From Halobacterium jilantaiense (GTDB lineage Archaea > Halobacteriota > Halobacteria > Halobacteriales > Halobacteriaceae), in the NCBI RefSeq assembly GCF_900110535.1, contig NZ_FOJA01000001.1:2143393-2207392 (forward strand): 64,000 nucleotides of DNA, in the 5' to 3' direction. The translations under genes and the position numbers were made by a program. The number at the start of each line of letters is the position of its first letter. Within the stretch, counting starts at the first letter, position 1. Below, one piece after another: positions 1 through 64,000 of this stretch. The notes under the pieces were generated by a model that had not been told where the DNA came from, made no database searches, and saw only the letters and a list, made by a program, of their open reading frames with translations.

Positions 1-826
1 GGTTGCGCTCGCCGGCGTCCGACAGCGGCGCGGCGACCGACTCCCAGCCCGGCTTCACGCGGACGCTCTCCGCCGGACTCCCGACGGCGATGTGGTGGTC
101 CGGCACGTCGCCCTGGACGACCGACCGGGAGCCGACCAGCGCGTTCTCGCCGACGCGGACGCCGGCCCGCACGAGCGCGCCCTGCGTGACGCGGGCGTCG
201 TCGCCGATTTCGGTGCGGTAGTTCGTCACCTCGGTCTGGTCGACGACGTCGTGATCGTGTGTGTAGACGTGCGCGCCGTCGCTGACGCTCGCGCGGTCAC
301 CGACCACGAGCTCGCCGCGGTCGTCGAGGTGGACGTCGTCGTGGACGACGACGTCGTCCCCGAGTTCGATGTTGTGACCGTACGTCATCGAGATGCCCTT
401 GAACAGCCGGACACCCTCGCCGACGTCCGCGAACAGGTGGTCGGCGAGCATCCGGCGGAACGACAGCGCGAACTCGACGTTGTCCGCCAGCGGCGTGCCG
501 TCGAACTGCCGCCACAGCCACTGCAGGGGCTTCGAGCGCGCGAACGCGTCCTCGTCTTTCTCCGCGTAGTACTCCGATTCGAGGGTGGCGTTCCGCGGGT
601 CGAAGTTCGCCAGCCGCGCCGCCGCGGTCGGCGACACGTCGGCGTCGTCGTCCAGCCAGGCCTCGTAGGCGTCCCGCGCCCCGTGGAGGTCCACGAGCGT
701 CTCCGTGACGGCGTCGGCGAGCTCGTCGGGCGTCTCGGCGACGGACAGCCGCTCGTCGACGTCCGACACGAACGCCCGCCGGGTCGCCTCGGCGTCTGCG
801 GGCAGCGAGACGTGTCGCTTGGTCAT
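1..826 (-). CDS. Hexapeptide-repeat (left-handed beta-helix) acetyltransferase, C-terminus cut off
   Basis: The reading frame starts at the ATG complementary to 824-826 and runs off the left edge, so about 275 residues are visible and the C-terminus is missing. Residues 1-135 are acidic, probably helical and not recognised. From about residue 140 short imperfect hexapeptide repeats appear (GDDVVV, VGDRAS, IGDDAR, VGENAL), with a YTHDHD segment where these enzymes carry the catalytic histidine, then VVQGDVP and AVGSPA. This is the left-handed beta-helix pattern of maltose/galactoside O-acetyltransferase-type enzymes, which move an acetyl group from acetyl-CoA to a sugar or similar acceptor. 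The acceptor cannot be read from sequence. The long N-terminal extension is unlike the short bacterial enzymes. Confidence 0.8.
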   Translation of the reverse strand, partial: MTKRHVSLPADAEATRRAFVSDVDERLSVAETPDELADAVTETLVDLHGARDAYEAWLDDDADVSPTAAARLANFDPRNATLESEYYAEKDEDAFARSKPLQWLWRQFDGTPLADNVEFALSFRRMLADHLFADVGEGVRLFKGISMTYGHNIELGDDVVVHDDVHLDDRGELVVGDRASVSDGAHVYTHDHDVVDQTEVTNYRTEIGDDARVTQGALVRAGVRVGENALVGSRSVVQGDVPDHHIAVGSPAESVRVKPGWESVAAPLSDAGERN

Positions 827-883
827 GTCCCGTAGTGGACTGCCGGTACGGATAGTGGTTTTCGTCCCGACGGCTCCCGCCGG

Positions 884-1090
884 TTACGCGTCGTCACCGG
901 CCGCCAGGTCGCCCAGCGACCACACAACCGTCAGGGCGACGACGGCGAGACCACCGAACACGAGAACCGCGACGAGCGTCGAGAGGTACTGGTTGCCGTA
1001 CTCGTGGAAGCCCAGGGCGAGCACGGCGACGAGGAGGCCGGCCACGAGCCAGGTCAATCTGTCGAGTCTGCGCTGGAGGGCGTCGTCCAT
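884..1090 (-). CDS. Small two-helix membrane protein
   Basis: A 68-residue protein beginning MDDALQRRLDRL. A charged N-terminus is followed by two hydrophobic segments (about residues 13-29 and 37-60) and a short acidic tail, so it is probably an inner-membrane hairpin. It lies 57 nt upstream of the acetyltransferase on the same strand and is divergent from the aldo/keto reductase. I recognise no family. The ATG at 1090 was chosen because longer in-frame extensions would run into the reductase gene on the other strand. Confidence 0.6.
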   Translation of the reverse strand: MDDALQRRLDRLTWLVAGLLVAVLALGFHEYGNQYLSTLVAVLVFGGLAVVALTVVWSLGDLAAGDDA

Positions 1091-1178
1091 GCCCGTGGCT
1101 GTCGAATCCACTCGACTAAAACGTTCCCCAGTCGCTGGAACCGTCGGCGCTAAGTGGCAGAACGCCCAACTCGGAACC

Positions 1179-2237
1179 ATGCAACATCGGGAGCTCGGTG
1201 ACTCCGGCGTCGAGGTCAGCGAAGTCGGGTTCGGCGCGTGGGTCGTCGGCACGGACTGGTGGGGCGACCGCGACGAGGACGACGCCCTCGAGATGGTGGA
1301 GTACGCGCTCGACCACGGCATCACGTACTTCGACACGGGCGACGTCTACGGCCACGGCCGCAGCGAGGAACTGCTCGGCAAGTCCCTGGCCGAGCACGGC
1401 GACGAGATGACGGTCGCGACGAAGGTCGGCTACGACTTCTACAACAACCCCCAGGCGGGCCACGGCGAACTCCCGAAGGAGATGTCCGTCGACTACCTCC
1501 GGGACGCCGTCGAGAAGTCCATGGACCGCCTCGGCGTCGACCACGTCGACGTCCTCCAGCTCCACAACCCGGACGTCGACGAACTCACGCCGGACGTCCT
1601 CGAACTGCTGGACGAGCTCCGCGAGGACGGCCGCGCCGACGCAATCGGCGTCGCGCTCGGCCCCTCCATCGGCTGGCTCGCCGAGGGCGACCGCGCCATC
1701 GAGGAGGCGTTCGACTCCGTGCAGTACGTCGGGAACATCCTCGAACAGGACGTCCACAACCACTTCGTGGACACCGTCCGCGAGCAGGACGCGGCCACGT
1801 CCCTGATTCCGCGCGTCCCGCACTCCTCCGGTCTCCTGAACGAGCAGGTCACGCCTGACACCGAACTCGGCGAGGGCGACCACCGCGGCTTCCGGCCCGA
1901 GGAGTGGTACGAGACGGGCTGGGAGAAGGTCGACGCCCTGCGCTTCCTCGAACGGGATGGCGTCCGCACGATGGGGCAGGCCGCAATCCAGTGGCTCCTC
2001 AGCTTCGACGAGGTCGCGACCGTCACGCCGACGTTCCGCTCGAAGGCCGACATCGAGGAGTGGTCGAACGCCTCCGAGACGCCCGCGCTCAGCGACGAGG
2101 AGCGCGAGCGCGTCGCCGACCTCTACGCCGACAACTTCGGCGTCGACCGCTTCGACGGCATGGAGAACGAGGACTACCGGACGAGCGTCGACGGCGACGA
2201 CCTCCGGGACGCCGGCATTCTCGGCTCCGCCGACTGA
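1179..2237 (+). CDS. Aldo/keto reductase
   Basis: 352 residues, the normal size for the family. The catalytic tetrad of NAD(P)H-dependent aldo/keto reductases is visible: Asp52 and Tyr57 in the YFDTGDVYGHG segment, Lys82 in VATKVGYDF and His129 in VLQLHNPD. The fold is a TIM barrel that reduces aldehydes or ketones; the physiological substrate is unknown. The start at 1179 is the first ATG that gives the canonical MQHRELGDSGVEVS opening strand; longer forms would cover the divergent small membrane gene. Two T-runs follow the stop codon and may end transcription. Confidence 0.9.
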   Translation: MQHRELGDSGVEVSEVGFGAWVVGTDWWGDRDEDDALEMVEYALDHGITYFDTGDVYGHGRSEELLGKSLAEHGDEMTVATKVGYDFYNNPQAGHGELPKEMSVDYLRDAVEKSMDRLGVDHVDVLQLHNPDVDELTPDVLELLDELREDGRADAIGVALGPSIGWLAEGDRAIEEAFDSVQYVGNILEQDVHNHFVDTVREQDAATSLIPRVPHSSGLLNEQVTPDTELGEGDHRGFRPEEWYETGWEKVDALRFLERDGVRTMGQAAIQWLLSFDEVATVTPTFRSKADIEEWSNASETPALSDEERERVADLYADNFGVDRFDGMENEDYRTSVDGDDLRDAGILGSAD

Positions 2238-2335
2238 GGCACCGACGTTCTCCACTCGTCGCGAGCGCACCACTGTTGTCGAGCATACCCGAGCGTAGCG
2301 AGGGTTTTGCCGCGCGAACGGAGTGAGCGCGGGGA

Positions 2336-2355
2336 GTTTTTAGCGTAGCTTTTTG
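2336..2355 (+). terminator. Two T5 runs after the aldo/keto reductase
   Basis: Two runs of five T lie about 100 nt after the reductase stop codon on the + strand. Archaeal intrinsic termination needs mainly a U-rich stretch, so this is a plausible terminator. The surrounding 2238-2419 also holds a near-palindrome (gcgggggttcc at 2359-2369 against ggaaaccccccgc at 2395-2407). Confidence 0.4.
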
Positions 2356-2410
2356 CAAGCGGGGGTTCCCGCAGTGAGCGCACAGCGCGAACGAGGAAAC
2401 CCCCCGCAGT

Positions 2411-2415
2411 AAAAA
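2411..2415 (-). terminator. T5 run directly after pitA
   Basis: On the minus strand the pitA stop codon is followed within a few bases by a run of five T, preceded by the GC-rich arm of the imperfect hairpin at 2359-2407. Plausible terminator for the convergent pitA gene. Confidence 0.35.
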
Positions 2416-2419
2416 GGTC

Positions 2420-3913
2420 CTACGCGAGGAAGACGTGGCGCGGGCGGTCCGCGAGCACGTCGCGGCCCCAGTCGACGGTGTCGCTGAAGTCGTCGCTGCG
2501 GAAGAACGCCATGGCGTCCTCCTGGGAGCGCCACTGGCTGGCGATGAACATGTCGTCCTCGTTCTCGACGTTCACCATCAGGTCGGTGTCGAAGTGGCCG
2601 TCCATGCCTGCGAGGACCTCGCCGACGGTGTCGAACTTCTCGACGAAGTCGTCGGTGTGTTCGGGCTTGGTCTCGTAGAACATCCCCATCGTGCCGAACC
2701 CGGACTCTTCACCGGCGCGCTCGACGACCTCGGGGAGTTCGGAGAGGAAGCCGGCGGCCGTGTCGGCGGCGCTGGCGGTGTCCCAGATGGAGACGACGGC
2801 GCGCCGGTCGGCCTCGTGGCCGTCGTAGACGGCGGTCTTCACGTGGGTGTCGTAGTGTTCGAAGTTCCCGCGCAGCCCGTCGACCTCCTCGAAGAGCTCG
2901 TCGGCGTCGGCCTCCGAGTAGAGGACGGTGGCGTAGACGTCCTCGCCGTGGGGCTGGCCGGCGTAGATGTCCTGGTCTTCGAGTTCGCCGCGGATGCCGT
3001 CGTCGGCCTCGTCGCCGGTCCCGTGGTGTGTGTCCTCGGTGTCACCGTCGTGGTGCCCGTCGCTGTCGCCGTGGTGGGCGTCACCCTCTCCGTGGGCGTG
3101 CCCGCCCTCGCCGTGGTGGTGGCCGGTGTCCTCGGGGGCGGGGACTTCCTCGCCGGCCATGAACGCCGGGAGGTCGCTCGGCGGGAACCGGCGGCCGACG
3201 AAGAAGTCGCCGAACGCGCCGTACTTCGCGGACACCTCGTCGAAGCGCATCTCGTAGACGATGTCCTTGATGTCCGTGAGGTCGTCCGCGAACAGCGTCA
3301 CGCCCCACTCCATGTCGTCGAGGCCGACGGAGGACGCGATGACCTGGCTGACCTTTCCGGCGTACTCCTTCCCGAGGTCCCCGTGGACCTCCATCATCTC
3401 GGCGCGCTCCTCCAGCGGGAGGTCGTACCAGTTCTGCTCGGGCTGCCGGCGCTTGCTCATCGGGTAGAAGGAGACGTACGTGTCGTCCGGAATCTCCGGC
3501 GTGAGCTTCCCTTCCAGGTACTGCTTGACGCCGGCGTCCACGGAGTCGGGGTCCTCGAAGTACTCGGGGACGGTGTAGCCCGAAATCTCCACGACGGAGA
3601 CGTACGAGTGGGACTGCTCGGTGTACTCCGCCAGCGCCGTCTGCTCGAACGACCGCTCGATGCGGTCGAGTTCGTCCAGCGTCTCCCGGAAGTGCACGAA
3701 CATGAGGTCGGCCTTGTGGCCGGTGATGGAGAACACGGCGGAGTCGCCCTCGTCGGCGCGAGCGAGCGACTCCCGGTGTTCGAGGAACGCCTCGGCGTCG
3801 TTGAGCGCGGCCTCTCGGTCGCGCTCGGGCGCGTCCCGCCACGCGTCCCAGTCCACGGTGTGGAAGTCGTGGAGCACGAACCAGCCCTCGTCAGTCGGTG
3901 GAGCGTCTGCCAT
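2420..3913 (-). CDS. pitA: PitA: chlorite dismutase/HemQ-like heme protein fused to an ABM domain
   Basis: 497 residues in three parts. Residues 1-255 are a chlorite dismutase/coproheme decarboxylase (HemQ/ChdC) domain, with YPMSK (Tyr150, where ChdC enzymes carry the tyrosine needed for decarboxylation) and MMEVHGDLGK (His177, the expected proximal heme ligand). Residues 262-300 are a linker very rich in His, Gly and Asp, probably metal-binding. Residues 315-497 contain antibiotic-biosynthesis-monooxygenase (ABM)-like ferredoxin folds. This fusion is known from haloarchaea as PitA. Likely role: the last step of heme formation and/or heme handling in the cytoplasm; the ABM part resembles heme-degrading monooxygenases, but its activity is unproven. 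It is divergent from a PadR-like regulator (119-nt gap). Confidence 0.88.
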   Translation of the reverse strand: MADAPPTDEGWFVLHDFHTVDWDAWRDAPERDREAALNDAEAFLEHRESLARADEGDSAVFSITGHKADLMFVHFRETLDELDRIERSFEQTALAEYTEQSHSYVSVVEISGYTVPEYFEDPDSVDAGVKQYLEGKLTPEIPDDTYVSFYPMSKRRQPEQNWYDLPLEERAEMMEVHGDLGKEYAGKVSQVIASSVGLDDMEWGVTLFADDLTDIKDIVYEMRFDEVSAKYGAFGDFFVGRRFPPSDLPAFMAGEEVPAPEDTGHHHGEGGHAHGEGDAHHGDSDGHHDGDTEDTHHGTGDEADDGIRGELEDQDIYAGQPHGEDVYATVLYSEADADELFEEVDGLRGNFEHYDTHVKTAVYDGHEADRRAVVSIWDTASAADTAAGFLSELPEVVERAGEESGFGTMGMFYETKPEHTDDFVEKFDTVGEVLAGMDGHFDTDLMVNVENEDDMFIASQWRSQEDAMAFFRSDDFSDTVDWGRDVLADRPRHVFLA

Positions 3914-4032
3914 GTCGCGAGGTTGGGCGGCCGCGTAGAAGGGTTTTCCCAAACCGGCGCGAGCCCGGGCCGGACAGTCCGGGGTACCCCGACCGAAACC
4001 CTTTCCCCGTGACCTCCGGAACGTGGGGGCAG

Positions 4033-4551
4033 ATGCGAAAGAGCGGTCCGCCGAAGGGCCTAGTCTCGTACCTGGTCCTGGAGCTACTGGCCGAACAGCC
4101 CCGGTACGGCTACGAGATTCTCAAGGAGATCGAGTCGCTGTCCGGTGGGCACTGGGAGCCCTCCTACGGCTCGGTCTACCCCATCCTCTACAAGTTCGAG
4201 GAGGAGGGGTACGCCGAACGCCTGGAGGTCGAAGACGAACCCGACCGGAAGTACTTCGAACTCACCGACGCCGGCCGGGAGGAACTCGACCAGAAACGCG
4301 AGGAAGTCGGAGAGACGGGCGAAGACCTCTTCGACGTCATCCTCGGCTTCTACCACATGTTCGCCGTCCTCGGGACCGACGAGCGCTTCGAGGTCGAGAA
4401 CCCGGCCGTCGGCGAGGGGTGGCGTTTCGACGAGGACTTCTCGGCGTGGATTGTCGAACAGGTGGTTCGGCACCACGAACACTACTTCTCTGACTTCGAG
4501 CGCATCGAGGACACCCCCGAGGAGTTCGTCGAACGGATGGGCCTCGACTAG
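4033..4551 (+). CDS. PadR-family winged-helix transcriptional regulator
   Basis: 172 residues. The N-terminal 95 residues match the PadR winged helix: LVSYLVLELLAEQPRYGYEIL, then a recognition helix in SYGSVYPILYKFEEEGY and the wing RKYFELTDAGREEL. The C-terminal half is acidic and helical and probably dimerises or binds a ligand. It is divergent from pitA, so the shared 119-nt region is a natural target; control of heme metabolism is inference. Its stop codon overlaps that of the convergent M50 protease by 4 nt (CTAG). The start is the ATG at 4033, preceded by GTGGGGGC. Confidence 0.88.
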   Translation: MRKSGPPKGLVSYLVLELLAEQPRYGYEILKEIESLSGGHWEPSYGSVYPILYKFEEEGYAERLEVEDEPDRKYFELTDAGREELDQKREEVGETGEDLFDVILGFYHMFAVLGTDERFEVENPAVGEGWRFDEDFSAWIVEQVVRHHEHYFSDFERIEDTPEEFVERMGLD

Positions 4552-6347
4552 GACAGCAGCTCGGGCCCGAACAGCATCAGCAGGAGGCTCGCGAGCATCA
4601 ACAGCCCGATGCTCGTCGTGACAGCCCGGGTGAGCGCCTCGCGGTTGTCGGAGGGGAGCCGCGACGTCACCGCCTCCACGCCGCTCCGGAGCAGGTGGCC
4701 GCCGTCCAGCGGGAACGCCGGGATGCAGTTGAACAGCCCGAGGTTGAGGTTCACCCACCCCGTCCACAGCAGGAGGTTCGCCCCGACGAACGTCACCCAG
4801 TCCGGCAGCACGCCGAGCACACCCGTCACGTCGTAGAAGGCGGCGTTCGTGCCGGCGAACCCGGGGAAGTTGAAGGCCAGCGTCGGGTCGATGAGGCCGA
4901 TGAACGGCAGGTAGAGTGCGCCGACGATGGCCTGCAGAAAGCCCGTGACGGGGCCGCTGTCACCGCCGAACAGCGCGTTCAGGTACGCCGACCCGGAGAT
5001 GTCCCCGGAGACCAGCGCCTGGAAGGTCTCGGCGGGGTACAGCGACGCGCCGAAGTCCGAGGTCGCGATGCCGCTGACTCCCGGCGAGATGACGACGCCG
5101 AGGTAGCTGGAGCCGTCTCGCTGTTCGCCCAGCTCGACTGTGTAGGTCTCTCGGCTGCCGTCGACGTACGCCGCCACCTCGACGGTGTCGCCGGGGTCGC
5201 GCGCGTCGAGAACGTCGCTGAGCGTTTCGCGGGTGGTGACGCGCTCACCCGCGACGGAGACGACGACGGCGTCCTCCTCGGCGGGCATCCCGGCCTCGGC
5301 TGCGGGTGCGTCCGGTGCGACCGTCAGCAGCGCGCCGGCGGGGCCGGTCGTCGTCGAGCCGTCCGCGAGTTCGAACGTGGCAATCTCGCGGTCCGCGACT
5401 GCCTCGTACAGCCCGGTTTCGGTTGCGACACTCGTGCCGTTCACGGCTGTGACTGTGTCACCGTCCTCGATGGCGAGCGGCGAGTTCGTGGCGTTCGCGA
5501 CCACGTGCAGTCGCCTGTCGACGGTCACCGACTCGCCGCCGGCGAGCGTCACCGACACCGACGCCTCCTCGTGGTCGCGGAGCGCGGCCTCGAACTCGGT
5601 GTTGTTTGCGACCGGCTCGCCGGCGACGTGCGTGATGCGGTCGCCGCCGGAGATGCCGTCCTCGGCGGCCGCCGAACCGTCGTAGACGTCGCCGACGAGG
5701 CCGCCGTCGGCGACCGCGATGGCACCCGCGACGGGCCCGAACAGGAGCGCCAGCGTGACGACGACGACGAGGAAGTTGTTCGTGACGCCCGCCGCGAACA
5801 TGCGGGCTTTCGACCCACGGTCGGCGGCCTCCTGGCTCTCGCGCTCGGGTTCGACGAACGCGCCGACCGGCAGCACCGCGAGCAGCGCCAGCCCCATCGA
5901 CTCCACGTCGATGTCTTCGACGCGGCACATCAGGCCGTGGCCGAACTCGTGGACGACCATGCCGACGAACAGGCCGGTCACGATTTCGGGTGCGACCGAC
6001 AGCGGCAGAAAGTCGTTGACGCCCGGGATGACGAGCGCGTTCTGTGGCTGCGTGATAGACGACGGTTCCGGGGGATTCGCGAGCGTGGTGACGGCGGTCA
6101 ACACGAGCGTGAACAGCACGCCGACGAGGACGACGGTCGCGAGCCCGAGCCCGAAGTTCCCCCACGCGCGCCACAGCCGCTTCGGGGACGCCGCCCAGTC
6201 GAGGAACTGCTTCCCGCGTCTCGTGTGCAGCGTCGTGATGGGCCCGCTCGTGTGGACGAACGACGGCAGCAGGCCGCGACTGCGCGCCCACGACACCCCG
6301 ACCCAGTAGACGGCCAGGGCGACCAACAGGAGCTGCCAGGTTTCCAT
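4548..6347 (-). CDS. M50 (site-2-protease-like) membrane metalloprotease with PDZ region
   Basis: 599 residues. An N-terminal helix is followed by a membrane segment carrying the zinc motif HEFGHG (His133, Glu134, His137). A long soluble insert (about residues 210-420) holds two PDZ-like modules (EDGISGGDRITHVAGEPV and EAGMPAEEDAVVVSVAGERV). C-terminal membrane helices contain the second active-site motif PAFPLDGGH (Asp548). This is the layout of site-2 proteases that cut within the membrane, often to release regulators, with the PDZ modules gating substrate access. The substrate is unknown. Convergent with the PadR gene (4-nt overlap). The start MET at 6347 gives a normal signal-anchor; a 17-residue longer form is possible but lacks hydrophobicity. 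Confidence 0.88.
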   Translation of the reverse strand: METWQLLLVALAVYWVGVSWARSRGLLPSFVHTSGPITTLHTRRGKQFLDWAASPKRLWRAWGNFGLGLATVVLVGVLFTLVLTAVTTLANPPEPSSITQPQNALVIPGVNDFLPLSVAPEIVTGLFVGMVVHEFGHGLMCRVEDIDVESMGLALLAVLPVGAFVEPERESQEAADRGSKARMFAAGVTNNFLVVVVTLALLFGPVAGAIAVADGGLVGDVYDGSAAAEDGISGGDRITHVAGEPVANNTEFEAALRDHEEASVSVTLAGGESVTVDRRLHVVANATNSPLAIEDGDTVTAVNGTSVATETGLYEAVADREIATFELADGSTTTGPAGALLTVAPDAPAAEAGMPAEEDAVVVSVAGERVTTRETLSDVLDARDPGDTVEVAAYVDGSRETYTVELGEQRDGSSYLGVVISPGVSGIATSDFGASLYPAETFQALVSGDISGSAYLNALFGGDSGPVTGFLQAIVGALYLPFIGLIDPTLAFNFPGFAGTNAAFYDVTGVLGVLPDWVTFVGANLLLWTGWVNLNLGLFNCIPAFPLDGGHLLRSGVEAVTSRLPSDNREALTRAVTTSIGLLMLASLLLMLFGPELLS

Positions 6348-6441
6348 TGCTAGCACAGTCGGGGTTCCCGCGACAAAAGGGGTTCGGGGACGAGACACAG
6401 GCGGCGGCGAGCCCCGCCGTGGAACTGAGAGCCGTCGACCG

Positions 6442-8085
6442 CTACGCCTCGCGGCGCAGTCGGTCGAGCACGAACTGGCGGTCGAGCTTCGCGAGGAACG
6501 GTCCGAGCTTCGGGCCCTGGCTCTCGTCGAAGAACAGCCGGTAGCCGGCCGAGAAGAACGCGCCGATGTCGACGTCGTGGCGCTTCGCGGACTCGTAGAC
6601 CTCGCCCTGCAGCGCCTCGGCGTCGGGGTCCTCCGCTTCGAGGTAGTCCGCGAGGTCGTCGAGGGCGGCCGCGGTGGCGTCGTCGAAGTCGTGGGCCGGA
6701 ATCTCCGTGCGCTTGAGGTCGTAGTTGAACTCGTTGTCCGTGCGGCGCGCCCACTCGCGGGCGAGCCGGACCCGCGAGAGCGCGGCCTCGACGGTCGCCT
6801 CGTCGGCGTCCTCGGGGATGTGGCCCTCGCGGCGCGCGATCTCCTCGCGCAGGTCGGGGTCGTCGGTCATCCCGAGGACGGCCGCGAACGTGTACGGGAT
6901 GCGCACACGGTCGGGGTCGATTTCGTCCACGAGGAACGGGTAGACGCGCTCTGCGCGCTCGCGCTCGTCCTCGTCGGCGTCGACCTCGTCGAAGTAGACG
7001 CGCTCCATGCGGTCGAACTCGTCGACGAGCTGGTCGAGGTGTTCGATCGCGAAGTCCCGCGAGCGCCGCGGGTCCTTGCTGAAGAACAGCCGCACGACCG
7101 CGGGCTCCAGCAGTTCGAGGACGTCCTGAACGAGGACGACGTGGCCCGCAGAGGAGCTGAACGGCTCGCCGTCGAGCGTGAACCACTCGTAGGCCATCGG
7201 GACGGGCGGCTCGTCGCCGAGGACGTTCCGCGCGACGTCCGCGCCCGACGGCCACGAGCCCTCGGCGTGGTCTTTCCCGAACGGCTCGAAGTCGACGCCG
7301 AGGACCCGCCACTGCGCGGGCCACTCGAAGCGCCACGGGAGCTTTCCCCCGCGGAGCGTCGCGGTGCCCTCGTGACCGCAGCCCTCGATGGTCTGGTCGC
7401 CGGCGTCCATGTCCGTGCAGACGTAGTCGACGGTGCCAGCCTCGGCATCGAAGCCGGTGACCGTCTCCGTGACCTTCCCGCACTCCTCGCAGACAGGATT
7501 GAACGGGACGTAGTCCTCGTCGACCTTGTCCTGGTACTCGGCGAGCACGTCGCGGGCCTCGTCGACGTGTTCGAGGAGGAACCGGGTGACGGCCTCGAAG
7601 TCGCCGTCCTCGTAGGTCTCGGTGTTCGAGACCATCTCCACGTCGACACCCAGCAGGTCCGCGGACGACTGGATGAGATTCGAGAAGTGCGCGCCGTAGG
7701 AGTCACAGCACCCGAACGGGTCCGGAATCGCCGTGTAGGGCGCGCCGAGGTTCTGCCCGAGCGCGCCGGCGTTCACGTCACCGAGGTCCACGACCTCGCC
7801 GTCGAGGTCGGCGAGTTTCCGGGGCAGCCCCCGCAGCGGGTCGCGGTCGTCGCTCGTGAACACCTGGCGGACCTCGTGGCCGCGCTCTCGGAGGGCTTCG
7901 GCGACGAAGTACCCCCGCACGATTTCGTTCATGTTCCCGAGGTGCGGGACGCCGGAGGGCGAAATGCCGCCCTTCACGACGATTGGCTCCTCGGGGTCGC
8001 GGGCGAGGACGCGGTCGGCGGCGGCGTCAGCCCAGAACACGCGGCCGCTGTCGTCGTCGGCGTAGGGGTCGTCGTCGGGGTGCAT
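6442..8085 (-). CDS. lysS: Lysyl-tRNA synthetase, class I
   Basis: 547 residues. Charges tRNA-Lys with lysine. The class I signature HLGN is at residues 48-51 (HIGH equivalent) and the KMSKS-equivalent FSSSAGH at 309-315. Cysteines at 199/202 (CEEC) and around 223-236 probably bind zinc. This is the archaeal type of LysRS, unrelated to the class II enzyme of most bacteria and eukaryotes. The start codon abuts the pyrH stop with no gap, so the two are almost certainly one transcript with coupled translation. Confidence 0.95.
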   Translation of the reverse strand: MHPDDDPYADDDSGRVFWADAAADRVLARDPEEPIVVKGGISPSGVPHLGNMNEIVRGYFVAEALRERGHEVRQVFTSDDRDPLRGLPRKLADLDGEVVDLGDVNAGALGQNLGAPYTAIPDPFGCCDSYGAHFSNLIQSSADLLGVDVEMVSNTETYEDGDFEAVTRFLLEHVDEARDVLAEYQDKVDEDYVPFNPVCEECGKVTETVTGFDAEAGTVDYVCTDMDAGDQTIEGCGHEGTATLRGGKLPWRFEWPAQWRVLGVDFEPFGKDHAEGSWPSGADVARNVLGDEPPVPMAYEWFTLDGEPFSSSAGHVVLVQDVLELLEPAVVRLFFSKDPRRSRDFAIEHLDQLVDEFDRMERVYFDEVDADEDERERAERVYPFLVDEIDPDRVRIPYTFAAVLGMTDDPDLREEIARREGHIPEDADEATVEAALSRVRLAREWARRTDNEFNYDLKRTEIPAHDFDDATAAALDDLADYLEAEDPDAEALQGEVYESAKRHDVDIGAFFSAGYRLFFDESQGPKLGPFLAKLDRQFVLDRLRREA

Positions 8086-8805
8086 CTACTCGTCGACCCA
8101 GTACGTCATCTGGTCGTCTGTGCCGTCCGGGACGATGTCCGTCCCGTCGTGTTCGCCGTACAGCACGGCGTCGACGATGCGCTCGGGGTCGGTGCCGTCG
8201 AGGACGATGGTGCGGACGCCCGACCGCTCGATGAGCTTCGCCGCGAGCAGGTCGACCGGCGCGGACGACCCGGCGTTCATCTCGATGTCCGCGATGATGT
8301 CGACGAGTTCGCCCGCGTTCATCTCTGCGAAGTGCTCGGCGTCGTCGTCCTCGTTCGGGTCCGCGGAGAACACGCCCGGCACGCTCGTCGCGTACAGCAG
8401 CAGGTCCGCGTCCGTGTACTCGGCGAGCGCCGCGCTCACGGCGTCGGTCGTCTGCCCCGCGACCACGCCGCCCATCACGGCGACATCGCCGCGCCGCATT
8501 GCCTCGCCGGCCTCCTCGTAGTTCATCGCGGGACTCGGGGCGGCCGCGCCGCCGAGCGCCGCGATGAGCAGGCGGGCGTTCAGCCGCGTGACGTCGATGC
8601 CGATGTCGTCGAGTTCGATCTCGTTGGCACCCAGTTCGCGGGCGGTGCCGATGTAGTCTCGTGCCACTCCCCCGCCGCCGACCACAGCGCCGATCTCGCA
8701 GCCGGCGTCGGTCAGCGTGTCGATGGCGGCGGCGTGCGCGTCGACCCGCTCGGAGGCCAGGTCGGGCGCGAGCACGCTCCCGCCGATAGAAACCACGACT
8801 CGCAT
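8086..8805 (-). CDS. pyrH: UMP kinase (archaeal PyrH)
   Basis: 239 residues of the amino-acid-kinase fold. Visible motifs are the N-terminal VVSIGGSVLAP, the glycine loop VVGGGGVARDYIG and the nucleotide-binding YATSVPGVFSADP. It phosphorylates UMP to UDP for pyrimidine nucleotide synthesis. First gene of a two-gene operon with lysS, whose start touches its stop codon. A TATA-like CCTTAAGG lies about 27 nt before the ATG, consistent with a leaderless message. Confidence 0.93.
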   Translation of the reverse strand: MRVVVSIGGSVLAPDLASERVDAHAAAIDTLTDAGCEIGAVVGGGGVARDYIGTARELGANEIELDDIGIDVTRLNARLLIAALGGAAAPSPAMNYEEAGEAMRRGDVAVMGGVVAGQTTDAVSAALAEYTDADLLLYATSVPGVFSADPNEDDDAEHFAEMNAGELVDIIADIEMNAGSSAPVDLLAAKLIERSGVRTIVLDGTDPERIVDAVLYGEHDGTDIVPDGTDDQMTYWVDE

Positions 8806-8831
8806 ACTGTGGAGAAATAGCCCGGAGCCGT

Positions 8832-8837
8832 CCTTAA
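8832..8837 (-). promoter_or_regulatory. TATA-like box of pyrH-lysS
   Basis: TTAAGG-type AT-rich hexamer on the minus strand 27-32 nt before the pyrH ATG, the usual distance for a leaderless haloarchaeal transcript. Confidence 0.5.
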
Positions 8838-8905
8838 GGGTTGCCAAGTGGTGGCTGGTGGAGTTCTGGGGAAACACCGATGCGTACCCGCGCCGACGCT
8901 CCCGT

Positions 8906-9190
8906 ATGGTCTCGGTCCTCGACCCCGCGGTCCTCCTGACGCTGGCGTGGGTCGCCGTGCTCTTCGCAGCCGGCTTCCGGTACCGGTGGGGGTCGCTCCC
9001 GCCCGTGCGAGCGCTCGTGGTCTTCTCCGCGGCCCTGTTCTGGCTGGCGTACTCGCTCACACAGCTGTCGGCGTTCTTCGTGGCTCCGTACGACGACGTG
9101 CTGGTCGCCGTGGCCGTGGGCTTCCTGCTGGGCGGTGCCGCGCTGTTCGTTCAGTGGTGGCGACGGCGCAGCGCGAACGAGTCCGAGTGA
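8906..9190 (+). CDS. Small integral membrane protein
   Basis: 94 residues starting MVSVLDPAVLLTLAWV, with three hydrophobic stretches (about residues 5-24, 34-54 and 63-83) and a basic end WWRRRSANESE that should stay cytoplasmic. No family recognised. Divergent from pyrH with about 100 nt between the start codons. Confidence 0.65.
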   Translation: MVSVLDPAVLLTLAWVAVLFAAGFRYRWGSLPPVRALVVFSAALFWLAYSLTQLSAFFVAPYDDVLVAVAVGFLLGGAALFVQWWRRRSANESE

Positions 9191-9490
9191 CGCGCTCGCT
9201 GCGCTCGCAGGTGGTAGCTATCTGGCCGCGCTCGACGACGAACTGGTAACAGATTGGGCCGCGTCTGACGCGTCGATGACGGTGACGACCCTGCCTACTC
9301 GCATTCAGGTGGCGACAAGATGGGGTGTGAAAGAAAGTTCCTGCTGTCTCGATAAACTTTTTGCGGCGTTTTGAAACTGTTGTGAAACGTCGGACGGAAT
9401 CAGTTTACGGGTGAAACGGCGGAAATCTGCCCGAACGTTCACCCCTTTATAACCTCTCGGGGCCAGTAGGATGGAGCGAGGCCAGCACCC
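9191..9490. other. 300-nt gene-free stretch with repeated KTGAAAC motifs
   Basis: No convincing reading frame. The first 40 nt contain the common haloarchaeal GCGCTCGCTGCGCTCGC palindrome. From about 9320 the base composition becomes clearly AT-richer than the neighbours, with a T5 run at 9357-9361 and three copies of KTGAAAC (9371-9377, 9382-9388, 9411-9417) before the TATA-like box of the next gene. It may be a regulated promoter or contain a small RNA; neither can be shown here. Confidence 0.5.
9446..9452 (+). promoter_or_regulatory. TATA box upstream of the 83-aa gene
   Basis: TTTATAA, 39-45 nt before the ATG at 9491. With initiation about 25 nt downstream, a short 5' leader of roughly 15-20 nt is expected. 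Confidence 0.6.
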
Positions 9491-9742
9491 ATGAGCGCAA
9501 CCCAACAGCCCTCCTCCGAGGCCGAACCGCAGGACAAGGAAACGCGCCTGAAGTCCTACCTCCGCGAAAAGGCCGAGGACGGCGAACTCTACTTCAAGAG
9601 CAAGTTCATCGCCGACGACGTCGACCTCTCGCCGAAAGAGATCGGCGCTCTGATGGTCAAACTCTCGAAGTCCGCCACGGACCTCGAAGTCGAGAAGTGG
9701 TCGTACACGAGCGCCACCACGTGGCGCGTCCAGCCCGCCTGA
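9491..9742 (+). CDS. Conserved haloarchaeal small protein (DUF7123-like)
   Basis: 83 residues: a disordered N-terminus, then KSYLREKAEDGELYFKSKFI, DDVDLSPKEIGALM and a C-terminal SATTWRVQPA. The pattern looks like a small winged-helix-like domain (helix with LSPKEIGALM, then strand pair EVEKWSYTSATTWRV). I recall this as a highly conserved haloarchaeal family labelled DUF7123; the number is from memory. Function unknown, but conservation and a strong TATA box with upstream repeats suggest an abundant, regulated protein. Confidence 0.85.
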   Translation: MSATQQPSSEAEPQDKETRLKSYLREKAEDGELYFKSKFIADDVDLSPKEIGALMVKLSKSATDLEVEKWSYTSATTWRVQPA

Positions 9743-9926
9743 CCAAACAAATCCGAGACTAGTCCCGCCACGACCCCAGTATGGTCCCACTCCCGCCCGG
9801 TTCCCGAAACTCCTCACGCGGCCTCGAACGCCGCGCTCCGCCACTCCCGTTCGTCCGGTCGCCGTGCAGCCCCCGTTCTCACCGCTGGCATAGTCGTTAA
9901 GCGGCTGTGGCCGCTACCGTCTGCCA

Positions 9927-11033
9927 ATGTCGGCTCAGCCGCCCGACGACGCCCCGTCACCCGCCGCCTTCGGCGCACTCTTCGACGTCTACGAGGTGCG
10001 CCAGCAGGACGGCCGCGTGCTCTACTTCGGGCGCGCCGGCACGGACCGACGCACCATCGAACAGGAGCTCTGGCCGCTGTTCCGCGAACACGGCTACGAA
10101 GTGCAGCTCGCCAGCCGGACCGGCGAACTCGTGCTCGTCGCCGACCCCATCGACGCCACTAGTGACGGCATTCCCTGGAAGAACGTCGCGCTGTTCGTCG
10201 CGACGCTCGCGTCCACGCTGTTCGTCGGCGCGAGCTGGTACTACGTCGACCCGTTCTCCCCGGAAATCGTGCAGGCAATTCCGTTCACGCTCGCCATCTT
10301 GGGCGTCCTCGGCGTCCACGAACTCGGCCACTACGCGATGAGCCGGTACCACGACGTCGACGCCAGCCTCCCGTACTTCATCCCGTTCCCGTCGCTGTTC
10401 GGGACGATGGGTGCTGTCATCCGGATGCGCGGCCGGATGCCGAGCCGCAAGGCCCTCTTCGACATCGGTGCCGCCGGCCCGCTCGCCGGGCTGGTCGCCG
10501 CCGTCGTCGTCTCGGCCATCGGCCTCTCGCTGCCGCCGGTGTCGGTGCCGACCGACATCGCCACTTCGGCCTCGGCCGTCCGCATCGAGTTCGACTACCC
10601 GCTGCTGTTGCGCGGCATTGCAGCCATCCTCGGCGAACCGCTCGGGTACAGCGACCCCACGCGGTCCATCAATCCGGTCGTGATGGGCGGCTGGATCGGG
10701 ATGTTCGTCACGTTCCTGAACCTCCTGCCGGTCGGCCAACTCGACGGCGGCCACATCCTCCGGTCGCTGGTCGGCGAGACGGCGGGCCGCATCGCGCCCA
10801 TCGTGCCGACCGCGCTGTTCGGGCTCGGCGCTTACCTCTGGGTCGTCAGAGACGCCGGCAACGCCGCGGGCATCTGGCTACTCTGGGGCGTCCTCGCGTC
10901 CGTCGTCACGCTTTCCGGGAGCGTCGAACCGGTCGACGACCGGCCGCTCGACCGCCGCCGGATGGCGCTGGGCGTGCTGACGTTCGTCCTCGGCGCGCTC
11001 TGCTTCATGCCGCTCCCGATTCAGATTGTCTAG
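9927..11033 (+). CDS. M50 site-2-protease-family membrane metalloprotease
   Basis: 368 residues. After a soluble N-terminal region of about 85 residues come several membrane helices with the zinc motif HELGH (His131, Glu132, His135) and the third ligand in PVGQLDGGH (Asp273). There is no PDZ insert, so this is a different subclass from the other M50 gene in the window and closer to the EGY/archaeal S2P type. It should cut membrane-anchored substrates; the target is unknown. Its stop overlaps the convergent thiL stop by 4 nt at a CTAG. Confidence 0.88.
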   Translation: MSAQPPDDAPSPAAFGALFDVYEVRQQDGRVLYFGRAGTDRRTIEQELWPLFREHGYEVQLASRTGELVLVADPIDATSDGIPWKNVALFVATLASTLFVGASWYYVDPFSPEIVQAIPFTLAILGVLGVHELGHYAMSRYHDVDASLPYFIPFPSLFGTMGAVIRMRGRMPSRKALFDIGAAGPLAGLVAAVVVSAIGLSLPPVSVPTDIATSASAVRIEFDYPLLLRGIAAILGEPLGYSDPTRSINPVVMGGWIGMFVTFLNLLPVGQLDGGHILRSLVGETAGRIAPIVPTALFGLGAYLWVVRDAGNAAGIWLLWGVLASVVTLSGSVEPVDDRPLDRRRMALGVLTFVLGALCFMPLPIQIV

Positions 11034-11890
11034 TGCGTCCAGCCCTCGTCGGGGAGCGGGTCACCGTCCAGCAGAATCCCTGACTCCGTCACCTCACCGA
11101 CGACCGAGAGATCCACAGACAGCGCACCACGGGCCGCCTCGACGCGCTCCGGGGGGACCGTCGCGACGAGCTCGAAGTCCTCGCCGAACGTCACCGCCCG
11201 GTCCAGCGGGTCCGCGACCAGACCCTCTAGGTCGTCGGCGACCGGAATTCGGTCGCTGTCCACGTCGAACCCGCAGCCGCTGCCCTCTGAGAGCTGGTGG
11301 AGCGACCGAGCCAGCCCGTCGCTGGAGTCCATCATCGCCGTCGCGTGCCCGGCGAGCGCGCGACCGGCGGCCACGCGCGGCATGAACTGGAAGAGGGCGT
11401 TCGCTCGCTGCGTGTCCCCTCGCTCGAAGTACTCGATGGCCGCCGCGCTCCGCCCCAGAGAGCCCGTGACGACGACGGCATCGCCCGGCCGTGCGCCGTC
11501 CCGGCCGACCTGCCCGTCGGCGTCTCCGACGGCCGCCGTCGCGACCGTGAACTCGTCGTGGCCGTCGAGGTCGCCGCCGACGTACGCCGCGCCGACCGCG
11601 TCACACACCTCGTTCGCGCCCGCGACGAACTCCGAGAGCTCGCCCTCCTCGAACTCGGGTGCGGCGTAGGCGGCGACGGCCGCAGTGGCGTCGGCACCGG
11701 TCGCGGCGACGTCCGACAGCGACGCGCCGACCGCCCGCCAGCCGGCCGTGTACCGCGTTGTCCCCGGCGGGAAGTCGGTCGTCTCGTGCAGCATGTCGAT
11801 GGTGAGTGCCGTGCCGTCGACGACGGCCGCGTCGTCGCCGGCTCCCGACACGAGCCCACCGACGAGGTCCAGGGCCGCGCGCTCGTCCAT
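11030..11890 (-). CDS. thiL: Thiamine-monophosphate kinase
   Basis: 286 residues with the PurM/AIR-synthetase-like fold of ThiL: N-terminal GDDAAVVD (ATP and metal site), LSDVAATGADA, GGDL, VTGSLGRSAAA and the MMDSSDGLARSLHQL motif typical of the family. It makes thiamine diphosphate from thiamine monophosphate, the last step of vitamin B1 synthesis. No thi-box riboswitch is visible in the 172 nt before the start. Divergent from rps19e. Confidence 0.93.
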   Translation of the reverse strand: MDERAALDLVGGLVSGAGDDAAVVDGTALTIDMLHETTDFPPGTTRYTAGWRAVGASLSDVAATGADATAAVAAYAAPEFEEGELSEFVAGANEVCDAVGAAYVGGDLDGHDEFTVATAAVGDADGQVGRDGARPGDAVVVTGSLGRSAAAIEYFERGDTQRANALFQFMPRVAAGRALAGHATAMMDSSDGLARSLHQLSEGSGCGFDVDSDRIPVADDLEGLVADPLDRAVTFGEDFELVATVPPERVEAARGALSVDLSVVGEVTESGILLDGDPLPDEGWTH

Positions 11891-12032
11891 ACGCCGGATT
11901 GACCATCCCCACTCAAAAGCCCGCGGATACCCCCTCTGACGCCCCGATTGCCCTCGCTCCGAGCCGGACTGGAGACCGCCGCTCGGGGTCACGAGGCGTG
12001 CCCACGGGCCCGCACGACAGGCTAACGATGGC

Positions 12033-12038
12033 TTTAAA
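12033..12038 (+). promoter_or_regulatory. TATA box of rps19e
   Basis: TTTAAA, 25-30 nt before the rps19e ATG, placing the transcription start at or next to the start codon. Confidence 0.65.
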
Positions 12039-12062
12039 CGAATCAGGGACGACGTGCCTCCA

Positions 12063-12518
12063 ATGGCAACTCTCTACGACGCTCCCGCGGACGAGCTCAT
12101 CGACGAGCTCGCGGCGGACCTCGAAGACCGACTCGACGAGCCGGACTGGGCCGAGTACGCGAAGACGGGCGCGGGCCGCGAACTCCCGCCCGAGCAGGAG
12201 GACTTCTGGGCGACGCGCGCCGCCAGCCTCCTCCGGAAGGTTGCCGTCGACGGCCCCATCGGTGTGAAGCGGCTGTCCTCCGCGTACGGCTCCACGACCG
12301 ACGGTTCGACCCGCTACGTCGTCGCGCCGTCGAAGACGTCCTCCGGCTCCCGGAACATCGTCCGAACCATCCTCCAGCAGCTCGAGGACGAGGGTCTCGT
12401 CGAGCAGCGCAACGACCGCGGCCGCGTCGTCACCGGTGAGGGTCGCAGCCTCCTCGACCAGACCGCCGCCGACGTCATCGCCGACCTCGACCGTCCCGAA
12501 CTCGAACGCTACGCGTAA
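12063..12518 (+). CDS. rps19e: Small ribosomal subunit protein eS19
   Basis: 151 residues. Matches eS19 throughout: an N-terminal helix MATLYDAPADELIDELA, PDWAEYAKTGAGRELPP with the conserved W-x-x-x-x-K-T-x-x-x-x-E-x-x-P pattern, FWATRAASLLRKVAVDGPIGVKRL and ILQQLEDEGLV. It belongs to the head of the 30S subunit and takes part in late rRNA maturation. It heads a likely three-gene unit with a PDCD5 protein and a PP-loop ATPase, the usual archaeal order. The inner ATG at 12063 is preferred over one three codons earlier. Confidence 0.95.
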   Translation: MATLYDAPADELIDELAADLEDRLDEPDWAEYAKTGAGRELPPEQEDFWATRAASLLRKVAVDGPIGVKRLSSAYGSTTDGSTRYVVAPSKTSSGSRNIVRTILQQLEDEGLVEQRNDRGRVVTGEGRSLLDQTAADVIADLDRPELERYA

Positions 12519-12623
12519 CGCGTCACGGGACCGTCCCGGTTCTGTTCTTCCGACCGCGAGCCGCGGCACTGGTCCGCCGGGTGCGCAACAATTAACGGGA
12601 TTCGCGGCGAACTGTCTCCCAGT

Positions 12624-12980
12624 ATGAGTGGGAACCCGGACGACGAACGACTGGAAGAGCTCCGCAAGCAGAAGAAAGAACAGCTCAAGCAGCAACAGCA
12701 GGGCGGCGGCGACGGCCAGCGTGAAGCCCAGCAGCAGGCCCAGCAGCAGGCCGAACAGCAGAAGCAGGCGCTGCTCAAGCAGAACCTCACCGACGGCGCT
12801 CGCAAGCGACTGAACACCATCCGGATGAGCAAGCCGGAGTTCGCCGAGAAGGTCGAACAGCAGGTCGTCGCGCTCGCGCAGTCCGGCCGGCTCCAGGAGC
12901 GCATCGACGAGGACCAGATGAAAGAGCTGCTGCGCGAACTCAAGCCCGACTCCCAGAGCTTCAACATCAACCGCCGATAG
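12624..12980 (+). CDS. DNA-binding protein of the PDCD5/TFAR19 family
   Basis: 118 residues. A charged, Gln-rich N-terminal helix (residues 6-55, many EQLKQQQQ-type repeats) is followed by the compact PDCD5 core: [26 protein letters not shown] and [19 protein letters not shown]. Archaeal members bind nucleic acid; a ribosome or chromatin role is proposed from their constant link with eS19. The next gene starts at the base after its stop codon. Confidence 0.92.
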
Positions 12981-13574
12981 ATGGAGCTGGGACTGCTCTA
13001 CAGCGGCGGAAAGGACTCCACGCTCGCAGCCCTCGTACTCGACCGGTTCTACGACATCACGCTCGTCACTGCGCACTTCGGCATCACCGACGAGTTCGAG
13101 CACGCACGCGAGGCCGCGGCAGCGACGGATTTCGAGTTCCGCGCACTGGAACTCGACCGCGGGGTCGCCGACGACGCCGTCGAACTGATGCTGGACGACG
13201 GCTACCCGCGGAACGGCATCCAGCACGTCCACGAGCAGGCGCTGGAGGCGGTCGCGGGTCTGGGGTTCGACGCTATCGCTGACGGCACCCGGCGGGACGA
13301 CCGCGTGCCGACGGTGTCGCGGGCGCAGGCCCAGAGTCTGGAGGACCGCCACGACGTCGACTACATCTCGCCGCTCGTCGGGTTCGGCCGCGGGGCGGTC
13401 GACCGCCTCGTGGACGCCGAACTGGACGTCGAAGTCGGGCCGAGCGAGGAGATTCCCCGGGCCGACTACGAGGCGGAGCTGCGGGCGCTGCTCGCGGAGG
13501 AACGAGACGAGGACGCCATCCGCGAGGTGTTCCCGGACCACGACCAGACGTACGTCCACGGCCTCCGGGACTGA
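12981..13574 (+). CDS. PP-loop ATPase of the COG2117 type
   Basis: 197 residues with the adenylating P-loop SGGKDS at residues 8-13, then a Rossmann-like alpha-beta core and DGTRRDDRVPTVSRAQAQSLE. Proteins of this kind activate a substrate carbonyl with ATP, typically for thiolation or amidation of tRNA or a cofactor. I recall it as COG2117, once annotated as a tRNA-modifying subunit, without direct proof. The ATG lies directly after the stop of the PDCD5 gene, and the rps19e-PDCD5-PP-loop order is widely conserved in archaea, so a job linked to translation is likely. Confidence 0.85.
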   Translation: MELGLLYSGGKDSTLAALVLDRFYDITLVTAHFGITDEFEHAREAAAATDFEFRALELDRGVADDAVELMLDDGYPRNGIQHVHEQALEAVAGLGFDAIADGTRRDDRVPTVSRAQAQSLEDRHDVDYISPLVGFGRGAVDRLVDAELDVEVGPSEEIPRADYEAELRALLAEERDEDAIREVFPDHDQTYVHGLRD

Positions 13575-13662
13575 CCGGACGCCCGGCTCGACATCTCGGC
13601 TGTCGGCGTACCGCCTCCCGTAATCGAACCACTCTTCTCCGGCCCGCGGTTCCCTCGACGTG

Positions 13663-14538
13663 ATGCAGTCAGGGCTGGCCTACGCGCTCGCCGCCGCCGG
13701 CATCTGGGGCGGCTACCTGTTCGCCCTGAAGCGGTACTTCGCCGGTATCCACGGGGCCGTCCTCACGCTGTTCGTGAACGTCTCGGCCATCCTCTGGTAC
13801 CTCCCCGTCGCCGCGGCGACTGGCGACGGGGGAATTCCGTCGTTTCCGCCGCTCGAACCGACCGCTGCGGGCGTGCTGGTGGCGACGATTCTCCTCGGCG
13901 GAGCCGGGTTCCTGCTGTCGGTGCACGCGCTCTCGGTCGGCGACGTCTCCTACGTCGCTCCAATCGCGAAAATCGTGCCCGTGTTCGTGCTCCCAATCGA
14001 GGTCTTGGGTCTCGGTGCCGTCCTCGACCCGCTGTCGGTCCTCGGGGTCGCCGTCGCTACGACGGCCGTCTACCTCGCGAACTACGAGGGCGGCGACCTC
14101 GCCGAGCCGCTCCGGCGCGCCGCGACCTCGCGGGCCGCCCAGCTCGCTTTGCTGTCCGCGATGCTGTACGCCGTCAGTGACGTCGGCCGCCGGCTCGTCC
14201 TTGGCGACTACACGTTCCCGACGCGGCTCTGGGTGCCGACGTTCCTCGGCGGGGTCGCCATCGCGGTCCTCCCGCTCGCGCTGCGACGCTGGCCCAGCGA
14301 GGGCGTCCGCCCGCACCTCGCACTGTTCGCAATCGCCGGGTCCGGCGTCGCACTCGGGGAGCACGTCACGGCGCTCGCGTTCGCCGCCGCGCCCGCCAGC
14401 ATCGTCTCCACGCTCGTCAACGGCCAGGCCATCGTCGCCGTCCTCCTCGGCTGCCTGCTCCTCGGCGAACCGGGTCTCCGCCGCCGCCTCGCCGCCGCTG
14501 TTCTGGCGGTGGTCGGCGTCGGGATGATAGCGGTCTAA
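13663..14538 (+). CDS. EamA/DMT-family transporter
   Basis: 291 residues with about ten membrane helices arranged as two related halves (residues 1-140 and 155-291). The second half ends VNGQAIVAVLLGCLLLGEPGLRRRL, the typical EamA signature (TLVNGQ...LGE). Members of the drug/metabolite transporter superfamily export or import small metabolites; the substrate is unknown. A GTG directly precedes the ATG and could also be used. Confidence 0.85.
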   Translation: MQSGLAYALAAAGIWGGYLFALKRYFAGIHGAVLTLFVNVSAILWYLPVAAATGDGGIPSFPPLEPTAAGVLVATILLGGAGFLLSVHALSVGDVSYVAPIAKIVPVFVLPIEVLGLGAVLDPLSVLGVAVATTAVYLANYEGGDLAEPLRRAATSRAAQLALLSAMLYAVSDVGRRLVLGDYTFPTRLWVPTFLGGVAIAVLPLALRRWPSEGVRPHLALFAIAGSGVALGEHVTALAFAAAPASIVSTLVNGQAIVAVLLGCLLLGEPGLRRRLAAAVLAVVGVGMIAV

Positions 14539-14771
14539 TCGGCCGTCGGAGCGCCGGTATCGGGCGGACTGAAGGGTCGAGCCTGTGGACGAAGACGGAC
14601 GAAGCAAGCACCGCAGCGAACGGAGTGAGCGAGGAGCACAGCGAGTGCATCAAGTCCACGGGCTCGGGGATTTCGAAGTTATCTTCCCCGCACTCCTGTC
14701 CGCGCTCACGTTTCGCCACACAGAACCAGAGAACGGAAGCATTGAAGCGCGGGACGCGACAACGACGCTCC
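14539..14771. other. Intergenic region with an imperfect palindromic motif
   Basis: No gene seen. It contains CAGCGAACGGAGTGAGCGAGG at 14614-14634, closely similar to a motif at 2311-2334 in another intergenic region. Such AGCGAACGGAGTGAGCG strings are common between haloarchaeal genes; function unknown. Confidence 0.45.
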
Positions 14772-16070
14772 ATGTACGACCGACTCAAGGGGTTCAGGGA
14801 TTTCTACCCCGAGGAGATGGGGCCGCGCCGGGTGGCGATGGACGCCCTCGAGGATTCGGCCCGGAGCTACGGCTTCCGAGAGGTGGGCACGCCTGCCCTG
14901 GAGTCCACGGAGATGTACGTGGACAAGTCCGGGGAGGGCATCGTCGAGGAGCTGTACTCGTTCACTGACCAGGGCGGCCGCGACGTGGCGCTGACGCCAG
15001 AGCTGACGCCGACCGTGGCGCGGATGGTGGTGGCGAAACAGCAGGCGCTGTCGAAGCCAATCAAGTGGTACTCGACGCGGCCGTTCTGGCGCTACGAGGA
15101 GCCCCAGCAGGGCCGGTTCCGGGAGTTCTACCAGACGAACGTCGACATCTTTGGGTCGAGTGACCCGCGGGCGGACGCGGAAGTGCTGGCCGTCGCCGCC
15201 GACGGTCTCACCGACCTCGGGCTGACGGGCGAGGACTTCGAGTTCCGGGTCTCCCACCGGGACATCCTCGGCGGCCTGCTGGAGGCATTCGACGCCGACG
15301 TGGATATCGAGGAGGCCATCCGGACCGTCGACAAGCGCGAGAAGATCGAGCGCGCCGAGTACCTCGACGGGCTCGCGGCGGCCGGCCTCTCCTACGACCA
15401 GGCCGAACAGTTCGACGACCTGCTCGCCGGCGACGACCTCGACGCACTCGTCGAGTTCGCTGGGACCGACCGCGTCGAGGCTGCCGTCTCGAACCTCCGG
15501 AACGTCCTCGAGGCCGCCGAGAACTTGGGCGTCCGGGAGTTCTGTGAGGTCTCGCTGACCACCGCTCGCGGGCTGGACTACTACACCGGCGTCGTCTTCG
15601 AGTGCTTCGACTCGACGGGCGAAATCGGGCGCTCGGTGTTCGGCGGCGGGCGCTACGACGACCTCATCGAGAGCTTCGGCGGCCAGCCGACGCCCGCGGT
15701 CGGCGTCGCGCCCGGCCACGCCCCGCTGAACCTCCTGCTGGAGCGCGCCGGCGTGCTCCCCGAGGGCGAGTTCACCGCGGACTACTACGTCCTCCAGGTC
15801 GGCGACACCGAGGCCGAGGCCGCGGCGGTCGCGCAGGCGCTCCGCGACCGCGGGAACGTCGTCGACACCGACATCTCCGGTCGGAGCTTCGGTGCGCAGA
15901 TGAACTACGCCGACAACGTCGGTGCCGACACCGTCGTCATCGTCGGCGAGCAGGACCTCGCGGACGGCAACGTCACGGTCAAGGACATGGCCAGCGGCGA
16001 CCAGACGACCGCGCCGGTCGACGACTTCCCGGGCGAGCTCGACAGTCCGACCGTCGACGACTTCGAGTAG
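14772..16070 (+). CDS. hisS: Histidyl-tRNA synthetase
   Basis: 432 residues. Class II aminoacyl-tRNA synthetase for histidine. Motif 1 region GFREVGTPALE, motif 2 PFWRYEEPQQGRFREFYQ, the histidine-specific TARGLDYYTGVVFE and motif 3 FGGGRYDDLIE are all present. The C-terminal 90 residues form the anticodon-binding domain (YYVLQVGDTEAE, GADTVVIVGEQD). The ATG at 14772 gives the family's usual MYDRLKGFRDFYPEEM start. truA begins one base after its stop, so the two are an operon. Confidence 0.96.
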   Translation: MYDRLKGFRDFYPEEMGPRRVAMDALEDSARSYGFREVGTPALESTEMYVDKSGEGIVEELYSFTDQGGRDVALTPELTPTVARMVVAKQQALSKPIKWYSTRPFWRYEEPQQGRFREFYQTNVDIFGSSDPRADAEVLAVAADGLTDLGLTGEDFEFRVSHRDILGGLLEAFDADVDIEEAIRTVDKREKIERAEYLDGLAAAGLSYDQAEQFDDLLAGDDLDALVEFAGTDRVEAAVSNLRNVLEAAENLGVREFCEVSLTTARGLDYYTGVVFECFDSTGEIGRSVFGGGRYDDLIESFGGQPTPAVGVAPGHAPLNLLLERAGVLPEGEFTADYYVLQVGDTEAEAAAVAQALRDRGNVVDTDISGRSFGAQMNYADNVGADTVVIVGEQDLADGNVTVKDMASGDQTTAPVDDFPGELDSPTVDDFE

Positions 16071-16071
16071 G

Positions 16072-16863
16072 ATGGTTCGCCGGGCGTTCCGCGTCGCCTA
16101 CGACGGTCGGCCCTATCACGGCTTCCAGCGCCAGCCCGACGTGACCACGGTGGAAGGCGAACTGTTCGGTGCGCTCCGCCGGCTGGACGTGTTCAGCGGC
16201 GAGAAGCCCCCAGGCTACGCCGCCGCGGGACGCACGGACGCCGGCGTCTCGGCCCGCGCGCAGACCGTCGCCTTCGACGCGCCCGAGTGGCTGACGCCGT
16301 ACGCGCTGAACGGCGAACTCCCGACGCCAATCCAGACCTGGGCGCACGCCGACGCGCCGGACGACTTCCACGCGACCCACGACGCGAACTGGCGGGAGTA
16401 CCGGTACTTCTGGTATGCCCCCGCCGTCGACGACGACCGCGCCGAGCGCGCACTCGCCAGCCTCGCCGGCGAGCACGACTTCCACAACCTCACGCCCGAC
16501 GACGAGTACACCGTCCGCGACCTCGACGCCGGCCTCGCTCGCGAGGGCGACTTCCTCGCCGTCACCGTCCGAGCCAGCGGCTTCTGCCGGGAGCTCGTCC
16601 GGCGCGCCGTCTCGCTCGTCCGGGAGGTCACAGCGTCGGGTGACTTCGGCCGCATCGAGACGGTCCTGAGCGACGAGTCCGTGGCCGGTCCCGAGGGCGT
16701 GCCGCCCGCGAACCCCCACCCGCTCGTGCTCTCCGATGTCGACTACGACTTCGACTTCGCCGTGGACGCGGACGCCGTTGCGCTGGCGCGCGAAACGTTT
16801 GAGGCGCTCCACAACGACCGTCGGTCCCTCGCGCGGGTCGCCCGCCACATCGCTGACATCTAA
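16072..16863 (+). CDS. truA: tRNA pseudouridine synthase A
   Basis: 263 residues. Isomerises uridines at positions 38-40 in the anticodon stem-loop. N-terminal RRAFRVAYDGRPYHGFQRQP and the catalytic motif AAGRTDAGVSA (nucleophile Asp56) are diagnostic. Follows hisS with a 1-nt gap. Its stop overlaps the convergent M28 peptidase gene by 4 nt (CTAA). Confidence 0.95.
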   Translation: MVRRAFRVAYDGRPYHGFQRQPDVTTVEGELFGALRRLDVFSGEKPPGYAAAGRTDAGVSARAQTVAFDAPEWLTPYALNGELPTPIQTWAHADAPDDFHATHDANWREYRYFWYAPAVDDDRAERALASLAGEHDFHNLTPDDEYTVRDLDAGLAREGDFLAVTVRASGFCRELVRRAVSLVREVTASGDFGRIETVLSDESVAGPEGVPPANPHPLVLSDVDYDFDFAVDADAVALARETFEALHNDRRSLARVARHIADI

Positions 16864-18179
16864 CCCCAGTTCTCGGGCCAGACGCCGGCGGCCTCCATCC
16901 CGGGCCGCATGCCGTCGTCTGCGAGGCGGTCGCGCAGCGCGTCCGCGTCGGGGCGCGGAACGGCTTCGTCCTCGCCTGCGAGTTCGCGGACGAGCAGCGC
17001 GGCGAGCATCCCGTGTTCGCGGATGTTTCTGGGGTCGGCCTTGTCCCGGGTGTCGGCGTGCGTGTGGCCCCAGCCGCGGCCGCGCTCGGGCGTGACGGAG
17101 TGCAACTGGACGGCCGGGACGCCCGAGGTGAGGAACGGCCAGTGGTCGCTGTACGGGTGGACGGTGTCCCGCACCTCGATGGGGTGGCCGGTGTCGTCGC
17201 TGACCGTCTCCAGCACGCCCTCGAAGTGGTCGGTGCCGTGGCAGAACGCCCGCATCGTCCGGTAGCGGCCGGCACCGTCGAGGTTCACGACCGCGCGCAC
17301 GGACTCGGGGTCGAGACTGCCGGCGAGCGCGCTCGCGCCCTGGAGCCCGACCTCTTCGGCACCGACGGTCGCGAGCCGCACCCTCGTGTCGAGGTCGAGG
17401 TCGGCCAGCACGCGGGCCGCGGCGACGAGCGCGGCGACCCCGCAGCCGTTGTCGAGTGCGCCCTCCGCGATGTCGTGGGCGTCGTGGTGGGCGAGCACGA
17501 CGACCTCCTCGTCCGTATCGGGGCCGAGCGCGCCCTGTGTGTTCGTGCCCTCGCCCGGGCCCGTCCGGGCGTCCACGGAGAGTGCGACCTCGCCGCCGCG
17601 GTCGGCGTACTCTTGGAGCCAGTCCCCGGTCTCGGTGGAGACGCCGACGGCGGGAATCTCGCCCTCGCGGCCGAACCGCAGCGAGCCTGTCGGCGGGAGC
17701 TGGCCGTCCCTGTGGTTGTAGAAGACGAAGGCGGCGGCTCCGCCGTCGACAGCACGCCCGTACTTCTCCATCCGGTGAACGAGCCGACCGCCCGGCGGGC
17801 TGTCTGTCGACGCGAGGACGACGGCGTCCGCGACGTCGACGCCCTCGAAGCCGTCTTCGGTCCCGTACCCGACGTCCACCAGGCGGCCGGCCACGTCGCC
17901 GGCCGGCGAGTACGGGAGCGCGATACCCTCGAACTCGCGATCGGTCGGCTGCGTGACGCGCAGCGAGCAGCCGCCCCGCGTCCAGACCGGGAGGGCGAAC
18001 TGGTCGGTGTGGACATCGCGCGCTCCCGCCTCGCGGAGCGCGTCCGCGGTTATCTCGGCTGCACGACGCGCTCCCTCGTGGCCAGCGAGCCGGTGGTCGA
18101 GTTCGGTGAGCGCGGTGAGAACTGTCCATGGCGTCTCGTCGGTCCACGCCAATCCGAGGGCGCGCGCTTCCTCAGTCAT
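16860..18179 (-). CDS. M28-family zinc metallopeptidase
   Basis: 439 residues without a signal peptide. A protease-associated-like region (residues 70-205) interrupts the M28 fold. Zinc-site segments are VVVLAHHDAHDIAEGALDNGCG, VGAEEVGLQG and VHPYSDHWPF, i.e. the expected His/Asp, Glu-Glu, and Asp-His ligands of co-catalytic aminopeptidases. HAHADTRDKAD-type C-terminal residues (here HTHADTRDKAD) complete the site. It probably removes N-terminal residues from peptides in the cytoplasm. Convergent with truA, divergent from pepF. Confidence 0.88.
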   Translation of the reverse strand: MTEEARALGLAWTDETPWTVLTALTELDHRLAGHEGARRAAEITADALREAGARDVHTDQFALPVWTRGGCSLRVTQPTDREFEGIALPYSPAGDVAGRLVDVGYGTEDGFEGVDVADAVVLASTDSPPGGRLVHRMEKYGRAVDGGAAAFVFYNHRDGQLPPTGSLRFGREGEIPAVGVSTETGDWLQEYADRGGEVALSVDARTGPGEGTNTQGALGPDTDEEVVVLAHHDAHDIAEGALDNGCGVAALVAAARVLADLDLDTRVRLATVGAEEVGLQGASALAGSLDPESVRAVVNLDGAGRYRTMRAFCHGTDHFEGVLETVSDDTGHPIEVRDTVHPYSDHWPFLTSGVPAVQLHSVTPERGRGWGHTHADTRDKADPRNIREHGMLAALLVRELAGEDEAVPRPDADALRDRLADDGMRPGMEAAGVWPENWG

Positions 18180-18250
18180 GCCGTCAGATACGAGGGCGGG
18201 ACGGTTAATTTCGGGGGCAATCGCCGGCAAACACGCTGCCGTTTGCGAAC

Positions 18251-18256
18251 GTTTAA
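18251..18256 (+). promoter_or_regulatory. TATA-like box of pepF
   Basis: GTTTAA, 27-32 nt before the pepF ATG. A short inverted repeat GCAAAC...GTTTGC (18227-18246) lies just upstream and could be an operator. Confidence 0.5.
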
Positions 18257-18282
18257 CCGACCGCACGCGAACGCTGAGGCGT

Positions 18283-20073
18283 ATGAGCAGTGTCCCCGAA
18301 CGGGAAGAGCTGGACGACGAGCACAAGTGGGATTTGGAGTCCATCTACGCCACTGACGAGGAGTGGGAGGAGGGCTTCGAGGCCCTTCAGACGAAACTCG
18401 AGGACTTGGAGGCCTACGAGGGCCGACTCACGTCGGACGGCGAGACGCTTCTGGAAGCCCTCGAACTCCGTGACGAAATCTTCCGAGAGGCCGAGAAGGT
18501 GTCCTCGTACGCGCGGATGCGCTCGGACGAGGACACCCGCGACCAGGAGTACCAGGCGCTGCGGGCGCGCGGCCAGAGCCTGATGGCGGACGTCTCTTCG
18601 GCCACCTCGTTCTTCGACCCCGAGCTCCAGGACTGCACGCGCGAGGAGCTGCAGGCGCTGGTCGAGGAGACGCCCGGCCTCGCGGAGTACGAGCACTACT
18701 TCGACGACGTGCTGCGGATGAAACCCCACACGCGCTCCGCGGAGGTCGAGGAGCTGCTGAGCGACCTCGGCGAGGTCTTCGGTGCGCCGAGCGACGCCTA
18801 CAGCATGCTGACGGACGCCGACCTGGAGTTCCCGACTGTCGAGGACCCCGACGGCGACGAGGTCGAAATCTCGCAGGCGAACTTCACGAAGCTCCTCAAG
18901 AACCCGGACCGCGAGTTCCGGCAGACCGTTCACGAGGAGTTCTTCGAGAGCATCAGCGGCGTCCGGAACACCATCGGCTCCACGATGAAGAGCCAGATGA
19001 AGCGGGACGTCAAGCTGGCGCAGGCCCGGAACTACGACACCGCCCGGGAGGCCGCCCTCGACGACGGCAACATCCCGACCGAAGTCTACGACACGCTCGT
19101 CGAGACGGTCGACGACAACCTCGACAAGGTCCAGCGCCACGCCGACCTCAAGCGGGAGGCGCTCGGCGTCGACGAACTCGAGATGTGGGACCTCTACATG
19201 CCCATCGTGGACTCCGAGAGCCCCGAAATCGGCTACGAGGAGGCCCGCGAGCACGTCGTCGAGGCGGTCGCGCCGCTCGGCGAGGACTACCAGCAGCGGG
19301 TCGCCGAGGGCCTGGACTCGAACTGGGTGGACGTCTACGAGAACCGCGGGAAGCGCTCGGGCGCGTACAGCGGCGGGACCTACGACACCCAGCCGTTCAT
19401 CCTGATGAACTACCAGGACGACATCTCCTCGATGTTCACGCTGGCCCACGAGCTCGGCCACAGCCTCCACAGCCAGTACACCAGCGAGGAGCAGCCGTAC
19501 GTCTACTCGAACTACGAAATCTTCGTGGCCGAGGTCGCCTCGACGGTCAACGAGGCGCTGCTCGTGAACCACCTGCTGGACACGGTCGAGGACGACCACT
19601 TCCGCCGCCACATCCTCAACGAGTATCTGGAGCGCTTCCGGTCGACGCTCTACCGCCAGACGCTGTTCGCGGACGTCGAGCAGCGCCTCCACGAGCTCAC
19701 CCGGGAGGGCGAGGCGCTGACGCCCGACCGCATCGACGAGGTGTACGGCGACCGCAAGCGCGCCTACTACGCGAACGCGAACGTCGACGACCACATCGAG
19801 CGCGAGTGGATGCGCATCCCGCACTTCTACTACAACTTCTACGTCTTCCAGTACGCGACCGGTATCTCGGCGGCCGTCGCGCTCGTCGAAGACATCCTCG
19901 ACGAGGGCCAGCCCGCCGCGGACCGCTACCTCGACTTCCTGCAGCGCGGGTCCAGCGAGTACCCGCTCGAACTGCTCCGGGACGCGGGCGTCGACATGTC
20001 CACGAGCGAGCCCATCGAGCGCGCGCTCGGCGTCTACGACGACTACCTCGGCGAAGCCGAGGACCTCGTCTGA
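18283..20073 (+). CDS. pepF: Oligoendopeptidase F (M3 family)
   Basis: 596 residues, full length. N-terminal helical PepF domain (residues 1-200), then the M3 catalytic domain with the zinc motif HELGH (His389-His393) followed by EIFVAEVASTVNEALL, which supplies the third ligand glutamate, and RIPHFYYNFYVFQYATG near the substrate site. It degrades short cytosolic peptides, fitting its position upstream of the proteasome ATPase gene. The start at 18283 is set by the TATA box and the typical SSVPEREELDDEHKWDLESIY opening. Confidence 0.94.
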   Translation: MSSVPEREELDDEHKWDLESIYATDEEWEEGFEALQTKLEDLEAYEGRLTSDGETLLEALELRDEIFREAEKVSSYARMRSDEDTRDQEYQALRARGQSLMADVSSATSFFDPELQDCTREELQALVEETPGLAEYEHYFDDVLRMKPHTRSAEVEELLSDLGEVFGAPSDAYSMLTDADLEFPTVEDPDGDEVEISQANFTKLLKNPDREFRQTVHEEFFESISGVRNTIGSTMKSQMKRDVKLAQARNYDTAREAALDDGNIPTEVYDTLVETVDDNLDKVQRHADLKREALGVDELEMWDLYMPIVDSESPEIGYEEAREHVVEAVAPLGEDYQQRVAEGLDSNWVDVYENRGKRSGAYSGGTYDTQPFILMNYQDDISSMFTLAHELGHSLHSQYTSEEQPYVYSNYEIFVAEVASTVNEALLVNHLLDTVEDDHFRRHILNEYLERFRSTLYRQTLFADVEQRLHELTREGEALTPDRIDEVYGDRKRAYYANANVDDHIEREWMRIPHFYYNFYVFQYATGISAAVALVEDILDEGQPAADRYLDFLQRGSSEYPLELLRDAGVDMSTSEPIERALGVYDDYLGEAEDLV

Positions 20074-20136
20074 GCCGCCAGCCGAGGCGTCGATTCCGGG
20101 CGGTAGCGCGGCCGAAGCGTCCGAAAAGCGACCTGC

Positions 20137-20155
20137 GGTAGGCGTTCAGCCTACC
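20137..20155. repeat. Perfect 7-bp inverted repeat between pepF and pan
   Basis: GGTAGGC-GTTCA-GCCTACC, a perfect stem of 7 bp with a 5-nt loop, 64 nt after the pepF stop and 41 nt before the pan start. It could be an RNA hairpin at the end of the pepF message or an operator of pan. Confidence 0.6.
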
Positions 20156-20195
20156 CAAAGGAACTTCTACGCGGGGACCCTAGCGTGGCCAACGA

Positions 20196-21428
20196 ATGTC
20201 GCGTAGTCCCTCACTGCCGGACCGGCCGACGCTCGACGTCGACCCCGAGTCGACGCCACAGGAGCGCCTCGACGCCCTCCAGGATCACTACGGGGAGATT
20301 CTGGCGGTCCACGAGGAGCTCCGAGAGCAACTCGACGACGTCGAGGCTCGCCGCGAAGAGCTCCGCGAGGAGGTCAACCGCCTCCAGCGCGAGAACGAGA
20401 CGCTGAAGACCGCATCGCTGTACCTCGCAACCGTCGAGGACCTGCCCGAGGACGGCAGCGCCGTCATCAAGCAGCACGGCAACAACCAGGAAGTGCTGAC
20501 CGAGCTGTCGCCGCGGCTCGCCGACGACCTCGACGTGGGCGACCGGGTCGCCATCAACGACTCGTTCAGCGTCCAGCGCGTCCTCGACGACGAGACGGAC
20601 GCCCGGGCGCAGGCGATGGAGGTCGACGAGTCGCCGACCGTCGACTACGCGGACATCGGCGGCCTCGACGAGCAGCTCCGGGAGGTCCGGGAGGCCGTCG
20701 AGGACCCGCTCGTGAACCCCGAGAAGTTCGCGGCCGTCGGCGTCGAGCCGCCGAGCGGCGTGCTGCTGCACGGGCCGCCGGGCACCGGGAAGACGATGCT
20801 CGCGAAGGCCGTCGCGAAGCAGACCGACGCCACCTTCATCAAGATGGCCGGCAGCGAACTCGTGCGGAAGTTCATCGGGGAGGGCTCCCGGCTGGTCCGG
20901 GACCTCTTCGAGCTCGCCGAGCAGAAGGAGCCCGCCATCATCTTCATCGACGAGATCGACGCTGTCGCCGCGAAGCGGACGGACTCGAAGACGTCGGGCG
21001 ACGCCGAGGTCCAGCGCACGATGATGCAGCTGCTCTCGGAGATGGATGGCTTCGACGAGCGCGGCGACGTCCGCATCATCGCCGCCACCAACCGCTTCGA
21101 CATGCTGGATTCCGCCATCCTCCGGCCGGGCCGCTTCGACCGCCTCATCGAGGTGCCCCACCCGGACGAGGAGGCCCGCGAGCGCATCCTCGAGATTCAC
21201 GCCGCGGAGATGAACGTCGCCGACGAGGTCGACTTCTCGGACCTCGCGCGGGACACCGACGGCTTCTCCGGCGCGCAGCTCGCCAGCCTCGCCACCGAGG
21301 CGGGGATGTTCGCCATCCGCGACGACCGCCAGGAGGTCCGCCGCGAGGACTTCGACGACGCCCACGAGAAGCTGATGGCGGAGGGCGACGACGAGGGCGG
21401 TCCGAGCTACCCGAGCTACATCCAGTAG
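20196..21428 (+). CDS. pan: Proteasome-activating nucleotidase (PAN)
   Basis: 410 residues. AAA+ ATPase that unfolds proteins and feeds them to the 20S proteasome. Coiled coil at about residues 25-72, OB-fold to about 135, then the AAA domain with Walker A GPPGTGKT (193-200), Walker B IIFIDEID (248-255), and the arginine-rich second region AATNRFDMLDSAILRPGRFDR split over about 285-310. The C-terminus ends Ser-Tyr-Ile-Gln; canonical proteasome gate-opening HbYX tails have Tyr as the penultimate residue, whereas here it is third from the end. Haloarchaea usually have two PANs; which one this is cannot be told here. Confidence 0.94.
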   Translation: MSRSPSLPDRPTLDVDPESTPQERLDALQDHYGEILAVHEELREQLDDVEARREELREEVNRLQRENETLKTASLYLATVEDLPEDGSAVIKQHGNNQEVLTELSPRLADDLDVGDRVAINDSFSVQRVLDDETDARAQAMEVDESPTVDYADIGGLDEQLREVREAVEDPLVNPEKFAAVGVEPPSGVLLHGPPGTGKTMLAKAVAKQTDATFIKMAGSELVRKFIGEGSRLVRDLFELAEQKEPAIIFIDEIDAVAAKRTDSKTSGDAEVQRTMMQLLSEMDGFDERGDVRIIAATNRFDMLDSAILRPGRFDRLIEVPHPDEEARERILEIHAAEMNVADEVDFSDLARDTDGFSGAQLASLATEAGMFAIRDDRQEVRREDFDDAHEKLMAEGDDEGGPSYPSYIQ

Positions 21429-21476
21429 ACGACCTGTATCCGAGCGCTCTTCTACGGCCGGCCGGCTAGTCCGGGT

Positions 21477-21950
21477 ATGCCTATTCGAGTGGCGTGGGGG
21501 ACCGGGTCCGCCCCGACCGAGATGGCGGCCTACGACGCCGCGCTCGCGGACGCGAACCTCCACAACTACAATCTCGTCGCCGTCTCCTCGGTGGTGCCGG
21601 CCGACGCCAGCGTCGAGGCCGTCGGCACCGCGCCCGACCTCGGGCCCGCCGGGAACAGGCTGACGGTCGTCGAGGCGCACGCCGACACCGCCGGTCCGGG
21701 TCGCGCGAGCGCGGCGCTCGCGTGGGCGGCCCGCGGCGACGACCCCGGATTGTTCTACGAGGCGGCCGGCGAGACGAGCCCGGACGACGTGGAGTCGCGG
21801 GTGACAGCCGGCATCGACGCGGGCCTCGAACTGCGGGACTGGGACGCCGACGCCCCCGAGGTCAGGTCCGTGACAGTTGAGGCCGAACCGGGCGAGTACG
21901 CCGCGGCGGTCGTTCTGGCGGCGTACGGAGACAGCGAGCCGCTACTCTGA
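21477..21950 (+). CDS. pdaD: Pyruvoyl-dependent arginine decarboxylase
   Basis: 157 residues. Made as a proenzyme that cleaves itself between two serines (Ser37-Ser38 in LVAVSSVVP) to create the pyruvoyl cofactor. N-terminal PIRVAWGTGSAPTEMAAYDAAL and the C-terminal LFYEAAGE and AAVVLAAYG segments match the family. It converts arginine to agmatine; in haloarchaea this feeds the agmatine route to polyamines and to agmatidine, the modified base of tRNA-Ile2. Confidence 0.93.
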   Translation: MPIRVAWGTGSAPTEMAAYDAALADANLHNYNLVAVSSVVPADASVEAVGTAPDLGPAGNRLTVVEAHADTAGPGRASAALAWAARGDDPGLFYEAAGETSPDDVESRVTAGIDAGLELRDWDADAPEVRSVTVEAEPGEYAAAVVLAAYGDSEPLL

Positions 21951-22007
21951 CCGCGAGTTCTTCGCACACTACAAGGACTATACGTGGCCGCCCCTTATTA
22001 GAGACGC

Positions 22008-22373
22008 ATGCACGGGAACGCGCCGTACAGCGGGCCAGAGAACGCCACGTCCGACCTCACCGGGGACCAGCGCCGCGCGCTCAGGACGAGCATCGCGCAG
22101 ATCGCGTCCCGAACGCGAGAGTTCCTCCCGGACGAGTACGTCGTCGGCTCCGAGATATCCAGTGGTTCCAGCGGCGTCCAGGTCACCGTGGCCGTACGGC
22201 CGCCGGCCGGCAACCCCGTCAGCGCGGGGTTCACGCCCGAGTTCGAGAACCTCGCGGACGACGACCTCATCCCGAACGAGGACCGGGAGGAGGTCGCCCG
22301 CGGCCTCGCCGCGAGCGCAGCACTTCAGGTCAAGCACGCCCTCGGCGACGACGTTCCCGAGACGGCCAGGTAA
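22008..22373 (+). CDS. Conserved haloarchaeal protein (DUF5811-like)
   Basis: 121 residues: MHGNAPYSGP, then a helix LTGDQRRALRTSIAQIASRTREFLPDEYVVGSE and a beta segment VQVTVAVRPPAGNPVSAGF (quoted in parts). No catalytic motif is visible. I recall this as the DUF5811 family, found widely in haloarchaea; no function is known. A TATA-like TTATTAG sits about 10-15 nt before the ATG. Confidence 0.8.
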   Translation: MHGNAPYSGPENATSDLTGDQRRALRTSIAQIASRTREFLPDEYVVGSEISSGSSGVQVTVAVRPPAGNPVSAGFTPEFENLADDDLIPNEDREEVARGLAASAALQVKHALGDDVPETAR

Positions 22374-22418
22374 CGCGGCACAGAGCGCACGCCGACACTC
22401 GTTTCTCCAGTCTCGCTC

Positions 22419-23102
22419 TCACGCGCTGACGGCGATGACGCCGATAGCGACGACGGCAGCCGCGGCGAACACAGCGACACCGGTAGTCGAGTCGACAGCA
22501 GGGACTGCGGCGTAGCCCGCGACGGCTGCTGCGGCCGCCGCACCGCCGACGCCGACACTCGCGACCAGGTGGCGAGCGACCGTGCGCCGCGTTCCGGCTC
22601 CTTCGGGTGCGCGACGACCCACGGCCGTGGCGACGGCCGCTGTGTCCCACGAGAGCACGGCCAACCAGACGGCGACGGCCGGGTACCAGACGGGGACCGG
22701 CACGAGAACGCTCCGCAGCAGGCCGGCCGCGAGGAGCGCCGCGAACCCCGCTTCGATGAGGGCGCGCGTCCACGCACGCCGTACCGGCGTCACCGCGAAC
22801 GCGAGGACGAGCACGCCGAGAACGGCGAGTACGAGCGGGCCACGGACGCGGAGCGGAAGCGGCGCGACAGCGGCGAGACCGACGGCAACCCAGAGACCGA
22901 CCGCGCCGAGCGCGCCACACGCCACCCGTGCAGCGGTGCCGCTCCGGTGGGCGACGCGAACGCACAGGAGCACTCCGGCCGAGACGCCGGCGACTGCCGC
23001 AACCCCTCTGGTGAGCTGGGTCGTGGCGACGAGTCCGGCTGTGGCGGTGGCGAGCGCGACGGCTACGACGCTGCCGGCCAGCGACGGGTTCTGGTCGCTC
23101 AC
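22419..23102 (-). CDS. Membrane protein at the end of the DUF58 operon (DUF7519-like)
   Basis: 227 residues, six to seven hydrophobic segments almost end to end, small residues (Ala/Val/Gly) dominant and no soluble domain. It is the last of four overlapping genes: its ATG overlaps the DUF58 stop codon by 4 nt (ATGA). In haloarchaea a protein of this type, which I recall as DUF7519, regularly closes DUF58 operons. Probably part of a membrane complex; function unknown. Confidence 0.75.
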   Translation of the reverse strand: MSDQNPSLAGSVVAVALATATAGLVATTQLTRGVAAVAGVSAGVLLCVRVAHRSGTAARVACGALGAVGLWVAVGLAAVAPLPLRVRGPLVLAVLGVLVLAFAVTPVRRAWTRALIEAGFAALLAAGLLRSVLVPVPVWYPAVAVWLAVLSWDTAAVATAVGRRAPEGAGTRRTVARHLVASVGVGGAAAAAAVAGYAAVPAVDSTTGVAVFAAAAVVAIGVIAVSA

Positions 23103-24352
23103 GGCGACCCGCCCCCAGCCCTCGACCGCTCGACAGCGGCGGCCAGCGGCGCGGGCGGCCGCCAGTCCACCACCGGGACGCCCTCGTTCCGGAGCGTTCG
23201 AATCCGGTGTCGGCGTTCCAGTCTCGCCGCTCGCGCGCCCGCGGTGTCGCTTCTGGTCACGTCGGGGCTCACCACGACGACACTCCGGTCGGTGGCGAGG
23301 CGGCGCGCGAACGCCGCCACCGCCCCGTCGGAGAGCGGCGTGCTGAACACGATAGTGGCTCCCGCGGGCAGCAGTGAGCGCAGTGATTGCTGCCAGCCTT
23401 CGCGAGTCTCTCTCCCCTCGGACTGCCAGTCGGCGACGCGGTCGTCGAGAACTGTGGCGGCCGGACTGCGTTCGAACCGTCCACCGGTCGGTGCCGCCCA
23501 GTCGAACTGCGCGCCGAACGCGGCCGCCCCCACCTGAACGCCGCGCTTGGCAGCCGCCGCCGCGACGGCACGTCCCGCAGTGGCTGCGTGTGCGACCGCT
23601 GTCGGGTGGTCGCCCGCTCGCTCCCGATAGGCGGCTTCGCGAGCGTCCACGCAGACAACGAGGGCTCCGCGCTGGGCGACCGGCGAGACGACCGTCCGCA
23701 GGTCGCCGGTCGCCGCGAACCGCCGCCAGTCAACGCGGGCCGGTGCGTCCCCGTGGCGGTACTCGCGGACGTGCCCGAACTCGCTGCCCGCGCCCCGAGC
23801 GTCGGACGCCCGCCGCCCCGACCGTGGCGCTCCTGCACGGCAGAGCGGCCCGGGGACAGTGGGCCGACACTCGATGCGGTCGTCTCCGCCTGCGACCGGC
23901 GAGCGAGCGGTCTCGTGGCCGCCACTTCGGTCTCGAACGACGACCGACGGTGACCCCCACTCGTGGACGCCGTAGCGGGCCGTAACCTCGTACTCGAGGG
24001 TCACGCTCTCGCCGGGCGCGAGCGGCGTGGCGAGTCGCGAGTCACCGTTCACACCGAGGGTTTCCGGCTGGTCGTCCGCCACGGCGACGGCCGCGAGCGG
24101 CGACGTTCCGTCGTTCCGAACGCGCAGCGACACCGCGACGGGCTCGCCGGCGTCGGGCGAGCAGTCGGCGACCGTGCGCTCGACCGAGACGGCGGGTGAG
24201 GGCGGCCGCACGAGCGAGGGGTAGGCGGCGTACGCAGCGGGGACGACGGCGGCCAGCAGGACGGCGGCGTCAGCGACGTAGACGCCGAGCGCGACGACGA
24301 ACAGCGCTGCGGCGGCCGCGGGACGCCACCGGCCGGTTCGCTCCCAGGTCAC
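23099..24352 (-). CDS. DUF58-domain protein
   Basis: 417 residues from a GTG that overlaps the previous stop codon (GTGA). Two N-terminal hydrophobic segments (residues 9-40) anchor it; residues 50-170 look like a beta-sandwich (CARDB-like, with SLRVRNDGTSPL); then the DUF58 signature GHVREYRHGDAPARVDWRRFA, followed by a von Willebrand A-like half (VCVDAREAAYRERAGD, ATIVFSTPLSDGAVAAF). DUF58 proteins usually work with a MoxR AAA+ ATPase in assembling or activating secreted or metal-containing complexes. No MoxR gene is next to this operon. Confidence 0.88.
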   Translation of the reverse strand: MTWERTGRWRPAAAAALFVVALGVYVADAAVLLAAVVPAAYAAYPSLVRPPSPAVSVERTVADCSPDAGEPVAVSLRVRNDGTSPLAAVAVADDQPETLGVNGDSRLATPLAPGESVTLEYEVTARYGVHEWGSPSVVVRDRSGGHETARSPVAGGDDRIECRPTVPGPLCRAGAPRSGRRASDARGAGSEFGHVREYRHGDAPARVDWRRFAATGDLRTVVSPVAQRGALVVCVDAREAAYRERAGDHPTAVAHAATAGRAVAAAAAKRGVQVGAAAFGAQFDWAAPTGGRFERSPAATVLDDRVADWQSEGRETREGWQQSLRSLLPAGATIVFSTPLSDGAVAAFARRLATDRSVVVVSPDVTRSDTAGARAARLERRHRIRTLRNEGVPVVDWRPPAPLAAAVERSRAGGGSP

Positions 24353-24936
24353 GTTCTCTCCTCGTCGGTCTGACGGTCGATTGCCGCGAGTGTCGCTCGT
24401 GCTCCGACCGCGAACGCGACACTCTGGGAGACGCGTGCGGCCCACACCACACGACGGGGTGGCGGACAGCCACCGAGAAACGCCCCGGCTACTGCGTCGG
24501 CCGTCCAATCGCCACGCCGCACCTGCCTCCGGGCGGTTTCGTAGTCGCAGGCCGCACTCCCGGCGACTGCCTCGACTGCCGCCGCTCGCAGGCGGTTCCG
24601 GATTCGGTCGCGGTCCGTTGCCGGCACTACTGGTGGGAGCACCCGCCACCCCGCAAGTCGGTCGAACGTCGCGCCCTGGGTCATCTCTTCCCGTCGAGCA
24701 GAGCGGCCGACGCGAGCGCGCTCCTCGACTGCTGGCAGGCGTCGGAGCGACCAGACGAGGGTCCCCGTGCTGAACGCCACTGTCACCACGCCGAGTACGA
24801 GTCCGCCCCCGACCGCGGAGTCGTACTGCGACGCGTCGACGCCAGCCGCGACGAACAGGCCACCGAGGGCCACGAGAACGACAGCGACACAGGTCGCCCA
24901 GCGGCGGCTGCGTCGCAGGAGCGCGCTGTCAGTCAT
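24349..24936 (-). CDS. Membrane protein of the DUF58 operon (DUF7269-like)
   Basis: 195 residues: two N-terminal membrane helices (about residues 13-34 and 44-63), then a soluble region with VPATDRDRIRNRLRAAAVEAVAG and a C-terminal segment around GDWTADAVAGAFLGG. Overlaps its upstream gene by 8 nt and its downstream gene by 4 nt. An ATG three codons earlier is also possible. I recall this type as DUF7269, known only from haloarchaeal DUF58 clusters. Confidence 0.75.
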   Translation of the reverse strand: MTDSALLRRSRRWATCVAVVLVALGGLFVAAGVDASQYDSAVGGGLVLGVVTVAFSTGTLVWSLRRLPAVEERARVGRSARREEMTQGATFDRLAGWRVLPPVVPATDRDRIRNRLRAAAVEAVAGSAACDYETARRQVRRGDWTADAVAGAFLGGCPPPRRVVWAARVSQSVAFAVGARATLAAIDRQTDEERT

Positions 24937-25600
24937 CTCGGCCATCCTCCGCGTCCCGAACCGTGTCGGCGAGCTCGGTCGCTCGCTGCACGCGCTTCGT
25001 TGTCGCTGTCCGTCCGCCGTATCTGACCGCGCGGAACAGCCGCGTCAACGACGCGACTGCGTCCTCGGGTGCCCCGGCGTCGACTCGCTCCGCCGCCGAC
25101 TCGCTGGGGGTTCGGGACGTGTCGTCTCTGCGGTCGGCCGCCACCGCGTCCGCCCAGTTCGACTCGACAGCGTTTGCGGGCGGTCGCTGGCCGGCCTCGC
25201 TGGTACTGTCGGCCTCAGAGTCGCGCGCCCGCTCGGCAGCCGACTGTCGCGTGTCCCGCCGCTCTCGCGCCCGCAGCGCCGCCCAGCCCACGCTTCCGGC
25301 GACGGCCAGCACTGCGAGCGCCGCTGCCACCTCGGGCAGGACAGCGGCCGCGACCGACAGCCACGACCCGCGTGGCGCACCCACTGCGGTCAGGTCCGCG
25401 GACACCCCGAACAGCGCGAGCACTCGGACAACGAGCACCGTAAACAGGCCGTACAGCGAGAGCCCGGACGCGTCCGCGGCCGGGCGCTGTTCGACCGCTA
25501 CCGTGGCCGGTAGCCCCTGTTCGATGCCTGCAGCTGCCGCCACGAGTGCAGCAGCAACAACTGCCAGCGCCGCGCCGCCTACGCTCCGCGTGGAGGGCAT
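24929..25600 (-). CDS. DUF4129-like membrane protein heading the DUF58 operon
   Basis: 223 residues. A signal-like hydrophobic N-terminus, a second helix (about 47-62) and a third (about 76-100), followed by an acidic linker and a C-terminal cytoplasmic domain with GAPEDAVASLTRLFRAVRYGG, which resembles the DUF4129 core (T-x-x-x-L-F-x-x-A-R-Y-G). DUF4129 proteins accompany DUF58 and transglutaminase-like proteins. A GTG 21 nt upstream could add seven residues. Confidence 0.75.
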   Translation of the reverse strand: MPSTRSVGGAALAVVAAALVAAAAGIEQGLPATVAVEQRPAADASGLSLYGLFTVLVVRVLALFGVSADLTAVGAPRGSWLSVAAAVLPEVAAALAVLAVAGSVGWAALRARERRDTRQSAAERARDSEADSTSEAGQRPPANAVESNWADAVAADRRDDTSRTPSESAAERVDAGAPEDAVASLTRLFRAVRYGGRTATTKRVQRATELADTVRDAEDGRDD

Positions 25601-25661
25601 CCTCTCCACGTTCGACACCACGCGAAAAGAACGTTGGCCAGCGTTCGCAGGCGGTGAGTCG

Positions 25662-27464
25662 CTACTTCCCCCAGAAGGGGTCGCGCTTGCGCATGATGTC
25701 GAGGTAGGACTTCAGCGCTTCGCGCTCGTCCGCCGGAATCTCGTCGCTGAGCTCCTGGTCGAGCACTTTCGCGTGCTTCTCGGGGAGGTCCACCCAGAGC
25801 TCGTCGCCCTCCTCGATGTCGCGGCCGACCGTCGGGCCGTCGATGGAGACGCTGACGCGGTTGCCGGCCCGGGCCTCGTCGACGTCCTCGCCCTGGTCCT
25901 GGATGCCTTTGACGACGCCGACGCGGTCGACGTCGTTGCCCTCCATCAGACCGACCGGCGTGTTTCGCTTGAGGGTGCCCGAGACCACTTCGACGCCGAC
26001 GACCGCCGGGTCGTTCTGGCGGAACACGTGGTCCTTGAGGATGCGGAAGCGCGCCGGCCGCCGGATGTTCTCGAAGATGGCTTCCTTCTGGGCGCGCTCG
26101 CGCTCCTCGACGAACGCCTCGTAGTCCTCGACGAGCTGGTAGATGACGTCGCTGTCGAAGATGCGGACGTCCTCGTTCTCGGCCTTCTCTGCCGCGGCGG
26201 GCAGCACGTCGACGTTGAAGCCCAGCAAGACGTGGTGTTTGTCCTCGTCGACGGTCGTCGCCATCGCCACGTCCCGGGGCGCGACGTCACCGACCTCGGC
26301 GGACATGACGGGAATCTCGGCCTCTTCGAGCGCGTTCACGAGCGCTTCGAGGCTGCCGAGCGTGTCGGCCTTGACGACGACGCCCTCCTCCTCGGTCTCC
26401 ACGGCGACCTCCGCGAGCTCGGCCTCGACCTCGGCGACGACTTCCTCGACGCTGCGGTCGCCGACCACGCGGACCGGCGCGCCCGGCATCGCGTCGTCGA
26501 GGTCGGGCGCGGCGATTTTCAGCCCGGCCGCGGCCTGCATCGAGTCGACGTCGTCGAAGCGCTTCTCGGTGCGAATCTCCGCGAGCTCGCGGGGCTTCAG
26601 GAGCGCCCGCACCTCGGTGACGATGGGGTCGTTCTGCGCGCCGACGACGACGGTGTCACCCGAACGGACGGTGCCGTCGTAGAGGATGACGTCGACGGTC
26701 TTCCCGAAGCCCTGCTCGTCTTTGACTTCGAGGACGGTGCCGGCTCCCGGCCCCGCCACGTCGACTTCCATCTCGGCTTTCATGTAGCGCTGGGCGAGCC
26801 CCATCAGGACGGTCAGCAGGTCGGGGACGCCCTCACCGGTCTCGGCGGAGACGGGGATGACGCCGACGTTCTTCTGGAAGTTCTGGACGCGCCAGTAGAG
26901 GTCAGAAGAGAAGCCGTGGTCGGACATCTCACCGATGAGTTCGTACAGCGCCTCGTCGAGGTCCGAGCGCGCGCGGTCGCTCTGGGCCTCGTAGGTCTGC
27001 TGAATCGGCGAGTCCGGGTTCGGGTTCCAGCCCGGTGTGGTGTCGACCTTGTTCGCGGCGACGACGAACGGCGTCCCCGTGTCCTTGAGGATGCGGACGG
27101 CCTCCTCCGTCTGGGGCTGGAAGCCGTCGTTGACGTCCACGACGAGGATGGCGATGTCGGCGAGCGCGCCGCCACGCGAGCGCAGCGTCGAGAACGAGTG
27201 GTGGCCGGGCGTGTCGATGAACAGCAGGCCCGGGAGGTCGAACTCGGTCGGGTCGACGAGGCTACCCGCGACCTCCGAGACGGTGTCGAGGGGGACGGCC
27301 GTCGCGCCGATGTGCTGGGTGATAGCGCCAGCCTCGCCCTCGATGACGGCCGAGCCGCGAATCTTATCGAGCAGGCTGGTCTTCCCGTGGTCGACGTGGC
27401 CGAGGACGGCCACGATGGGCGTGCGTAGGTCTCCGGGGTCGTCGGTGGTGTCTGCGTCGGACAT
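25662..27464 (-). CDS. infB: Translation initiation factor aIF5B (IF-2)
   Basis: 600 residues, the normal archaeal length. GTPase motifs: G1 GHVDHGKT (residues 22-29), G3 DTPGH (84-88), G4 NKVD (138-141). The later domains II-IV are complete ([34 protein letters not shown]). It promotes subunit joining and places initiator tRNA. The ATG at 27464 gives the usual short acidic N-terminus. Same strand as the DUF58 operon, 61 nt upstream of it. Confidence 0.96.
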
Positions 27465-27607
27465 AGTAGAATCCTCCGAGAGAACGGTCGTTACCCGTAC
27501 TGAACGGGCCGCGGGGTTTAATTCCATCGTCACGCCGTGGCGGGCCGGTTGACCCTCGCCCCGACTGACCGACCCGTCCAGCACGCAGGACCCCAATCCC
27601 ACCAGAG

Positions 27608-27614
27608 CATATTT
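27608..27614 (+). promoter_or_regulatory. TATA-like box of the 202-aa membrane gene
   Basis: CATATTT, 26-32 nt before the GTG at 27640, suggesting a leaderless message and supporting that start over the TTG six bases earlier. Confidence 0.5.
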
Positions 27615-27639
27615 CCGCAGCCGTGGGGTCGGATTGAAC

Positions 27640-28248
27640 GTGAATCGGACAACACTGCAGCGGTTAGGTTCAGGATTCTTGGTCCTACCGTCGGTCCTCA
27701 TGGTGGCCGTTGGCGCACTCGAAGGGCTGTGGGTAGCAGTTGTTCTCGGTGGGGTGGCCGGGCTTCTGGGGGTCACGCTCTACCTCGGTATCCGCCGGTA
27801 CGAAACGGAACTCGAACAGTTCTACGCGACACAAATCGATTACGCGAGCCGACCGGCGTTCGCCTACACACTCTTTCAGACGGTCGCGCTCGCGGTGGCA
27901 TTCGGCGGCGGACTCTACTTCGCTCTGTCCTTCGACCTAGTCGCGCCCGTATCGGAGTGGGTTCCCGACACGGACAGTTTGGTCGTCCTCGGCGGCGCCC
28001 TTCTGGGGCTCGCGCTCGGCGCCGGCTACCCGCCGGTGATGCGACACCAGGACCTCGTTCCGATGCTGAGACTCGGACGGTGGGCGAGCGAACTGGACGT
28101 CGGGCTCTTCGTCACCGCGTGTATCGTACTCCTGTTCCGCTCTGACCCGCTATCCGTCGTCGTCTTCGGCGTCGCGTACCTCGGCAGTCGACTCGCGTAC
28201 CTCGGCAGCGTCTACGGCAGCGTCCGCTCTGCCGCAAGTAGTACCTAA
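27640..28248 (+). CDS. Integral membrane protein, unknown family
   Basis: 202 residues from GTG. Six hydrophobic segments (two at residues 10-50, two at 75-105, and two near 116-190), with a short charged loop RRYETELEQFYATQIDY. No family recognised. Codon choice looks less GC-biased at third positions than neighbours, which may hint at a more recent arrival. Divergent from infB. Confidence 0.7.
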   Translation: MNRTTLQRLGSGFLVLPSVLMVAVGALEGLWVAVVLGGVAGLLGVTLYLGIRRYETELEQFYATQIDYASRPAFAYTLFQTVALAVAFGGGLYFALSFDLVAPVSEWVPDTDSLVVLGGALLGLALGAGYPPVMRHQDLVPMLRLGRWASELDVGLFVTACIVLLFRSDPLSVVVFGVAYLGSRLAYLGSVYGSVRSAASST

Positions 28249-28368
28249 TCTGTCGCACCCTCGCCGGCCGGACACCTCGAACCAGGGCTCGTAGCCGTCG
28301 CCCCGTCCCGGCCTCACCGTTGCTGCCCGCGTCGGGCCGTCCGCCGGGCGTCCGACGACCCCGCGGGG

Positions 28369-28374
28369 TTTATG
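28369..28374 (+). promoter_or_regulatory. TATA-like box of the PRC-barrel/nob1 unit
   Basis: TTTATG, 25-30 nt before the ATG at 28399. Confidence 0.55.
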
Positions 28375-28398
28375 TGAATCCCGACAGTCTGCCCCTGT

Positions 28399-28638
28399 AT
28401 GGCCGACATCCTCGCCGAGAACCTCTCCGGGAAGGCCGTGATGGGGTCCGACGGCACGGAGCTCGGGATGCTGTACAACATCACGATGGACCTGAAATCC
28501 GGGAAGCTCGAACACCTCCTCGTCGAGCAGACCGAGGAGTCCGTCGCGGCGGACTTCCCCAAGGACAGCGACGGCCGCTACCGGGTGCCGGTCGGTCGCG
28601 TGCAGGCCGTGAAAGACTACATCGTCGTGCAGCGATAG
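28399..28638 (+). CDS. PRC-barrel protein, CdpB-like
   Basis: 79 residues forming one PRC-barrel: MADILAENLSGKAVMGSDGTE, then ELGMLYNITMDLKSGKL and VPVGRVQAVKDYIVVQR. Haloarchaeal proteins of this form (CdpB1 and CdpB2 of Haloferax) join the SepF-FtsZ cell-division machinery; this protein closely fits that type, but assignment to a specific paralogue is inference. Its TAG stop overlaps the GTG of nob1 by one base, so the two are translated together. Confidence 0.85.
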   Translation: MADILAENLSGKAVMGSDGTELGMLYNITMDLKSGKLEHLLVEQTEESVAADFPKDSDGRYRVPVGRVQAVKDYIVVQR

Positions 28639-29096
28639 TGCAGGTCCTAGACGCCTCCGCGTTCATTCACGAGTACGACGCCGACGGTCCGACGGCGTCG
28701 GTGCCCGAAGTCCGCGAAGAGCTCACTGACTCGGCGGCGTTCCGTTTCGACGCCGCGTCCGGTAGCGGCATGCAGGTCCACGTGCCCGGGCAGGACGCCC
28801 GACAGCGCACGCGCACCGCGGCGAAGGCGACCGGCGACGACGACGTGCTCTCCGAGACCGACCGCCGGCTGCTCGCGACCGCGCACGAACTCGACGCGAC
28901 GCTCGTCACCGACGACTACGCGATGCAGAACGTCGCCGCCGAACTCGGCGTGGCGGTCGAGGTCATCGCGCAGGACGGCATCAGCGAGCGCCGCGACTGG
29001 CGGTTCCAGTGCCAGGGCTGTGGCCGCGAGTTCGACGACGACCGCGACCGGTGTCCCGTCTGTGGGAGCCCCCTGGAGCGCAAGAACCCGAACTAG
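28638..29096 (+). CDS. nob1: rRNA maturation endonuclease Nob1
   Basis: 152 residues. N-terminal PIN domain (VQVLDASAFI with catalytic Asp5, later ETDRRLLATAHELDATLVTDDYAM with further acidic residues) and a C-terminal zinc ribbon CQGCGREF...CPVCGS. Nob1 cuts the 3' end of pre-16S rRNA in the last step of small-subunit maturation. It starts at a GTG overlapping the CdpB-like stop. The convergent 44-codon gene overlaps its stop by 4 nt (CTAG). Confidence 0.92.
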   Translation: MQVLDASAFIHEYDADGPTASVPEVREELTDSAAFRFDAASGSGMQVHVPGQDARQRTRTAAKATGDDDVLSETDRRLLATAHELDATLVTDDYAMQNVAAELGVAVEVIAQDGISERRDWRFQCQGCGREFDDDRDRCPVCGSPLERKNPN

Positions 29097-29227
29097 TCGC
29101 GGGCTTCGAGGCCGACTTCGACGAGCTGATGGAGTACCTCCTGCTCGGAGATGTCGTACTCCCGCGCCAGCGCCTCGATGTCCGCTGCGAGCGAGTCCTC
29201 GCAGACGACCGAGTACTTCCGGGGCAT
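29093..29227 (-). CDS. 44-residue CopG-like/ribbon-helix protein candidate
   Basis: A 44-residue frame starting MPRKYSVVCEDSLAADIEAL and ending LVEVGLEARD. A short N-terminal strand (KYSVVC) followed by two amphipathic helices matches the size and pattern of ribbon-helix-helix DNA-binding proteins, though no family match can be run here. Acidic and codon-consistent with the genome. The stop codon shares CTAG with nob1, the same convergent arrangement seen for several certain genes here, which supports that it is real. Confidence 0.65.
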   Translation of the reverse strand: MPRKYSVVCEDSLAADIEALAREYDISEQEVLHQLVEVGLEARD

Positions 29228-29282
29228 GCGAATCTATTCCACACTGCGTCCACGTAATGGTTAGTCAGCCTCGCGTCTGACG

Positions 29283-30317
29283 CTACGAGAACTGGAGGTA
29301 CGCCAGCCCGAACTGGACCGCGTCGTAGACGCCGTGGACGACGACCGGCGCGAACAGGTCGTCCGTGCGTTCGTAGGCGACGCCGAGCACGAGCGACACG
29401 AGGAACACCCGCGTGAGGGCGACCAGAACGGCCCCCGGAGCGACGCCAGCGCCCGCGTACGAGAGCAGGTGGGCAGCGCCGAAGACGAACGACGCGACGA
29501 CGACCGCGCCGGTCCGCGAGTACGCGCCGTAGAGGAACTGCTGGACGCCGTTGCGCGCGAGCAGTTCCTCACCGGGGCCGATGAACAGCAGGGAGACGAC
29601 GGCCAGCGGCGGCAGAATCTGGGGGTTGTCCCGGGCGGTCTCGACGAGGCCGTGCGTGCTCTGCGGGAGCGAGAACACCGTGACGACGGCGTTCAACAGC
29701 AGGTGGAGCGCGAAGATGGCGGCGACGCCGACGACGGCCACGACGACGTCTCGCCGGCCGGGAGCGCTCACGTCGACGTGTCCGTCGAACGCCTGGACGA
29801 CCGCGAGTCCGGCGAGCCCGAAGCCGACGCTCCCGACGGCGGTGTTCAAGGGCCACCGGACGACGGGCGCGTCGGGGGCGAGCGGAACGATGGCGGCGGC
29901 CAGGAGGCTGCCGAAGACGAGCGCGGCGACCGACGCGACGGTCGCACCGAACGCCGCTCGCTCCCGGGTGCGGACGCCGTCTTTCCCGACGCCTCGAATG
30001 GCCGCCGCGCCGGCGGCGAGGACGGCGAGACCCGCGAACAGCGCCACTACCGGCCCGGCGGCGAGCGGGCCGTTCAGTTCGAGGACTGCGCCCGCCGCGG
30101 CGAGCGCGAGTACGCCGCCGGCCGCCGTGCCGGCCGAGTCGAGCCAGCGCGGCCCGCTCCCGTGGCGTCGCACGGCGAACGCGAGTGCGGCGGCCGCAGC
30201 GGCCCCGCCCGCGACCTGCGCGGCGACCGCTGGGGCGGGCGTCCAGTCGAGGAACGCCGACGCGACGCCGACGCCGGCGACGACGAACGCGACGGTCTGC
30301 GCGTACCGGTCTGTCAC
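29283..30317 (-). CDS. CPBP intramembrane metalloprotease (Abi family)
   Basis: 344 residues, about ten membrane segments. The C-terminal CPBP region has EELLARNGVQ (motif 1, EExxxR), FGAAHLLSYAG (motif 2 with His) and VVHGVYDAVQF (motif 3 with His), the glutamate and histidines of the Rce1-type active site. Such proteases cut inside the membrane; in bacteria some process or give self-immunity to peptide toxins. The substrate here is unknown. Confidence 0.88.
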   Translation of the reverse strand: MTDRYAQTVAFVVAGVGVASAFLDWTPAPAVAAQVAGGAAAAAALAFAVRRHGSGPRWLDSAGTAAGGVLALAAAGAVLELNGPLAAGPVVALFAGLAVLAAGAAAIRGVGKDGVRTRERAAFGATVASVAALVFGSLLAAAIVPLAPDAPVVRWPLNTAVGSVGFGLAGLAVVQAFDGHVDVSAPGRRDVVVAVVGVAAIFALHLLLNAVVTVFSLPQSTHGLVETARDNPQILPPLAVVSLLFIGPGEELLARNGVQQFLYGAYSRTGAVVVASFVFGAAHLLSYAGAGVAPGAVLVALTRVFLVSLVLGVAYERTDDLFAPVVVHGVYDAVQFGLAYLQFS

Positions 30318-30352
30318 GTTCTGGGGTCAGCACCCGGACGGCATAGGCCTGA

Positions 30353-31630
30353 CTACTCGACGACGAGAACGTCTTTCTCGGGGAGGTCTGCCTCGCCGCG
30401 GAGCAGGCCCCGGGCGGCGTCTTTCCCCCACTCGACGGCGGGCTGGGTGAACGTCTCGACGCCGTAGAGTTCGCCCGCGAGCACGCAGGCCGCCTCGATA
30501 TCGAACAGGAGCCGGCCCAGGGAGTGCGCGTCGACGGCGGGAAGCTCCACGCGGACGGAGGGAACGCCGGACTCCGCAAGGCTCGCCTCGGTGGCCTCGA
30601 ACTCGGCGTCCAGCAGCCCGCCGAGGTCGCCGCCCGCGAGGTAGTCTAGTCCGTCGAGGTCGGTCTCGGGAATCGCGCAGTCGGGCCGCGACTCCGGCCG
30701 GACCATCGTCACGAGCTTGTCGCGGGGGCCGGCCCGGTAGAGCTGGAGCTGGCTGTGCTGGTCGGTCGCGCCGAGCGCCCGCGCGGGCGTCTGTCCGAGG
30801 CCGTCCTTCCCGAGGCTCTCCGCCCAGAGCTGCGCGAACCACTCTGCGAACGTCTCCAGGCCCTCGGCGTACGGCAGCATCGCGTTCACGCTCGCGCCCC
30901 GCACGTCGAGCGCGTAGGCGACCGCGCCGTAGGCGTACGCGGGACAGTCGTACAGCGACCCCGACAGGGCGTCCCTGCCTGCCGCCGCTCCGGCCAGCAG
31001 TTCGTCGAGGTCGACACCGGCGAGCGCGGCCGCGGGGAGCGCAACCGTGGAGAGCGCCGAGAACCGGCCGGGGACGCCCTCGGGCGCGTCGAGTACGGGG
31101 AGGCCGTGGTCGTCGGCGAGGTCCCGGAGGTTCCCCTCGACGCCGGTCGTGACGAGCGTGCGTTCGGTCCAGTCGACGCCCGCGTCGGCCATCGCGTCGC
31201 GGACGACGAGGAAGTTCGCGAGCGTCTCGGCGGTCGTGCCGGACCGCGAGACGACGTGCACGACGGTGTCGGCGAGGTCGAGGTCGGCCAGCAGGTCCCG
31301 GACGTGCGCGGGATCGACGTTGTCGAGGGCGTGGTAGTCGAGGCCGTCGCCGAGCGCGTCGACGAGCGTCGCCGCGCCGAGCGCGCTCCCGCCGATGCCG
31401 ACGGTCAGGAGCGTGTCGGCGTCCGCGAGCGGTTCGACGGCCGCTTCGACGGCGGCCGGGTCGGCTGTCTCGGGCAGATTCAGGGCGGCGTAGCCGAACT
31501 CGCTGTCGGCCATGCCGTCGGCGATGCGGTCGTGGGCCGCGGCGACCCGGTCGTCCAGTCGGTCGAGGGCGTCCGCCGAAACCCCCGGGCGGGCGGTCGC
31601 GGCGAGCGCGTTCCCGATGTCTACTCGCAT
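30353..31630 (-). CDS. pgi: Glucose-6-phosphate isomerase
   Basis: 425 residues. Interconverts glucose 6-phosphate and fructose 6-phosphate. Sugar-phosphate loop VGIGGSALG (about 78-86), SRSGTTAETL (128-137), the C-terminal ATDQHSQLQLY with the conserved histidine, and VEWGKDAARGLL are present. Shorter than eukaryotic enzymes, as usual for archaeal members of the PGI superfamily. Confidence 0.93.
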   Translation of the reverse strand: MRVDIGNALAATARPGVSADALDRLDDRVAAAHDRIADGMADSEFGYAALNLPETADPAAVEAAVEPLADADTLLTVGIGGSALGAATLVDALGDGLDYHALDNVDPAHVRDLLADLDLADTVVHVVSRSGTTAETLANFLVVRDAMADAGVDWTERTLVTTGVEGNLRDLADDHGLPVLDAPEGVPGRFSALSTVALPAAALAGVDLDELLAGAAAGRDALSGSLYDCPAYAYGAVAYALDVRGASVNAMLPYAEGLETFAEWFAQLWAESLGKDGLGQTPARALGATDQHSQLQLYRAGPRDKLVTMVRPESRPDCAIPETDLDGLDYLAGGDLGGLLDAEFEATEASLAESGVPSVRVELPAVDAHSLGRLLFDIEAACVLAGELYGVETFTQPAVEWGKDAARGLLRGEADLPEKDVLVVE

Positions 31631-31679
31631 GTGTGGACGGGCGACGCCCGGCTACTTGATGGTAGCTGGTCGCCGCCGG

Positions 31680-31904
31680 TCAGTCGGCGCGGCGGTACGT
31701 CATGTACCCGTACACCACACCGAAGACGGTGGCTCCCACGAGTGATTGCGCCAGGGCGTCGACGACCGCCCACTTCGAGACCGCGACCCGCAGCGCCGTC
31801 CCGACTGCGACCCAGGCGACGACACCGTACAGCCCCTGCTTCACTTCGTCACGCACGTCTGGGTCGTCAGGCCAGAACTGATTAAGGCTGGCCGTCGTGT
31901 TCAC
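31680..31904 (-). CDS. Small membrane protein
   Basis: 74 residues from a GTG. A soluble start NQFWPDDPDVRDEVKQG, then two hydrophobic segments (about 23-43 and 49-66) and a short basic end YRRAD. No family recognised. Lies between pgi and a divergent membrane gene. Confidence 0.6.
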   Translation of the reverse strand: MNTTASLNQFWPDDPDVRDEVKQGLYGVVAWVAVGTALRVAVSKWAVVDALAQSLVGATVFGVVYGYMTYRRAD

Positions 31905-31965
31905 GGGCTGCAGTCGCGGTCGGGAGTCGCCGCGCTTTTGCTCGCCGGGTCCGGAGCTTCGAGCG

Positions 31966-32508
31966 ATGGGACGGTTCGACAGCTACTCCGGCCTGCTGAC
32001 GGCGTTCCCGTACGCGTTCCGGGCGTCGGACTCCCGACTGTTCAAGAGCTACGCCGTCGTCGCGGCGGTCCTCGGCGGCCTGTTCGCGTTCCTGATGGCG
32101 GGCGCGCTCGTCGTGCTCGTCGGGAACACGACCGGCACGACCGGGGGGTCGCTGACGCTCTCTCGGACGTTCTACGTCGTCCTCGGGCTGTTCGTGTTCT
32201 TCCCGCTGGTCGCGCCCGTGTTGCTTGTGGCTCGGCGTCACCGCCGCGAGCTGTCGGTCCGGGAGCGCTACGACCCGGCGCTCGCCGCCAGCGGCTACGT
32301 CTTCGCGCTCTCTGTCTACCTCGGCGTTGTCGCGTCCATGCCGGCGGAGTTCCGCGTCGGCGAGGAGCTGACGACTCGGCCGGAACCCAGCGGCGTCTTC
32401 GCACCGGTCGTGGAGGCGCTGTACGCGCTGCCGCCCGCACTGTCCTTCCTGGTCCCGCTGGCGGGCGCGCTGCTCGTGTACGCCGTCCACCGCCGGCTCC
32501 GATCCTGA
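31966..32508 (+). CDS. Four-helix membrane protein, unknown family
   Basis: 180 residues. MGRFDSYSGLLTAFPYAFRASDSRLF is followed by about four hydrophobic segments (28-52, 66-88, 105-125, 150-172). No motif recognised. The ATG at 31966 is preferred because the longer in-frame form would extend into the divergent 74-aa gene. Confidence 0.7.
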   Translation: MGRFDSYSGLLTAFPYAFRASDSRLFKSYAVVAAVLGGLFAFLMAGALVVLVGNTTGTTGGSLTLSRTFYVVLGLFVFFPLVAPVLLVARRHRRELSVRERYDPALAASGYVFALSVYLGVVASMPAEFRVGEELTTRPEPSGVFAPVVEALYALPPALSFLVPLAGALLVYAVHRRLRS

Positions 32509-32558
32509 ACGCGGCTCGGTCGAAACAGGGAAACGCGGAGACGGCCTACCCGCGAGCA

Positions 32559-33032
32559 ATGAGCGACGAGCAGGCGAAGACGGCCACGTTCTTCGTGACG
32601 GAGGCCAGCGAGGACTCGGCCATCCTCACCGACGTTTCGGACGCCCAGGTGCACACGCTCTCGGAGAATCCCGGCGTTGCGGCCGGCGACGTGCTGGAGG
32701 CGACTCTGTCGCCGGACCCGCCGATGAACGTCACGTACAGCGTCGTCGAGGTCGTGGAGCGAGTGGACATTCCGGTCCGCGTGAGCGACGAGACGCCGAC
32801 GCCGCAGGCCCGCGACCTGGCCGAGGGGCTGCCGGAGGGCGAACTGGCGACGGCCGAGCGCGCGGGCGTCGGCGAAGTCCACGTGCTGTCGGTCGGCGCG
32901 GACAACGTCGACGACGCCGTCGCGGACGTCGCCGAGGACGAACAGACGGTCTCGCGGGCGGCCCGCATCGGCATCGACCACGTGGAGATTCGGTCCGGCG
33001 ACGACTTCGTGAGCGTGCGCTACCTCCCCTGA
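32559..33032 (+). CDS. Conserved haloarchaeal protein (DUF5812-like)
   Basis: 157 residues. Beta-rich N-terminal half (TATFFVTEASEDSAILTD, VHTLSENPGVAAGDVLEAT) resembling an OB-like barrel, then RAGVGEVHVLSVGADNVDDAV and a C-terminal DHVEIRSGDDFVSVRYLP. I recall this as DUF5812; function unknown. Confidence 0.8.
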   Translation: MSDEQAKTATFFVTEASEDSAILTDVSDAQVHTLSENPGVAAGDVLEATLSPDPPMNVTYSVVEVVERVDIPVRVSDETPTPQARDLAEGLPEGELATAERAGVGEVHVLSVGADNVDDAVADVAEDEQTVSRAARIGIDHVEIRSGDDFVSVRYLP

Positions 33033-33060
33033 CGCGACAGGACAATCGCGTTCGCCGGCG

Positions 33061-33366
33061 CTAGCTGGGGCCGGCTTCGCTCTGGACCTCCCAGCCGGAT
33101 TCGACGCCGCAGGCCGCGCCCTCCTCGAAGCGGAGTTCGGTGTCCTCGCTCAGTTCGCCGTCGTCGTCGACCGCGGTGACGGTGAGCGGCACGTCGGGGC
33201 TGTCGCCGCAGCAGCCGACGTCGAGGAACACGCTCCAGGTGTCGCCCTCGCGGGCGGGCCCTTTCGTCTTCTTGAGGTAGGCGCGCATGTGGCCGGTGGT
33301 GAGCTGGTCGTACCCCCAGTCGGAGACGTCCGCGGGGTACGCGAGCGTGACGCTGGTGGTGGCCAT
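33061..33366 (-). CDS. Small conserved haloarchaeal protein, unknown
   Basis: 101 residues starting MATTSVTLAYPADVSDWGYDQL. It carries a notable GCCGDS (two adjacent cysteines, about residues 51-52) and a third cysteine in AACGVESGW, which could form a metal or redox site. Not recognised. An in-frame ATG seven codons upstream is less likely. Divergent from the membrane-hydrolase-like gene. Confidence 0.65.
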   Translation of the reverse strand: MATTSVTLAYPADVSDWGYDQLTTGHMRAYLKKTKGPAREGDTWSVFLDVGCCGDSPDVPLTVTAVDDDGELSEDTELRFEEGAACGVESGWEVQSEAGPS

Positions 33367-33463
33367 GTTCGTGTGTACGAGTGGCACGCGCTTGGAGCTG
33401 TCGCTGATTCTGTTGTTTCAGGGGCGACACGCTGAAGAGGGGGTGACGCGTACTGGTCACTAC

Positions 33464-34066
33464 ATGATGGCGACGACACACGCGATGGCGGGGCTCGCAG
33501 TCGCGGCGCTCGCCACGCTCTTCGCGCCCGACCACGCCCCCGTCCTCGCGGCCGCCGGCCTCGCAGGTGGCGTCTTCCCCGACCTCGACCTCTACGCCGG
33601 CCACCGTCGAACGCTCCACTTCCCCGTCTACTACGCGCTCGCCGGTTCGGCCGCCGGACTCGCAGCGGTCCTCGCCCCGGGGCCGTGGACCGCCGCTGCC
33701 GCCGTCTTCCTCGCGGCCGCCGCACTCCACGCCGCCGGCGACGCGCTCGGTGGCGGCCTCGAACTCGAACCGTGGGAGGCGACCAGCGAGCGCGCCGTCT
33801 ACAGCCACTTCCACGGCCGCTGGCTCGCGCCCCGGCGGTTCGTCCGCTACGACGGCTCCCCGGAAGACGTCGTCCTCGCCGCCGGCGTCGGCGTCCCCGC
33901 CGCGCTCGCGTTCGGCCCCACCGTCCAGCAGGTCACTGGACTCGCGCTCGCTGTCTCCATCGGCTACGCGGTGGTCCGGCGACGGCTCCCCCGGGTCGTT
34001 CGTCGGCTCGTCGGATTCGTCCCCGAGCCGCTGCGCGGCCGGCTCCCCGAGCGCTTCGTCCACTGA
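33464..34066 (+). CDS. Membrane-bound metal-dependent hydrolase-like protein (DUF457/YdjM type)
   Basis: 200 residues with about four membrane segments. MATTHAMAGLAVAAL at the start, then VFPDLDLYAGHRRTLHFPVYYALAG carry the histidines and aspartates of the YdjM/DUF457 family, and HAAGDALGGGLE adds a further His-Asp pair. Such proteins are predicted phospholipase C/nuclease-like membrane hydrolases; activity is unproven. Two adjacent ATGs (33464, 33467) are equally possible starts. Confidence 0.8.
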   Translation: MMATTHAMAGLAVAALATLFAPDHAPVLAAAGLAGGVFPDLDLYAGHRRTLHFPVYYALAGSAAGLAAVLAPGPWTAAAAVFLAAAALHAAGDALGGGLELEPWEATSERAVYSHFHGRWLAPRRFVRYDGSPEDVVLAAGVGVPAALAFGPTVQQVTGLALAVSIGYAVVRRRLPRVVRRLVGFVPEPLRGRLPERFVH

Positions 34067-34127
34067 CGACGCCGGCGCGTAGCCGGGGATAAGAAGCCTT
34101 AACCACCGTCGCATCCCAGCCGCAGGC

Positions 34128-34985
34128 ATGCCACGGTTCGAGGTCCCCGACGTCGACCTCAGCCAGTACTCTATGCGGCAGCTCGCCGCGCCGCCGCTGG
34201 CCGTGCTGGTCGTCGCACTCGCCGTCATCGGCGGGTGGATGGCCACCACCGGCTCGCCGGTCTCTCCCGGCATCGAGTTCACTGGCGGGTCGGAGCTGGT
34301 CGCAGAGTCAGACGCCTCACAGTCCGAAGTCGCAGCGGCGTTCGAGACAGAGCCGGTCAACGCCCGGTCGGTCGGCACGGGCGGTAACCAGTATCTCCTG
34401 ACCTTCCAGAGCGAGGAGGTTCCGGACATCCGTGACGACTCCGACGTGACACTCGACATCGTCCAATCACAGAGCGTCTCCGCGACGTTCGGCTCCTCGA
34501 CGCAGGAACTCGCGCTGCTCGGCGTCGCGGGCGCGTTCCTCGGGATGAGCCTGCTCGTGTTCGCGCTGTTCCGCACGTTCGTGCCGAGCATCGCCGTCGT
34601 CGTCTCCGCGTTCAGCGACATCGTCGTGCCGGTCGCACTGATGAACATCTTCGACATCAAGCTCTCGCTGGGCACCGTCGCGGCGCTGCTGATGCTCATC
34701 GGTTACAGTGTCGACTCCGACATCCTCCTGAACAACCACGTGCTCCGGCGCTCCGGAGACTTCTGGGAGAGCGTCGACCGCGCGATGAAGACCGGTGTCA
34801 CGATGACCGTCACCTCCATCGCCGCGATGGCCGTGATGACCGTCGCCTCCTACATCTTCGGCATCAAGCTGATGTCCGCCATCGGCATCGTGCTCGTGAT
34901 GGGACTGACGACTGACCTGATGAACACCTACATGCTGAACGTCACGTTGCTTCGCTGGTACAAGTTCGAGGGGGTGAACCGATGA
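34128..34985 (+). CDS. secF: Protein-export membrane protein SecF
   Basis: 285 residues. Six predicted membrane helices: one before the first extracytoplasmic domain (which contains PGIEFTGGSELV, the conserved D/E-F-x-G-G motif), and five after it, with DIVVPVALMNIFDIKLSLGTVAALLMLIGYSVDSDILLNNHVLRR (quoted only in its parts VDSDILL and GTVAALL) characteristic of the family. Partner of SecD in proton-driven late protein export. It precedes secD, the usual archaeal order, with a 4-nt overlap. Confidence 0.95.
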   Translation: MPRFEVPDVDLSQYSMRQLAAPPLAVLVVALAVIGGWMATTGSPVSPGIEFTGGSELVAESDASQSEVAAAFETEPVNARSVGTGGNQYLLTFQSEEVPDIRDDSDVTLDIVQSQSVSATFGSSTQELALLGVAGAFLGMSLLVFALFRTFVPSIAVVVSAFSDIVVPVALMNIFDIKLSLGTVAALLMLIGYSVDSDILLNNHVLRRSGDFWESVDRAMKTGVTMTVTSIAAMAVMTVASYIFGIKLMSAIGIVLVMGLTTDLMNTYMLNVTLLRWYKFEGVNR

Positions 34986-36517
34986 GCTGGTTCCGCGAGA
35001 ACTGGCGGGTCGCCACGCTCGTCGTCCTCCTGCTCGGTAGCTCCGTCGCCCTGTTCGCGCCCGGCGTCGGTGCCGGCGGTGGCGGCGGGAGCGGCCAGCA
35101 GGCCGAAGCGGCCTCCGGCCCGACGAACCTCAACTACGGGCTCGAACTCTCCGGCGGCGTCCGACTGCGGGCGACCGTCACCGGCGTCACTGCCGACGGC
35201 GTCGACGTCACTGTCGACAACGAGGGTGACATCGCCGAGGCGGTCGCTACCGCACTCGACGTCGAACGCGGCGACGTCCGCGCCCGGCCCGCCGGCGACA
35301 CCGTCGAAGTCTATCAGGACGTCGCGCCCTCGGACGTCGAGGCCGCGCTGACCGACGCCGGCTACGAGCCGGACTCCGTAGCCGTCGGCGTCACGCAGGC
35401 CACGCGGGACAACATCGTCTCCATCATCGAGTCGAAAGTCGACGCCACCGGCCTCGGCGGTGCCGACGTCTACGACATCCAGACGCAGGGCGGCGACCGC
35501 TCCCACTACGTGGTCGTCGAGGTGCCCGGCCAGAACGCCACCCAGGTCCAGGACCTCATCCGCGGCCGCGGCGAGGTCGAACTGTGGGCGTTCTACCCCG
35601 GCGAGAACGGGACGCAGACCAACACCACCGTCCTCCGCGGCGAGGAGCTCGTCGAGGTCGACCAGCCGACCCGGAACACGCGCGGCCGGCCCATCGTCCC
35701 GGTCCAGCTGAGCGAGTCCGCCGGCGAGCGCTTCGCGAGCGACATGCAGCGCCTCGGGTTCACGAGCCAGTCCGGCACCAGCAACTGCCGGTACCCGGAC
35801 GGCGGCTACTGTCTGCTGACGACTCTCGACGGCGATGTCGTCTACGACGCCAGCATGAGCCCCGACCTTGCGGCGGACCTCCGGTCGGGCACGTTCGCGA
35901 ATAACCCGACGTTCACCATCACCGCGAACTCCATGGAGGAGGCCCGCGACCTCCAGGTGAACCTTCAGGCCGGCGCGCTCCCGGCCGACCTCGTCTTCCA
36001 GGACTCCTACTACGTCTCCCCGAGCTTCGCGGACCGCTACAAGCCGCTGACGCTCGTCACCGGCATCGCGGCCGCCCTCGCGGTCGCGCTGATGGTGTTC
36101 CTCCGGTACGGCGAGGCGAAAGTCGCCCTCCCGATGGTGCTGACCGCGCTCTCCGAGGTCGTCATCCTCCTCGGGTTCGCGGCGGTGTCCGGACTCGCGC
36201 TCGACCTCTCGCACCTCGCCGGCTTCATCGCGGTGATCGGGACAGGGGTGGACGACCTCGTCATCATCGCCGACGAGGTGATGACCGAGGAGGTGTCTTC
36301 CTCGCGGGTCTTCCAGAGCCGCTTCCGGAAGGCGCTGTGGGTCATCGGCGCAGCGGCCGCCACCACCATCCTCGCGATGAGTCCGCTGGCGGTGCTCAGC
36401 CTCGGTGACCTCCGCGGGTTCGCACTCGTCACCATCCTCGGCGTGCTCGTCGGGGTCATCGTCACCCGCCCGGCGTACGGTGACGTGCTCCGGCGGCTCC
36501 TGACGGACAACCGGTAA
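34982..36517 (+). CDS. secD: Protein-export membrane protein SecD
   Basis: 511 residues, starting at an ATG that overlaps the secF stop (ATGA). One N-terminal helix, a large extracytoplasmic region (residues 35-355) beginning LNYGLELSGGVRL (the conserved D-L-x-G-G-type motif, here ELSGG), and five C-terminal helices with LAGFIAVIGTGVDDLVIIADEV (parts). Functions with SecF. Confidence 0.95.
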   Translation: MSWFRENWRVATLVVLLLGSSVALFAPGVGAGGGGGSGQQAEAASGPTNLNYGLELSGGVRLRATVTGVTADGVDVTVDNEGDIAEAVATALDVERGDVRARPAGDTVEVYQDVAPSDVEAALTDAGYEPDSVAVGVTQATRDNIVSIIESKVDATGLGGADVYDIQTQGGDRSHYVVVEVPGQNATQVQDLIRGRGEVELWAFYPGENGTQTNTTVLRGEELVEVDQPTRNTRGRPIVPVQLSESAGERFASDMQRLGFTSQSGTSNCRYPDGGYCLLTTLDGDVVYDASMSPDLAADLRSGTFANNPTFTITANSMEEARDLQVNLQAGALPADLVFQDSYYVSPSFADRYKPLTLVTGIAAALAVALMVFLRYGEAKVALPMVLTALSEVVILLGFAAVSGLALDLSHLAGFIAVIGTGVDDLVIIADEVMTEEVSSSRVFQSRFRKALWVIGAAAATTILAMSPLAVLSLGDLRGFALVTILGVLVGVIVTRPAYGDVLRRLLTDNR

Positions 36518-36583
36518 CGCGGCCGGCATCCGCTCGCCGCCGCTGTCGCTACGCTTTTCGACCTGGCCGCTCGTCGTGGACGC

Positions 36584-37642
36584 ATGTCTTCGCTTCGTCG
36601 CACGGCAGCCGCCGCCAGCGTCTCCCTGACCGGAGTGGCGGTCGTCGCCGTGATGGCCGTCCACGTCGCGACCAGCGCGCCCCCGACCTCCGGTCTCCTG
36701 CTGGCCGGATTCGGGACTCTAGTCGGGCTGGCGCTCGTCGCCGCCGGCTACGGGCTCGTCTACCTGGACGTCGCCCCCGAGCACGCGCTCCGCGTCGCGG
36801 GCTGGAACCTCCTGGGCATCCTGGTCATCGGCGCGGCGCTCGCGCTCCTGTTCGCGTACCAGGCGGCCGTCGCGTCCGTGCCGGCCGCGCCAGTCTTCTC
36901 CGGCACCGTCGTCGTCGCGGTGAGCGCCGTCGCACACGTCCTCATCGGCGTCAACGACGTGCGCCGCATCCGCGCGACCGAACTCGCCCGCGAACGACGG
37001 AAACTCGACGTGCTGTCCCGCGTGGTCCGCCACGACCTCCGGACGCTCGCCCAACTGCTGTTCAGTTACGCGAACCGCGTCGAGCCGGCCGCCGCGGGCG
37101 ACGACGACCCGGAAGCGGTCGCCGCGGCCGTCCACGGCGCGGGCGAGGAGCTCTCGGCGATTCACGACCGCAGCGGGCTCGTGCAGACGCTCGTGGACGG
37201 CGACGTCACCGCCCGCAGCGTCGACCTCTCCGCGCTCGCCGACGAGGTCGCTGCCGACGCCCGCAGCGACCACCCCGACGCCGACATCGCGGTCGACGTG
37301 CCCGACGGCGTGGCTGTCGAGGCCGGCGACTACCTCCGCGACGCGCTCGCGGAGCTCGTAGAGAACGCGTGCGAGCACCACGACGACGGTTCGCCGTCGG
37401 TCGTGCTCTCGGCGACCGTCGATGGCGGCCGCGTCGTCCTCGAAGTGGTCGACGACGGCCCCGGTATTCCGGACACCGAGACCGCAGTCGTCACCGGCGA
37501 GACCGACGTCACCCAGCTCGAACACGCCAGCGGGCTCGGGCTCTGGGTCGTACGCTGGGTCGCCGACGTCTACGGCGGTGACCTCTCTTTCGACGCCGGG
37601 GCGGACGGGACGACCGTCGCGCTCAGCCTCCGCCGGGCGTGA
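36584..37642 (+). CDS. Sensor histidine kinase with membrane N-terminus
   Basis: 352 residues. Four hydrophobic segments in the first 125 residues, then the H-box SRVVRHDLRT (His150), N-box ELVENACEHHD (Asn261), G1 DDGPGIPD (290-297) and G2 SGLGLWVV (316-323). No PAS, GAF or HAMP domain is visible, so the signal is probably sensed in the membrane part. No response regulator is adjacent, as is common in haloarchaea. Confidence 0.92.
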   Translation: MSSLRRTAAAASVSLTGVAVVAVMAVHVATSAPPTSGLLLAGFGTLVGLALVAAGYGLVYLDVAPEHALRVAGWNLLGILVIGAALALLFAYQAAVASVPAAPVFSGTVVVAVSAVAHVLIGVNDVRRIRATELARERRKLDVLSRVVRHDLRTLAQLLFSYANRVEPAAAGDDDPEAVAAAVHGAGEELSAIHDRSGLVQTLVDGDVTARSVDLSALADEVAADARSDHPDADIAVDVPDGVAVEAGDYLRDALAELVENACEHHDDGSPSVVLSATVDGGRVVLEVVDDGPGIPDTETAVVTGETDVTQLEHASGLGLWVVRWVADVYGGDLSFDAGADGTTVALSLRRA

Positions 37643-37672
37643 GCGCCGCGGTCGCGGTCCGGTCGCCGGCGC

Positions 37673-38425
37673 TCAGAAGTCGGTGAGCTTCGCCTCGGTG
37701 GCTCCCTTCGCGTCCAGCCCGAACTCCGCGAGTTCGACGAACTCCAGACCGTTGTCCCGGAGCGCGCGCCGCACGCGCTCGGAGGCCGACGGCGCGACAA
37801 GCATGCCCCGAACTTTGTCGTTCGATTCGTCGTACAGCTCCACGTAGCGTTTGAGCTGGTCGAAGTGGTTCAGCGTCGCCTGGATGCGTTTCACCTCGAC
37901 GACGACCGGCGTGCCGTCCTCGTCGACGGCGTAGAAGTCCACGAAGCCGTACTTCGTCTCGCGCTCGTGTTCGACGATGCGGAGCCCCGACTCCAGTTCC
38001 TCGGGGTTGGCCTGGATGTACTCGTGCATTTCGGCCTCCGTGCCGGACTCCTCGTAGGTCGCGCCGTCCTCGGCGTCGAACCGCGTGACACCGTAGACCT
38101 CGTGGAGCCGGGTCTCGACGCGCTCGCTGGGGTTCGTGCGCCGCGCCAGCAGGACGGCCTCGCCCTCGCTCTCGCGGGCTTCGACCGTGCCGCCGCCCGG
38201 CATCCAGTTCACGGGCTTGTGGCCCGTCGGCTGGTGGACGAGGAACGTCCCGTCCGGCTTCGCGACGAGCAGTCGGTCGCCCTCGGCGAGGTAGCCGCTC
38301 GTGCGGCCCTCGTACTCCACCTCGCAGCGCGCCTGCACGCTCAACACCGCGCCGTCCCGGAACGCCGCCTTCGCCGCCGCGACGAACGCCTCGGGGTCCG
38401 GCGCGTCCAGACTCTCTGCGGCCAT
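37673..38425 (-). CDS. nucS: Mismatch-specific endonuclease NucS
   Basis: 250 residues. N-terminal ssDNA/mismatch-binding half and a C-terminal RecB-like nuclease with VDFYAVDEDGTPVVVEVKR (Asp163, Glu177, Lys179). NucS/EndoMS cuts both strands at mismatches and stands in for MutS-MutL repair in archaea and actinobacteria. The C-terminus ends AKLTDF; NucS commonly ends in a short hydrophobic PCNA-binding tail, and Leu-Thr-Asp-Phe may be part of one. Confidence 0.94.
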   Translation of the reverse strand: MAAESLDAPDPEAFVAAAKAAFRDGAVLSVQARCEVEYEGRTSGYLAEGDRLLVAKPDGTFLVHQPTGHKPVNWMPGGGTVEARESEGEAVLLARRTNPSERVETRLHEVYGVTRFDAEDGATYEESGTEAEMHEYIQANPEELESGLRIVEHERETKYGFVDFYAVDEDGTPVVVEVKRIQATLNHFDQLKRYVELYDESNDKVRGMLVAPSASERVRRALRDNGLEFVELAEFGLDAKGATEAKLTDF

Positions 38426-38497
38426 CGTTGCCGGTCGTTGCCGCGAACCGGGGTTAAACGTGTGGATTGTGCGATTCGTCTCGCCCTCTGAGCGTGA

Positions 38498-38505
38498 GTT
38501 TAAAC
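38498..38505 (+). promoter_or_regulatory. TATA box of the NhaC-family antiporter gene
   Basis: Palindromic GTTTAAAC, 24-31 nt before the ATG at 38529. Confidence 0.6.
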
Positions 38506-38528
38506 CGCTGGAAATGAACTGGCGTTGT

Positions 38529-40130
38529 ATGTCTGAGTTCGGCGCACTCTCTGTCGTTCCGCCGTTGCTCGCCATCGCGCTCGCCATCGTCACCCGGAAG
38601 GCGGTGCTGTCGCTGTTCGTCGGCGTCTGGGCCGGCGCGGTCATCTTCACGGGCGGCGTCGGCCTCGAACAGACCTTCGACTGGATCGCTCGCTCCATCT
38701 CGCAGGTGGACGCGAACGGCGGAGACGGGTCGACGTTCCACGCCCAGATTATCATCTTCACGCTCCTGCTCGGGTCGGCCGTCGGGATGATCTGGCGGCT
38801 CGGCGGCAGCCACGCCGTCCGCGACTGGGCCATCCAGCGCATCGACAGCAAGCGCTCGGCCGGCATGGTCGCGTGGCTGCTCGGCATCCTGCTGTTCTTC
38901 GACGACTACGCCAACACCGCCGTCGTCGGCTCCACGATGAAAGACGTCTCCGACCACCTCGGCATCTCACGGGAGAAGCTCTCCTACATCGTCGACTCCA
39001 CGGCCGCCCCGGTCGCCACGCTCGGCATCTCGTCGTGGGTGGCGTTCCAGCTGTCGATGATCGACGCGGGCTACGCCGAACTCTCGCTCGCCGAGCGCCC
39101 CGGCTCGTTCGAAATCTTCCTGCAGGCGATTCCCTTCAACATGTACTCCATCCTCGCCGTCGCGATGGTCGCCATCGTCGTCCTGACCCGCCGGGACTTC
39201 GGCGAGATGCTCGGTGCCGAACACCGGGCGTCGACGACGGGTGCCGTCACGCGCGACGACGCCACCCCGATGCAGGACGTCGAGGAGGAACTCGGGGAGC
39301 CGAGCGTCGAGAACCCCAGGCTGCTGTCCTTCTTCGGCCCCATCGCCGTCCTCATCACTGTCACCCTCGCGTCCGCGCTGTACACCGGGTACACCCCCGA
39401 CGCCACCCTCTACGACATGGTCGTGGACGCCGACTACGCGCTCGCGCTCATCTTCGGGTCGTTCGCCATGGTCGTCTCCACGTACCTCCTCGGTCTGTTC
39501 TACGGCGTTCTCTCGCTCGGCGAGAGCGTCGATACCACCATCGACGGCTTCGGTATCATGCTCACCGCCGTCACCATTCTCGTGCTGGCGTGGTCCATCG
39601 GGAACGTCGTCGAAGCGCTCGGGACCGCCGACTACGTCGCGAACGTCGTCGGGGGCTTCCTGACGCCCGAACTGCTGCCCGTCGTCGTGCTGTTCACGGC
39701 CGCGTTCGTCGCGTTCTCCACGGGGAGCTCGTGGGGGACGATGAGCATCGTCACCCCCATCGCGGTGCCGGTCGCGTGGGAGCTCGCCGGCACCCACACG
39801 ATGGTGTCGGCGGTCGTCGGCGTCGTCTTCTCCGGGGCCATCTTCGGCGACCACGCCTCCCCCATCTCGGACACGACGGTGCTGTCGGCGACGTTCACCG
39901 GCGCTGACCTCATCGACCACGTCCGCACGCAGCTCTACTACGCCGTCACGGTCGTCGTCGTCGCGGCACTCCTGCTGGTCGTCTGGGGGTACACGCGCGT
40001 CACGCCGTGGCTCCTGGTGCCGGTCGGTGTCCCCGTCCTCGTCGGCCTCGTCTACGCACTCTCGGAACTGGACGCGCGCCGCCGCGGCATCGACGCCAAG
40101 CAGTCGAACGTGCCCACGTCCGACGACTAG
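38529..40130 (+). CDS. NhaC-family Na+/H+ antiporter
   Basis: 533 residues, about eleven to twelve membrane helices. Family segments include LLFFDDYANTAVVGSTMKDVSD near residue 130 (conserved FDDYAN), TGSSWGTMSIVTPIAVPV near 405 and IFGDHASPISDTTVLSAT near 440, all typical of the NhaC/YuiF group. It probably exchanges sodium for protons or couples sodium to an organic solute. Convergent with rnhB with a 4-nt CTAG overlap. The start is fixed by the TATA box. Confidence 0.88.
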   Translation: MSEFGALSVVPPLLAIALAIVTRKAVLSLFVGVWAGAVIFTGGVGLEQTFDWIARSISQVDANGGDGSTFHAQIIIFTLLLGSAVGMIWRLGGSHAVRDWAIQRIDSKRSAGMVAWLLGILLFFDDYANTAVVGSTMKDVSDHLGISREKLSYIVDSTAAPVATLGISSWVAFQLSMIDAGYAELSLAERPGSFEIFLQAIPFNMYSILAVAMVAIVVLTRRDFGEMLGAEHRASTTGAVTRDDATPMQDVEEELGEPSVENPRLLSFFGPIAVLITVTLASALYTGYTPDATLYDMVVDADYALALIFGSFAMVVSTYLLGLFYGVLSLGESVDTTIDGFGIMLTAVTILVLAWSIGNVVEALGTADYVANVVGGFLTPELLPVVVLFTAAFVAFSTGSSWGTMSIVTPIAVPVAWELAGTHTMVSAVVGVVFSGAIFGDHASPISDTTVLSATFTGADLIDHVRTQLYYAVTVVVVAALLLVVWGYTRVTPWLLVPVGVPVLVGLVYALSELDARRRGIDAKQSNVPTSDD

Positions 40131-40762
40131 AAGTCTCCGAGCGCGGACTGCTCGGCCGCCGCCAGCGCGTCCTCGCTCGTCTGCCAGGACGCCCGAGCGC
40201 AGCCCGGGAGTTCGCCGTGCTCGCGGACGTACTGCTCCAGAAAGTCTCTCGTCGTCGGGTCGCTCGGGTAGCCGGAGCCGACCTCGCCGTACTCGTCGGC
40301 GAGCGCGTCGACGTGGGCGTCCCGCGCGACCTTCGCGACGACGCTCGCCGCCGCCACGAGGTCGTACTCGTCGTCCGCGCCGTGCTCCGCGGTCACGTCC
40401 ACGTCGGCGTCGACAGCCGCCGCGACGCGCGCTCCGAACCGGGCCTCGTCAACGTCGGCGGCGTCGACGTAGCCCGCGAGGCCGTCGCTGGCGACCTGCC
40501 CGAGCGCGTCGACCTGCGCCGCGACGCCGAGCTCGTTCATGTCTGTCTCCGGGTCGTCGATACGTTCAACCGAGACTTCCGCGACCCCCACCCGCATCGA
40601 CTCGCGGATGGCCTCGTCCAGCGTCTCGCGGCGGCCGGGGGCGAGGCGCTTCGAGTCCGCGACCCCGTCGGGGAGGTCGCCGGGGTCGCCCGCCACCGCC
40701 GCCGCGAACATCGACCCCAGAACCGGCCCCTTCCCCGCCTCGTCCACGCCGAAATCCGGCAT
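40127..40762 (-). CDS. rnhB: Ribonuclease HII
   Basis: 211 residues. Cuts the RNA strand of RNA-DNA hybrids and single ribonucleotides in DNA. FGVDEAGKGPVLGSM (catalytic Asp6-Glu7), GVADSKRLAP and AASVVAKVARDAHVDALA with further acidic residues match archaeal RNase HII. Downstream of pus10 with a 1-nt gap, so probably the second gene of that operon. Confidence 0.94.
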   Translation of the reverse strand: MPDFGVDEAGKGPVLGSMFAAAVAGDPGDLPDGVADSKRLAPGRRETLDEAIRESMRVGVAEVSVERIDDPETDMNELGVAAQVDALGQVASDGLAGYVDAADVDEARFGARVAAAVDADVDVTAEHGADDEYDLVAAASVVAKVARDAHVDALADEYGEVGSGYPSDPTTRDFLEQYVREHGELPGCARASWQTSEDALAAAEQSALGDF

Positions 40763-40763
40763 C

Positions 40764-42041
40764 TCAGTGCAGATACTCGGTGTCCTCGAAGGCCTCCGCT
40801 TCGCCCTCCACGGCTACCACGTCGAGCGCGGTGACCTCGGCTCCGACGCCGAGCAGGCCCGCGAGGCTCGGATTCGTTCGCCCCTCGTCGCTGGACACGA
40901 GTTCCTTGATGTAGAGCCCGCCCTCGCCCTCGATTTCGACGGTCGCGTGCGTGTCGTCTTCGAGGTCGGCTTCGATGTCGTAGACGTCTCGCTCGCGCAC
41001 GAGGTGCGCGCGCCGGTGGTCGACCCGATTCGGGGTCTCCTGCTCGATGGTCTCGCCGTCGAGTTCGTCGATCGCGGCCTGAAGGTCGTCGTCGCTCACG
41101 GGCGCGTCGAACTCGACCTCGGCCCGGTAGCGCTTGCGGGCGTCGAGTTCCTTCACGCGCTCGACCATTCCGTAGTCAGCGACGCGCAGCCCCTCCACCT
41201 CGACCTTCCCGTCCGCGTAGTCGTTGATGGCCTCCTGGAGTTCCTCGGCGTCCGGGTGGCGGTCCTGTGGGTCCTCGACCTCCACGACGAATGGCCGGCC
41301 GGTCCCGAGCATCAGCGCGTCGATGTCCTCGCGGCCCGCGCCGTGGAACGACTCCGCCGACCCGTCCATCGCCTCGACGACGGGCGGCGCGGTCAGTTGC
41401 TCGACGCTCTCCGGGTAGAGGAAGCCGGTGCCGTCGCAGTGCGGGCACGGCGAGTCCACGAGCGTCCCCGTCCCGTTGCAGTCCGAACACGGCCACTTCG
41501 TCTGGGGAATCTCGCGGTCCAGCTTGCGGTACCGACCGTAGACGAACGCCGAGTTCACAGTCACCTCGACGGTCTCGTCTCTGACGTCGAGCACTGCGAG
41601 CACGTCCGGCCGCCCGAAGTCCACTTCCGCGCCCGTGCGGTCGCCGACGCGTTTCCCGACCTCGCGGTTGCACTCGGACTTGAACAGCTCGCCCGCATCC
41701 TCGTCCAACCCTGCTACATCGCGCAGCATCGTCTCGTTCTCCTCCACGAGCGGTGGCGCTCGCGTCCCCACCTGATACGTGTCGAAGGACACGTCCTCGA
41801 TGGCCTCGACCACGAGGTCCGCGAACTCGTCGAACCGACCCGACGCCCCCTCACACACCCAGCACGGTTCCTCGGGCTCCTCGTATGGTTCGTCGTCCTC
41901 CAGCGCCACCGCGGTCCGCAGCGCCCGCCCGCGCTCGGCGTTCGACAGCCCGAAGCTCCGCTCCGCGAAACACCGGCCCACGCAGGCGTCACAGATAGGG
42001 TCCTCCGCCAGCACCCGCCGCGCGTCCTCCAGTACAGTCAT
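40764..42041 (-). CDS. pus10: tRNA pseudouridine synthase Pus10
   Basis: 425 residues. The N-terminal THUMP-like domain carries zinc cysteines (CDACVGRC, CWVC), and there is a second pair cluster in CSDCNGTG and CPHCDGTGF. Catalytic motif GREDIDALMLGTGRPF with the nucleophilic Asp. Pus10 makes pseudouridine at positions 54 and 55 of archaeal tRNAs. The ATG at 42041 gives MTVLEDARRVL; the upstream sequence is AT-rich and promoter-like. TrmY, which methylates the same position 54, is encoded at 47052. Confidence 0.93.
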   Translation of the reverse strand: MTVLEDARRVLAEDPICDACVGRCFAERSFGLSNAERGRALRTAVALEDDEPYEEPEEPCWVCEGASGRFDEFADLVVEAIEDVSFDTYQVGTRAPPLVEENETMLRDVAGLDEDAGELFKSECNREVGKRVGDRTGAEVDFGRPDVLAVLDVRDETVEVTVNSAFVYGRYRKLDREIPQTKWPCSDCNGTGTLVDSPCPHCDGTGFLYPESVEQLTAPPVVEAMDGSAESFHGAGREDIDALMLGTGRPFVVEVEDPQDRHPDAEELQEAINDYADGKVEVEGLRVADYGMVERVKELDARKRYRAEVEFDAPVSDDDLQAAIDELDGETIEQETPNRVDHRRAHLVRERDVYDIEADLEDDTHATVEIEGEGGLYIKELVSSDEGRTNPSLAGLLGVGAEVTALDVVAVEGEAEAFEDTEYLH

Positions 42042-42119
42042 GTGCGTGTTCTCGGGGGCGCACGGTACGTATGCTTCGGTCCGCGAGTCGACGCCGCGCC
42101 CCATCACACACATTAAATA

Positions 42120-42181
42120 CACAACTGGAATAAATTGAATTTAGAAACTACTATTAGAACTGGAACTTAGCTATTTTTTGC
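42120..42181 (+). promoter_or_regulatory. AT-rich promoter region of the halocin-C8-like precursor gene
   Basis: The 60 nt before the ATG at 42182 are strikingly AT-rich for this genome. They hold two direct copies of AACTGGAA (42123-42130 and 42158-42165, 35 nt apart), a TACTATTAG element at about 42148-42156 in TATA position, and a T6 run at 42174-42179. This is the pattern expected of a regulated accessory gene. Confidence 0.55.
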
Positions 42182-44281
42182 ATGGTAGATAGAGATGCAG
42201 ATAGCGACGGACTCTCCCGACGGAGCGTCCTGAAGACGGCCGCAGCCGCCGCAGGCGGCCTCTCGGTGGGGCCCGCGATGGCGGGCGCCCGCTCCGCGAG
42301 CAAAGCGACGAAAGTGACGGAACGCGGCTCCATCAGCCGAGACGGCCCGACCCGGACGCGGACGCTCACCCTCCGAGCGGACGGCGACGCCCAGTACGAG
42401 TTCGCCGTCTCCGGGACGCTCTCCCCGAAGCAGGCGCCCCGGGGAGCCGTCGACTCCGGGACCGCGTCGGCGACGCTCGCCGACGACACCCACGCCTACG
42501 AGTTCAGCGGCGAGGTCGTCGAAATCACCACGACCGGGCGCGTCGACGTGACGATCAACGGCGAGCGCTTCGACGCCGAAGCCCACCCGGAGAAGTCGCT
42601 GTCGGTCGTCGCCCGCGGCAGAACGGACGTCGACATCTCCGCGAGCGGCGGCATTGAAGCGGTCGACGCGGACCTCGACCAGCCGAACCCCCGACGCGTC
42701 ACGGGCACGATTCGGGGACGCACCGACTTCAAGTACTCCGGCGAGCTCACCTACCTCGAACCGGCCGACGACGTGAAGGTATTCAAGCAGGGGTCGCCGG
42801 TCGACGCCGGGGACGTCCTCCCCTCTAACCTCCCCGGAAAGCTCCACATCACCGGCGGGAACGCGGACGCGACCGTCCACACCTCCGACGCGGCCCGAAT
42901 CGAACAGGGGACGGGCGCCCGCGCCGCCGACGGGACCGTCACCGGGTCGCCGACGGCCCGCGACGTCGTCGCCCGCTACGACGGGAACGTCGAACAGATC
43001 GAGCACGAGAACGGCGCGGCCGTCGAGGTCTGGGAGACCTCGAAGCGGCTGCTCTGCTCCGCGCCGGCCGACACCTCGGTCTCGTTCGCCGTCGAAGCCA
43101 GCGAGGGCGTCGCCCTCGACCGCGAGGACACGCAGCGAGCAGAGTTCACGGTCGACGCCGGTCAGACGAAAGCCGTGAAGTACCGCGGCCGTCCCGCCGC
43201 GGTGTCCATCGACGCGCTGGACATCAGATTCGACCCCGAGGTGTACAAAGACGCCGTCGAGTCGGCGAAGCGCCAGCTCGCGGCCCAGTTCGAGCGCACG
43301 AGCGCCTTCCAGCAGATTCAGGCGCGGGTGGACGGACGGATTCGCCACGACGCCCAGGCCCTCCGCACCACCTCGACGACGGGCGACGTGGCCCGGGACA
43401 TGGCGTTCTTCCAGCTCACCGACCTCCCCGAGGCCGACTTCGGCTCCGCCCACCTGAGTCGGGTGCGCCGGTCCAACGAGGTCCAGCAGGCCAACTACGA
43501 ACTCCAGTGGCTCGCGGACGACGGGAACCCGCGCAAGCTCTCCGTCCACCAACTCAGCGACCCGGCCCGCGGGTCGTCGTTCGACGTCCAGACCTTCGAG
43601 CGCGGGACGAAGCACCGCTCCGCGACGGACGCCGGTCCGTCCGTCGACGTCTTCGACGGGAGTGCGGGCGGCACGTACACGACTCAGTGGTTCTCGGTTC
43701 CCGACTGGGTGCCGGACGTCCCGAGCCCGCAGGACCTCCTCGACGCGTTCGGGGACACGCTCTCGGACTTCGCGTCCACCGTCGGCGACATCACCAAGGA
43801 GACGGCCAGCGACATCATCTCGAACGCCATCGAGAACGCTCAGAACACCACGATAGACGACATCGCGATCAAGACCTCGACACTCATCGTCGACTCGCAA
43901 GAGGTCCTCATCGAACTCGTCGCCGAGGCACAGGACAAGCTCCCGAAGCGGACGCTCAGCAAGTTCCTGCTCGGCATCAAGCCCGGATTCGCGGGGTCGC
44001 TCGTCTCGCTCGGCCAATCCGGAGCGTTCCAAGAGATCGCCGACAACAACCTCGGCTGTGGCGGCTGCCTCGCCATGATCTCGATTCTCCTCTCTGTCGG
44101 GCTCGAAGCGACCGCGTACGGGACGTGTACGGCGCTCGGCATCGCGTTCCCCATCGCCGGCGGTGTCGCTTGCGGGGCCGTGGTCGGGGCGCTCCTCGAG
44201 TACGCGAACACGATTGCCGGCCCCGACGTGGTCGACGTCTGCAGCGGGTACGGGACTCCGACAGAGCTCGACGCCTGCTAG
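42182..44281 (+). CDS. Tat-exported precursor with C-terminal halocin-C8-like domain
   Basis: 699 residues. A twin-arginine signal (SRRSVLK with Arg13-Arg14, then a Ala/Gly-rich stretch to about residue 34) marks export of the folded protein. Residues 45-330 look beta-rich; 345-620 are mainly helical. The last ~75 residues contain six cysteines: Cys626-x2-Cys629-x19-Cys649-x14-Cys664-x22-Cys687-x11-Cys699. The part LGIAFPIAGGVAC matches halocin C8 (LGITIPVAGLSC, from memory), including the C-x2-C-x19-C spacing. In halocin C8 the precursor is cut to release a 76-residue peptide antibiotic plus an immunity protein from the N-terminal part. Here the N-terminal part is about twice that length, so it may be immunity, delivery, or another function. 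The whole-protein homology is not established. Confidence 0.75.
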   Translation: MVDRDADSDGLSRRSVLKTAAAAAGGLSVGPAMAGARSASKATKVTERGSISRDGPTRTRTLTLRADGDAQYEFAVSGTLSPKQAPRGAVDSGTASATLADDTHAYEFSGEVVEITTTGRVDVTINGERFDAEAHPEKSLSVVARGRTDVDISASGGIEAVDADLDQPNPRRVTGTIRGRTDFKYSGELTYLEPADDVKVFKQGSPVDAGDVLPSNLPGKLHITGGNADATVHTSDAARIEQGTGARAADGTVTGSPTARDVVARYDGNVEQIEHENGAAVEVWETSKRLLCSAPADTSVSFAVEASEGVALDREDTQRAEFTVDAGQTKAVKYRGRPAAVSIDALDIRFDPEVYKDAVESAKRQLAAQFERTSAFQQIQARVDGRIRHDAQALRTTSTTGDVARDMAFFQLTDLPEADFGSAHLSRVRRSNEVQQANYELQWLADDGNPRKLSVHQLSDPARGSSFDVQTFERGTKHRSATDAGPSVDVFDGSAGGTYTTQWFSVPDWVPDVPSPQDLLDAFGDTLSDFASTVGDITKETASDIISNAIENAQNTTIDDIAIKTSTLIVDSQEVLIELVAEAQDKLPKRTLSKFLLGIKPGFAGSLVSLGQSGAFQEIADNNLGCGGCLAMISILLSVGLEATAYGTCTALGIAFPIAGGVACGAVVGALLEYANTIAGPDVVDVCSGYGTPTELDAC

Positions 44282-44442
44282 CCGGACGAGTGCCGACAGA
44301 CGTCTGGTGGTCGCTCCGGGCCACCGGCTCCGACTCGGACCGCGGCTGGCGGCACGCCGCCGGCTACACGCTACGGAGCGGGCCCGGACGCACCCCGCCG
44401 GAATGAATAGATTCAAGTGAAACATCCCGAAATTATCATTGG

Positions 44443-45666
44443 ATGCGAAGCGGGACAGCCGGGCTCCTCGGCATCGTTCTCGCGCTGAACGCGACCCTGG
44501 TCGTCGGGGCGCTGTTCTCGGAGAGCGCACTCACGATCGCGGTGGTGTTCGCGCTCGACGCAGTCGCCGGCATCGCCCGCCTCCTCTACGAACGCCTCGC
44601 GGCTGAACGGGCGTCGACCACGCCGCCCGCGATGACGCCGCTCCGGTTCCTCGAATCGCTGTACGAGACGGTGGCGGACAAACGAGGGAGCGTCCGAGTC
44701 GCGGCCCGGCTCCCGTCGGTGTACCCGCGGAACCTCCCGTACGTCGTCGACCAGTGGGTCGTCTTCTTCGCCGTGTTCCCGGTGGTCGTGCTCGCGTGGA
44801 CCGCGCTGGAGCCGTTCGAGGGCGGGCTCGGGCCGACACTGCTCCCGGCCGTGCTCCTCGTCGCGGTGAAACACGACCGCATCGTTCAGACGTGGGCCGC
44901 GGCCGGCCGGTACGCGACCGCGTCGGCACGAACCGTCCGACCGAGCCGCGACATCGTCTACAGCACTGTCGTCGCCTGCGTCGCCGTCTGGTGGCTCTCC
45001 AGGACGCCTTCGGACCCCGCGCAGGTGACCGCGGCCACGGCGCTGTTCTGCCTCCCGAAGTTCGCCTTCGAGTGCCGCGAGTCCGGGGTCGGCCCGTGGC
45101 CGCTGACCTTCGACCCCGCGGGCGGTGCGACACTCGACCCGCTCTCGGTCCCGGACGGACCGCCGCGAGCGACCGTCCAGAACGACCGCGGCGTCGTCCG
45201 CGCGTGGGCGGTCCACGACGGCCTCTCGTACGCCGTCCTCTTCGCCACCTCGCTGACCGGATTCCTCGGGACTGTCGCGGTTCTCCTCTCCGGGTCGCTG
45301 CGCGTCACGCTGTGGGCGGTCGCGATAGCCCTCCTTGCGGCGCCGCCGGTCGCCGTCCTCACCGTGTTCGCCGCGGTCTGGCTGGGGCACGCCAACGAGG
45401 AGTACCGGGTCTACGACGACGCGCTGGTCGCCTACGACTCGCTGCTCGACGAGACGCAGTGGGTCGTCCCCGTCGAGGACATCAGTTCGGTCTCGGTCGG
45501 CGACGACCCGCTCGGCTGGACGGTTCTGGGCCTCGTTCACGTGCTCCCGTTCGAGAAGTATCCCGTCGTCGTCGAACGCGAGGACGGCGACGACGTCCGC
45601 CTCAGAGCGCTCGTCGACCCGGCGGCGCTCGCCAGCGCCGTCCGAGCCAGTCCGCGGTACCGCTAG
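44443..45666 (+). CDS. Polytopic membrane protein with C-terminal PH-like domain, halocin-like cluster
   Basis: 407 residues. Seven or so hydrophobic segments (two at 5-45, two near 98-145, one near 170-188, two near 262-310), a soluble loop at about 205-250, and a cytoplasmic tail of about 90 residues (YRVYDDALVAYDSLLDETQWVVPVEDISSVSVGDD) resembling bacterial PH domains of the YdbT/bPH2 type. The membrane part resembles haloarchaeal DUF6498 proteins (recalled, unverified). It is 161 nt downstream of the precursor gene on the same strand with its own AT-rich lead-in, so it is a candidate immunity or export factor. Confidence 0.65.
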   Translation: MRSGTAGLLGIVLALNATLVVGALFSESALTIAVVFALDAVAGIARLLYERLAAERASTTPPAMTPLRFLESLYETVADKRGSVRVAARLPSVYPRNLPYVVDQWVVFFAVFPVVVLAWTALEPFEGGLGPTLLPAVLLVAVKHDRIVQTWAAAGRYATASARTVRPSRDIVYSTVVACVAVWWLSRTPSDPAQVTAATALFCLPKFAFECRESGVGPWPLTFDPAGGATLDPLSVPDGPPRATVQNDRGVVRAWAVHDGLSYAVLFATSLTGFLGTVAVLLSGSLRVTLWAVAIALLAAPPVAVLTVFAAVWLGHANEEYRVYDDALVAYDSLLDETQWVVPVEDISSVSVGDDPLGWTVLGLVHVLPFEKYPVVVEREDGDDVRLRALVDPAALASAVRASPRYR

Positions 45667-45718
45667 CCGTCACGGGGCGTCCGCGTGGCCGCTCGCCGGA
45701 CGGCAGCCCGGTCCGGCG

Positions 45719-46528
45719 TCACTGCCTGAGCGGGTGCCTGGCCAGGTTCGTCCCCGTCTCGACGCACTGCAGCGCGACGACCTCCTGGGCGGAACAGCAC
45801 GTCTCGACGGTTTCCGTGGTCAGCTCCACCTCGCCGCTCGCTCGCGGGCACTCGGGCGTGAAGAACCGGAGCGTCGAGAGCAGTTCGCCCCGCCGCTCGC
45901 CCGAGAGGGACGCCCAGCCGGGGTAGTGCTCGCTCATCGTCGCGGCGCACGTCGCGTCCGCGAGCAGCGCCGCCTCGGACGGCCAGCGGCCGACCTCCGA
46001 CCCGCCGTCGTAGGCGACGACGCCGCCCCGCTTCTCGGTGATTTCGTACGTTGCCGCTTGATCGTCCGTGAGTTCGGCGACGTGCTCCGGGCTGCACTCG
46101 TCCGCGGTCCGGAGGTGGGCGAGCCACGTCTCGCGGACCGCGTCGGACAGGCAGAGGTCGTCAGCGGACGCACACGGCCGGACGATACCCTTCTCGGACA
46201 GCAGTGCTTCGAGGTCCGTATCGGTGTTCTCCGGCCGGTCGTCCGTCGGTACCGGTTCGTCGGGGAGCGGCGTCTTCCCGAACCACGCCAGCACGCGCCG
46301 CGGGAGGTACCGCTTAGTGAGTGTCGGCGTTCCGGGCACCAGGTAGCCTCGGAGGGTGATGACGACCGCCGAGCCGAGGAGAGTCGCGACTGCAAGCGCC
46401 GGGGAGACGAGTGCCACACCGCCAGCCGCCGCGACCGCGATGAGGCTGTTGAGCACGGTACACGGCGTACATCGATTCTCACCGGTGTACTCGGGGTTCT
46501 GCAGTCGGGACAGAAACCGCATATCCAT
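45719..46528 (-). CDS. Cysteine-rich membrane protein of the halocin-like cluster
   Basis: 269 residues. Starts MDMRFLSRLQNPEYTGENRC, with the striking NPEYTGENRCTPCT segment (Cys20, Cys23) just before two membrane helices (about 26-62). The remaining 200 soluble residues contain eight more cysteines (119, 126, 145, 194, 227, 244, 245, 255). Ten cysteines is very unusual in a haloarchaeal protein and suggests thiol-disulfide chemistry, metal binding or thioether chemistry, which would suit maturation of a six-cysteine peptide. Family not recognised; function is inference. The gene runs convergent to the membrane gene at 44443. Confidence 0.7.
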   Translation of the reverse strand: MDMRFLSRLQNPEYTGENRCTPCTVLNSLIAVAAAGGVALVSPALAVATLLGSAVVITLRGYLVPGTPTLTKRYLPRRVLAWFGKTPLPDEPVPTDDRPENTDTDLEALLSEKGIVRPCASADDLCLSDAVRETWLAHLRTADECSPEHVAELTDDQAATYEITEKRGGVVAYDGGSEVGRWPSEAALLADATCAATMSEHYPGWASLSGERRGELLSTLRFFTPECPRASGEVELTTETVETCCSAQEVVALQCVETGTNLARHPLRQ

Positions 46529-46550
46529 ACGTTAATATCGACAGTGGATT

Positions 46551-46558
46551 GTATAAAT
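46551..46558 (-). promoter_or_regulatory. TATA box of the cysteine-rich membrane gene
   Basis: ATTTATAC on the minus strand, 23-30 nt before the ATG at 46528, indicating its own leaderless promoter. Confidence 0.6.
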
Positions 46559-46596
46559 CTTACTAGCTGTGTGGTTCTTACTGTCGGTGGGTCCAG

Positions 46597-46950
46597 TCAG
46601 TCGTCCTCCTCGTCGTTCCCGTCGGGCAGACGCGCGACCGACTTCCGCCATCGGTCTTTCGCTACCTGCCCTGGGTCCCCGACCGGGTCGTCGGAGATGT
46701 CGTAGCCCGACCGGAGGTACGACGCGTCGACGCGCCGGCTGCGCCACATCGCGGCGACGAGACCGACCACCACGAGGCCGAACAGGGCGACGAGCGCGAC
46801 GCCCGCGGCGTCTTCTGGCGGCCAGACGGCCGGCCCGACGAACACCACGAGGGCGACCACCGACACCGCCTCGAAGACGACCCGGAGCGCGCTCCCCGAG
46901 AGTTCGAGCGACCGACTCATCTCTTTGAGGAAGTCGATTGGCGGGCACAT
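46597..46950 (-). CDS. Small two-helix membrane protein, halocin-like cluster
   Basis: 117 residues. Two hydrophobic helices (about 28-44 and 51-68), then an acidic soluble tail (SGYDISDDPVGDPGQVAKDRW). Starts MCPPIDFLKEMSRSLELSG; the internal Met at 46920 is an alternative. Same strand and 68 nt upstream of the cysteine-rich gene. Unknown family; its place in the cluster rests on position only. Confidence 0.6.
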   Translation of the reverse strand: MCPPIDFLKEMSRSLELSGSALRVVFEAVSVVALVVFVGPAVWPPEDAAGVALVALFGLVVVGLVAAMWRSRRVDASYLRSGYDISDDPVGDPGQVAKDRWRKSVARLPDGNDEEDD

Positions 46951-47051
46951 AGGGTTTGTCGCTACCTGCACGCGCCGCGGCCGTCGGAGCTGTTCTCCGC
47001 GCCAGTCCCGAACCCGATGCACGTAAGCCACCCACGCCCGACGACCCACGC

Positions 47052-47642
47052 ATGAGACAGTTCGTCGTCATCGGGCACGACGCTCCGACGACTCCCGACT
47101 TCCCGCTCGACGACCTGCCGGGCGCGGCCGGCCGGCTGGACGTGCTCTGCCGCTGCGTAAGTGCGGCGCTGTTCCGCTCGCACGGCATCCGCGACGACGT
47201 GGCGGTGTTCCTCGTCCTCGGCGACGAGGTGACGGTGCGCATCGACGCCGGCGACCTCCGGTACATGAACCCCGACGAGCGCAACGTCGCGAGCCTCCTG
47301 CAGAAGGCGCTCGACGCGAAAGACCAGGCCATCGGCCACCGGGAGGCCGAGTCGACACCCGGAATCCACGTCTCCAAACGCGGCTTCGAGGCGGTGCTGG
47401 ACGCCGTCTCGGGGACGGTCGTGGAACTCCACGAGGACGGCGCGCCGCTGGCCGATGTCGAACCCCCGGCAGACCCCACCTTCGTGCTGTCGGACCACCG
47501 GGACTTCACCGACGAGGAGGCCGCCCTGCTCGCCGACGCCAGCGACCAGCGCGTGCGCGTCGGCCCCGAAGTCCTGCACGCCGACCACACCGTCACGGTC
47601 GCGCACAACTACCTCGACACCGACGGCTTCGAGGTGTACTGA
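47052..47642 (+). CDS. trmY: tRNA (pseudouridine54-N1)-methyltransferase TrmY
   Basis: 196 residues of the SPOUT class. [23 protein letters not shown] at the N-terminus, [21 protein letters not shown] and the knot region [13 protein letters not shown] near residue 140 match TrmY. It methylates pseudouridine 54, made by Pus10, to m1Psi54. It lies 5 kb from pus10 with the halocin-like cluster between. The next gene starts 2 nt after its stop. Confidence 0.93.
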
Positions 47643-47644
47643 CC

Positions 47645-48088
47645 GTGCGCGTGAGCGTCGTCGGCGGGAGCCGCATCGACGAGGCGACTGCCGACACCGC
47701 GCGGGAACTCGGCCGCGTGCTCGCCGACCGCGACCACACCGTCGTCACGGGCGGCCTCGGCGGTGTCATGGAGGCCGTCAGCGCGGGCGCTCGGGAGCAC
47801 GACGGCCACACCATCGGCATCCTCCCGGGCTACGACCGCGCCGACGCGAACGAGCACGTCGAGGAAGCCATCGCGACCGGCATCGGGCACGCGCGCAACG
47901 GCCTCGTGGTGCTGAACGGCGACGCCGTGGTGGCGGTCGACGGCGCGAGCGGCACGCTCTCCGAACTCGGCTACGCGGGCATCCACGACCGCCCGACCGC
48001 GGGTCTCGGGACGTTCGACGCCCCGCACGTCCACGCCGTCGAGACGCCGACCGACGCCGTCGACTACGTCGAATCGCGGACGCTCTGA
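47645..48088 (+). CDS. TIGR00725/LOG-like Rossmann-fold protein
   Basis: 147 residues from GTG. VSVVGGSRIDEAT and VVTGGLGGVMEAVSAGAREHDGHTIGILPG carry the GG-x-GG-x-M-x-A motif of the SLOG/LOG superfamily, plus VAVDGASGTLSELGYA. Members bind nucleotides; LOG enzymes release cytokinin-type bases from nucleotides, but this short subfamily has no proven activity. Coupled to trmY (2-nt gap). Confidence 0.85.
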   Translation: MRVSVVGGSRIDEATADTARELGRVLADRDHTVVTGGLGGVMEAVSAGAREHDGHTIGILPGYDRADANEHVEEAIATGIGHARNGLVVLNGDAVVAVDGASGTLSELGYAGIHDRPTAGLGTFDAPHVHAVETPTDAVDYVESRTL

Positions 48089-48183
48089 CCGGCGTCGAGG
48101 GTCGCGCTAGCCACCGCTGACACCTACACGCAACAGACAGTTTGCTTGGGCTGGTACGAAGGTTCCTTACCGAATGGAACAAG

Positions 48184-48190
48184 ATTATAT
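48184..48190 (+). promoter_or_regulatory. TATA box of katG
   Basis: ATTATAT, 24-30 nt before the katG ATG, in an AT-rich 40-nt stretch. Confidence 0.65.
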
Positions 48191-48207
48191 GGGTAAGAAG
48201 CAATTAA

Positions 48208-50352
<2,145 letters not shown>

Positions 50353-50435
50353 CCGCGGCGCTCTCGCCCGGACGGTAGCTCGTCGGGCGGTCCGACGGGG
50401 TCGTTCGCCCCGCATCTGCTCGCCGATTCGGAACC

Positions 50436-50442
50436 GTTAAAC
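50436..50442 (+). promoter_or_regulatory. TATA box of the tRNA-Pro gene
   Basis: GTTAAAC, 26-32 nt before the mature 5' end of the tRNA, the expected spacing for a separate tRNA promoter. Confidence 0.55.
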
Positions 50443-50467
50443 CGCCCACGTGCGTTCGTTCGAGTGC

Positions 50468-50540
50468 GGGCCGGTGGGGTAGCTTGGTATCCTTCGGCCT
50501 TCGGGTGGCCGTAACCGCGATTCGAATTCGCGCCGGCCCA
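50468..50540 (+). tRNA. tRNA-Pro (anticodon CGG)
   Basis: Folds as a full 73-nt cloverleaf: acceptor GGGCCGG/CCGGCCC with discriminator A, D-arm with GG and AGCTTGGT loop, anticodon stem CGGCC/GGCCG with loop TTCGGGT (anticodon CGG, codon CCG), a 4-nt variable region, and T-arm CGCGA-TTCGAAT-TCGCG. CCA is not encoded. No intron. It directly precedes a 450-nt gene-free stretch and a lower-GC restriction-modification island, so it is a plausible integration point; no repeat of its 3' end was found downstream. Confidence 0.93.
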
Positions 50541-50992
50541 CTTCTCCCGCAATTCGACTCGATTGGTGACTTCTTTCGCTATTCAGCTAGCCGTGAGTGC
50601 GCCCTCGTGAGCGAAGCGATCGGACACTCGCGAGGTCCGGGCTCCGGGGTGATTTGGGCGTCGCGTCGGTCCACGCTCCCCGTATCTCTGATGGTCAGGA
50701 CGGCTCTGCGGAGTGTGGTCTGGGTGCGTCTCTGCAGCACTTCCGCCTCGTGCGCGCAGCAGCTCGTCGGTTTCTCGGGTCACCCCGTCTGCGACTACGC
50801 GTTCGCTCGCGAGGAGGCAACCGGACCCTCTTCGGGGCTGTGACCCGAAGGCCTCAGACCGGGATTGGTCGACGCGTGGCGCACCGACCACGCGGTGCCA
50901 CTGTTCGCGGGTGCGTCAAGAGCAGGGGGGCGTCGTGGTGCGCCACCTCGTAGACTGCTTGAGTGCGTGCCTAGCGGTGCCCTGTGGGCGAG
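50541..50992. other. Gene-free stretch between tRNA-Pro and the restriction-modification island
   Basis: About 450 nt without a convincing reading frame; the open frames here lack acidic haloarchaeal composition and recognisable motifs. It contains GAGCGAAGCGATCGG-type short imperfect palindromes. It may be eroded mobile DNA, but no integrase remnant can be identified. Confidence 0.5.
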
Positions 50993-51862
50993 CTACGTCA
51001 CGTCCGAGATGCGGGAGTAATCGATGGACTGCGTCGGCAGGCTGATGGTCTCGTCCCACGCGTTCCGGATTTCCTTGTCGATCCGGCCGTCACTGTACGT
51101 GAGGTTGTGCCACCAGATGTGTTTCTTCACGGTATCGTCGTTCAGGTCGCCTATGTCGGTCAGCACATCGAACAGCAGTTCGGCGAAGCGGAGGTTGTCT
51201 AGGGTGGGCAGGTCGGGGTCAGGGTCGTCTGGCGACGGGAACTGCTCGGGAAAGACGACCACGTCGGGGATGATACGGTTGTCGTCGGTAACTGCTCCCG
51301 CGGGCGGGTCACGGATTACGATATAACTCGGGTCTTCCGCGTGATTGAATCCCCACCGCACGGCTCTATTGATGACTTCGTTCAGCCGTGAGGAGGGTGA
51401 TTTGGTGTTTCGAGCGTTTCGCTCCGACCACAACACCAAGATGTCCGTGTTGTCTGGAACGAGCAGATGGCCAATTGACTGTCCCTCGCCACCCTTTACG
51501 TCCATCGCGAAGGTGTCGCCTGTGTCTCGGAGCCTCCCCTTGAAGTCGATGCGTTCGCCCTCCCGATTGTCGGCGTATGTCAGGTGCCCGTCCTCCTGAG
51601 CCGGGGCGAGAAATACGTCGCGCACGACATCCTCGTTGTCGGCACCGTGTCCCTGCCGGAACGTCCCTCCGAGAGAGAAGATCGCATCGCGAAGTTCCCG
51701 TCCGTACTCCTGTGGTGTGAGCGACTCGTCGTCGAAGACCTCGGGGTGTTTCTCGTGAAGCTCCTGAATGAGGGTTTTCACTTCCGCAAGCGTCTCCGCT
51801 CGGTCCTCGGTCCCTAAATCCGTGAATCCGAGGCTGTCCGTCCAGGGGTCTCTGTCAGACAT
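50993..51862 (-). CDS. Putative restriction endonuclease, PD-(D/E)xK-like
   Basis: 289 residues from the ATG at 51862 (11 further codons are open upstream but would overlap the TATA-like element). A helical N-terminus, then REGERIDFKGRL...FAMDVKGGEGQS, which gives Asp106, Asp121 and Lys123 in the D-x(n)-(D/E)-x-K arrangement, followed by LLVPDNTDILVLWS. This fits a type II restriction nuclease and its neighbours are DNA methyltransferase-like genes, but family and target are not recognised. GC content is visibly lower than in flanking genes. A TTTAT element about 26 nt and a palindromic operator about 56 nt upstream give it a separate promoter. Confidence 0.7.
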   Translation of the reverse strand: MSDRDPWTDSLGFTDLGTEDRAETLAEVKTLIQELHEKHPEVFDDESLTPQEYGRELRDAIFSLGGTFRQGHGADNEDVVRDVFLAPAQEDGHLTYADNREGERIDFKGRLRDTGDTFAMDVKGGEGQSIGHLLVPDNTDILVLWSERNARNTKSPSSRLNEVINRAVRWGFNHAEDPSYIVIRDPPAGAVTDDNRIIPDVVVFPEQFPSPDDPDPDLPTLDNLRFAELLFDVLTDIGDLNDDTVKKHIWWHNLTYSDGRIDKEIRNAWDETISLPTQSIDYSRISDVT

Positions 51863-51917
51863 ATGCGAGTACGGACGCTTTCCCCCGATAAACAATCAAT
51901 CTTCGAACGCCGATACA

Positions 51918-51931
51918 TAGGTAACTACCTA
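51918..51931. promoter_or_regulatory. Palindromic operator candidate upstream of the restriction gene
   Basis: TAGGTA-AC-TACCTA, a perfect 6-bp inverted repeat with 2-bp spacer. It shares the consensus TAGGTR-N2-YACCTA with the site at 53505-53518. It lies some 25-30 nt further upstream than the TATA-like element of the restriction gene, a position more usual for activation than repression. Confidence 0.6.
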
Positions 51932-51978
51932 GCTACACACGCCCCCAGATCCACGGAGGAGACGAGAGAAACGGAGAT

Positions 51979-52761
51979 CTAGAACTCAGTGAGAGACCGT
52001 TGCCGGACGGGTTCGAGTCGCTCCTCGACGACGTCGCGGAACTCCTCGTTCAGTTCGTACCCAACGCACCTGCGGCCCGAATCGAGGGCTGCGTACGCGG
52101 TCGTTCCCGAACCCAGGAACGGGTCGAGAACTGTGTCGTCCTCGTCCGTCGAGAGTTCAACGATGCGGTCAACAAGCGCGACTGGGTAGGGGGCTTTGTG
52201 GAGGACGTTCTGCCCGACCGACCCGCGCTTCACTGGCTGCCGCCACAGGTTTCCGAGTCGGTGCCCGGACCCGACCGCGGGGTCTTCTGACCCATTCGAC
52301 CCGCGTCCGTCACGGAATTTGTGGTCCTTCGATTTCGAGAGGAAGACGACGTACTCCTTCTTGTTCACGACGTTTCGCTCGGTCATCCCCGCGATGGCCG
52401 TCGGCTTGTACCACGTGACCATATCCTGCAACACGAACCCGCACTCCTCGGCTCGCTCCGCGATGTGGAACGGGAGCAGTTGGAGGTCACCTCGGTCCAT
52501 GACGGTGTCGACGACGACCCACATCGTCCCGTCTTCGGAGAGCGCGTCATAGCACTCTTGCCAGACTCGCTGCAGCCGCTCGTGGTATCGCTCGTACGAT
52601 TCGTCACTCGTCCCGATCTGGTTCTCGTGGCCGTAATCCTTCAAATCCCAGTAGGGCGGTGACGTGACGACGGATTGGACGGAGCCCTCGTCGACGCTCT
52701 CCATGTCCTCGCTCGAACGCCAGTGTACCTTCAGCCCGTCGTACGCATCGAGGCCGGGCAT
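51979..52761 (-). CDS. Site-specific DNA methyltransferase (beta class)
   Basis: 260 residues. Catalytic motif IV TSPPYW at residues 33-38 comes before the SAM-binding motif I DPFLGSGTT at 213-221, i.e. beta-class order, and the residues between include the target-recognition part. TSPPY is typical of N4-cytosine methyltransferases, though some N6-adenine enzymes have it. It should protect host DNA from the adjacent nuclease. Its ATG overlaps the TGA of the preceding methyltransferase-like gene by one base, so the two proteins are made together. GC content is lower than the genome norm. Confidence 0.88.
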   Translation of the reverse strand: MPGLDAYDGLKVHWRSSEDMESVDEGSVQSVVTSPPYWDLKDYGHENQIGTSDESYERYHERLQRVWQECYDALSEDGTMWVVVDTVMDRGDLQLLPFHIAERAEECGFVLQDMVTWYKPTAIAGMTERNVVNKKEYVVFLSKSKDHKFRDGRGSNGSEDPAVGSGHRLGNLWRQPVKRGSVGQNVLHKAPYPVALVDRIVELSTDEDDTVLDPFLGSGTTAYAALDSGRRCVGYELNEEFRDVVEERLEPVRQRSLTEF

Positions 52762-53486
52762 CAGTCCACCACCTCTCCGCGGAGTGTTGTGATATCGAGT
52801 CCATCCACTTCACGGTCTTCGCCGGCGATGGTCGCTGCGAGGGTGTGGTCTCCGTTCACCAACTGAACCGTCTCTCCCTCACTGGACCCCGCGAGTACAC
52901 ATCGGCGCACAGCCTCTTCGAGAGGGAGTTGGTTCGTCTCATTGACTTCTTGAGTGTCGGTCTGTGTCCGGTCTTCTTCCAGCCAGACGTTGCCGGGGTC
53001 TTTTCCGTCCTCGTTGTATCGACTCACCGCGCTATCGTGATAGGCGCTGTTGCCCGTCTCGCGCTCGCCGCCCCACTCGTGGCCCTGATAGACGTGTGCG
53101 GTCCGAATGCGGTCTTTGTGGAACTGGTACTCGCGTTTGTCCTTCACGAGAAAGAGAATCTCGTCGTAGGCGCTCTCCATGTCGGCTCCGCGGTCGTCCC
53201 ACGTGTGGAGTGTGATCGTGTTCTTCAGAACGAGATTCGACTCCTCGCGGGCAGCGTCGGCTGCGGCCATCGAAACGGGCCACATCTGCCCGTCGCGGTA
53301 ATCGTTGGGTGCCACAACCCAGAGGGTCTCGGTGGCGTCCATCCGGTCGTACAGCGACGCCCACAGCCCACTCGTTTCGTCCAGCACTCCGTCTAGTGAC
53401 GACGCAGCGGAGACGATACTCGTGAGATCGACGAGGAACATTCGATTGCTTCTATCGTCCGGGTCTGGGGGACTTGAGTGCTTCAT
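52761..53486 (-). CDS. Methyltransferase-like paralogue lacking catalytic motifs
   Basis: 241 residues. Although it has neither (S/D)PPY nor F-x-G-x-G, its second half parallels the next gene's product: SAYDEILFLVKDKREYQFHKD against KKEYVVFLSKSKDHKFRD, GKDPGNVW against GHRLGNLW, and LPLEEAVRRCVLAGSSEGETVQLV against the region before DPFLGSG. Motif I is replaced by LVNGDHT and motif IV by LVDLTS. I infer a catalytically dead methyltransferase fold acting as a recognition or regulatory subunit. The TGA overlaps the ATG of the active enzyme. A palindromic operator overlaps its promoter. Confidence 0.65.
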   Translation of the reverse strand: MKHSSPPDPDDRSNRMFLVDLTSIVSAASSLDGVLDETSGLWASLYDRMDATETLWVVAPNDYRDGQMWPVSMAAADAAREESNLVLKNTITLHTWDDRGADMESAYDEILFLVKDKREYQFHKDRIRTAHVYQGHEWGGERETGNSAYHDSAVSRYNEDGKDPGNVWLEEDRTQTDTQEVNETNQLPLEEAVRRCVLAGSSEGETVQLVNGDHTLAATIAGEDREVDGLDITTLRGEVVD

Positions 53487-53504
53487 TCTTTCTCCCGATT
53501 TAGG

Positions 53505-53518
53505 TAGGTGCTCACCTA
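53505..53518. promoter_or_regulatory. Palindromic operator between methyltransferase operon and HTH gene
   Basis: TAGGTG-CT-CACCTA, a perfect inverted repeat extended by one pair on each side (7 bp arms, 53504-53519). It is 19-32 nt before the ATG of the methyltransferase-like gene and so overlaps its core promoter, but lies upstream of the TATA-like AATACA of the HTH gene at 53571. Same consensus as 51918-51931. Confidence 0.65.
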
Positions 53519-53570
53519 CGCATGGGTGTGTGAGAATACACTTTTCCACGGGCGCAGACGAAACCCCCTC

Positions 53571-53810
53571 ATGGGCCTGACGCTGACGGACGCAAAGCGA
53601 GACGTTCTCTCTCTCCTCCACGAGAAACCACGCCACGGCTACATGCTCGCCAAAGAGCTAGGGGTCCAAGGCAGTACGATCTACGAGCACCTGGAGCAGT
53701 TAGACGACGCAGGCTACGTCGCGGGGAGGGAGGAGGGGCGGCGCGAAGTATACGAACTCACACAGAAGGGAGTGCTCACAGTCGAGGCCGCTCAGCTCGA
53801 CGAGTCGTGA
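53571..53810 (+). CDS. Small winged-helix regulator (PadR-like), probable restriction-modification controller
   Basis: 79 residues: LTLTDAKRDVLSLLHEKPRHGYMLAKELG, the recognition helix QGSTIYEHLEQLDDAGYV and a wing REVYELTQKG. It is a minimal PadR-like winged helix without a C-terminal dimer arm. Divergent from the methyltransferase operon with a palindrome in the 84-nt gap, the typical layout of a controller gene. Binding to that palindrome is inference. Confidence 0.8.
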   Translation: MGLTLTDAKRDVLSLLHEKPRHGYMLAKELGVQGSTIYEHLEQLDDAGYVAGREEGRREVYELTQKGVLTVEAAQLDES

Positions 53811-53940
53811 CGCTCTCGGCCGACCGACGACGGCCGGCGTTCTGGGGTCGCTCGGCCGTTCCCTGTCGGTCAGGCGGGCGGAGAATCGAGCGAGAGCAGT
53901 AGACAGTCGAGGCTTCCGCGGTCCGTCACCCCGTGTCGGG

Positions 53941-54342
53941 TTACGTGTCGGCGTCGGGCAGGCAGACGCTGAGCGTGCCGCCGGTCTCCAGTTGGACGGT
54001 GTGGCCCTCGACCGTGAACGTGACCGTGACGTCGGCTCCGTCGACGGGGCCCCGCGTGAGAATCGCGTCGAGGGCGTCGGTGTCGATGGTGGTGTGCAGG
54101 GGCTCGATGGCCGTCGGGTCGGTGTTGGTGACGACCGCGACCGCGCTCGCGACGGCGAGACTCGGGTCGGTGTCGGTGCTGTCGAAGGTGGCGTAGAAGA
54201 CCGCTTTCTCGCCGTCGTACTCGAAGTAGTCGAACGAGCAAACACTCCGGTCGAGGTTGTGGCCGCCCGGCGTCGGTGCGCCCGGGACCGACTGGTCGCT
54301 GGGGGTCGAGTTGGTGGCTGGAAGGGTGCCTTGGTCTGACAT
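53941..54342 (-). CDS. HalOD1 output-domain protein
   Basis: 133 residues. A disordered Ser/Thr/Pro-rich N-terminus (1-30), then the HalOD1 fold: SLAVASAVAVVTNTDPTAIEPL, TIDTDALDAIL and ADVTVTFTVEGHTVQL ending in a beta hairpin. HalOD1 domains are haloarchaeal output modules usually attached to receiver or PAS domains or, as here, alone. An AGTAC...GTACT repeat (54387-54402) lies upstream. Confidence 0.82.
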   Translation of the reverse strand: MSDQGTLPATNSTPSDQSVPGAPTPGGHNLDRSVCSFDYFEYDGEKAVFYATFDSTDTDPSLAVASAVAVVTNTDPTAIEPLHTTIDTDALDAILTRGPVDGADVTVTFTVEGHTVQLETGGTLSVCLPDADT

Positions 54343-54417
54343 CGAGCGTACGTAGCCGCTCGGCGCGGGTCACTCTGGCTGTTTCGAGTACAAGGGGGTA
54401 CTTATCGGGGCCCCGTT

Positions 54418-55062
54418 TCAGCGGTGCTGGGCACCGAGCGCCCGCTCGACGAGCCGACGGGTCGCTCGCTGGAGGCGGGCACCGAGTGCTTGCTGGGTGA
54501 TGTCGAGGCCGTCGGCGAGTTCTGCGAGCGTCGCCTGGCGCGGGGAGTCGAAGTAGCCGCGGTCGTAGGCGAGCGCGAGCGCCTCCTGCTGGGCGTCTGT
54601 GAGTACGTCGTTCGCGTCGACGGCCTGGAGCGTGTGGAGTTCGGTCAGTTCGATGGGGATGCTGCGGTCGCGGCAGTGGGCCTGAAAGCGCGCGATGGCT
54701 TCCCGGGTGTCGCCGCGGACTTCGAAGGTCCATCCGTCGGCGGTGCCGACGGCGGACAACAGCGTGACGGCGTCGGCCGCGAGCACGTCCAGGATGCCGG
54801 CGTGGTCGGGCACCCACTCGCAGCGCAGGAGGTGGTCGCCGTCGACGCGGTCGACTTCGCGGACGTCGCGCACGCCGGGGTGGTCACCGAACTGGTCGCG
54901 GACGCGCGGTCGGTTGGTGTCCCGCACCCAGAAGTACGGCACCACGCGGCCCGTGCCGGGGACGACGCGGTCGAGGTAGACGGTCGCGTCCGGGAGCCCG
55001 ACGAACACTGTGCCGAGGGGGAAGGCGTCGGTGGGGAGCCGGAACTCGGCTATCGAGACCAT
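54418..55062 (-). CDS. Bat-like HTH_10 transcriptional regulator
   Basis: 214 residues. An N-terminal bacterio-opsin-activator-like domain (SIAEFRLPTDAFPLGTVF to about residue 155) and a C-terminal HTH_10 domain: LTDAQQEALALAYDRGYFDSPR, LAELADGLDITQQALGARLQRATRRLVE. This is the haloarchaeal Bat family, which senses signals and controls genes such as those for opsins and other stress or metabolic functions. It lacks the PAS/GAF parts of Bat itself. Confidence 0.88.
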   Translation of the reverse strand: MVSIAEFRLPTDAFPLGTVFVGLPDATVYLDRVVPGTGRVVPYFWVRDTNRPRVRDQFGDHPGVRDVREVDRVDGDHLLRCEWVPDHAGILDVLAADAVTLLSAVGTADGWTFEVRGDTREAIARFQAHCRDRSIPIELTELHTLQAVDANDVLTDAQQEALALAYDRGYFDSPRQATLAELADGLDITQQALGARLQRATRRLVERALGAQHR

Positions 55063-55394
55063 CCGCTGTGTCTCCCGGTGGTCCGGGGGTCGTCGGGTGT
55101 GTTCAGCGACACGGCGCGGAGGGTGTAGCGGCGTCCGTTCGACGGCTCGTCGGCCGGTCGACTGGGGTGGAGGGAGGCAGTGGCGACTGGCGGGGCTCTG
55201 TCGCTCATACGCTCTCTTCGGCAGCGGCCGGGAAACGGCACCCCCCTGATAGGTAAAGCAGTGTATCACTCCGTGGATAGCACTTCTCCCGATTAGGCGG
55301 TGCTGCGTCGTCGCCGGGCACGCCACTGACGAGCGACTGTGGGCATGGTAAGCCATGCCGAATGAAGTTGGTCGTCTGTGTGCTAAAGTACCGC
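55063..55394. other. 332-nt divergent intergenic region
   Basis: Between a Bat-like gene and a DUF7344-like gene. No gene recognised. It contains AT-richer DNA around 55240-55310 and the inverted repeat at 55342-55359. Confidence 0.5.
55342..55359. promoter_or_regulatory. Inverted repeat, site 1 of the Bat-cluster motif
   Basis: GGCATGG-TAAG-CCATGCC, perfect 7-bp arms, 36 nt before the ATG of the DUF7344-like gene. Related copies are at 56414-56431 and 56441-56457. Confidence 0.65.
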
Positions 55395-55694
55395 ATGGAC
55401 GACACCCTGTTCACGGCGCTCGCGGACGAGAACCGGCGACGCCTCCTCACGTTGCTGGCGACTGCGAGCGACGGCGACCCGCCAGTCCGAGTCCCGGAAG
55501 ACCTGCTCGTCAGCACACCGACCTCGCCGGAGACGGCGGTTCGCCTCCACCACGTCCACCTCCCGAAACTCGCCGCGATGGGCTACGTCGAGTGGGACCC
55601 CGACTCCGGCACCGTCCGGCGCGGCCCGGCGTTCGAAGACCTCCTGCCGCTGCTCACGGTAATTCACGAGCACGAGACGGCTGCCGGCGACTGA
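55395..55694 (+). CDS. Small winged-helix regulator, DUF7344-like
   Basis: 99 residues: TLFTALADENRRRLLTLLA, then VHLPKLAAMGYVEWDPDSGTVRRGPAFEDLLPLL. This is an ArsR-like winged helix of the type I recall as DUF7344, frequent next to Bat-like regulators in haloarchaea. A start at 55362 would add eleven residues of poor quality. It probably binds DNA; no effector site is visible. Confidence 0.82.
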   Translation: MDDTLFTALADENRRRLLTLLATASDGDPPVRVPEDLLVSTPTSPETAVRLHHVHLPKLAAMGYVEWDPDSGTVRRGPAFEDLLPLLTVIHEHETAAGD

Positions 55695-55704
55695 CCGGCC
55701 GGCG

Positions 55705-56373
55705 TCAGTCGATTTGTGCACCGTCGGCCGCTGCGACGGCGAGCGTGTTCCCGACGAGCGCGATAGTGGCGCGGCGCAGGCGCTCGGTGACGGCCTGGTC
55801 GGAGACGCCGAACTCGTCGGCGAGCTTCTGGGTCGACACCTCGCGGGGGATGGCGTAGTAGCCCTGTTCGACGGCGTACATGAGCGTGTCGCGCTGGACC
55901 TCGGTCAGCCCGAACCAGGGCGCGTCGCTGGGCTTCGTGGGGTTGTAGATGCGGTTGACGGTGAGCGTGACGTGGGCGTTCTCGCAGTACTGCTTGAACG
56001 TCGAGAGCGCGTCGTGGTCGGGGAAGCGGAGCTCGAACTCCCAGTTGCTCGCGTGGCCGGTGGCCGTCAGGAGGTGCGCGTCGGTCTCAAGGAACCCCTC
56101 GAAGACGAGGTCGCGCTCGTGCCGCCAGTTCAGCGAGTAGTAGACGTCGCCGCCGTGGGTGCTGACTCGCTGCAGGTTGTCGACAGACGGGTGGTCGCGG
56201 ACGCTCTCCTCGAAGGTCTCGCTGGTGCCCGCGCGCAGCGAGAAGAACGGGACCGCGGTCTCCCCGAGCGGGACCATCTCCTCCAGTTCGATGGTGGTGT
56301 CGCCCTCGATGTCGAGGATCCGCCCGAGTTCGAACTCGCTGGCGGGGATGGAGAGCTCCGCGATGACGCTCAT
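55705..56373 (-). CDS. Bat-like HTH_10 transcriptional regulator
   Basis: 222 residues, same architecture as the gene at 54418: SVIAELSIPASEFELGRIL at the start, a BAT domain to about residue 155, and a C-terminal HTH_10 (LTEVQRDTLMYAVEQGYYAIPREVS, LADEFGVSDQAVTERLRRA). Its TATA-like box is 28 nt before the ATG, with inverted-repeat site 2 directly upstream, suggesting activation, perhaps by itself or its relative. Confidence 0.9.
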   Translation of the reverse strand: MSVIAELSIPASEFELGRILDIEGDTTIELEEMVPLGETAVPFFSLRAGTSETFEESVRDHPSVDNLQRVSTHGGDVYYSLNWRHERDLVFEGFLETDAHLLTATGHASNWEFELRFPDHDALSTFKQYCENAHVTLTVNRIYNPTKPSDAPWFGLTEVQRDTLMYAVEQGYYAIPREVSTQKLADEFGVSDQAVTERLRRATIALVGNTLAVAAADGAQID

Positions 56374-56400
56374 TGTGTGTGCTAATAGCTGGCCGAGACG

Positions 56401-56408
56401 GTTAAATA
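56401..56408 (-). promoter_or_regulatory. TATA-like box of the second Bat-like gene
   Basis: TATTTAAC on the minus strand, 28-35 nt before the ATG at 56373; leaderless message expected. Confidence 0.6.
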
Positions 56409-56413
56409 CGGCC

Positions 56414-56431
56414 GGCTTGGTACGCCATGCG
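56414..56431. promoter_or_regulatory. Inverted repeat, site 2 of the Bat-cluster motif
   Basis: GGCTTGG-TACG-CCATGCG, about 6 nt upstream of the TATA-like box of the minus-strand Bat-like gene. Confidence 0.55.
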
Positions 56432-56440
56432 GCCAGAATT

Positions 56441-56457
56441 GGCTTGGTATGCCAAGG
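56441..56457. promoter_or_regulatory. Inverted repeat, site 3 of the Bat-cluster motif
   Basis: GGCTTGG-TATG-CCAAGG, about 8 nt upstream of an ACACTATT element for the + strand gene. The mirror-image placement of sites 2 and 3 suggests one regulator serving both directions. Confidence 0.6.
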
Positions 56458-56490
56458 TTATCGGTACACTATTCGGTTTGGCACGTCTCG

Positions 56491-56775
56491 GTGCGCGTGG
56501 ACGCGTCGCCCGATGCGGAGTTACACGTCGCCTGCGGCCGCCTCGTGGCAGTCGAACTCTCGCCGAATGGAACGCACGTCCGGCTCACTATGACTCGCGA
56601 CTCTCAGTCCGACGCCGATGTCTCGACACCCGCAGCGTTCAACGCCGCTCTCGCGGACCTGCTCGTCCGGGCGTACGCCCAGGGCATCGACGTGCAGGGC
56701 GCGTGGGCGTGCCGGAGTGGCGACGACAGCCCCGACTGGGAGGCCGCCGTCGTGGAACTCGACGACGGCAACTGA
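56491..56775 (+). CDS. Small acidic protein in the Bat-like cluster
   Basis: 94 residues from a GTG that is about 25 nt downstream of an ACACTATT promoter element; a GTG two codons later fits equally well. A longer frame begins at an ATG at 56449, but that ATG lies inside the inverted repeat and upstream of the promoter, so I reject it. The protein (AELHVACGRLVAVELSPNGTHV ... AAFNAALADLLVRAYAQGIDVQGAW ... DWEAAVVELDD) looks like a small alpha/beta domain. Family not recognised. Confidence 0.65.
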   Translation: MRVDASPDAELHVACGRLVAVELSPNGTHVRLTMTRDSQSDADVSTPAAFNAALADLLVRAYAQGIDVQGAWACRSGDDSPDWEAAVVELDDGN

Positions 56776-56805
56776 CCGCCGCGACCCCGGCCGCGTTTCC
56801 ACAGT

Positions 56806-56813
56806 TTCATATT
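56806..56813 (+). promoter_or_regulatory. TATA-like box of the P-loop kinase gene
   Basis: TTCATATT, 30-37 nt before the GTG start at 56843. Confidence 0.5.
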
Positions 56814-56842
56814 GCAGGCACGTCGTCTACCAGTCGATTACC

Positions 56843-57379
56843 GTGAGCGGGGAGTCCATCTCGGAGGCCGGGGGCGCGAGAAGCACCGAACCGCGACTCG
56901 TCGTCGTCTGTGGGCTGCCGGGTGCCGGCAAGACCACCGTCGCCGAGCACGCCGTCGACACGCTGGACGCCGAGTTGCTCCGCACCGATGTGGTCCGGAA
57001 AGAGCTGTTCCCGGACCCCGAGTACACGCCGGCGGAGATGCGCGCCGTCTACGACGAACTCCTCGACCGCGCGGCCGCCGCGCTGCGCGCCGGCGAACCG
57101 GTCGTCGTCGACGGGACGTTCAAGGAGCGCGACCTCCGCGGGGCCGCCCGCCGCACCGCCGAGCGCGTCGGCGTCCCGCTCACACTCGTCAAAGTCGAGT
57201 GCGAGGAGGACGTGGTTCAGGACCGCATCCGCGCGCGCTCCGGCGACGAGAGCGACGCGGACTTCGCCATCCACCAGCGGTTCCGCGAGCAGTTCGAGGC
57301 CATCGCCGGCGAGCACGCGCTCGTCGACAACTCCGGCACGCTCGACGAGACGCTCGGTCAGGTCAACGAACTCTTCTGA
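56843..57379 (+). CDS. P-loop (AAA_33-type) small kinase
   Basis: 178 residues from a GTG. Walker A GLPGAGKTT near residue 25, TDVVRKELF, VVDGTFKERDLRGAARRTAERVGVPLTLVKVECEEDVVQDRIRAR (parts) match the AAA_33/zeta-toxin-related kinases that phosphorylate small molecules or nucleic-acid ends. No second domain. Substrate unknown; the next gene on this strand is the Nudix hydrolase. Confidence 0.85.
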   Translation: MSGESISEAGGARSTEPRLVVVCGLPGAGKTTVAEHAVDTLDAELLRTDVVRKELFPDPEYTPAEMRAVYDELLDRAAAALRAGEPVVVDGTFKERDLRGAARRTAERVGVPLTLVKVECEEDVVQDRIRARSGDESDADFAIHQRFREQFEAIAGEHALVDNSGTLDETLGQVNELF

Positions 57380-57454
57380 CTGTCCGCGACGGGCGTCCCC
57401 CGGACGCAGACTCCCTGGGCCTGTGCGGCGAGTGCCACGCAGTCTGCCAGCGCG

Positions 57455-57634
57455 CTACTCGCGCGACCCCAGCCAGTACACGACGGCAGTCACAGTGATG
57501 CCAGCGGCGAGCCCCAGTGACACTGCGCCGCGCGGCGACGCGTCGGAGAACACGTAGTACACGCCCGTCGCGACGATGCTGTACGAGAGGAACTGGAGGG
57601 CAACAGATGCCGTGGTTCGCCGGGAAGCGTTCAT
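57455..57634 (-). CDS. 59-residue membrane protein
   Basis: 59 residues starting MNASRRTTASVALQFLSYSIV: a basic N-terminus, two hydrophobic segments (9-28 and 36-54) and a terminal GSRE. No family recognised. Codon use fits the genome. Confidence 0.6.
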   Translation of the reverse strand: MNASRRTTASVALQFLSYSIVATGVYYVFSDASPRGAVSLGLAAGITVTAVVYWLGSRE

Positions 57635-57811
57635 CGGCTGGTCGAGACAGGGTGCCACCGCGGCAAAAGCGTTCACCCTGTGTTCCGAGCGCGCCCCACG
57701 CACCGACCGTCACAGCACTATTCCGGGCCACGGCTCCGTCGACACCGCTGTCGGACCGGGCTCGGTGGCCGCCGCGGTAGCCTTTTCTCGGGACGACGCC
57801 AAGCCCCGGGT

Positions 57812-58357
57812 GTGACCGACGAGACGGACCCGCTCGCGTGGGAGACGACGAGCCGCGAAGTCGCGTACACGTGCCCCGGCTTCGACATCGTCCGGGAGGA
57901 CGTCCGCCTGCCGAACGGCACGGAGACCGACTACGACTACCTCCGCGACGGCCCCGCGGTCGTCGTACTGGGGTTCACGCCCGACGACGACGTGGTGCTC
58001 GTCGAGGAGTGGCGGCAGGCCGTCGACCGCGTGAACCGCGCGCTCCCCGCCGGCAGCGTCGAACCCGGCGAGGACCTCGCCGTGGCGGCCCGCCGCGAGT
58101 TCGGCGAGGAGACGGGATACGAGCCGGACACCCTCGAACAGTACGCGACCTACGAGCCCGCCAACGGCATCAGCGACGCCGTCCACCACTACTTCGTCGC
58201 CGAGGGCTGCACGCCGACCGGCAGCCAGTCGCTGGACGACGACGAGTCCATCCGGGTCGCCACCCAGTCTTACGACGACCTCGTGGCCGCGGTGCGGGAC
58301 GGCGAGATTCGGGACGGGCGCACCGCGCTCGGCGTCCTCCAGCACGAACTCGCGTAG
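57812..58357 (+). CDS. Nudix hydrolase (ADP-ribose pyrophosphatase-like)
   Basis: 181 residues from GTG. Complete Nudix box G-x5-E-x7-REFGEETGY in AGSVEPGEDLAVAARREFGEETGY (about residues 84-106), preceded by DDDVVLVEEWRQAVDR as in ADP-ribose pyrophosphatases. It hydrolyses a nucleoside diphosphate linked to another group; the exact substrate is open. The next small gene starts 30 nt later on the same strand. Confidence 0.9.
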   Translation: MTDETDPLAWETTSREVAYTCPGFDIVREDVRLPNGTETDYDYLRDGPAVVVLGFTPDDDVVLVEEWRQAVDRVNRALPAGSVEPGEDLAVAARREFGEETGYEPDTLEQYATYEPANGISDAVHHYFVAEGCTPTGSQSLDDDESIRVATQSYDDLVAAVRDGEIRDGRTALGVLQHELA

Positions 58358-58387
58358 CTTTATCTCGCTGCCCGACGCGCACCCGGT

Positions 58388-58558
58388 ATGGGCGTCATCG
58401 TCTACGAGGACCCGCAGGGCGGCGTCACCGAGTGGCCGACCGACGACGAGCGACTGCGCTACGACGAGTCGACGGGCCACTGGCTCGTGAAGACCGGCGA
58501 CGGCACCGTCCGCCGGATTCCCCGAGAGCGCGTCTTCTACGTGGAACAGGACTCCTGA
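58388..58558 (+). CDS. 56-residue acidic protein upstream of tgtA
   Basis: [20 protein letters not shown] at the start, then [20 protein letters not shown] and a terminal FYVEQDS. It looks like a small all-beta domain. No family recognised. It sits in a row of genes on one strand (Nudix, this, tgtA, arcS), with 52 nt to tgtA. Confidence 0.65.
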
Positions 58559-58610
58559 CGGCCGCCACCGAAGGCAAGCCTCAAGCGCGCGAGGTGGCTA
58601 CTCCGGTGCA

Positions 58611-60086
58611 ATGAGAGACGTCTTCGAGGTCGGCGCACAGGACGGCCTCGCCCGTATCGGCGAACTCGACGTGCCGCGCGCGGGCGTCACCGTCGAGACG
58701 CCGACCCTGATGCCGGTCGTCAACCCCAACCTCGTCACGGTCGAGCCCGCCCGCTTCGAGTCCGAGTTCGGCGCGGAGCTGCTCATCACGAACTCCTACA
58801 TCATCAACAACGACGACGACCTCCGCGAGCAGGCCCTCGACGAGGGCCTCCACGAGATGCTGGGCTTCGACGGGGCCATCATGACCGACTCCGGGAGCTT
58901 CCAGCTCGCCGAGTACGGCGAAATCGACACGGACACCGAGGCCATCCTCGAGTTCCAGCGCGACATCGGCAGCGACATTGGCACCCCCGTGGACATCCCG
59001 ACGCCGCCGGACGCCGAGCGGGAGCAGGCCGAGGACGAACTCGCGACCACGCAGGACCGACTCGAACTCGCGGAGACCGTCGACGTCGGCGACATGCTCG
59101 TGAACGCGCCCGTCCAGGGGTCGACGTTCCCGGACCTCCGCGAGCGAGCGGGCGAGCACGCCTACGGCACGGACCTCGACCTGTTCCCCGTGGGCGCGGT
59201 CGTCCCCCTGATGAACCAGTACCGCTACGACGACATGACCGAGGCCGTCCTCGGCGCGAAACGCGGGCTCGGTCGGGACGCTCCGGTCCACCTGTTCGGT
59301 GCCGGCCACCCGATGATGTTCGCGCTCGCGGCCGCCCTGGGCTGTGACCTCTTCGACTCCGCCGCGTACGCAATCTACGCCCGCGACGACCGCTACCTCA
59401 CCGTCTCAGGCACGAAGCACCTCGACGACCTCCACTACCTCCCCTGCGACTGTCCGGTCTGTGCCGCTCACTCGCCGGACGACCTCAAGCAGGCGGACGA
59501 CGACACCCGCGAGCGCCTGCTCGCCGAGCACAACCTCCACGTCTCCTTCGGCGAGATTCGGCGCGTCAAGCAGGCCATCAAGTCCGGGAACCTCATGGAG
59601 CTGGTCGCCGCTCGCGCCCACGCCCACCCGACGACCCTCGACGGCTACCGCGCGCTGCTGGACCACAGCGACCAGCTCGAGGCGAGCGACTCCGCGAGCA
59701 AGGGCGCGTTCTTCTACACGGGCGCGGAGAGCGCCCGCCGGCCGGAGGTGCTGCGCCACCACCAGCGCCTCGACCGACTCGACGTCGACGGCGACGACGT
59801 CCTCCTGACGGAGGGAGACAGCAACCACCGCTACGACGAGTCCTGGAACGTCCTGCCGCCGTTCGGCCCGTACCCGTCGGCGCTCGCCACCACCTACCCG
59901 CTGACGGCCGAGACGCCCGAGCGGATGGACCGCGCGGGCTACGAGGCGGCCGCGGAGGGCGTGCGGCGACTCGCCGCGGCGAACCCCGACACCGAGTTCA
60001 CGCTCGCCCACGACGGCTGGCCCGAGACCGCGCTCGCGACGGTCCCGGAGCGTGTCGACCTCTACAACTCTGCAACCGGCGAGTGA
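58611..60086 (+). CDS. tgtA: tRNA-guanine(15) transglycosylase
   Basis: 491 residues. Exchanges guanine 15 in the D-loop of tRNA for preQ0, first step in making archaeosine. [14 protein letters not shown] contains the nucleophile Asp93; [23 protein letters not shown] and the zinc site [10 protein letters not shown] are as expected. The C-terminal part (from about 350) is the archaeal C1-type domain; the PUA domain found in some archaeal enzymes is not present here but is in the next gene. Confidence 0.95.
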
Positions 60087-60146
60087 CCGCTCTGGGGGGA
60101 CGCCGAAAGGCAAGGCAATTGGGCGCGCGCCCCCCAGAGAGCATCA

Positions 60147-61904
60147 ATGACTGAGTACTTCGAGGTCCACGAGCGCGACGCCGCGGCGCGCGTGGGCGAG
60201 CTCCGACTCTCGGAGCCCGTGACGACGCCGGCGCTCGCGGACGACGTGGTGGCGGACGCTGGCAGCCGGTGGACGCAGCCCCAGGAGACGCCCGAGGGCG
60301 ACGACTCGGTACTGACCGTGCTGCCCCACCGCGCCTTCCCGTCGGGGACCGCCGACGAGGTCCAGGAGTCGTTCGCGCCCGAGTATCCGGATGTCGACTA
60401 CCCGAGCGCGGCCGTTGTGTCGCCCGAGACGGCCGCGGACTTCGGGGCCGACGCCTACGTGCTCTCAGGTGCGCCCGGCATCGTCGGCCACGGGTCGGCG
60501 TTCACGGACGCCGTCATCGAGACACGGGAGGCGACCCCGGACGACACCGCGCTCTACCTCTCCGGCGTCGCGACGCCCCGGAACGCCGCCGTCCTCGTCT
60601 ACGCTGGCGTCGACCTCGTGGACGCCGACCGCGCCGTGATTCGCGGCACCCAGGGCACCTACCTCACGACCGAGGGCGAGTACGACCTCGCGGACCTCGA
60701 CGAACTCCCGTGTTCGTGTCCGGCCTGCCAGCAGTCCGTCGACTCGTTCGACCGCGAGGACTGCGTCGACCACAACGTGAACGCGCTCCGGGCCGAACTC
60801 AGCCGCGTGCGGCGTCGCATCCGCGACGGCCGGCTGCGTGACTACGTCGAGGGGCAGGCCCGCCACACGGCGTGGCTGACGGCGGCGTTCCGGGAACTGG
60901 ACCAGCAGTACGCCTACGTCGAACAGCGGACGCCCGCGTACCGCGACTCCCTGTTGCTCTCCTCGACGGAGGACGCGCTCCGCCGCGTCGAGATTCAGCG
61001 CTTCGCCGACCGCGTCACCAGCCGCTACCGGAAGCGCCTCGACGGCCACCCCCTGCTACTGGTGCCCTGTTCGGCCCGGAAACCGTACAGCGACTCCCAG
61101 AGCCACCGCCAGTTCCAGGACGCCGCCAGCTACCGCGCGCACATGGTGTCGATGACGTCGCCCATCGGCGTCGTCCCGCAGGAACTCGAACTCACGTACC
61201 CCGCCCAGCACTACGACTCCGTGGTGACGGGCCGCTGGAGCGCCGAAGAGAAGGACTTCGTCGCGCAGGTACTCCGGCGCTACCTCGACCGCACGGACTA
61301 CTCCCGCGTCATCGCGCACGTGCCTCCGGAGGGCTACCGAGACATCTGCGAGCGCGTCGCCGCCGAGGTCGACGTGCCCTTCGAGTTCACGGTCGAGGAC
61401 CACCCGACGACCGACGAGAGCCTCGGCGAACTGAACGCCGCGCTCGCCGGCGAGGACAAAATCTGGGTGCAGGAACGCGAGGAAGCGACGCTGAAGGCGG
61501 TCGCGGACTTCTACTTCGGGGACGGTGCCGGCGACGAGGTCTTCGCCGACATCGAGGTGCAGGGCCGCTACCCGAAGCTCCAGGCGCTGGACGCCGACAC
61601 CGGCGACCAGCTGGCGGCGCTCGTTCCCCAGTACGGCTCGCTGTCGTTCACGCTCGCCGGAGCCCGGAAGTGGGTCGACAGCGACGCCCCCACGAAGCGC
61701 GTCGAAATCGACGGCTTCGTGCCACAGGGAAGCGTGCTCGCGCCGGGCGTGATAGACGCCAGCGACGACATCCGGGTCGGCGACGAGGTCGTCGTGGAGG
61801 GGCCCGCGGCGTTCGCCGTCGGGCGCGCAGAGATGCCCGGCCCAGCGATGGCCGACGCCACCCGCGGGATGGCGGTCCACGTCCGACACTGCGTGGAGAA
61901 GTAA
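60147..61904 (+). CDS. arcS: Archaeosine synthase
   Basis: 585 residues. TGT-like N-terminal half that has lost the catalytic motif, with a cysteine cluster PCSCPACQQSVDSF...DCVDHN; then the ArcS-specific PCSARKPYSDSQSHRQF (about residue 305) and THRVPPEG-type region (here IAHVPPEGYRDICE), and a C-terminal PUA domain (from about 505, KRVEIDGFVPQGSVLAPGV). ArcS with its partner adds an amino group to preQ0-15, giving archaeosine. Lies 60 nt downstream of tgtA, so the pair covers consecutive steps. Confidence 0.94.
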   Translation: MTEYFEVHERDAAARVGELRLSEPVTTPALADDVVADAGSRWTQPQETPEGDDSVLTVLPHRAFPSGTADEVQESFAPEYPDVDYPSAAVVSPETAADFGADAYVLSGAPGIVGHGSAFTDAVIETREATPDDTALYLSGVATPRNAAVLVYAGVDLVDADRAVIRGTQGTYLTTEGEYDLADLDELPCSCPACQQSVDSFDREDCVDHNVNALRAELSRVRRRIRDGRLRDYVEGQARHTAWLTAAFRELDQQYAYVEQRTPAYRDSLLLSSTEDALRRVEIQRFADRVTSRYRKRLDGHPLLLVPCSARKPYSDSQSHRQFQDAASYRAHMVSMTSPIGVVPQELELTYPAQHYDSVVTGRWSAEEKDFVAQVLRRYLDRTDYSRVIAHVPPEGYRDICERVAAEVDVPFEFTVEDHPTTDESLGELNAALAGEDKIWVQEREEATLKAVADFYFGDGAGDEVFADIEVQGRYPKLQALDADTGDQLAALVPQYGSLSFTLAGARKWVDSDAPTKRVEIDGFVPQGSVLAPGVIDASDDIRVGDEVVVEGPAAFAVGRAEMPGPAMADATRGMAVHVRHCVEK

Positions 61905-61932
61905 CAAGGCCCCCCGCGTCGTGGACGGCACC

Positions 61933-62361
61933 ATGCGCGTCGAGGCTGCGATGACGACGGACGTGGTGTCGGTGGCCGCCGAGGCCTCGCTACACGAGGC
62001 CGCCGGCCGGATGCTGGACGCGAGCGTGGGCAGCGTCGTCGTCACGAGCGACGGCAATCCAGCGGGCATCCTCACCGAGTTCGACTTCGTCGCGGCCGGC
62101 CACGAGTTCGACCGGGCGTTCTCCGAGATTCCCGTCTACGCCGCGGCCTCGCGGCCGCTGGAGACCGTGGAGCCGTCGGCGTCCGTGGAACGCGCCGCCC
62201 ACCAGATGCACGAGGCCGAGGTGAGTCACCTCCCGGTCGCGGACGGCCTCGACCTCGTCGGCATCGTCACGACCACGGACCTCCTCGCCGTCCGCGACCG
62301 CATCGACGACGACGCGGAGCGAGCGCTCAGAGCCCGCGAGGACTGGACCACCCGGGGGTAG
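61933..62361 (+). CDS. CBS-domain-pair protein
   Basis: 142 residues with two CBS motifs: VEAAMTTDVVSVAAEASLHEAAGRML...ILTEFDFV and LETVEPSASVERAAHQMHEAEVSHLPV...VGIVTTTDLLAVRD. Such stand-alone pairs bind adenosine nucleotides or SAM and regulate partners. A GTG four codons upstream is an alternative start. Confidence 0.9.
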   Translation: MRVEAAMTTDVVSVAAEASLHEAAGRMLDASVGSVVVTSDGNPAGILTEFDFVAAGHEFDRAFSEIPVYAAASRPLETVEPSASVERAAHQMHEAEVSHLPVADGLDLVGIVTTTDLLAVRDRIDDDAERALRAREDWTTRG

Positions 62362-62408
62362 CCGGCGGGATTCGGTGGATTGATTCGCGAGGCCGGACGA
62401 ACTCAGGT

Positions 62409-63440
62409 GTGGACAGAGAGCGCCTCACGGCCACGGCCGCCGGCTTCCTCGTCGCCGCAGTGGTCTTCGCCGTCATGTTCTACGTCGTGGACGCCGGCGA
62501 GGTGCTGGCGGAGGCTCGGGGTGCCGACCCCGCGCTGCTCGCCGGTGTCGCCGCGCTCATTCTCGCGTGGAACGTCGCCTGGGGCGTCGAACTGTGGACG
62601 GTTCTGGAGGCGCTGGGCGTCGACGCGCCGGTGTCGACCGCGCTCCTGGCGAACGCTGCCGGGGCGTTCGCGAACCACGTCACGCCGTTCGGGCAGGCGG
62701 GCGGCGAGCCAGTGACGGCGTGGCTGCTCACGCAGGCAGCCGACACCGACTACGAGGTGAGCCTCGCGTCCATCACGTCCCTGGACGCCATCAACGTCGT
62801 GCCGTCGACGACGTTCGCGCTCGTCGGCGCTGCGTACTACGTCGTCACGGTCCCGCAACTGCCGAGCGAACTCCGGGGGCTGACGACCGCAGTGGCCGGC
62901 GGCGTCGCTGTCGTCGCGGTCGCCGCTGTCGTGCTGTACGTGTTCCGAGACGGCGTCGGTCGCGTCGTCGCGGACGCCGCCTACCGCGTCGTCCACGCCG
63001 TCACTGACCGCGTTCCGCGACTCACGCCGCCGAGTCGGGACGCGCTGATGGACCGCGTCCGGACGTTCGCCGCCGCCATCGGGCGCGTGGGCCGGGACCG
63101 CCGGCGGCTCGTCAGCGCGGTCGCGCTCTCCGCGCTCGGCTGGGGGTTCCAGGCAGTCGGGCTCTGGGTGACGTTCCTCGCGCTCGACACCACCATCCCG
63201 TTCTACGTGCCCTTCTTCGTGTTGCCGCTGGGAACGATGGGGTCCGTGCTCCCGACGCCGGGCGCGCTCGGCGGGACGGAAGCCATCAACGTCACCGCGC
63301 TCACGGTGGTCACGTCGGCGGCCGCGCCGACCGTCGCTGCGGCCGTCACGATTCACAGCGTCGGTGGGTACATCCTCACCACGAGCGTCGGCGCTGCGGC
63401 CGCGAGCGTGCTCGGTGTGCAGGGACGCCGCCAGAAGTGA
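62409..63440 (+). CDS. UPF0104/lysylphosphatidylglycerol-synthase-like membrane protein
   Basis: 343 residues from GTG, eight to nine hydrophobic helices. Family landmarks: AGAFANHVTPFGQAGGEPVTAWLL (about residues 84-106, with conserved PFGQ-x-GGE), and PLGTMGSVLPTPGALGGTEA (about 276-295). The family comprises the flippase-like core of MprF and archaeal relatives; AglD/AglR-type proteins in haloarchaea. Its lipid or glycolipid substrate is unknown. Confidence 0.87.
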   Translation: MDRERLTATAAGFLVAAVVFAVMFYVVDAGEVLAEARGADPALLAGVAALILAWNVAWGVELWTVLEALGVDAPVSTALLANAAGAFANHVTPFGQAGGEPVTAWLLTQAADTDYEVSLASITSLDAINVVPSTTFALVGAAYYVVTVPQLPSELRGLTTAVAGGVAVVAVAAVVLYVFRDGVGRVVADAAYRVVHAVTDRVPRLTPPSRDALMDRVRTFAAAIGRVGRDRRRLVSAVALSALGWGFQAVGLWVTFLALDTTIPFYVPFFVLPLGTMGSVLPTPGALGGTEAINVTALTVVTSAAAPTVAAAVTIHSVGGYILTTSVGAAAASVLGVQGRRQK

Positions 63441-63443
63441 GCG

Positions 63444-64000
63444 TCAGAGGTAGCCGAGGTCTTCGAGGTGGTCGTCGATGTCGAGTTCCTCTAGCTGGTC
63501 GAGCGGCTGGCCGCGAGCGGGCAGCAACCGCTCCATCCGGGCTTCGACGTCGGGGTCGTCAATGCGGCGGAGTTCTCGGGGGTCGGCGTCGAGGTCGTAC
63601 AGTTCGGCGTCCCAGTCGCGGTCGGGGTACGTGACGTACTTGTAGCCGTCCGCGCGCACCGCCCGCGCCCAGTTCCGCTCGCGGTGCAGCGACGCGCCAC
63701 ACGCTCGGAGGTACGCCGGGCGGTCGCTGTCGGTCGCGGCCGACACCGGCTCCCCGTCGACCTCGTTGTCGGGGCGTTCGTCGACGCCGAGCGCGTCGAG
63801 GAGGGTCGGCAACACGTCGACCTGCCGGAGCTGGGCGTTCACGGAGCCCGCCTCGACGCCCGGCCCCGCGAGCACGAACGGAACGTTCGTCGTGAAGTCG
63901 TAGACGTTCTCGCCGTGGCCGTTCTCCAGGTAGTGGTCGGTGATGTCGGGGCCGCGGTCGTCCCAGCGGCGGTTCAGCGCCGCCACGCGGTCCCGGAGGT
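63444..64000 (-). CDS. Sulfatase (alkaline phosphatase superfamily), N-terminus beyond window
   Basis: The frame enters from the right edge, so only the C-terminal ~185 residues are visible. HGENVYDFTTNVPFVLAGPG, QVDVLPTLLDALGV and a final DIDDHLEDLGYL match the C-terminal half of type I sulfatases. The active-site cysteine/serine region is outside. The substrate may be a sulfated sugar or a phosphonate; unknown. Convergent with the UPF0104 gene, 3-nt gap. Confidence 0.85.
   Translation of the reverse strand, partial: LRDRVAALNRRWDDRGPDITDHYLENGHGENVYDFTTNVPFVLAGPGVEAGSVNAQLRQVDVLPTLLDALGVDERPDNEVDGEPVSAATDSDRPAYLRACGASLHRERNWARAVRADGYKYVTYPDRDWDAELYDLDADPRELRRIDDPDVEARMERLLPARGQPLDQLEELDIDDHLEDLGYL

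Follow-up and report, generated by a model that had tools for sequence, protein, structure and literature searches.

In Halobacterium jilantaiense, a small restriction–modification (RM) island probably carries its own dedicated autogenous controller, the winged-helix protein C, which would read a single operator type; this is the best overall explanation of our findings. The island lies in the window, that is, the whole 64,000-nucleotide stretch of DNA analysed, and consists of the genes for a putative restriction endonuclease (R), for two methyltransferase-like proteins (MB and MA) and for C. A sequence-only reading had pointed out a palindrome shared by the promoter regions of the nuclease and methyltransferase genes, and had proposed that the small PadR-like gene encodes the regulator that acts on it. 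Indeed, the palindrome is present as an exact match in both promoter regions, and the assignment to the PadR-like protein is supported by orthologs that are confined to such islands and by the retention of the sites there. On these comparative grounds, we consider it highly likely that the island sites are the dedicated operators of C, to which C would bind.

The gene content suggests a type II-like RM unit, in which MB is clearly a type II-like methyltransferase by sequence and R is a putative nuclease, as judged from its D-x14-D-x-K pattern and weak fold matches. R matched no Pfam, NCBIfam or PADLOC family. In an alignment of 12 homologs (A1; 60–74% identity), residues D106, D121 and K123 were invariant. 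The fold search returned weak PD-(D/E)xK matches, and since all Foldseek E-values were >0.001 and VIA Z was at most 6.5, we describe the protein only as PD-(D/E)xK-like. R represents a conserved haloarchaeal nuclease-like family, with the motifs DVKGGEGQSIGHLLVP (mostly invariant) and WSERN[AS]RNTKSP. A candidate viral relative of R, a single match of 31 residues, was discarded as spurious. The degenerate MA always precedes the catalytic MB, and in Haloarcula rara both form a single 499-aa protein (L085:3387-4886, minus strand). This fusion makes it probable that MA and MB are the subunits of a single heteromeric enzyme, with one non-catalytic half.

Table 1 Genes, palindromes, operators and promoter elements of the RM island (window coordinates)
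Feature	Sequence or size	Position	Strand	Basis and remarks
R, putative restriction endonuclease	289 aa	50993..51862	-	invariant IDF-x13-DVK (PD-(D/E)xK-like)
R TATA-like element	TTTATC	51887..51892	-	centre ~27 nt before R start codon; sequence and conserved T-A-T columns
R operator	TAGGTAGTTACCTATGTATCGG	51910..51931	-	contains the R-side palindrome; core ends 47 bp before R start codon; matrix and homologs
Palindrome, R side	TAGGTAACTACCTA	51918-51931		exact in sequence
MB, catalytic beta-class N4/N6 DNA methyltransferase	260 aa	51979..52761	-	TSPPYW, DPFLGSGTT; PF01555 E 8e-46; PADLOC MTase_II
MA, degenerate methyltransferase paralog	241 aa as called	52761..53486	-	PF01555 E 5e-7; MB paralog; start may be M16, 53441
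Palindrome, C/MA side	TAGGTGCTCACCTA	53505-53518		exact in sequence
C/MA operator	TAGGTGCTCACCTACGCATGGG	53505..53526	+	contains the C/MA-side palindrome; kept in 14 homologs; leave-one-out matrix score 21.0
C TATA-like element	CTTTTC	53541..53546	+	~28 nt before C start; homologs CTTATC or CTTTTC
C, PadR/ArsR-like winged-helix protein, proposed controller	79 aa	53571..53810	+	PF03551; structure model; linkage to R/MA/MB

The two palindromes are the only perfect 6-N2-6 dyads in the region 50.9–53.9 kb, and the whole window has 37 such dyads. For TAGGTRNNYACCTA (TAGGTR-N2-YACCTA), a second-order Markov model of the window predicts 0.017 exact copies in the 2.95-Mb genome, where 3 were observed; for both promoter gaps together, it predicts ~1e-6 exact matches to the shared pattern. 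The extended form TAGGTRNNYACCTAYGYAT has exactly two copies in the genome, both of them in the island, at the R and C promoters, and each is oriented along the transcription of the gene behind it (minus strand at R, plus strand at C). The third 14-bp copy lies at C1:1572693, flanked by genes for a ferredoxin-like and a secreted protein (L001), and its score with the composite matrix was 4.7 versus 15–32 for the true island sites. We rejected it as a further target because of this low score and because the DNA alignment with the sister species stops before the copy.

Comparison with homologous islands indicates that the 14-bp palindrome is only part, the left part, of the conserved element. 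The unit best conserved among homologs, TAG(G)-N7-CCTA-TGCA-TAGG, comprises three half-sites and keeps a fixed distance to a TATA-like element. Its 12-bp core, CCTA-TGCA-TAGG, is conserved best, and the third half-site, TAG(G), lies 7 bp upstream of this core. The window operators have a perfect left box and a right half-site that has drifted. Both promoter gaps contain the operator in all 14 islands with C. We then used a leave-one-out matrix, which was trained on the C-side sites from the other 13 genomes and scanned over each locus. The R promoter ranked first in 14/14 loci, each of ~7,000–23,000 positions; the best match was at the expected place and strand in ten of them, and in the other four it was a nearby or opposite-strand match in the same promoter. 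The R operator of the window scored 24.8, and the next best match elsewhere in the locus, outside the MA–C gap, scored 3.3.

Regulation of promoters by the system's own methyltransferase is known for some RM systems, so the sites could also be targets of the island methyltransferase, with methylation rather than C regulating the promoters. TAGG/CCTA, the sole 4-mer common to all 28 sites, would suit such a target. Yet the 28 sites share no 5-mer or 6-mer, nor any palindromic 6-mer in which four bases are fixed, so this comparison does not support a methyltransferase target within the operator. Moreover, three half-sites with a fixed spacing to TATA are conserved, which goes far beyond a type II target, and methylation would leave unexplained why the sites are missing in an H. 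rara island that has R and M and lacks C. We regard the methylation explanation as very improbable; promoter methylation in RM systems has a section of its own in a recent review (PMC12707154).

The homolog search covered 391 class-level genomes, 13 of which, including H. jilantaiense, encode a full-length R; in all 13, R is accompanied by MA, MB and C, and the gene order is the same. With a fourteenth island from Halorubrum laminariae, the arrangement R-MB-MA on the minus strand and C on the plus strand holds in 14/14 islands with C, which cover several families. The 14 genomes are not independent, as six form one close group (G150, G031, G005, G166, G077, G262) and two are near-copies (G006/G176), and the trees of R, MB and C are weakly resolved. 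The sequence-only reading would have been undermined by homologous islands that keep the genes and lose the sites; all 14 islands with C retain both sites. The island of Haloarcula rara, the one C-less control with R and M, has R (62% identical) and the fused MA-MB; its R–MA gap contains no operator (best matrix score 0.6 versus 15–32). G185, which has MA and MB only and no R, is also without the operator. A decayed island in G362 (L047) has broken R and MA genes and, beside a remnant C gene, a site scoring 20.9 (at about 4390-4412 of the reverse-complemented locus). The exclusive linkage and the patterns in these three genomes tie the operator to C and not to a host factor or to R and M alone. 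The palindromes might nevertheless serve a host regulator whose gene lies outside the island, or be alike by chance, and the third exact 14-bp copy elsewhere in the genome speaks for this; but the number of copies expected by chance is far below one per genome, the composite site occurs at the island only, and the sites accompany the island in several families and are not present in the H. rara island, which has no C. Such an origin of the sites is hardly credible to us.

C itself exceeds the gathering score of the PadR family PF03551 (41.5 bits; cut-off 27), and its orthologs match this family in 13/13 cases (E<=0.001). The structure model (pLDDT 91) is a winged helix with the order H-H-H-E-E-H and is closest in fold to SmtB, CzrA and hsRosR, so that C resembles PadR-/ArsR-like regulators both by profile and by model. 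It differs from them in being just 79 aa long, in its single short C-terminal helix (residues 65–78 in the monomer model) and in its linkage to an RM unit. The best profile matches of C were to the PadR, TrmB and ArsR winged-helix families, with no HTH_3/XRE match. Orthologs show hardly any variation in the recognition-helix region, QG[SP]T-Y-[EQ]H. The orthologs are 60–66% identical in the 391-genome draw and 76% in H. laminariae, and all are found only beside R/MA/MB; the next best intact relatives have at most 47% identity. Upstream of the distant relatives (36–47% identity), a TAGG-N6-CCTA box at <=1 mismatch was not found, except for one poor match (L068). A search for viral relatives of C found none.

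Two side observations concern the C family. The orthologs fall into two recognition-helix types, QGST and QGPT (53664-53693; alignment A2), and in this small sample the QGST islands seem stricter in their TAGGT half-sites. In L065, L067 and L069, two TGACCGGTCAG-like palindromes each lie upstream (about 1391-1500) of distant small winged-helix relatives of C, which suggests that self-regulation via palindromes is widespread in the family.

Read along transcription, the R and C promoters have a common order of elements: TAG(G)-N7-CCTA-TGCA-TAGG, a spacer of about 18 bp, the TATA-like element and the start codon. When each genome's R promoter was aligned with its C promoter on the 12-bp core, agreement outside the core was 53% in register, versus 17–35% at every shift from −12 to +12 out of register. 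The columns common to both promoters include the TATA-like T-A-T at core +31 to +33 (+30 to +34 region; 14 homologs), and a second, weaker conserved element lies beside TATA in both, at core +19 to +26. At R, the distance from the operator core to the start codon is 47 bp in 13/14 genomes (in two of these with the R start moved to an in-frame GTG) and 46 bp in the remaining one. At C, it is 47–50 bp in homologs and 44 bp in the window, where the spacer between operator and TATA is ~3 bp shorter than in homologs. The TATA-like elements at R and C lie ~27–29 nt before the start codons, which is the distance expected for leaderless or nearly leaderless haloarchaeal transcripts, and the position of the R element is consistent with a leaderless R transcript. 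By their common layout and TATA distance, the two genes thus share the same wiring.

The MA and C genes diverge from a gap of 84–118 bp in the 14 islands. In the window, the operator in this gap lies 19–32 nt before the called MA start and abuts or overlaps the MA core promoter. Our positions agree with the earlier description, which placed one palindrome at the core promoter of the methyltransferase operon and the other upstream of the TATA-like element of the nuclease gene, with the MA TATA element itself being uncertain. The MA start is uncertain as well (TCAAGT in the first codons; H. rara starts at M16), and the MA part of the scheme is for this reason weaker than the R/C part. The TCAAGT sequence (53472-53477, minus strand, MA codons 4–5) is nearly invariant as DNA in 14 MA genes, though both serine codons could vary. 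The fused MA of H. rara does not show it at its start. It might act as an element of a 5′ leader or of the start site, or as a target of methylation.

A position just upstream of the core promoter is the usual place for an archaeal activator. One or more dimers of C would probably bind TAG(G)-N7-CCTA-TGCA-TAGG, and at C and R, where this operator precedes the core promoter at a fixed distance, binding is predicted to activate transcription. Between the divergent genes, this DNA also borders on, or overlaps with, the BRE/TATA region of the MA-MB operon, so that this operon should be repressed. The signs can be compared with those of OxsR from Haloferax, whose motif leads to activation when located upstream of BRE/TATA and to repression when located downstream (PMC9426492); by this rule, C should activate itself and R. 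The sequence-only reading had allowed for repression of the methyltransferase with activation of the regulator and the nuclease, or for the reverse, and by analogy with OxsR the former fits the site positions better. Upon entry into a new cell, the methyltransferase would be made first; C would then accumulate, turn on C and R, and throttle M. Speculatively, the weaker conserved element near the C TATA may serve self-limitation. Taken with all its signs and its timing (C and R activated, MA repressed), we lean slightly towards this scheme being correct.

Two other modes of action of C have to be weighed against it. C could be a pure repressor of all three promoters that blocks TBP/TFB and keeps both R and M low, like RptR, a described small RM-linked repressor with repeated short palindromes (PMC12255303); the second conserved element beside TATA could then be the occluding site. 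However, the operator ends ~18 bp upstream of TATA with constant spacing, which suits contact with the basal machinery better than occlusion, and repression of both R and M yields no ordered start, so we consider a pure repressor unlikely. Alternatively, C could repress MA alone, and R and C would rise indirectly as the competing divergent promoter is silenced. One bacterial C system behaves in this way (reviewed in PMC12707154), and MA and C are indeed divergent over a short gap; but a conserved operator of its own precedes R, at a distance of ~1.6 kb in the window, and no divergent promoter adjoins it, which makes this mode of action quite improbable. A controller that activates C and R and represses MA remains our preferred explanation.

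Bacterial C proteins activate C and R, with negative feedback, and repress M in some systems (PMC12707154). The island resembles the systems of the C.PvuII, C.BamHI and C.Esp1396I kind in three respects: a type II-like RM unit includes a small gene for a dedicated regulator; this regulator's promoter and those of R and M have palindromic operators; and the layout is compatible with activation of C and R and repression of M. Whereas bacterial C proteins have a lambda-cI-like HTH, act on bacterial promoters and are usually co-transcribed with R (PMC12707154, PMC12255303), the island protein is a PadR/ArsR-like winged helix, its gene is divergent from M, the promoters are of the TATA type, and R has a separate promoter at the far end. 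The island C thus lies outside the bacterial C family, as it does not have the defining lambda-cI/XRE-type HTH fold, and resembles its members by layout. With RptR, the RM-proximal regulator of type I islands in Gammaproteobacteria, it has in common that a small RM-linked regulator, dimeric in RptR and probably also in C, is combined with short palindromic repeats in an island promoter (PMC12255303). RptR differs in being bacterial, in belonging to type I RM, in its TAGCTA site and in being described as a repressor only, with the E. coli type I island being repressed (PMC12255303). OxsR of Haloferax volcanii, a single-domain winged helix of the TrmB family, is likewise haloarchaeal, and the position of its site relative to BRE/TATA predicts the sign of regulation (PMC9426492); unlike the island C, whose composite sites are in its own island only, it is a stress regulator of many host genes with a CG-rich motif.

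In the literature searched, we found no PadR-type RM controller. The main texts of two papers on archaeal RM systems (PMC10609329, PMC6471742) do not discuss controllers, and a supplementary table of PMC10609329 lists a control-protein class. How archaea avoid self-destruction when an RM system enters the cell has hardly been studied. We judge the chances to be evenly balanced that an archaeal RM unit independently evolved a winged-helix controller, which through one operator type would act on three TATA/TBP promoters, activating C and R and repressing the methyltransferase. If so, the logic of C proteins would have arisen two or more times, in proteins of unrelated fold that act on unrelated transcription machineries, and the island would be convergent with the bacterial systems while adapted to eukaryote-like transcription. 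The system is compact, with two operators and one small protein; 13 natural variants and one controller-less island exist, and haloarchaeal genetics is available.

The island has a G+C content of 58–64%, versus mostly 65–73% in its flanks, and a tRNA-Pro gene (50468-50541) lies ~0.45 kb from its R end. Among the genomes drawn, the 12 others of the genus lack the island. Direct repeats were considered as island ends beside the tRNA gene, and no pair was convincing. The low G+C content, the nearby tRNA-Pro and the absence from the rest of the genus indicate that the island was probably acquired horizontally, and the tRNA-Pro site is likely an integration hotspot.
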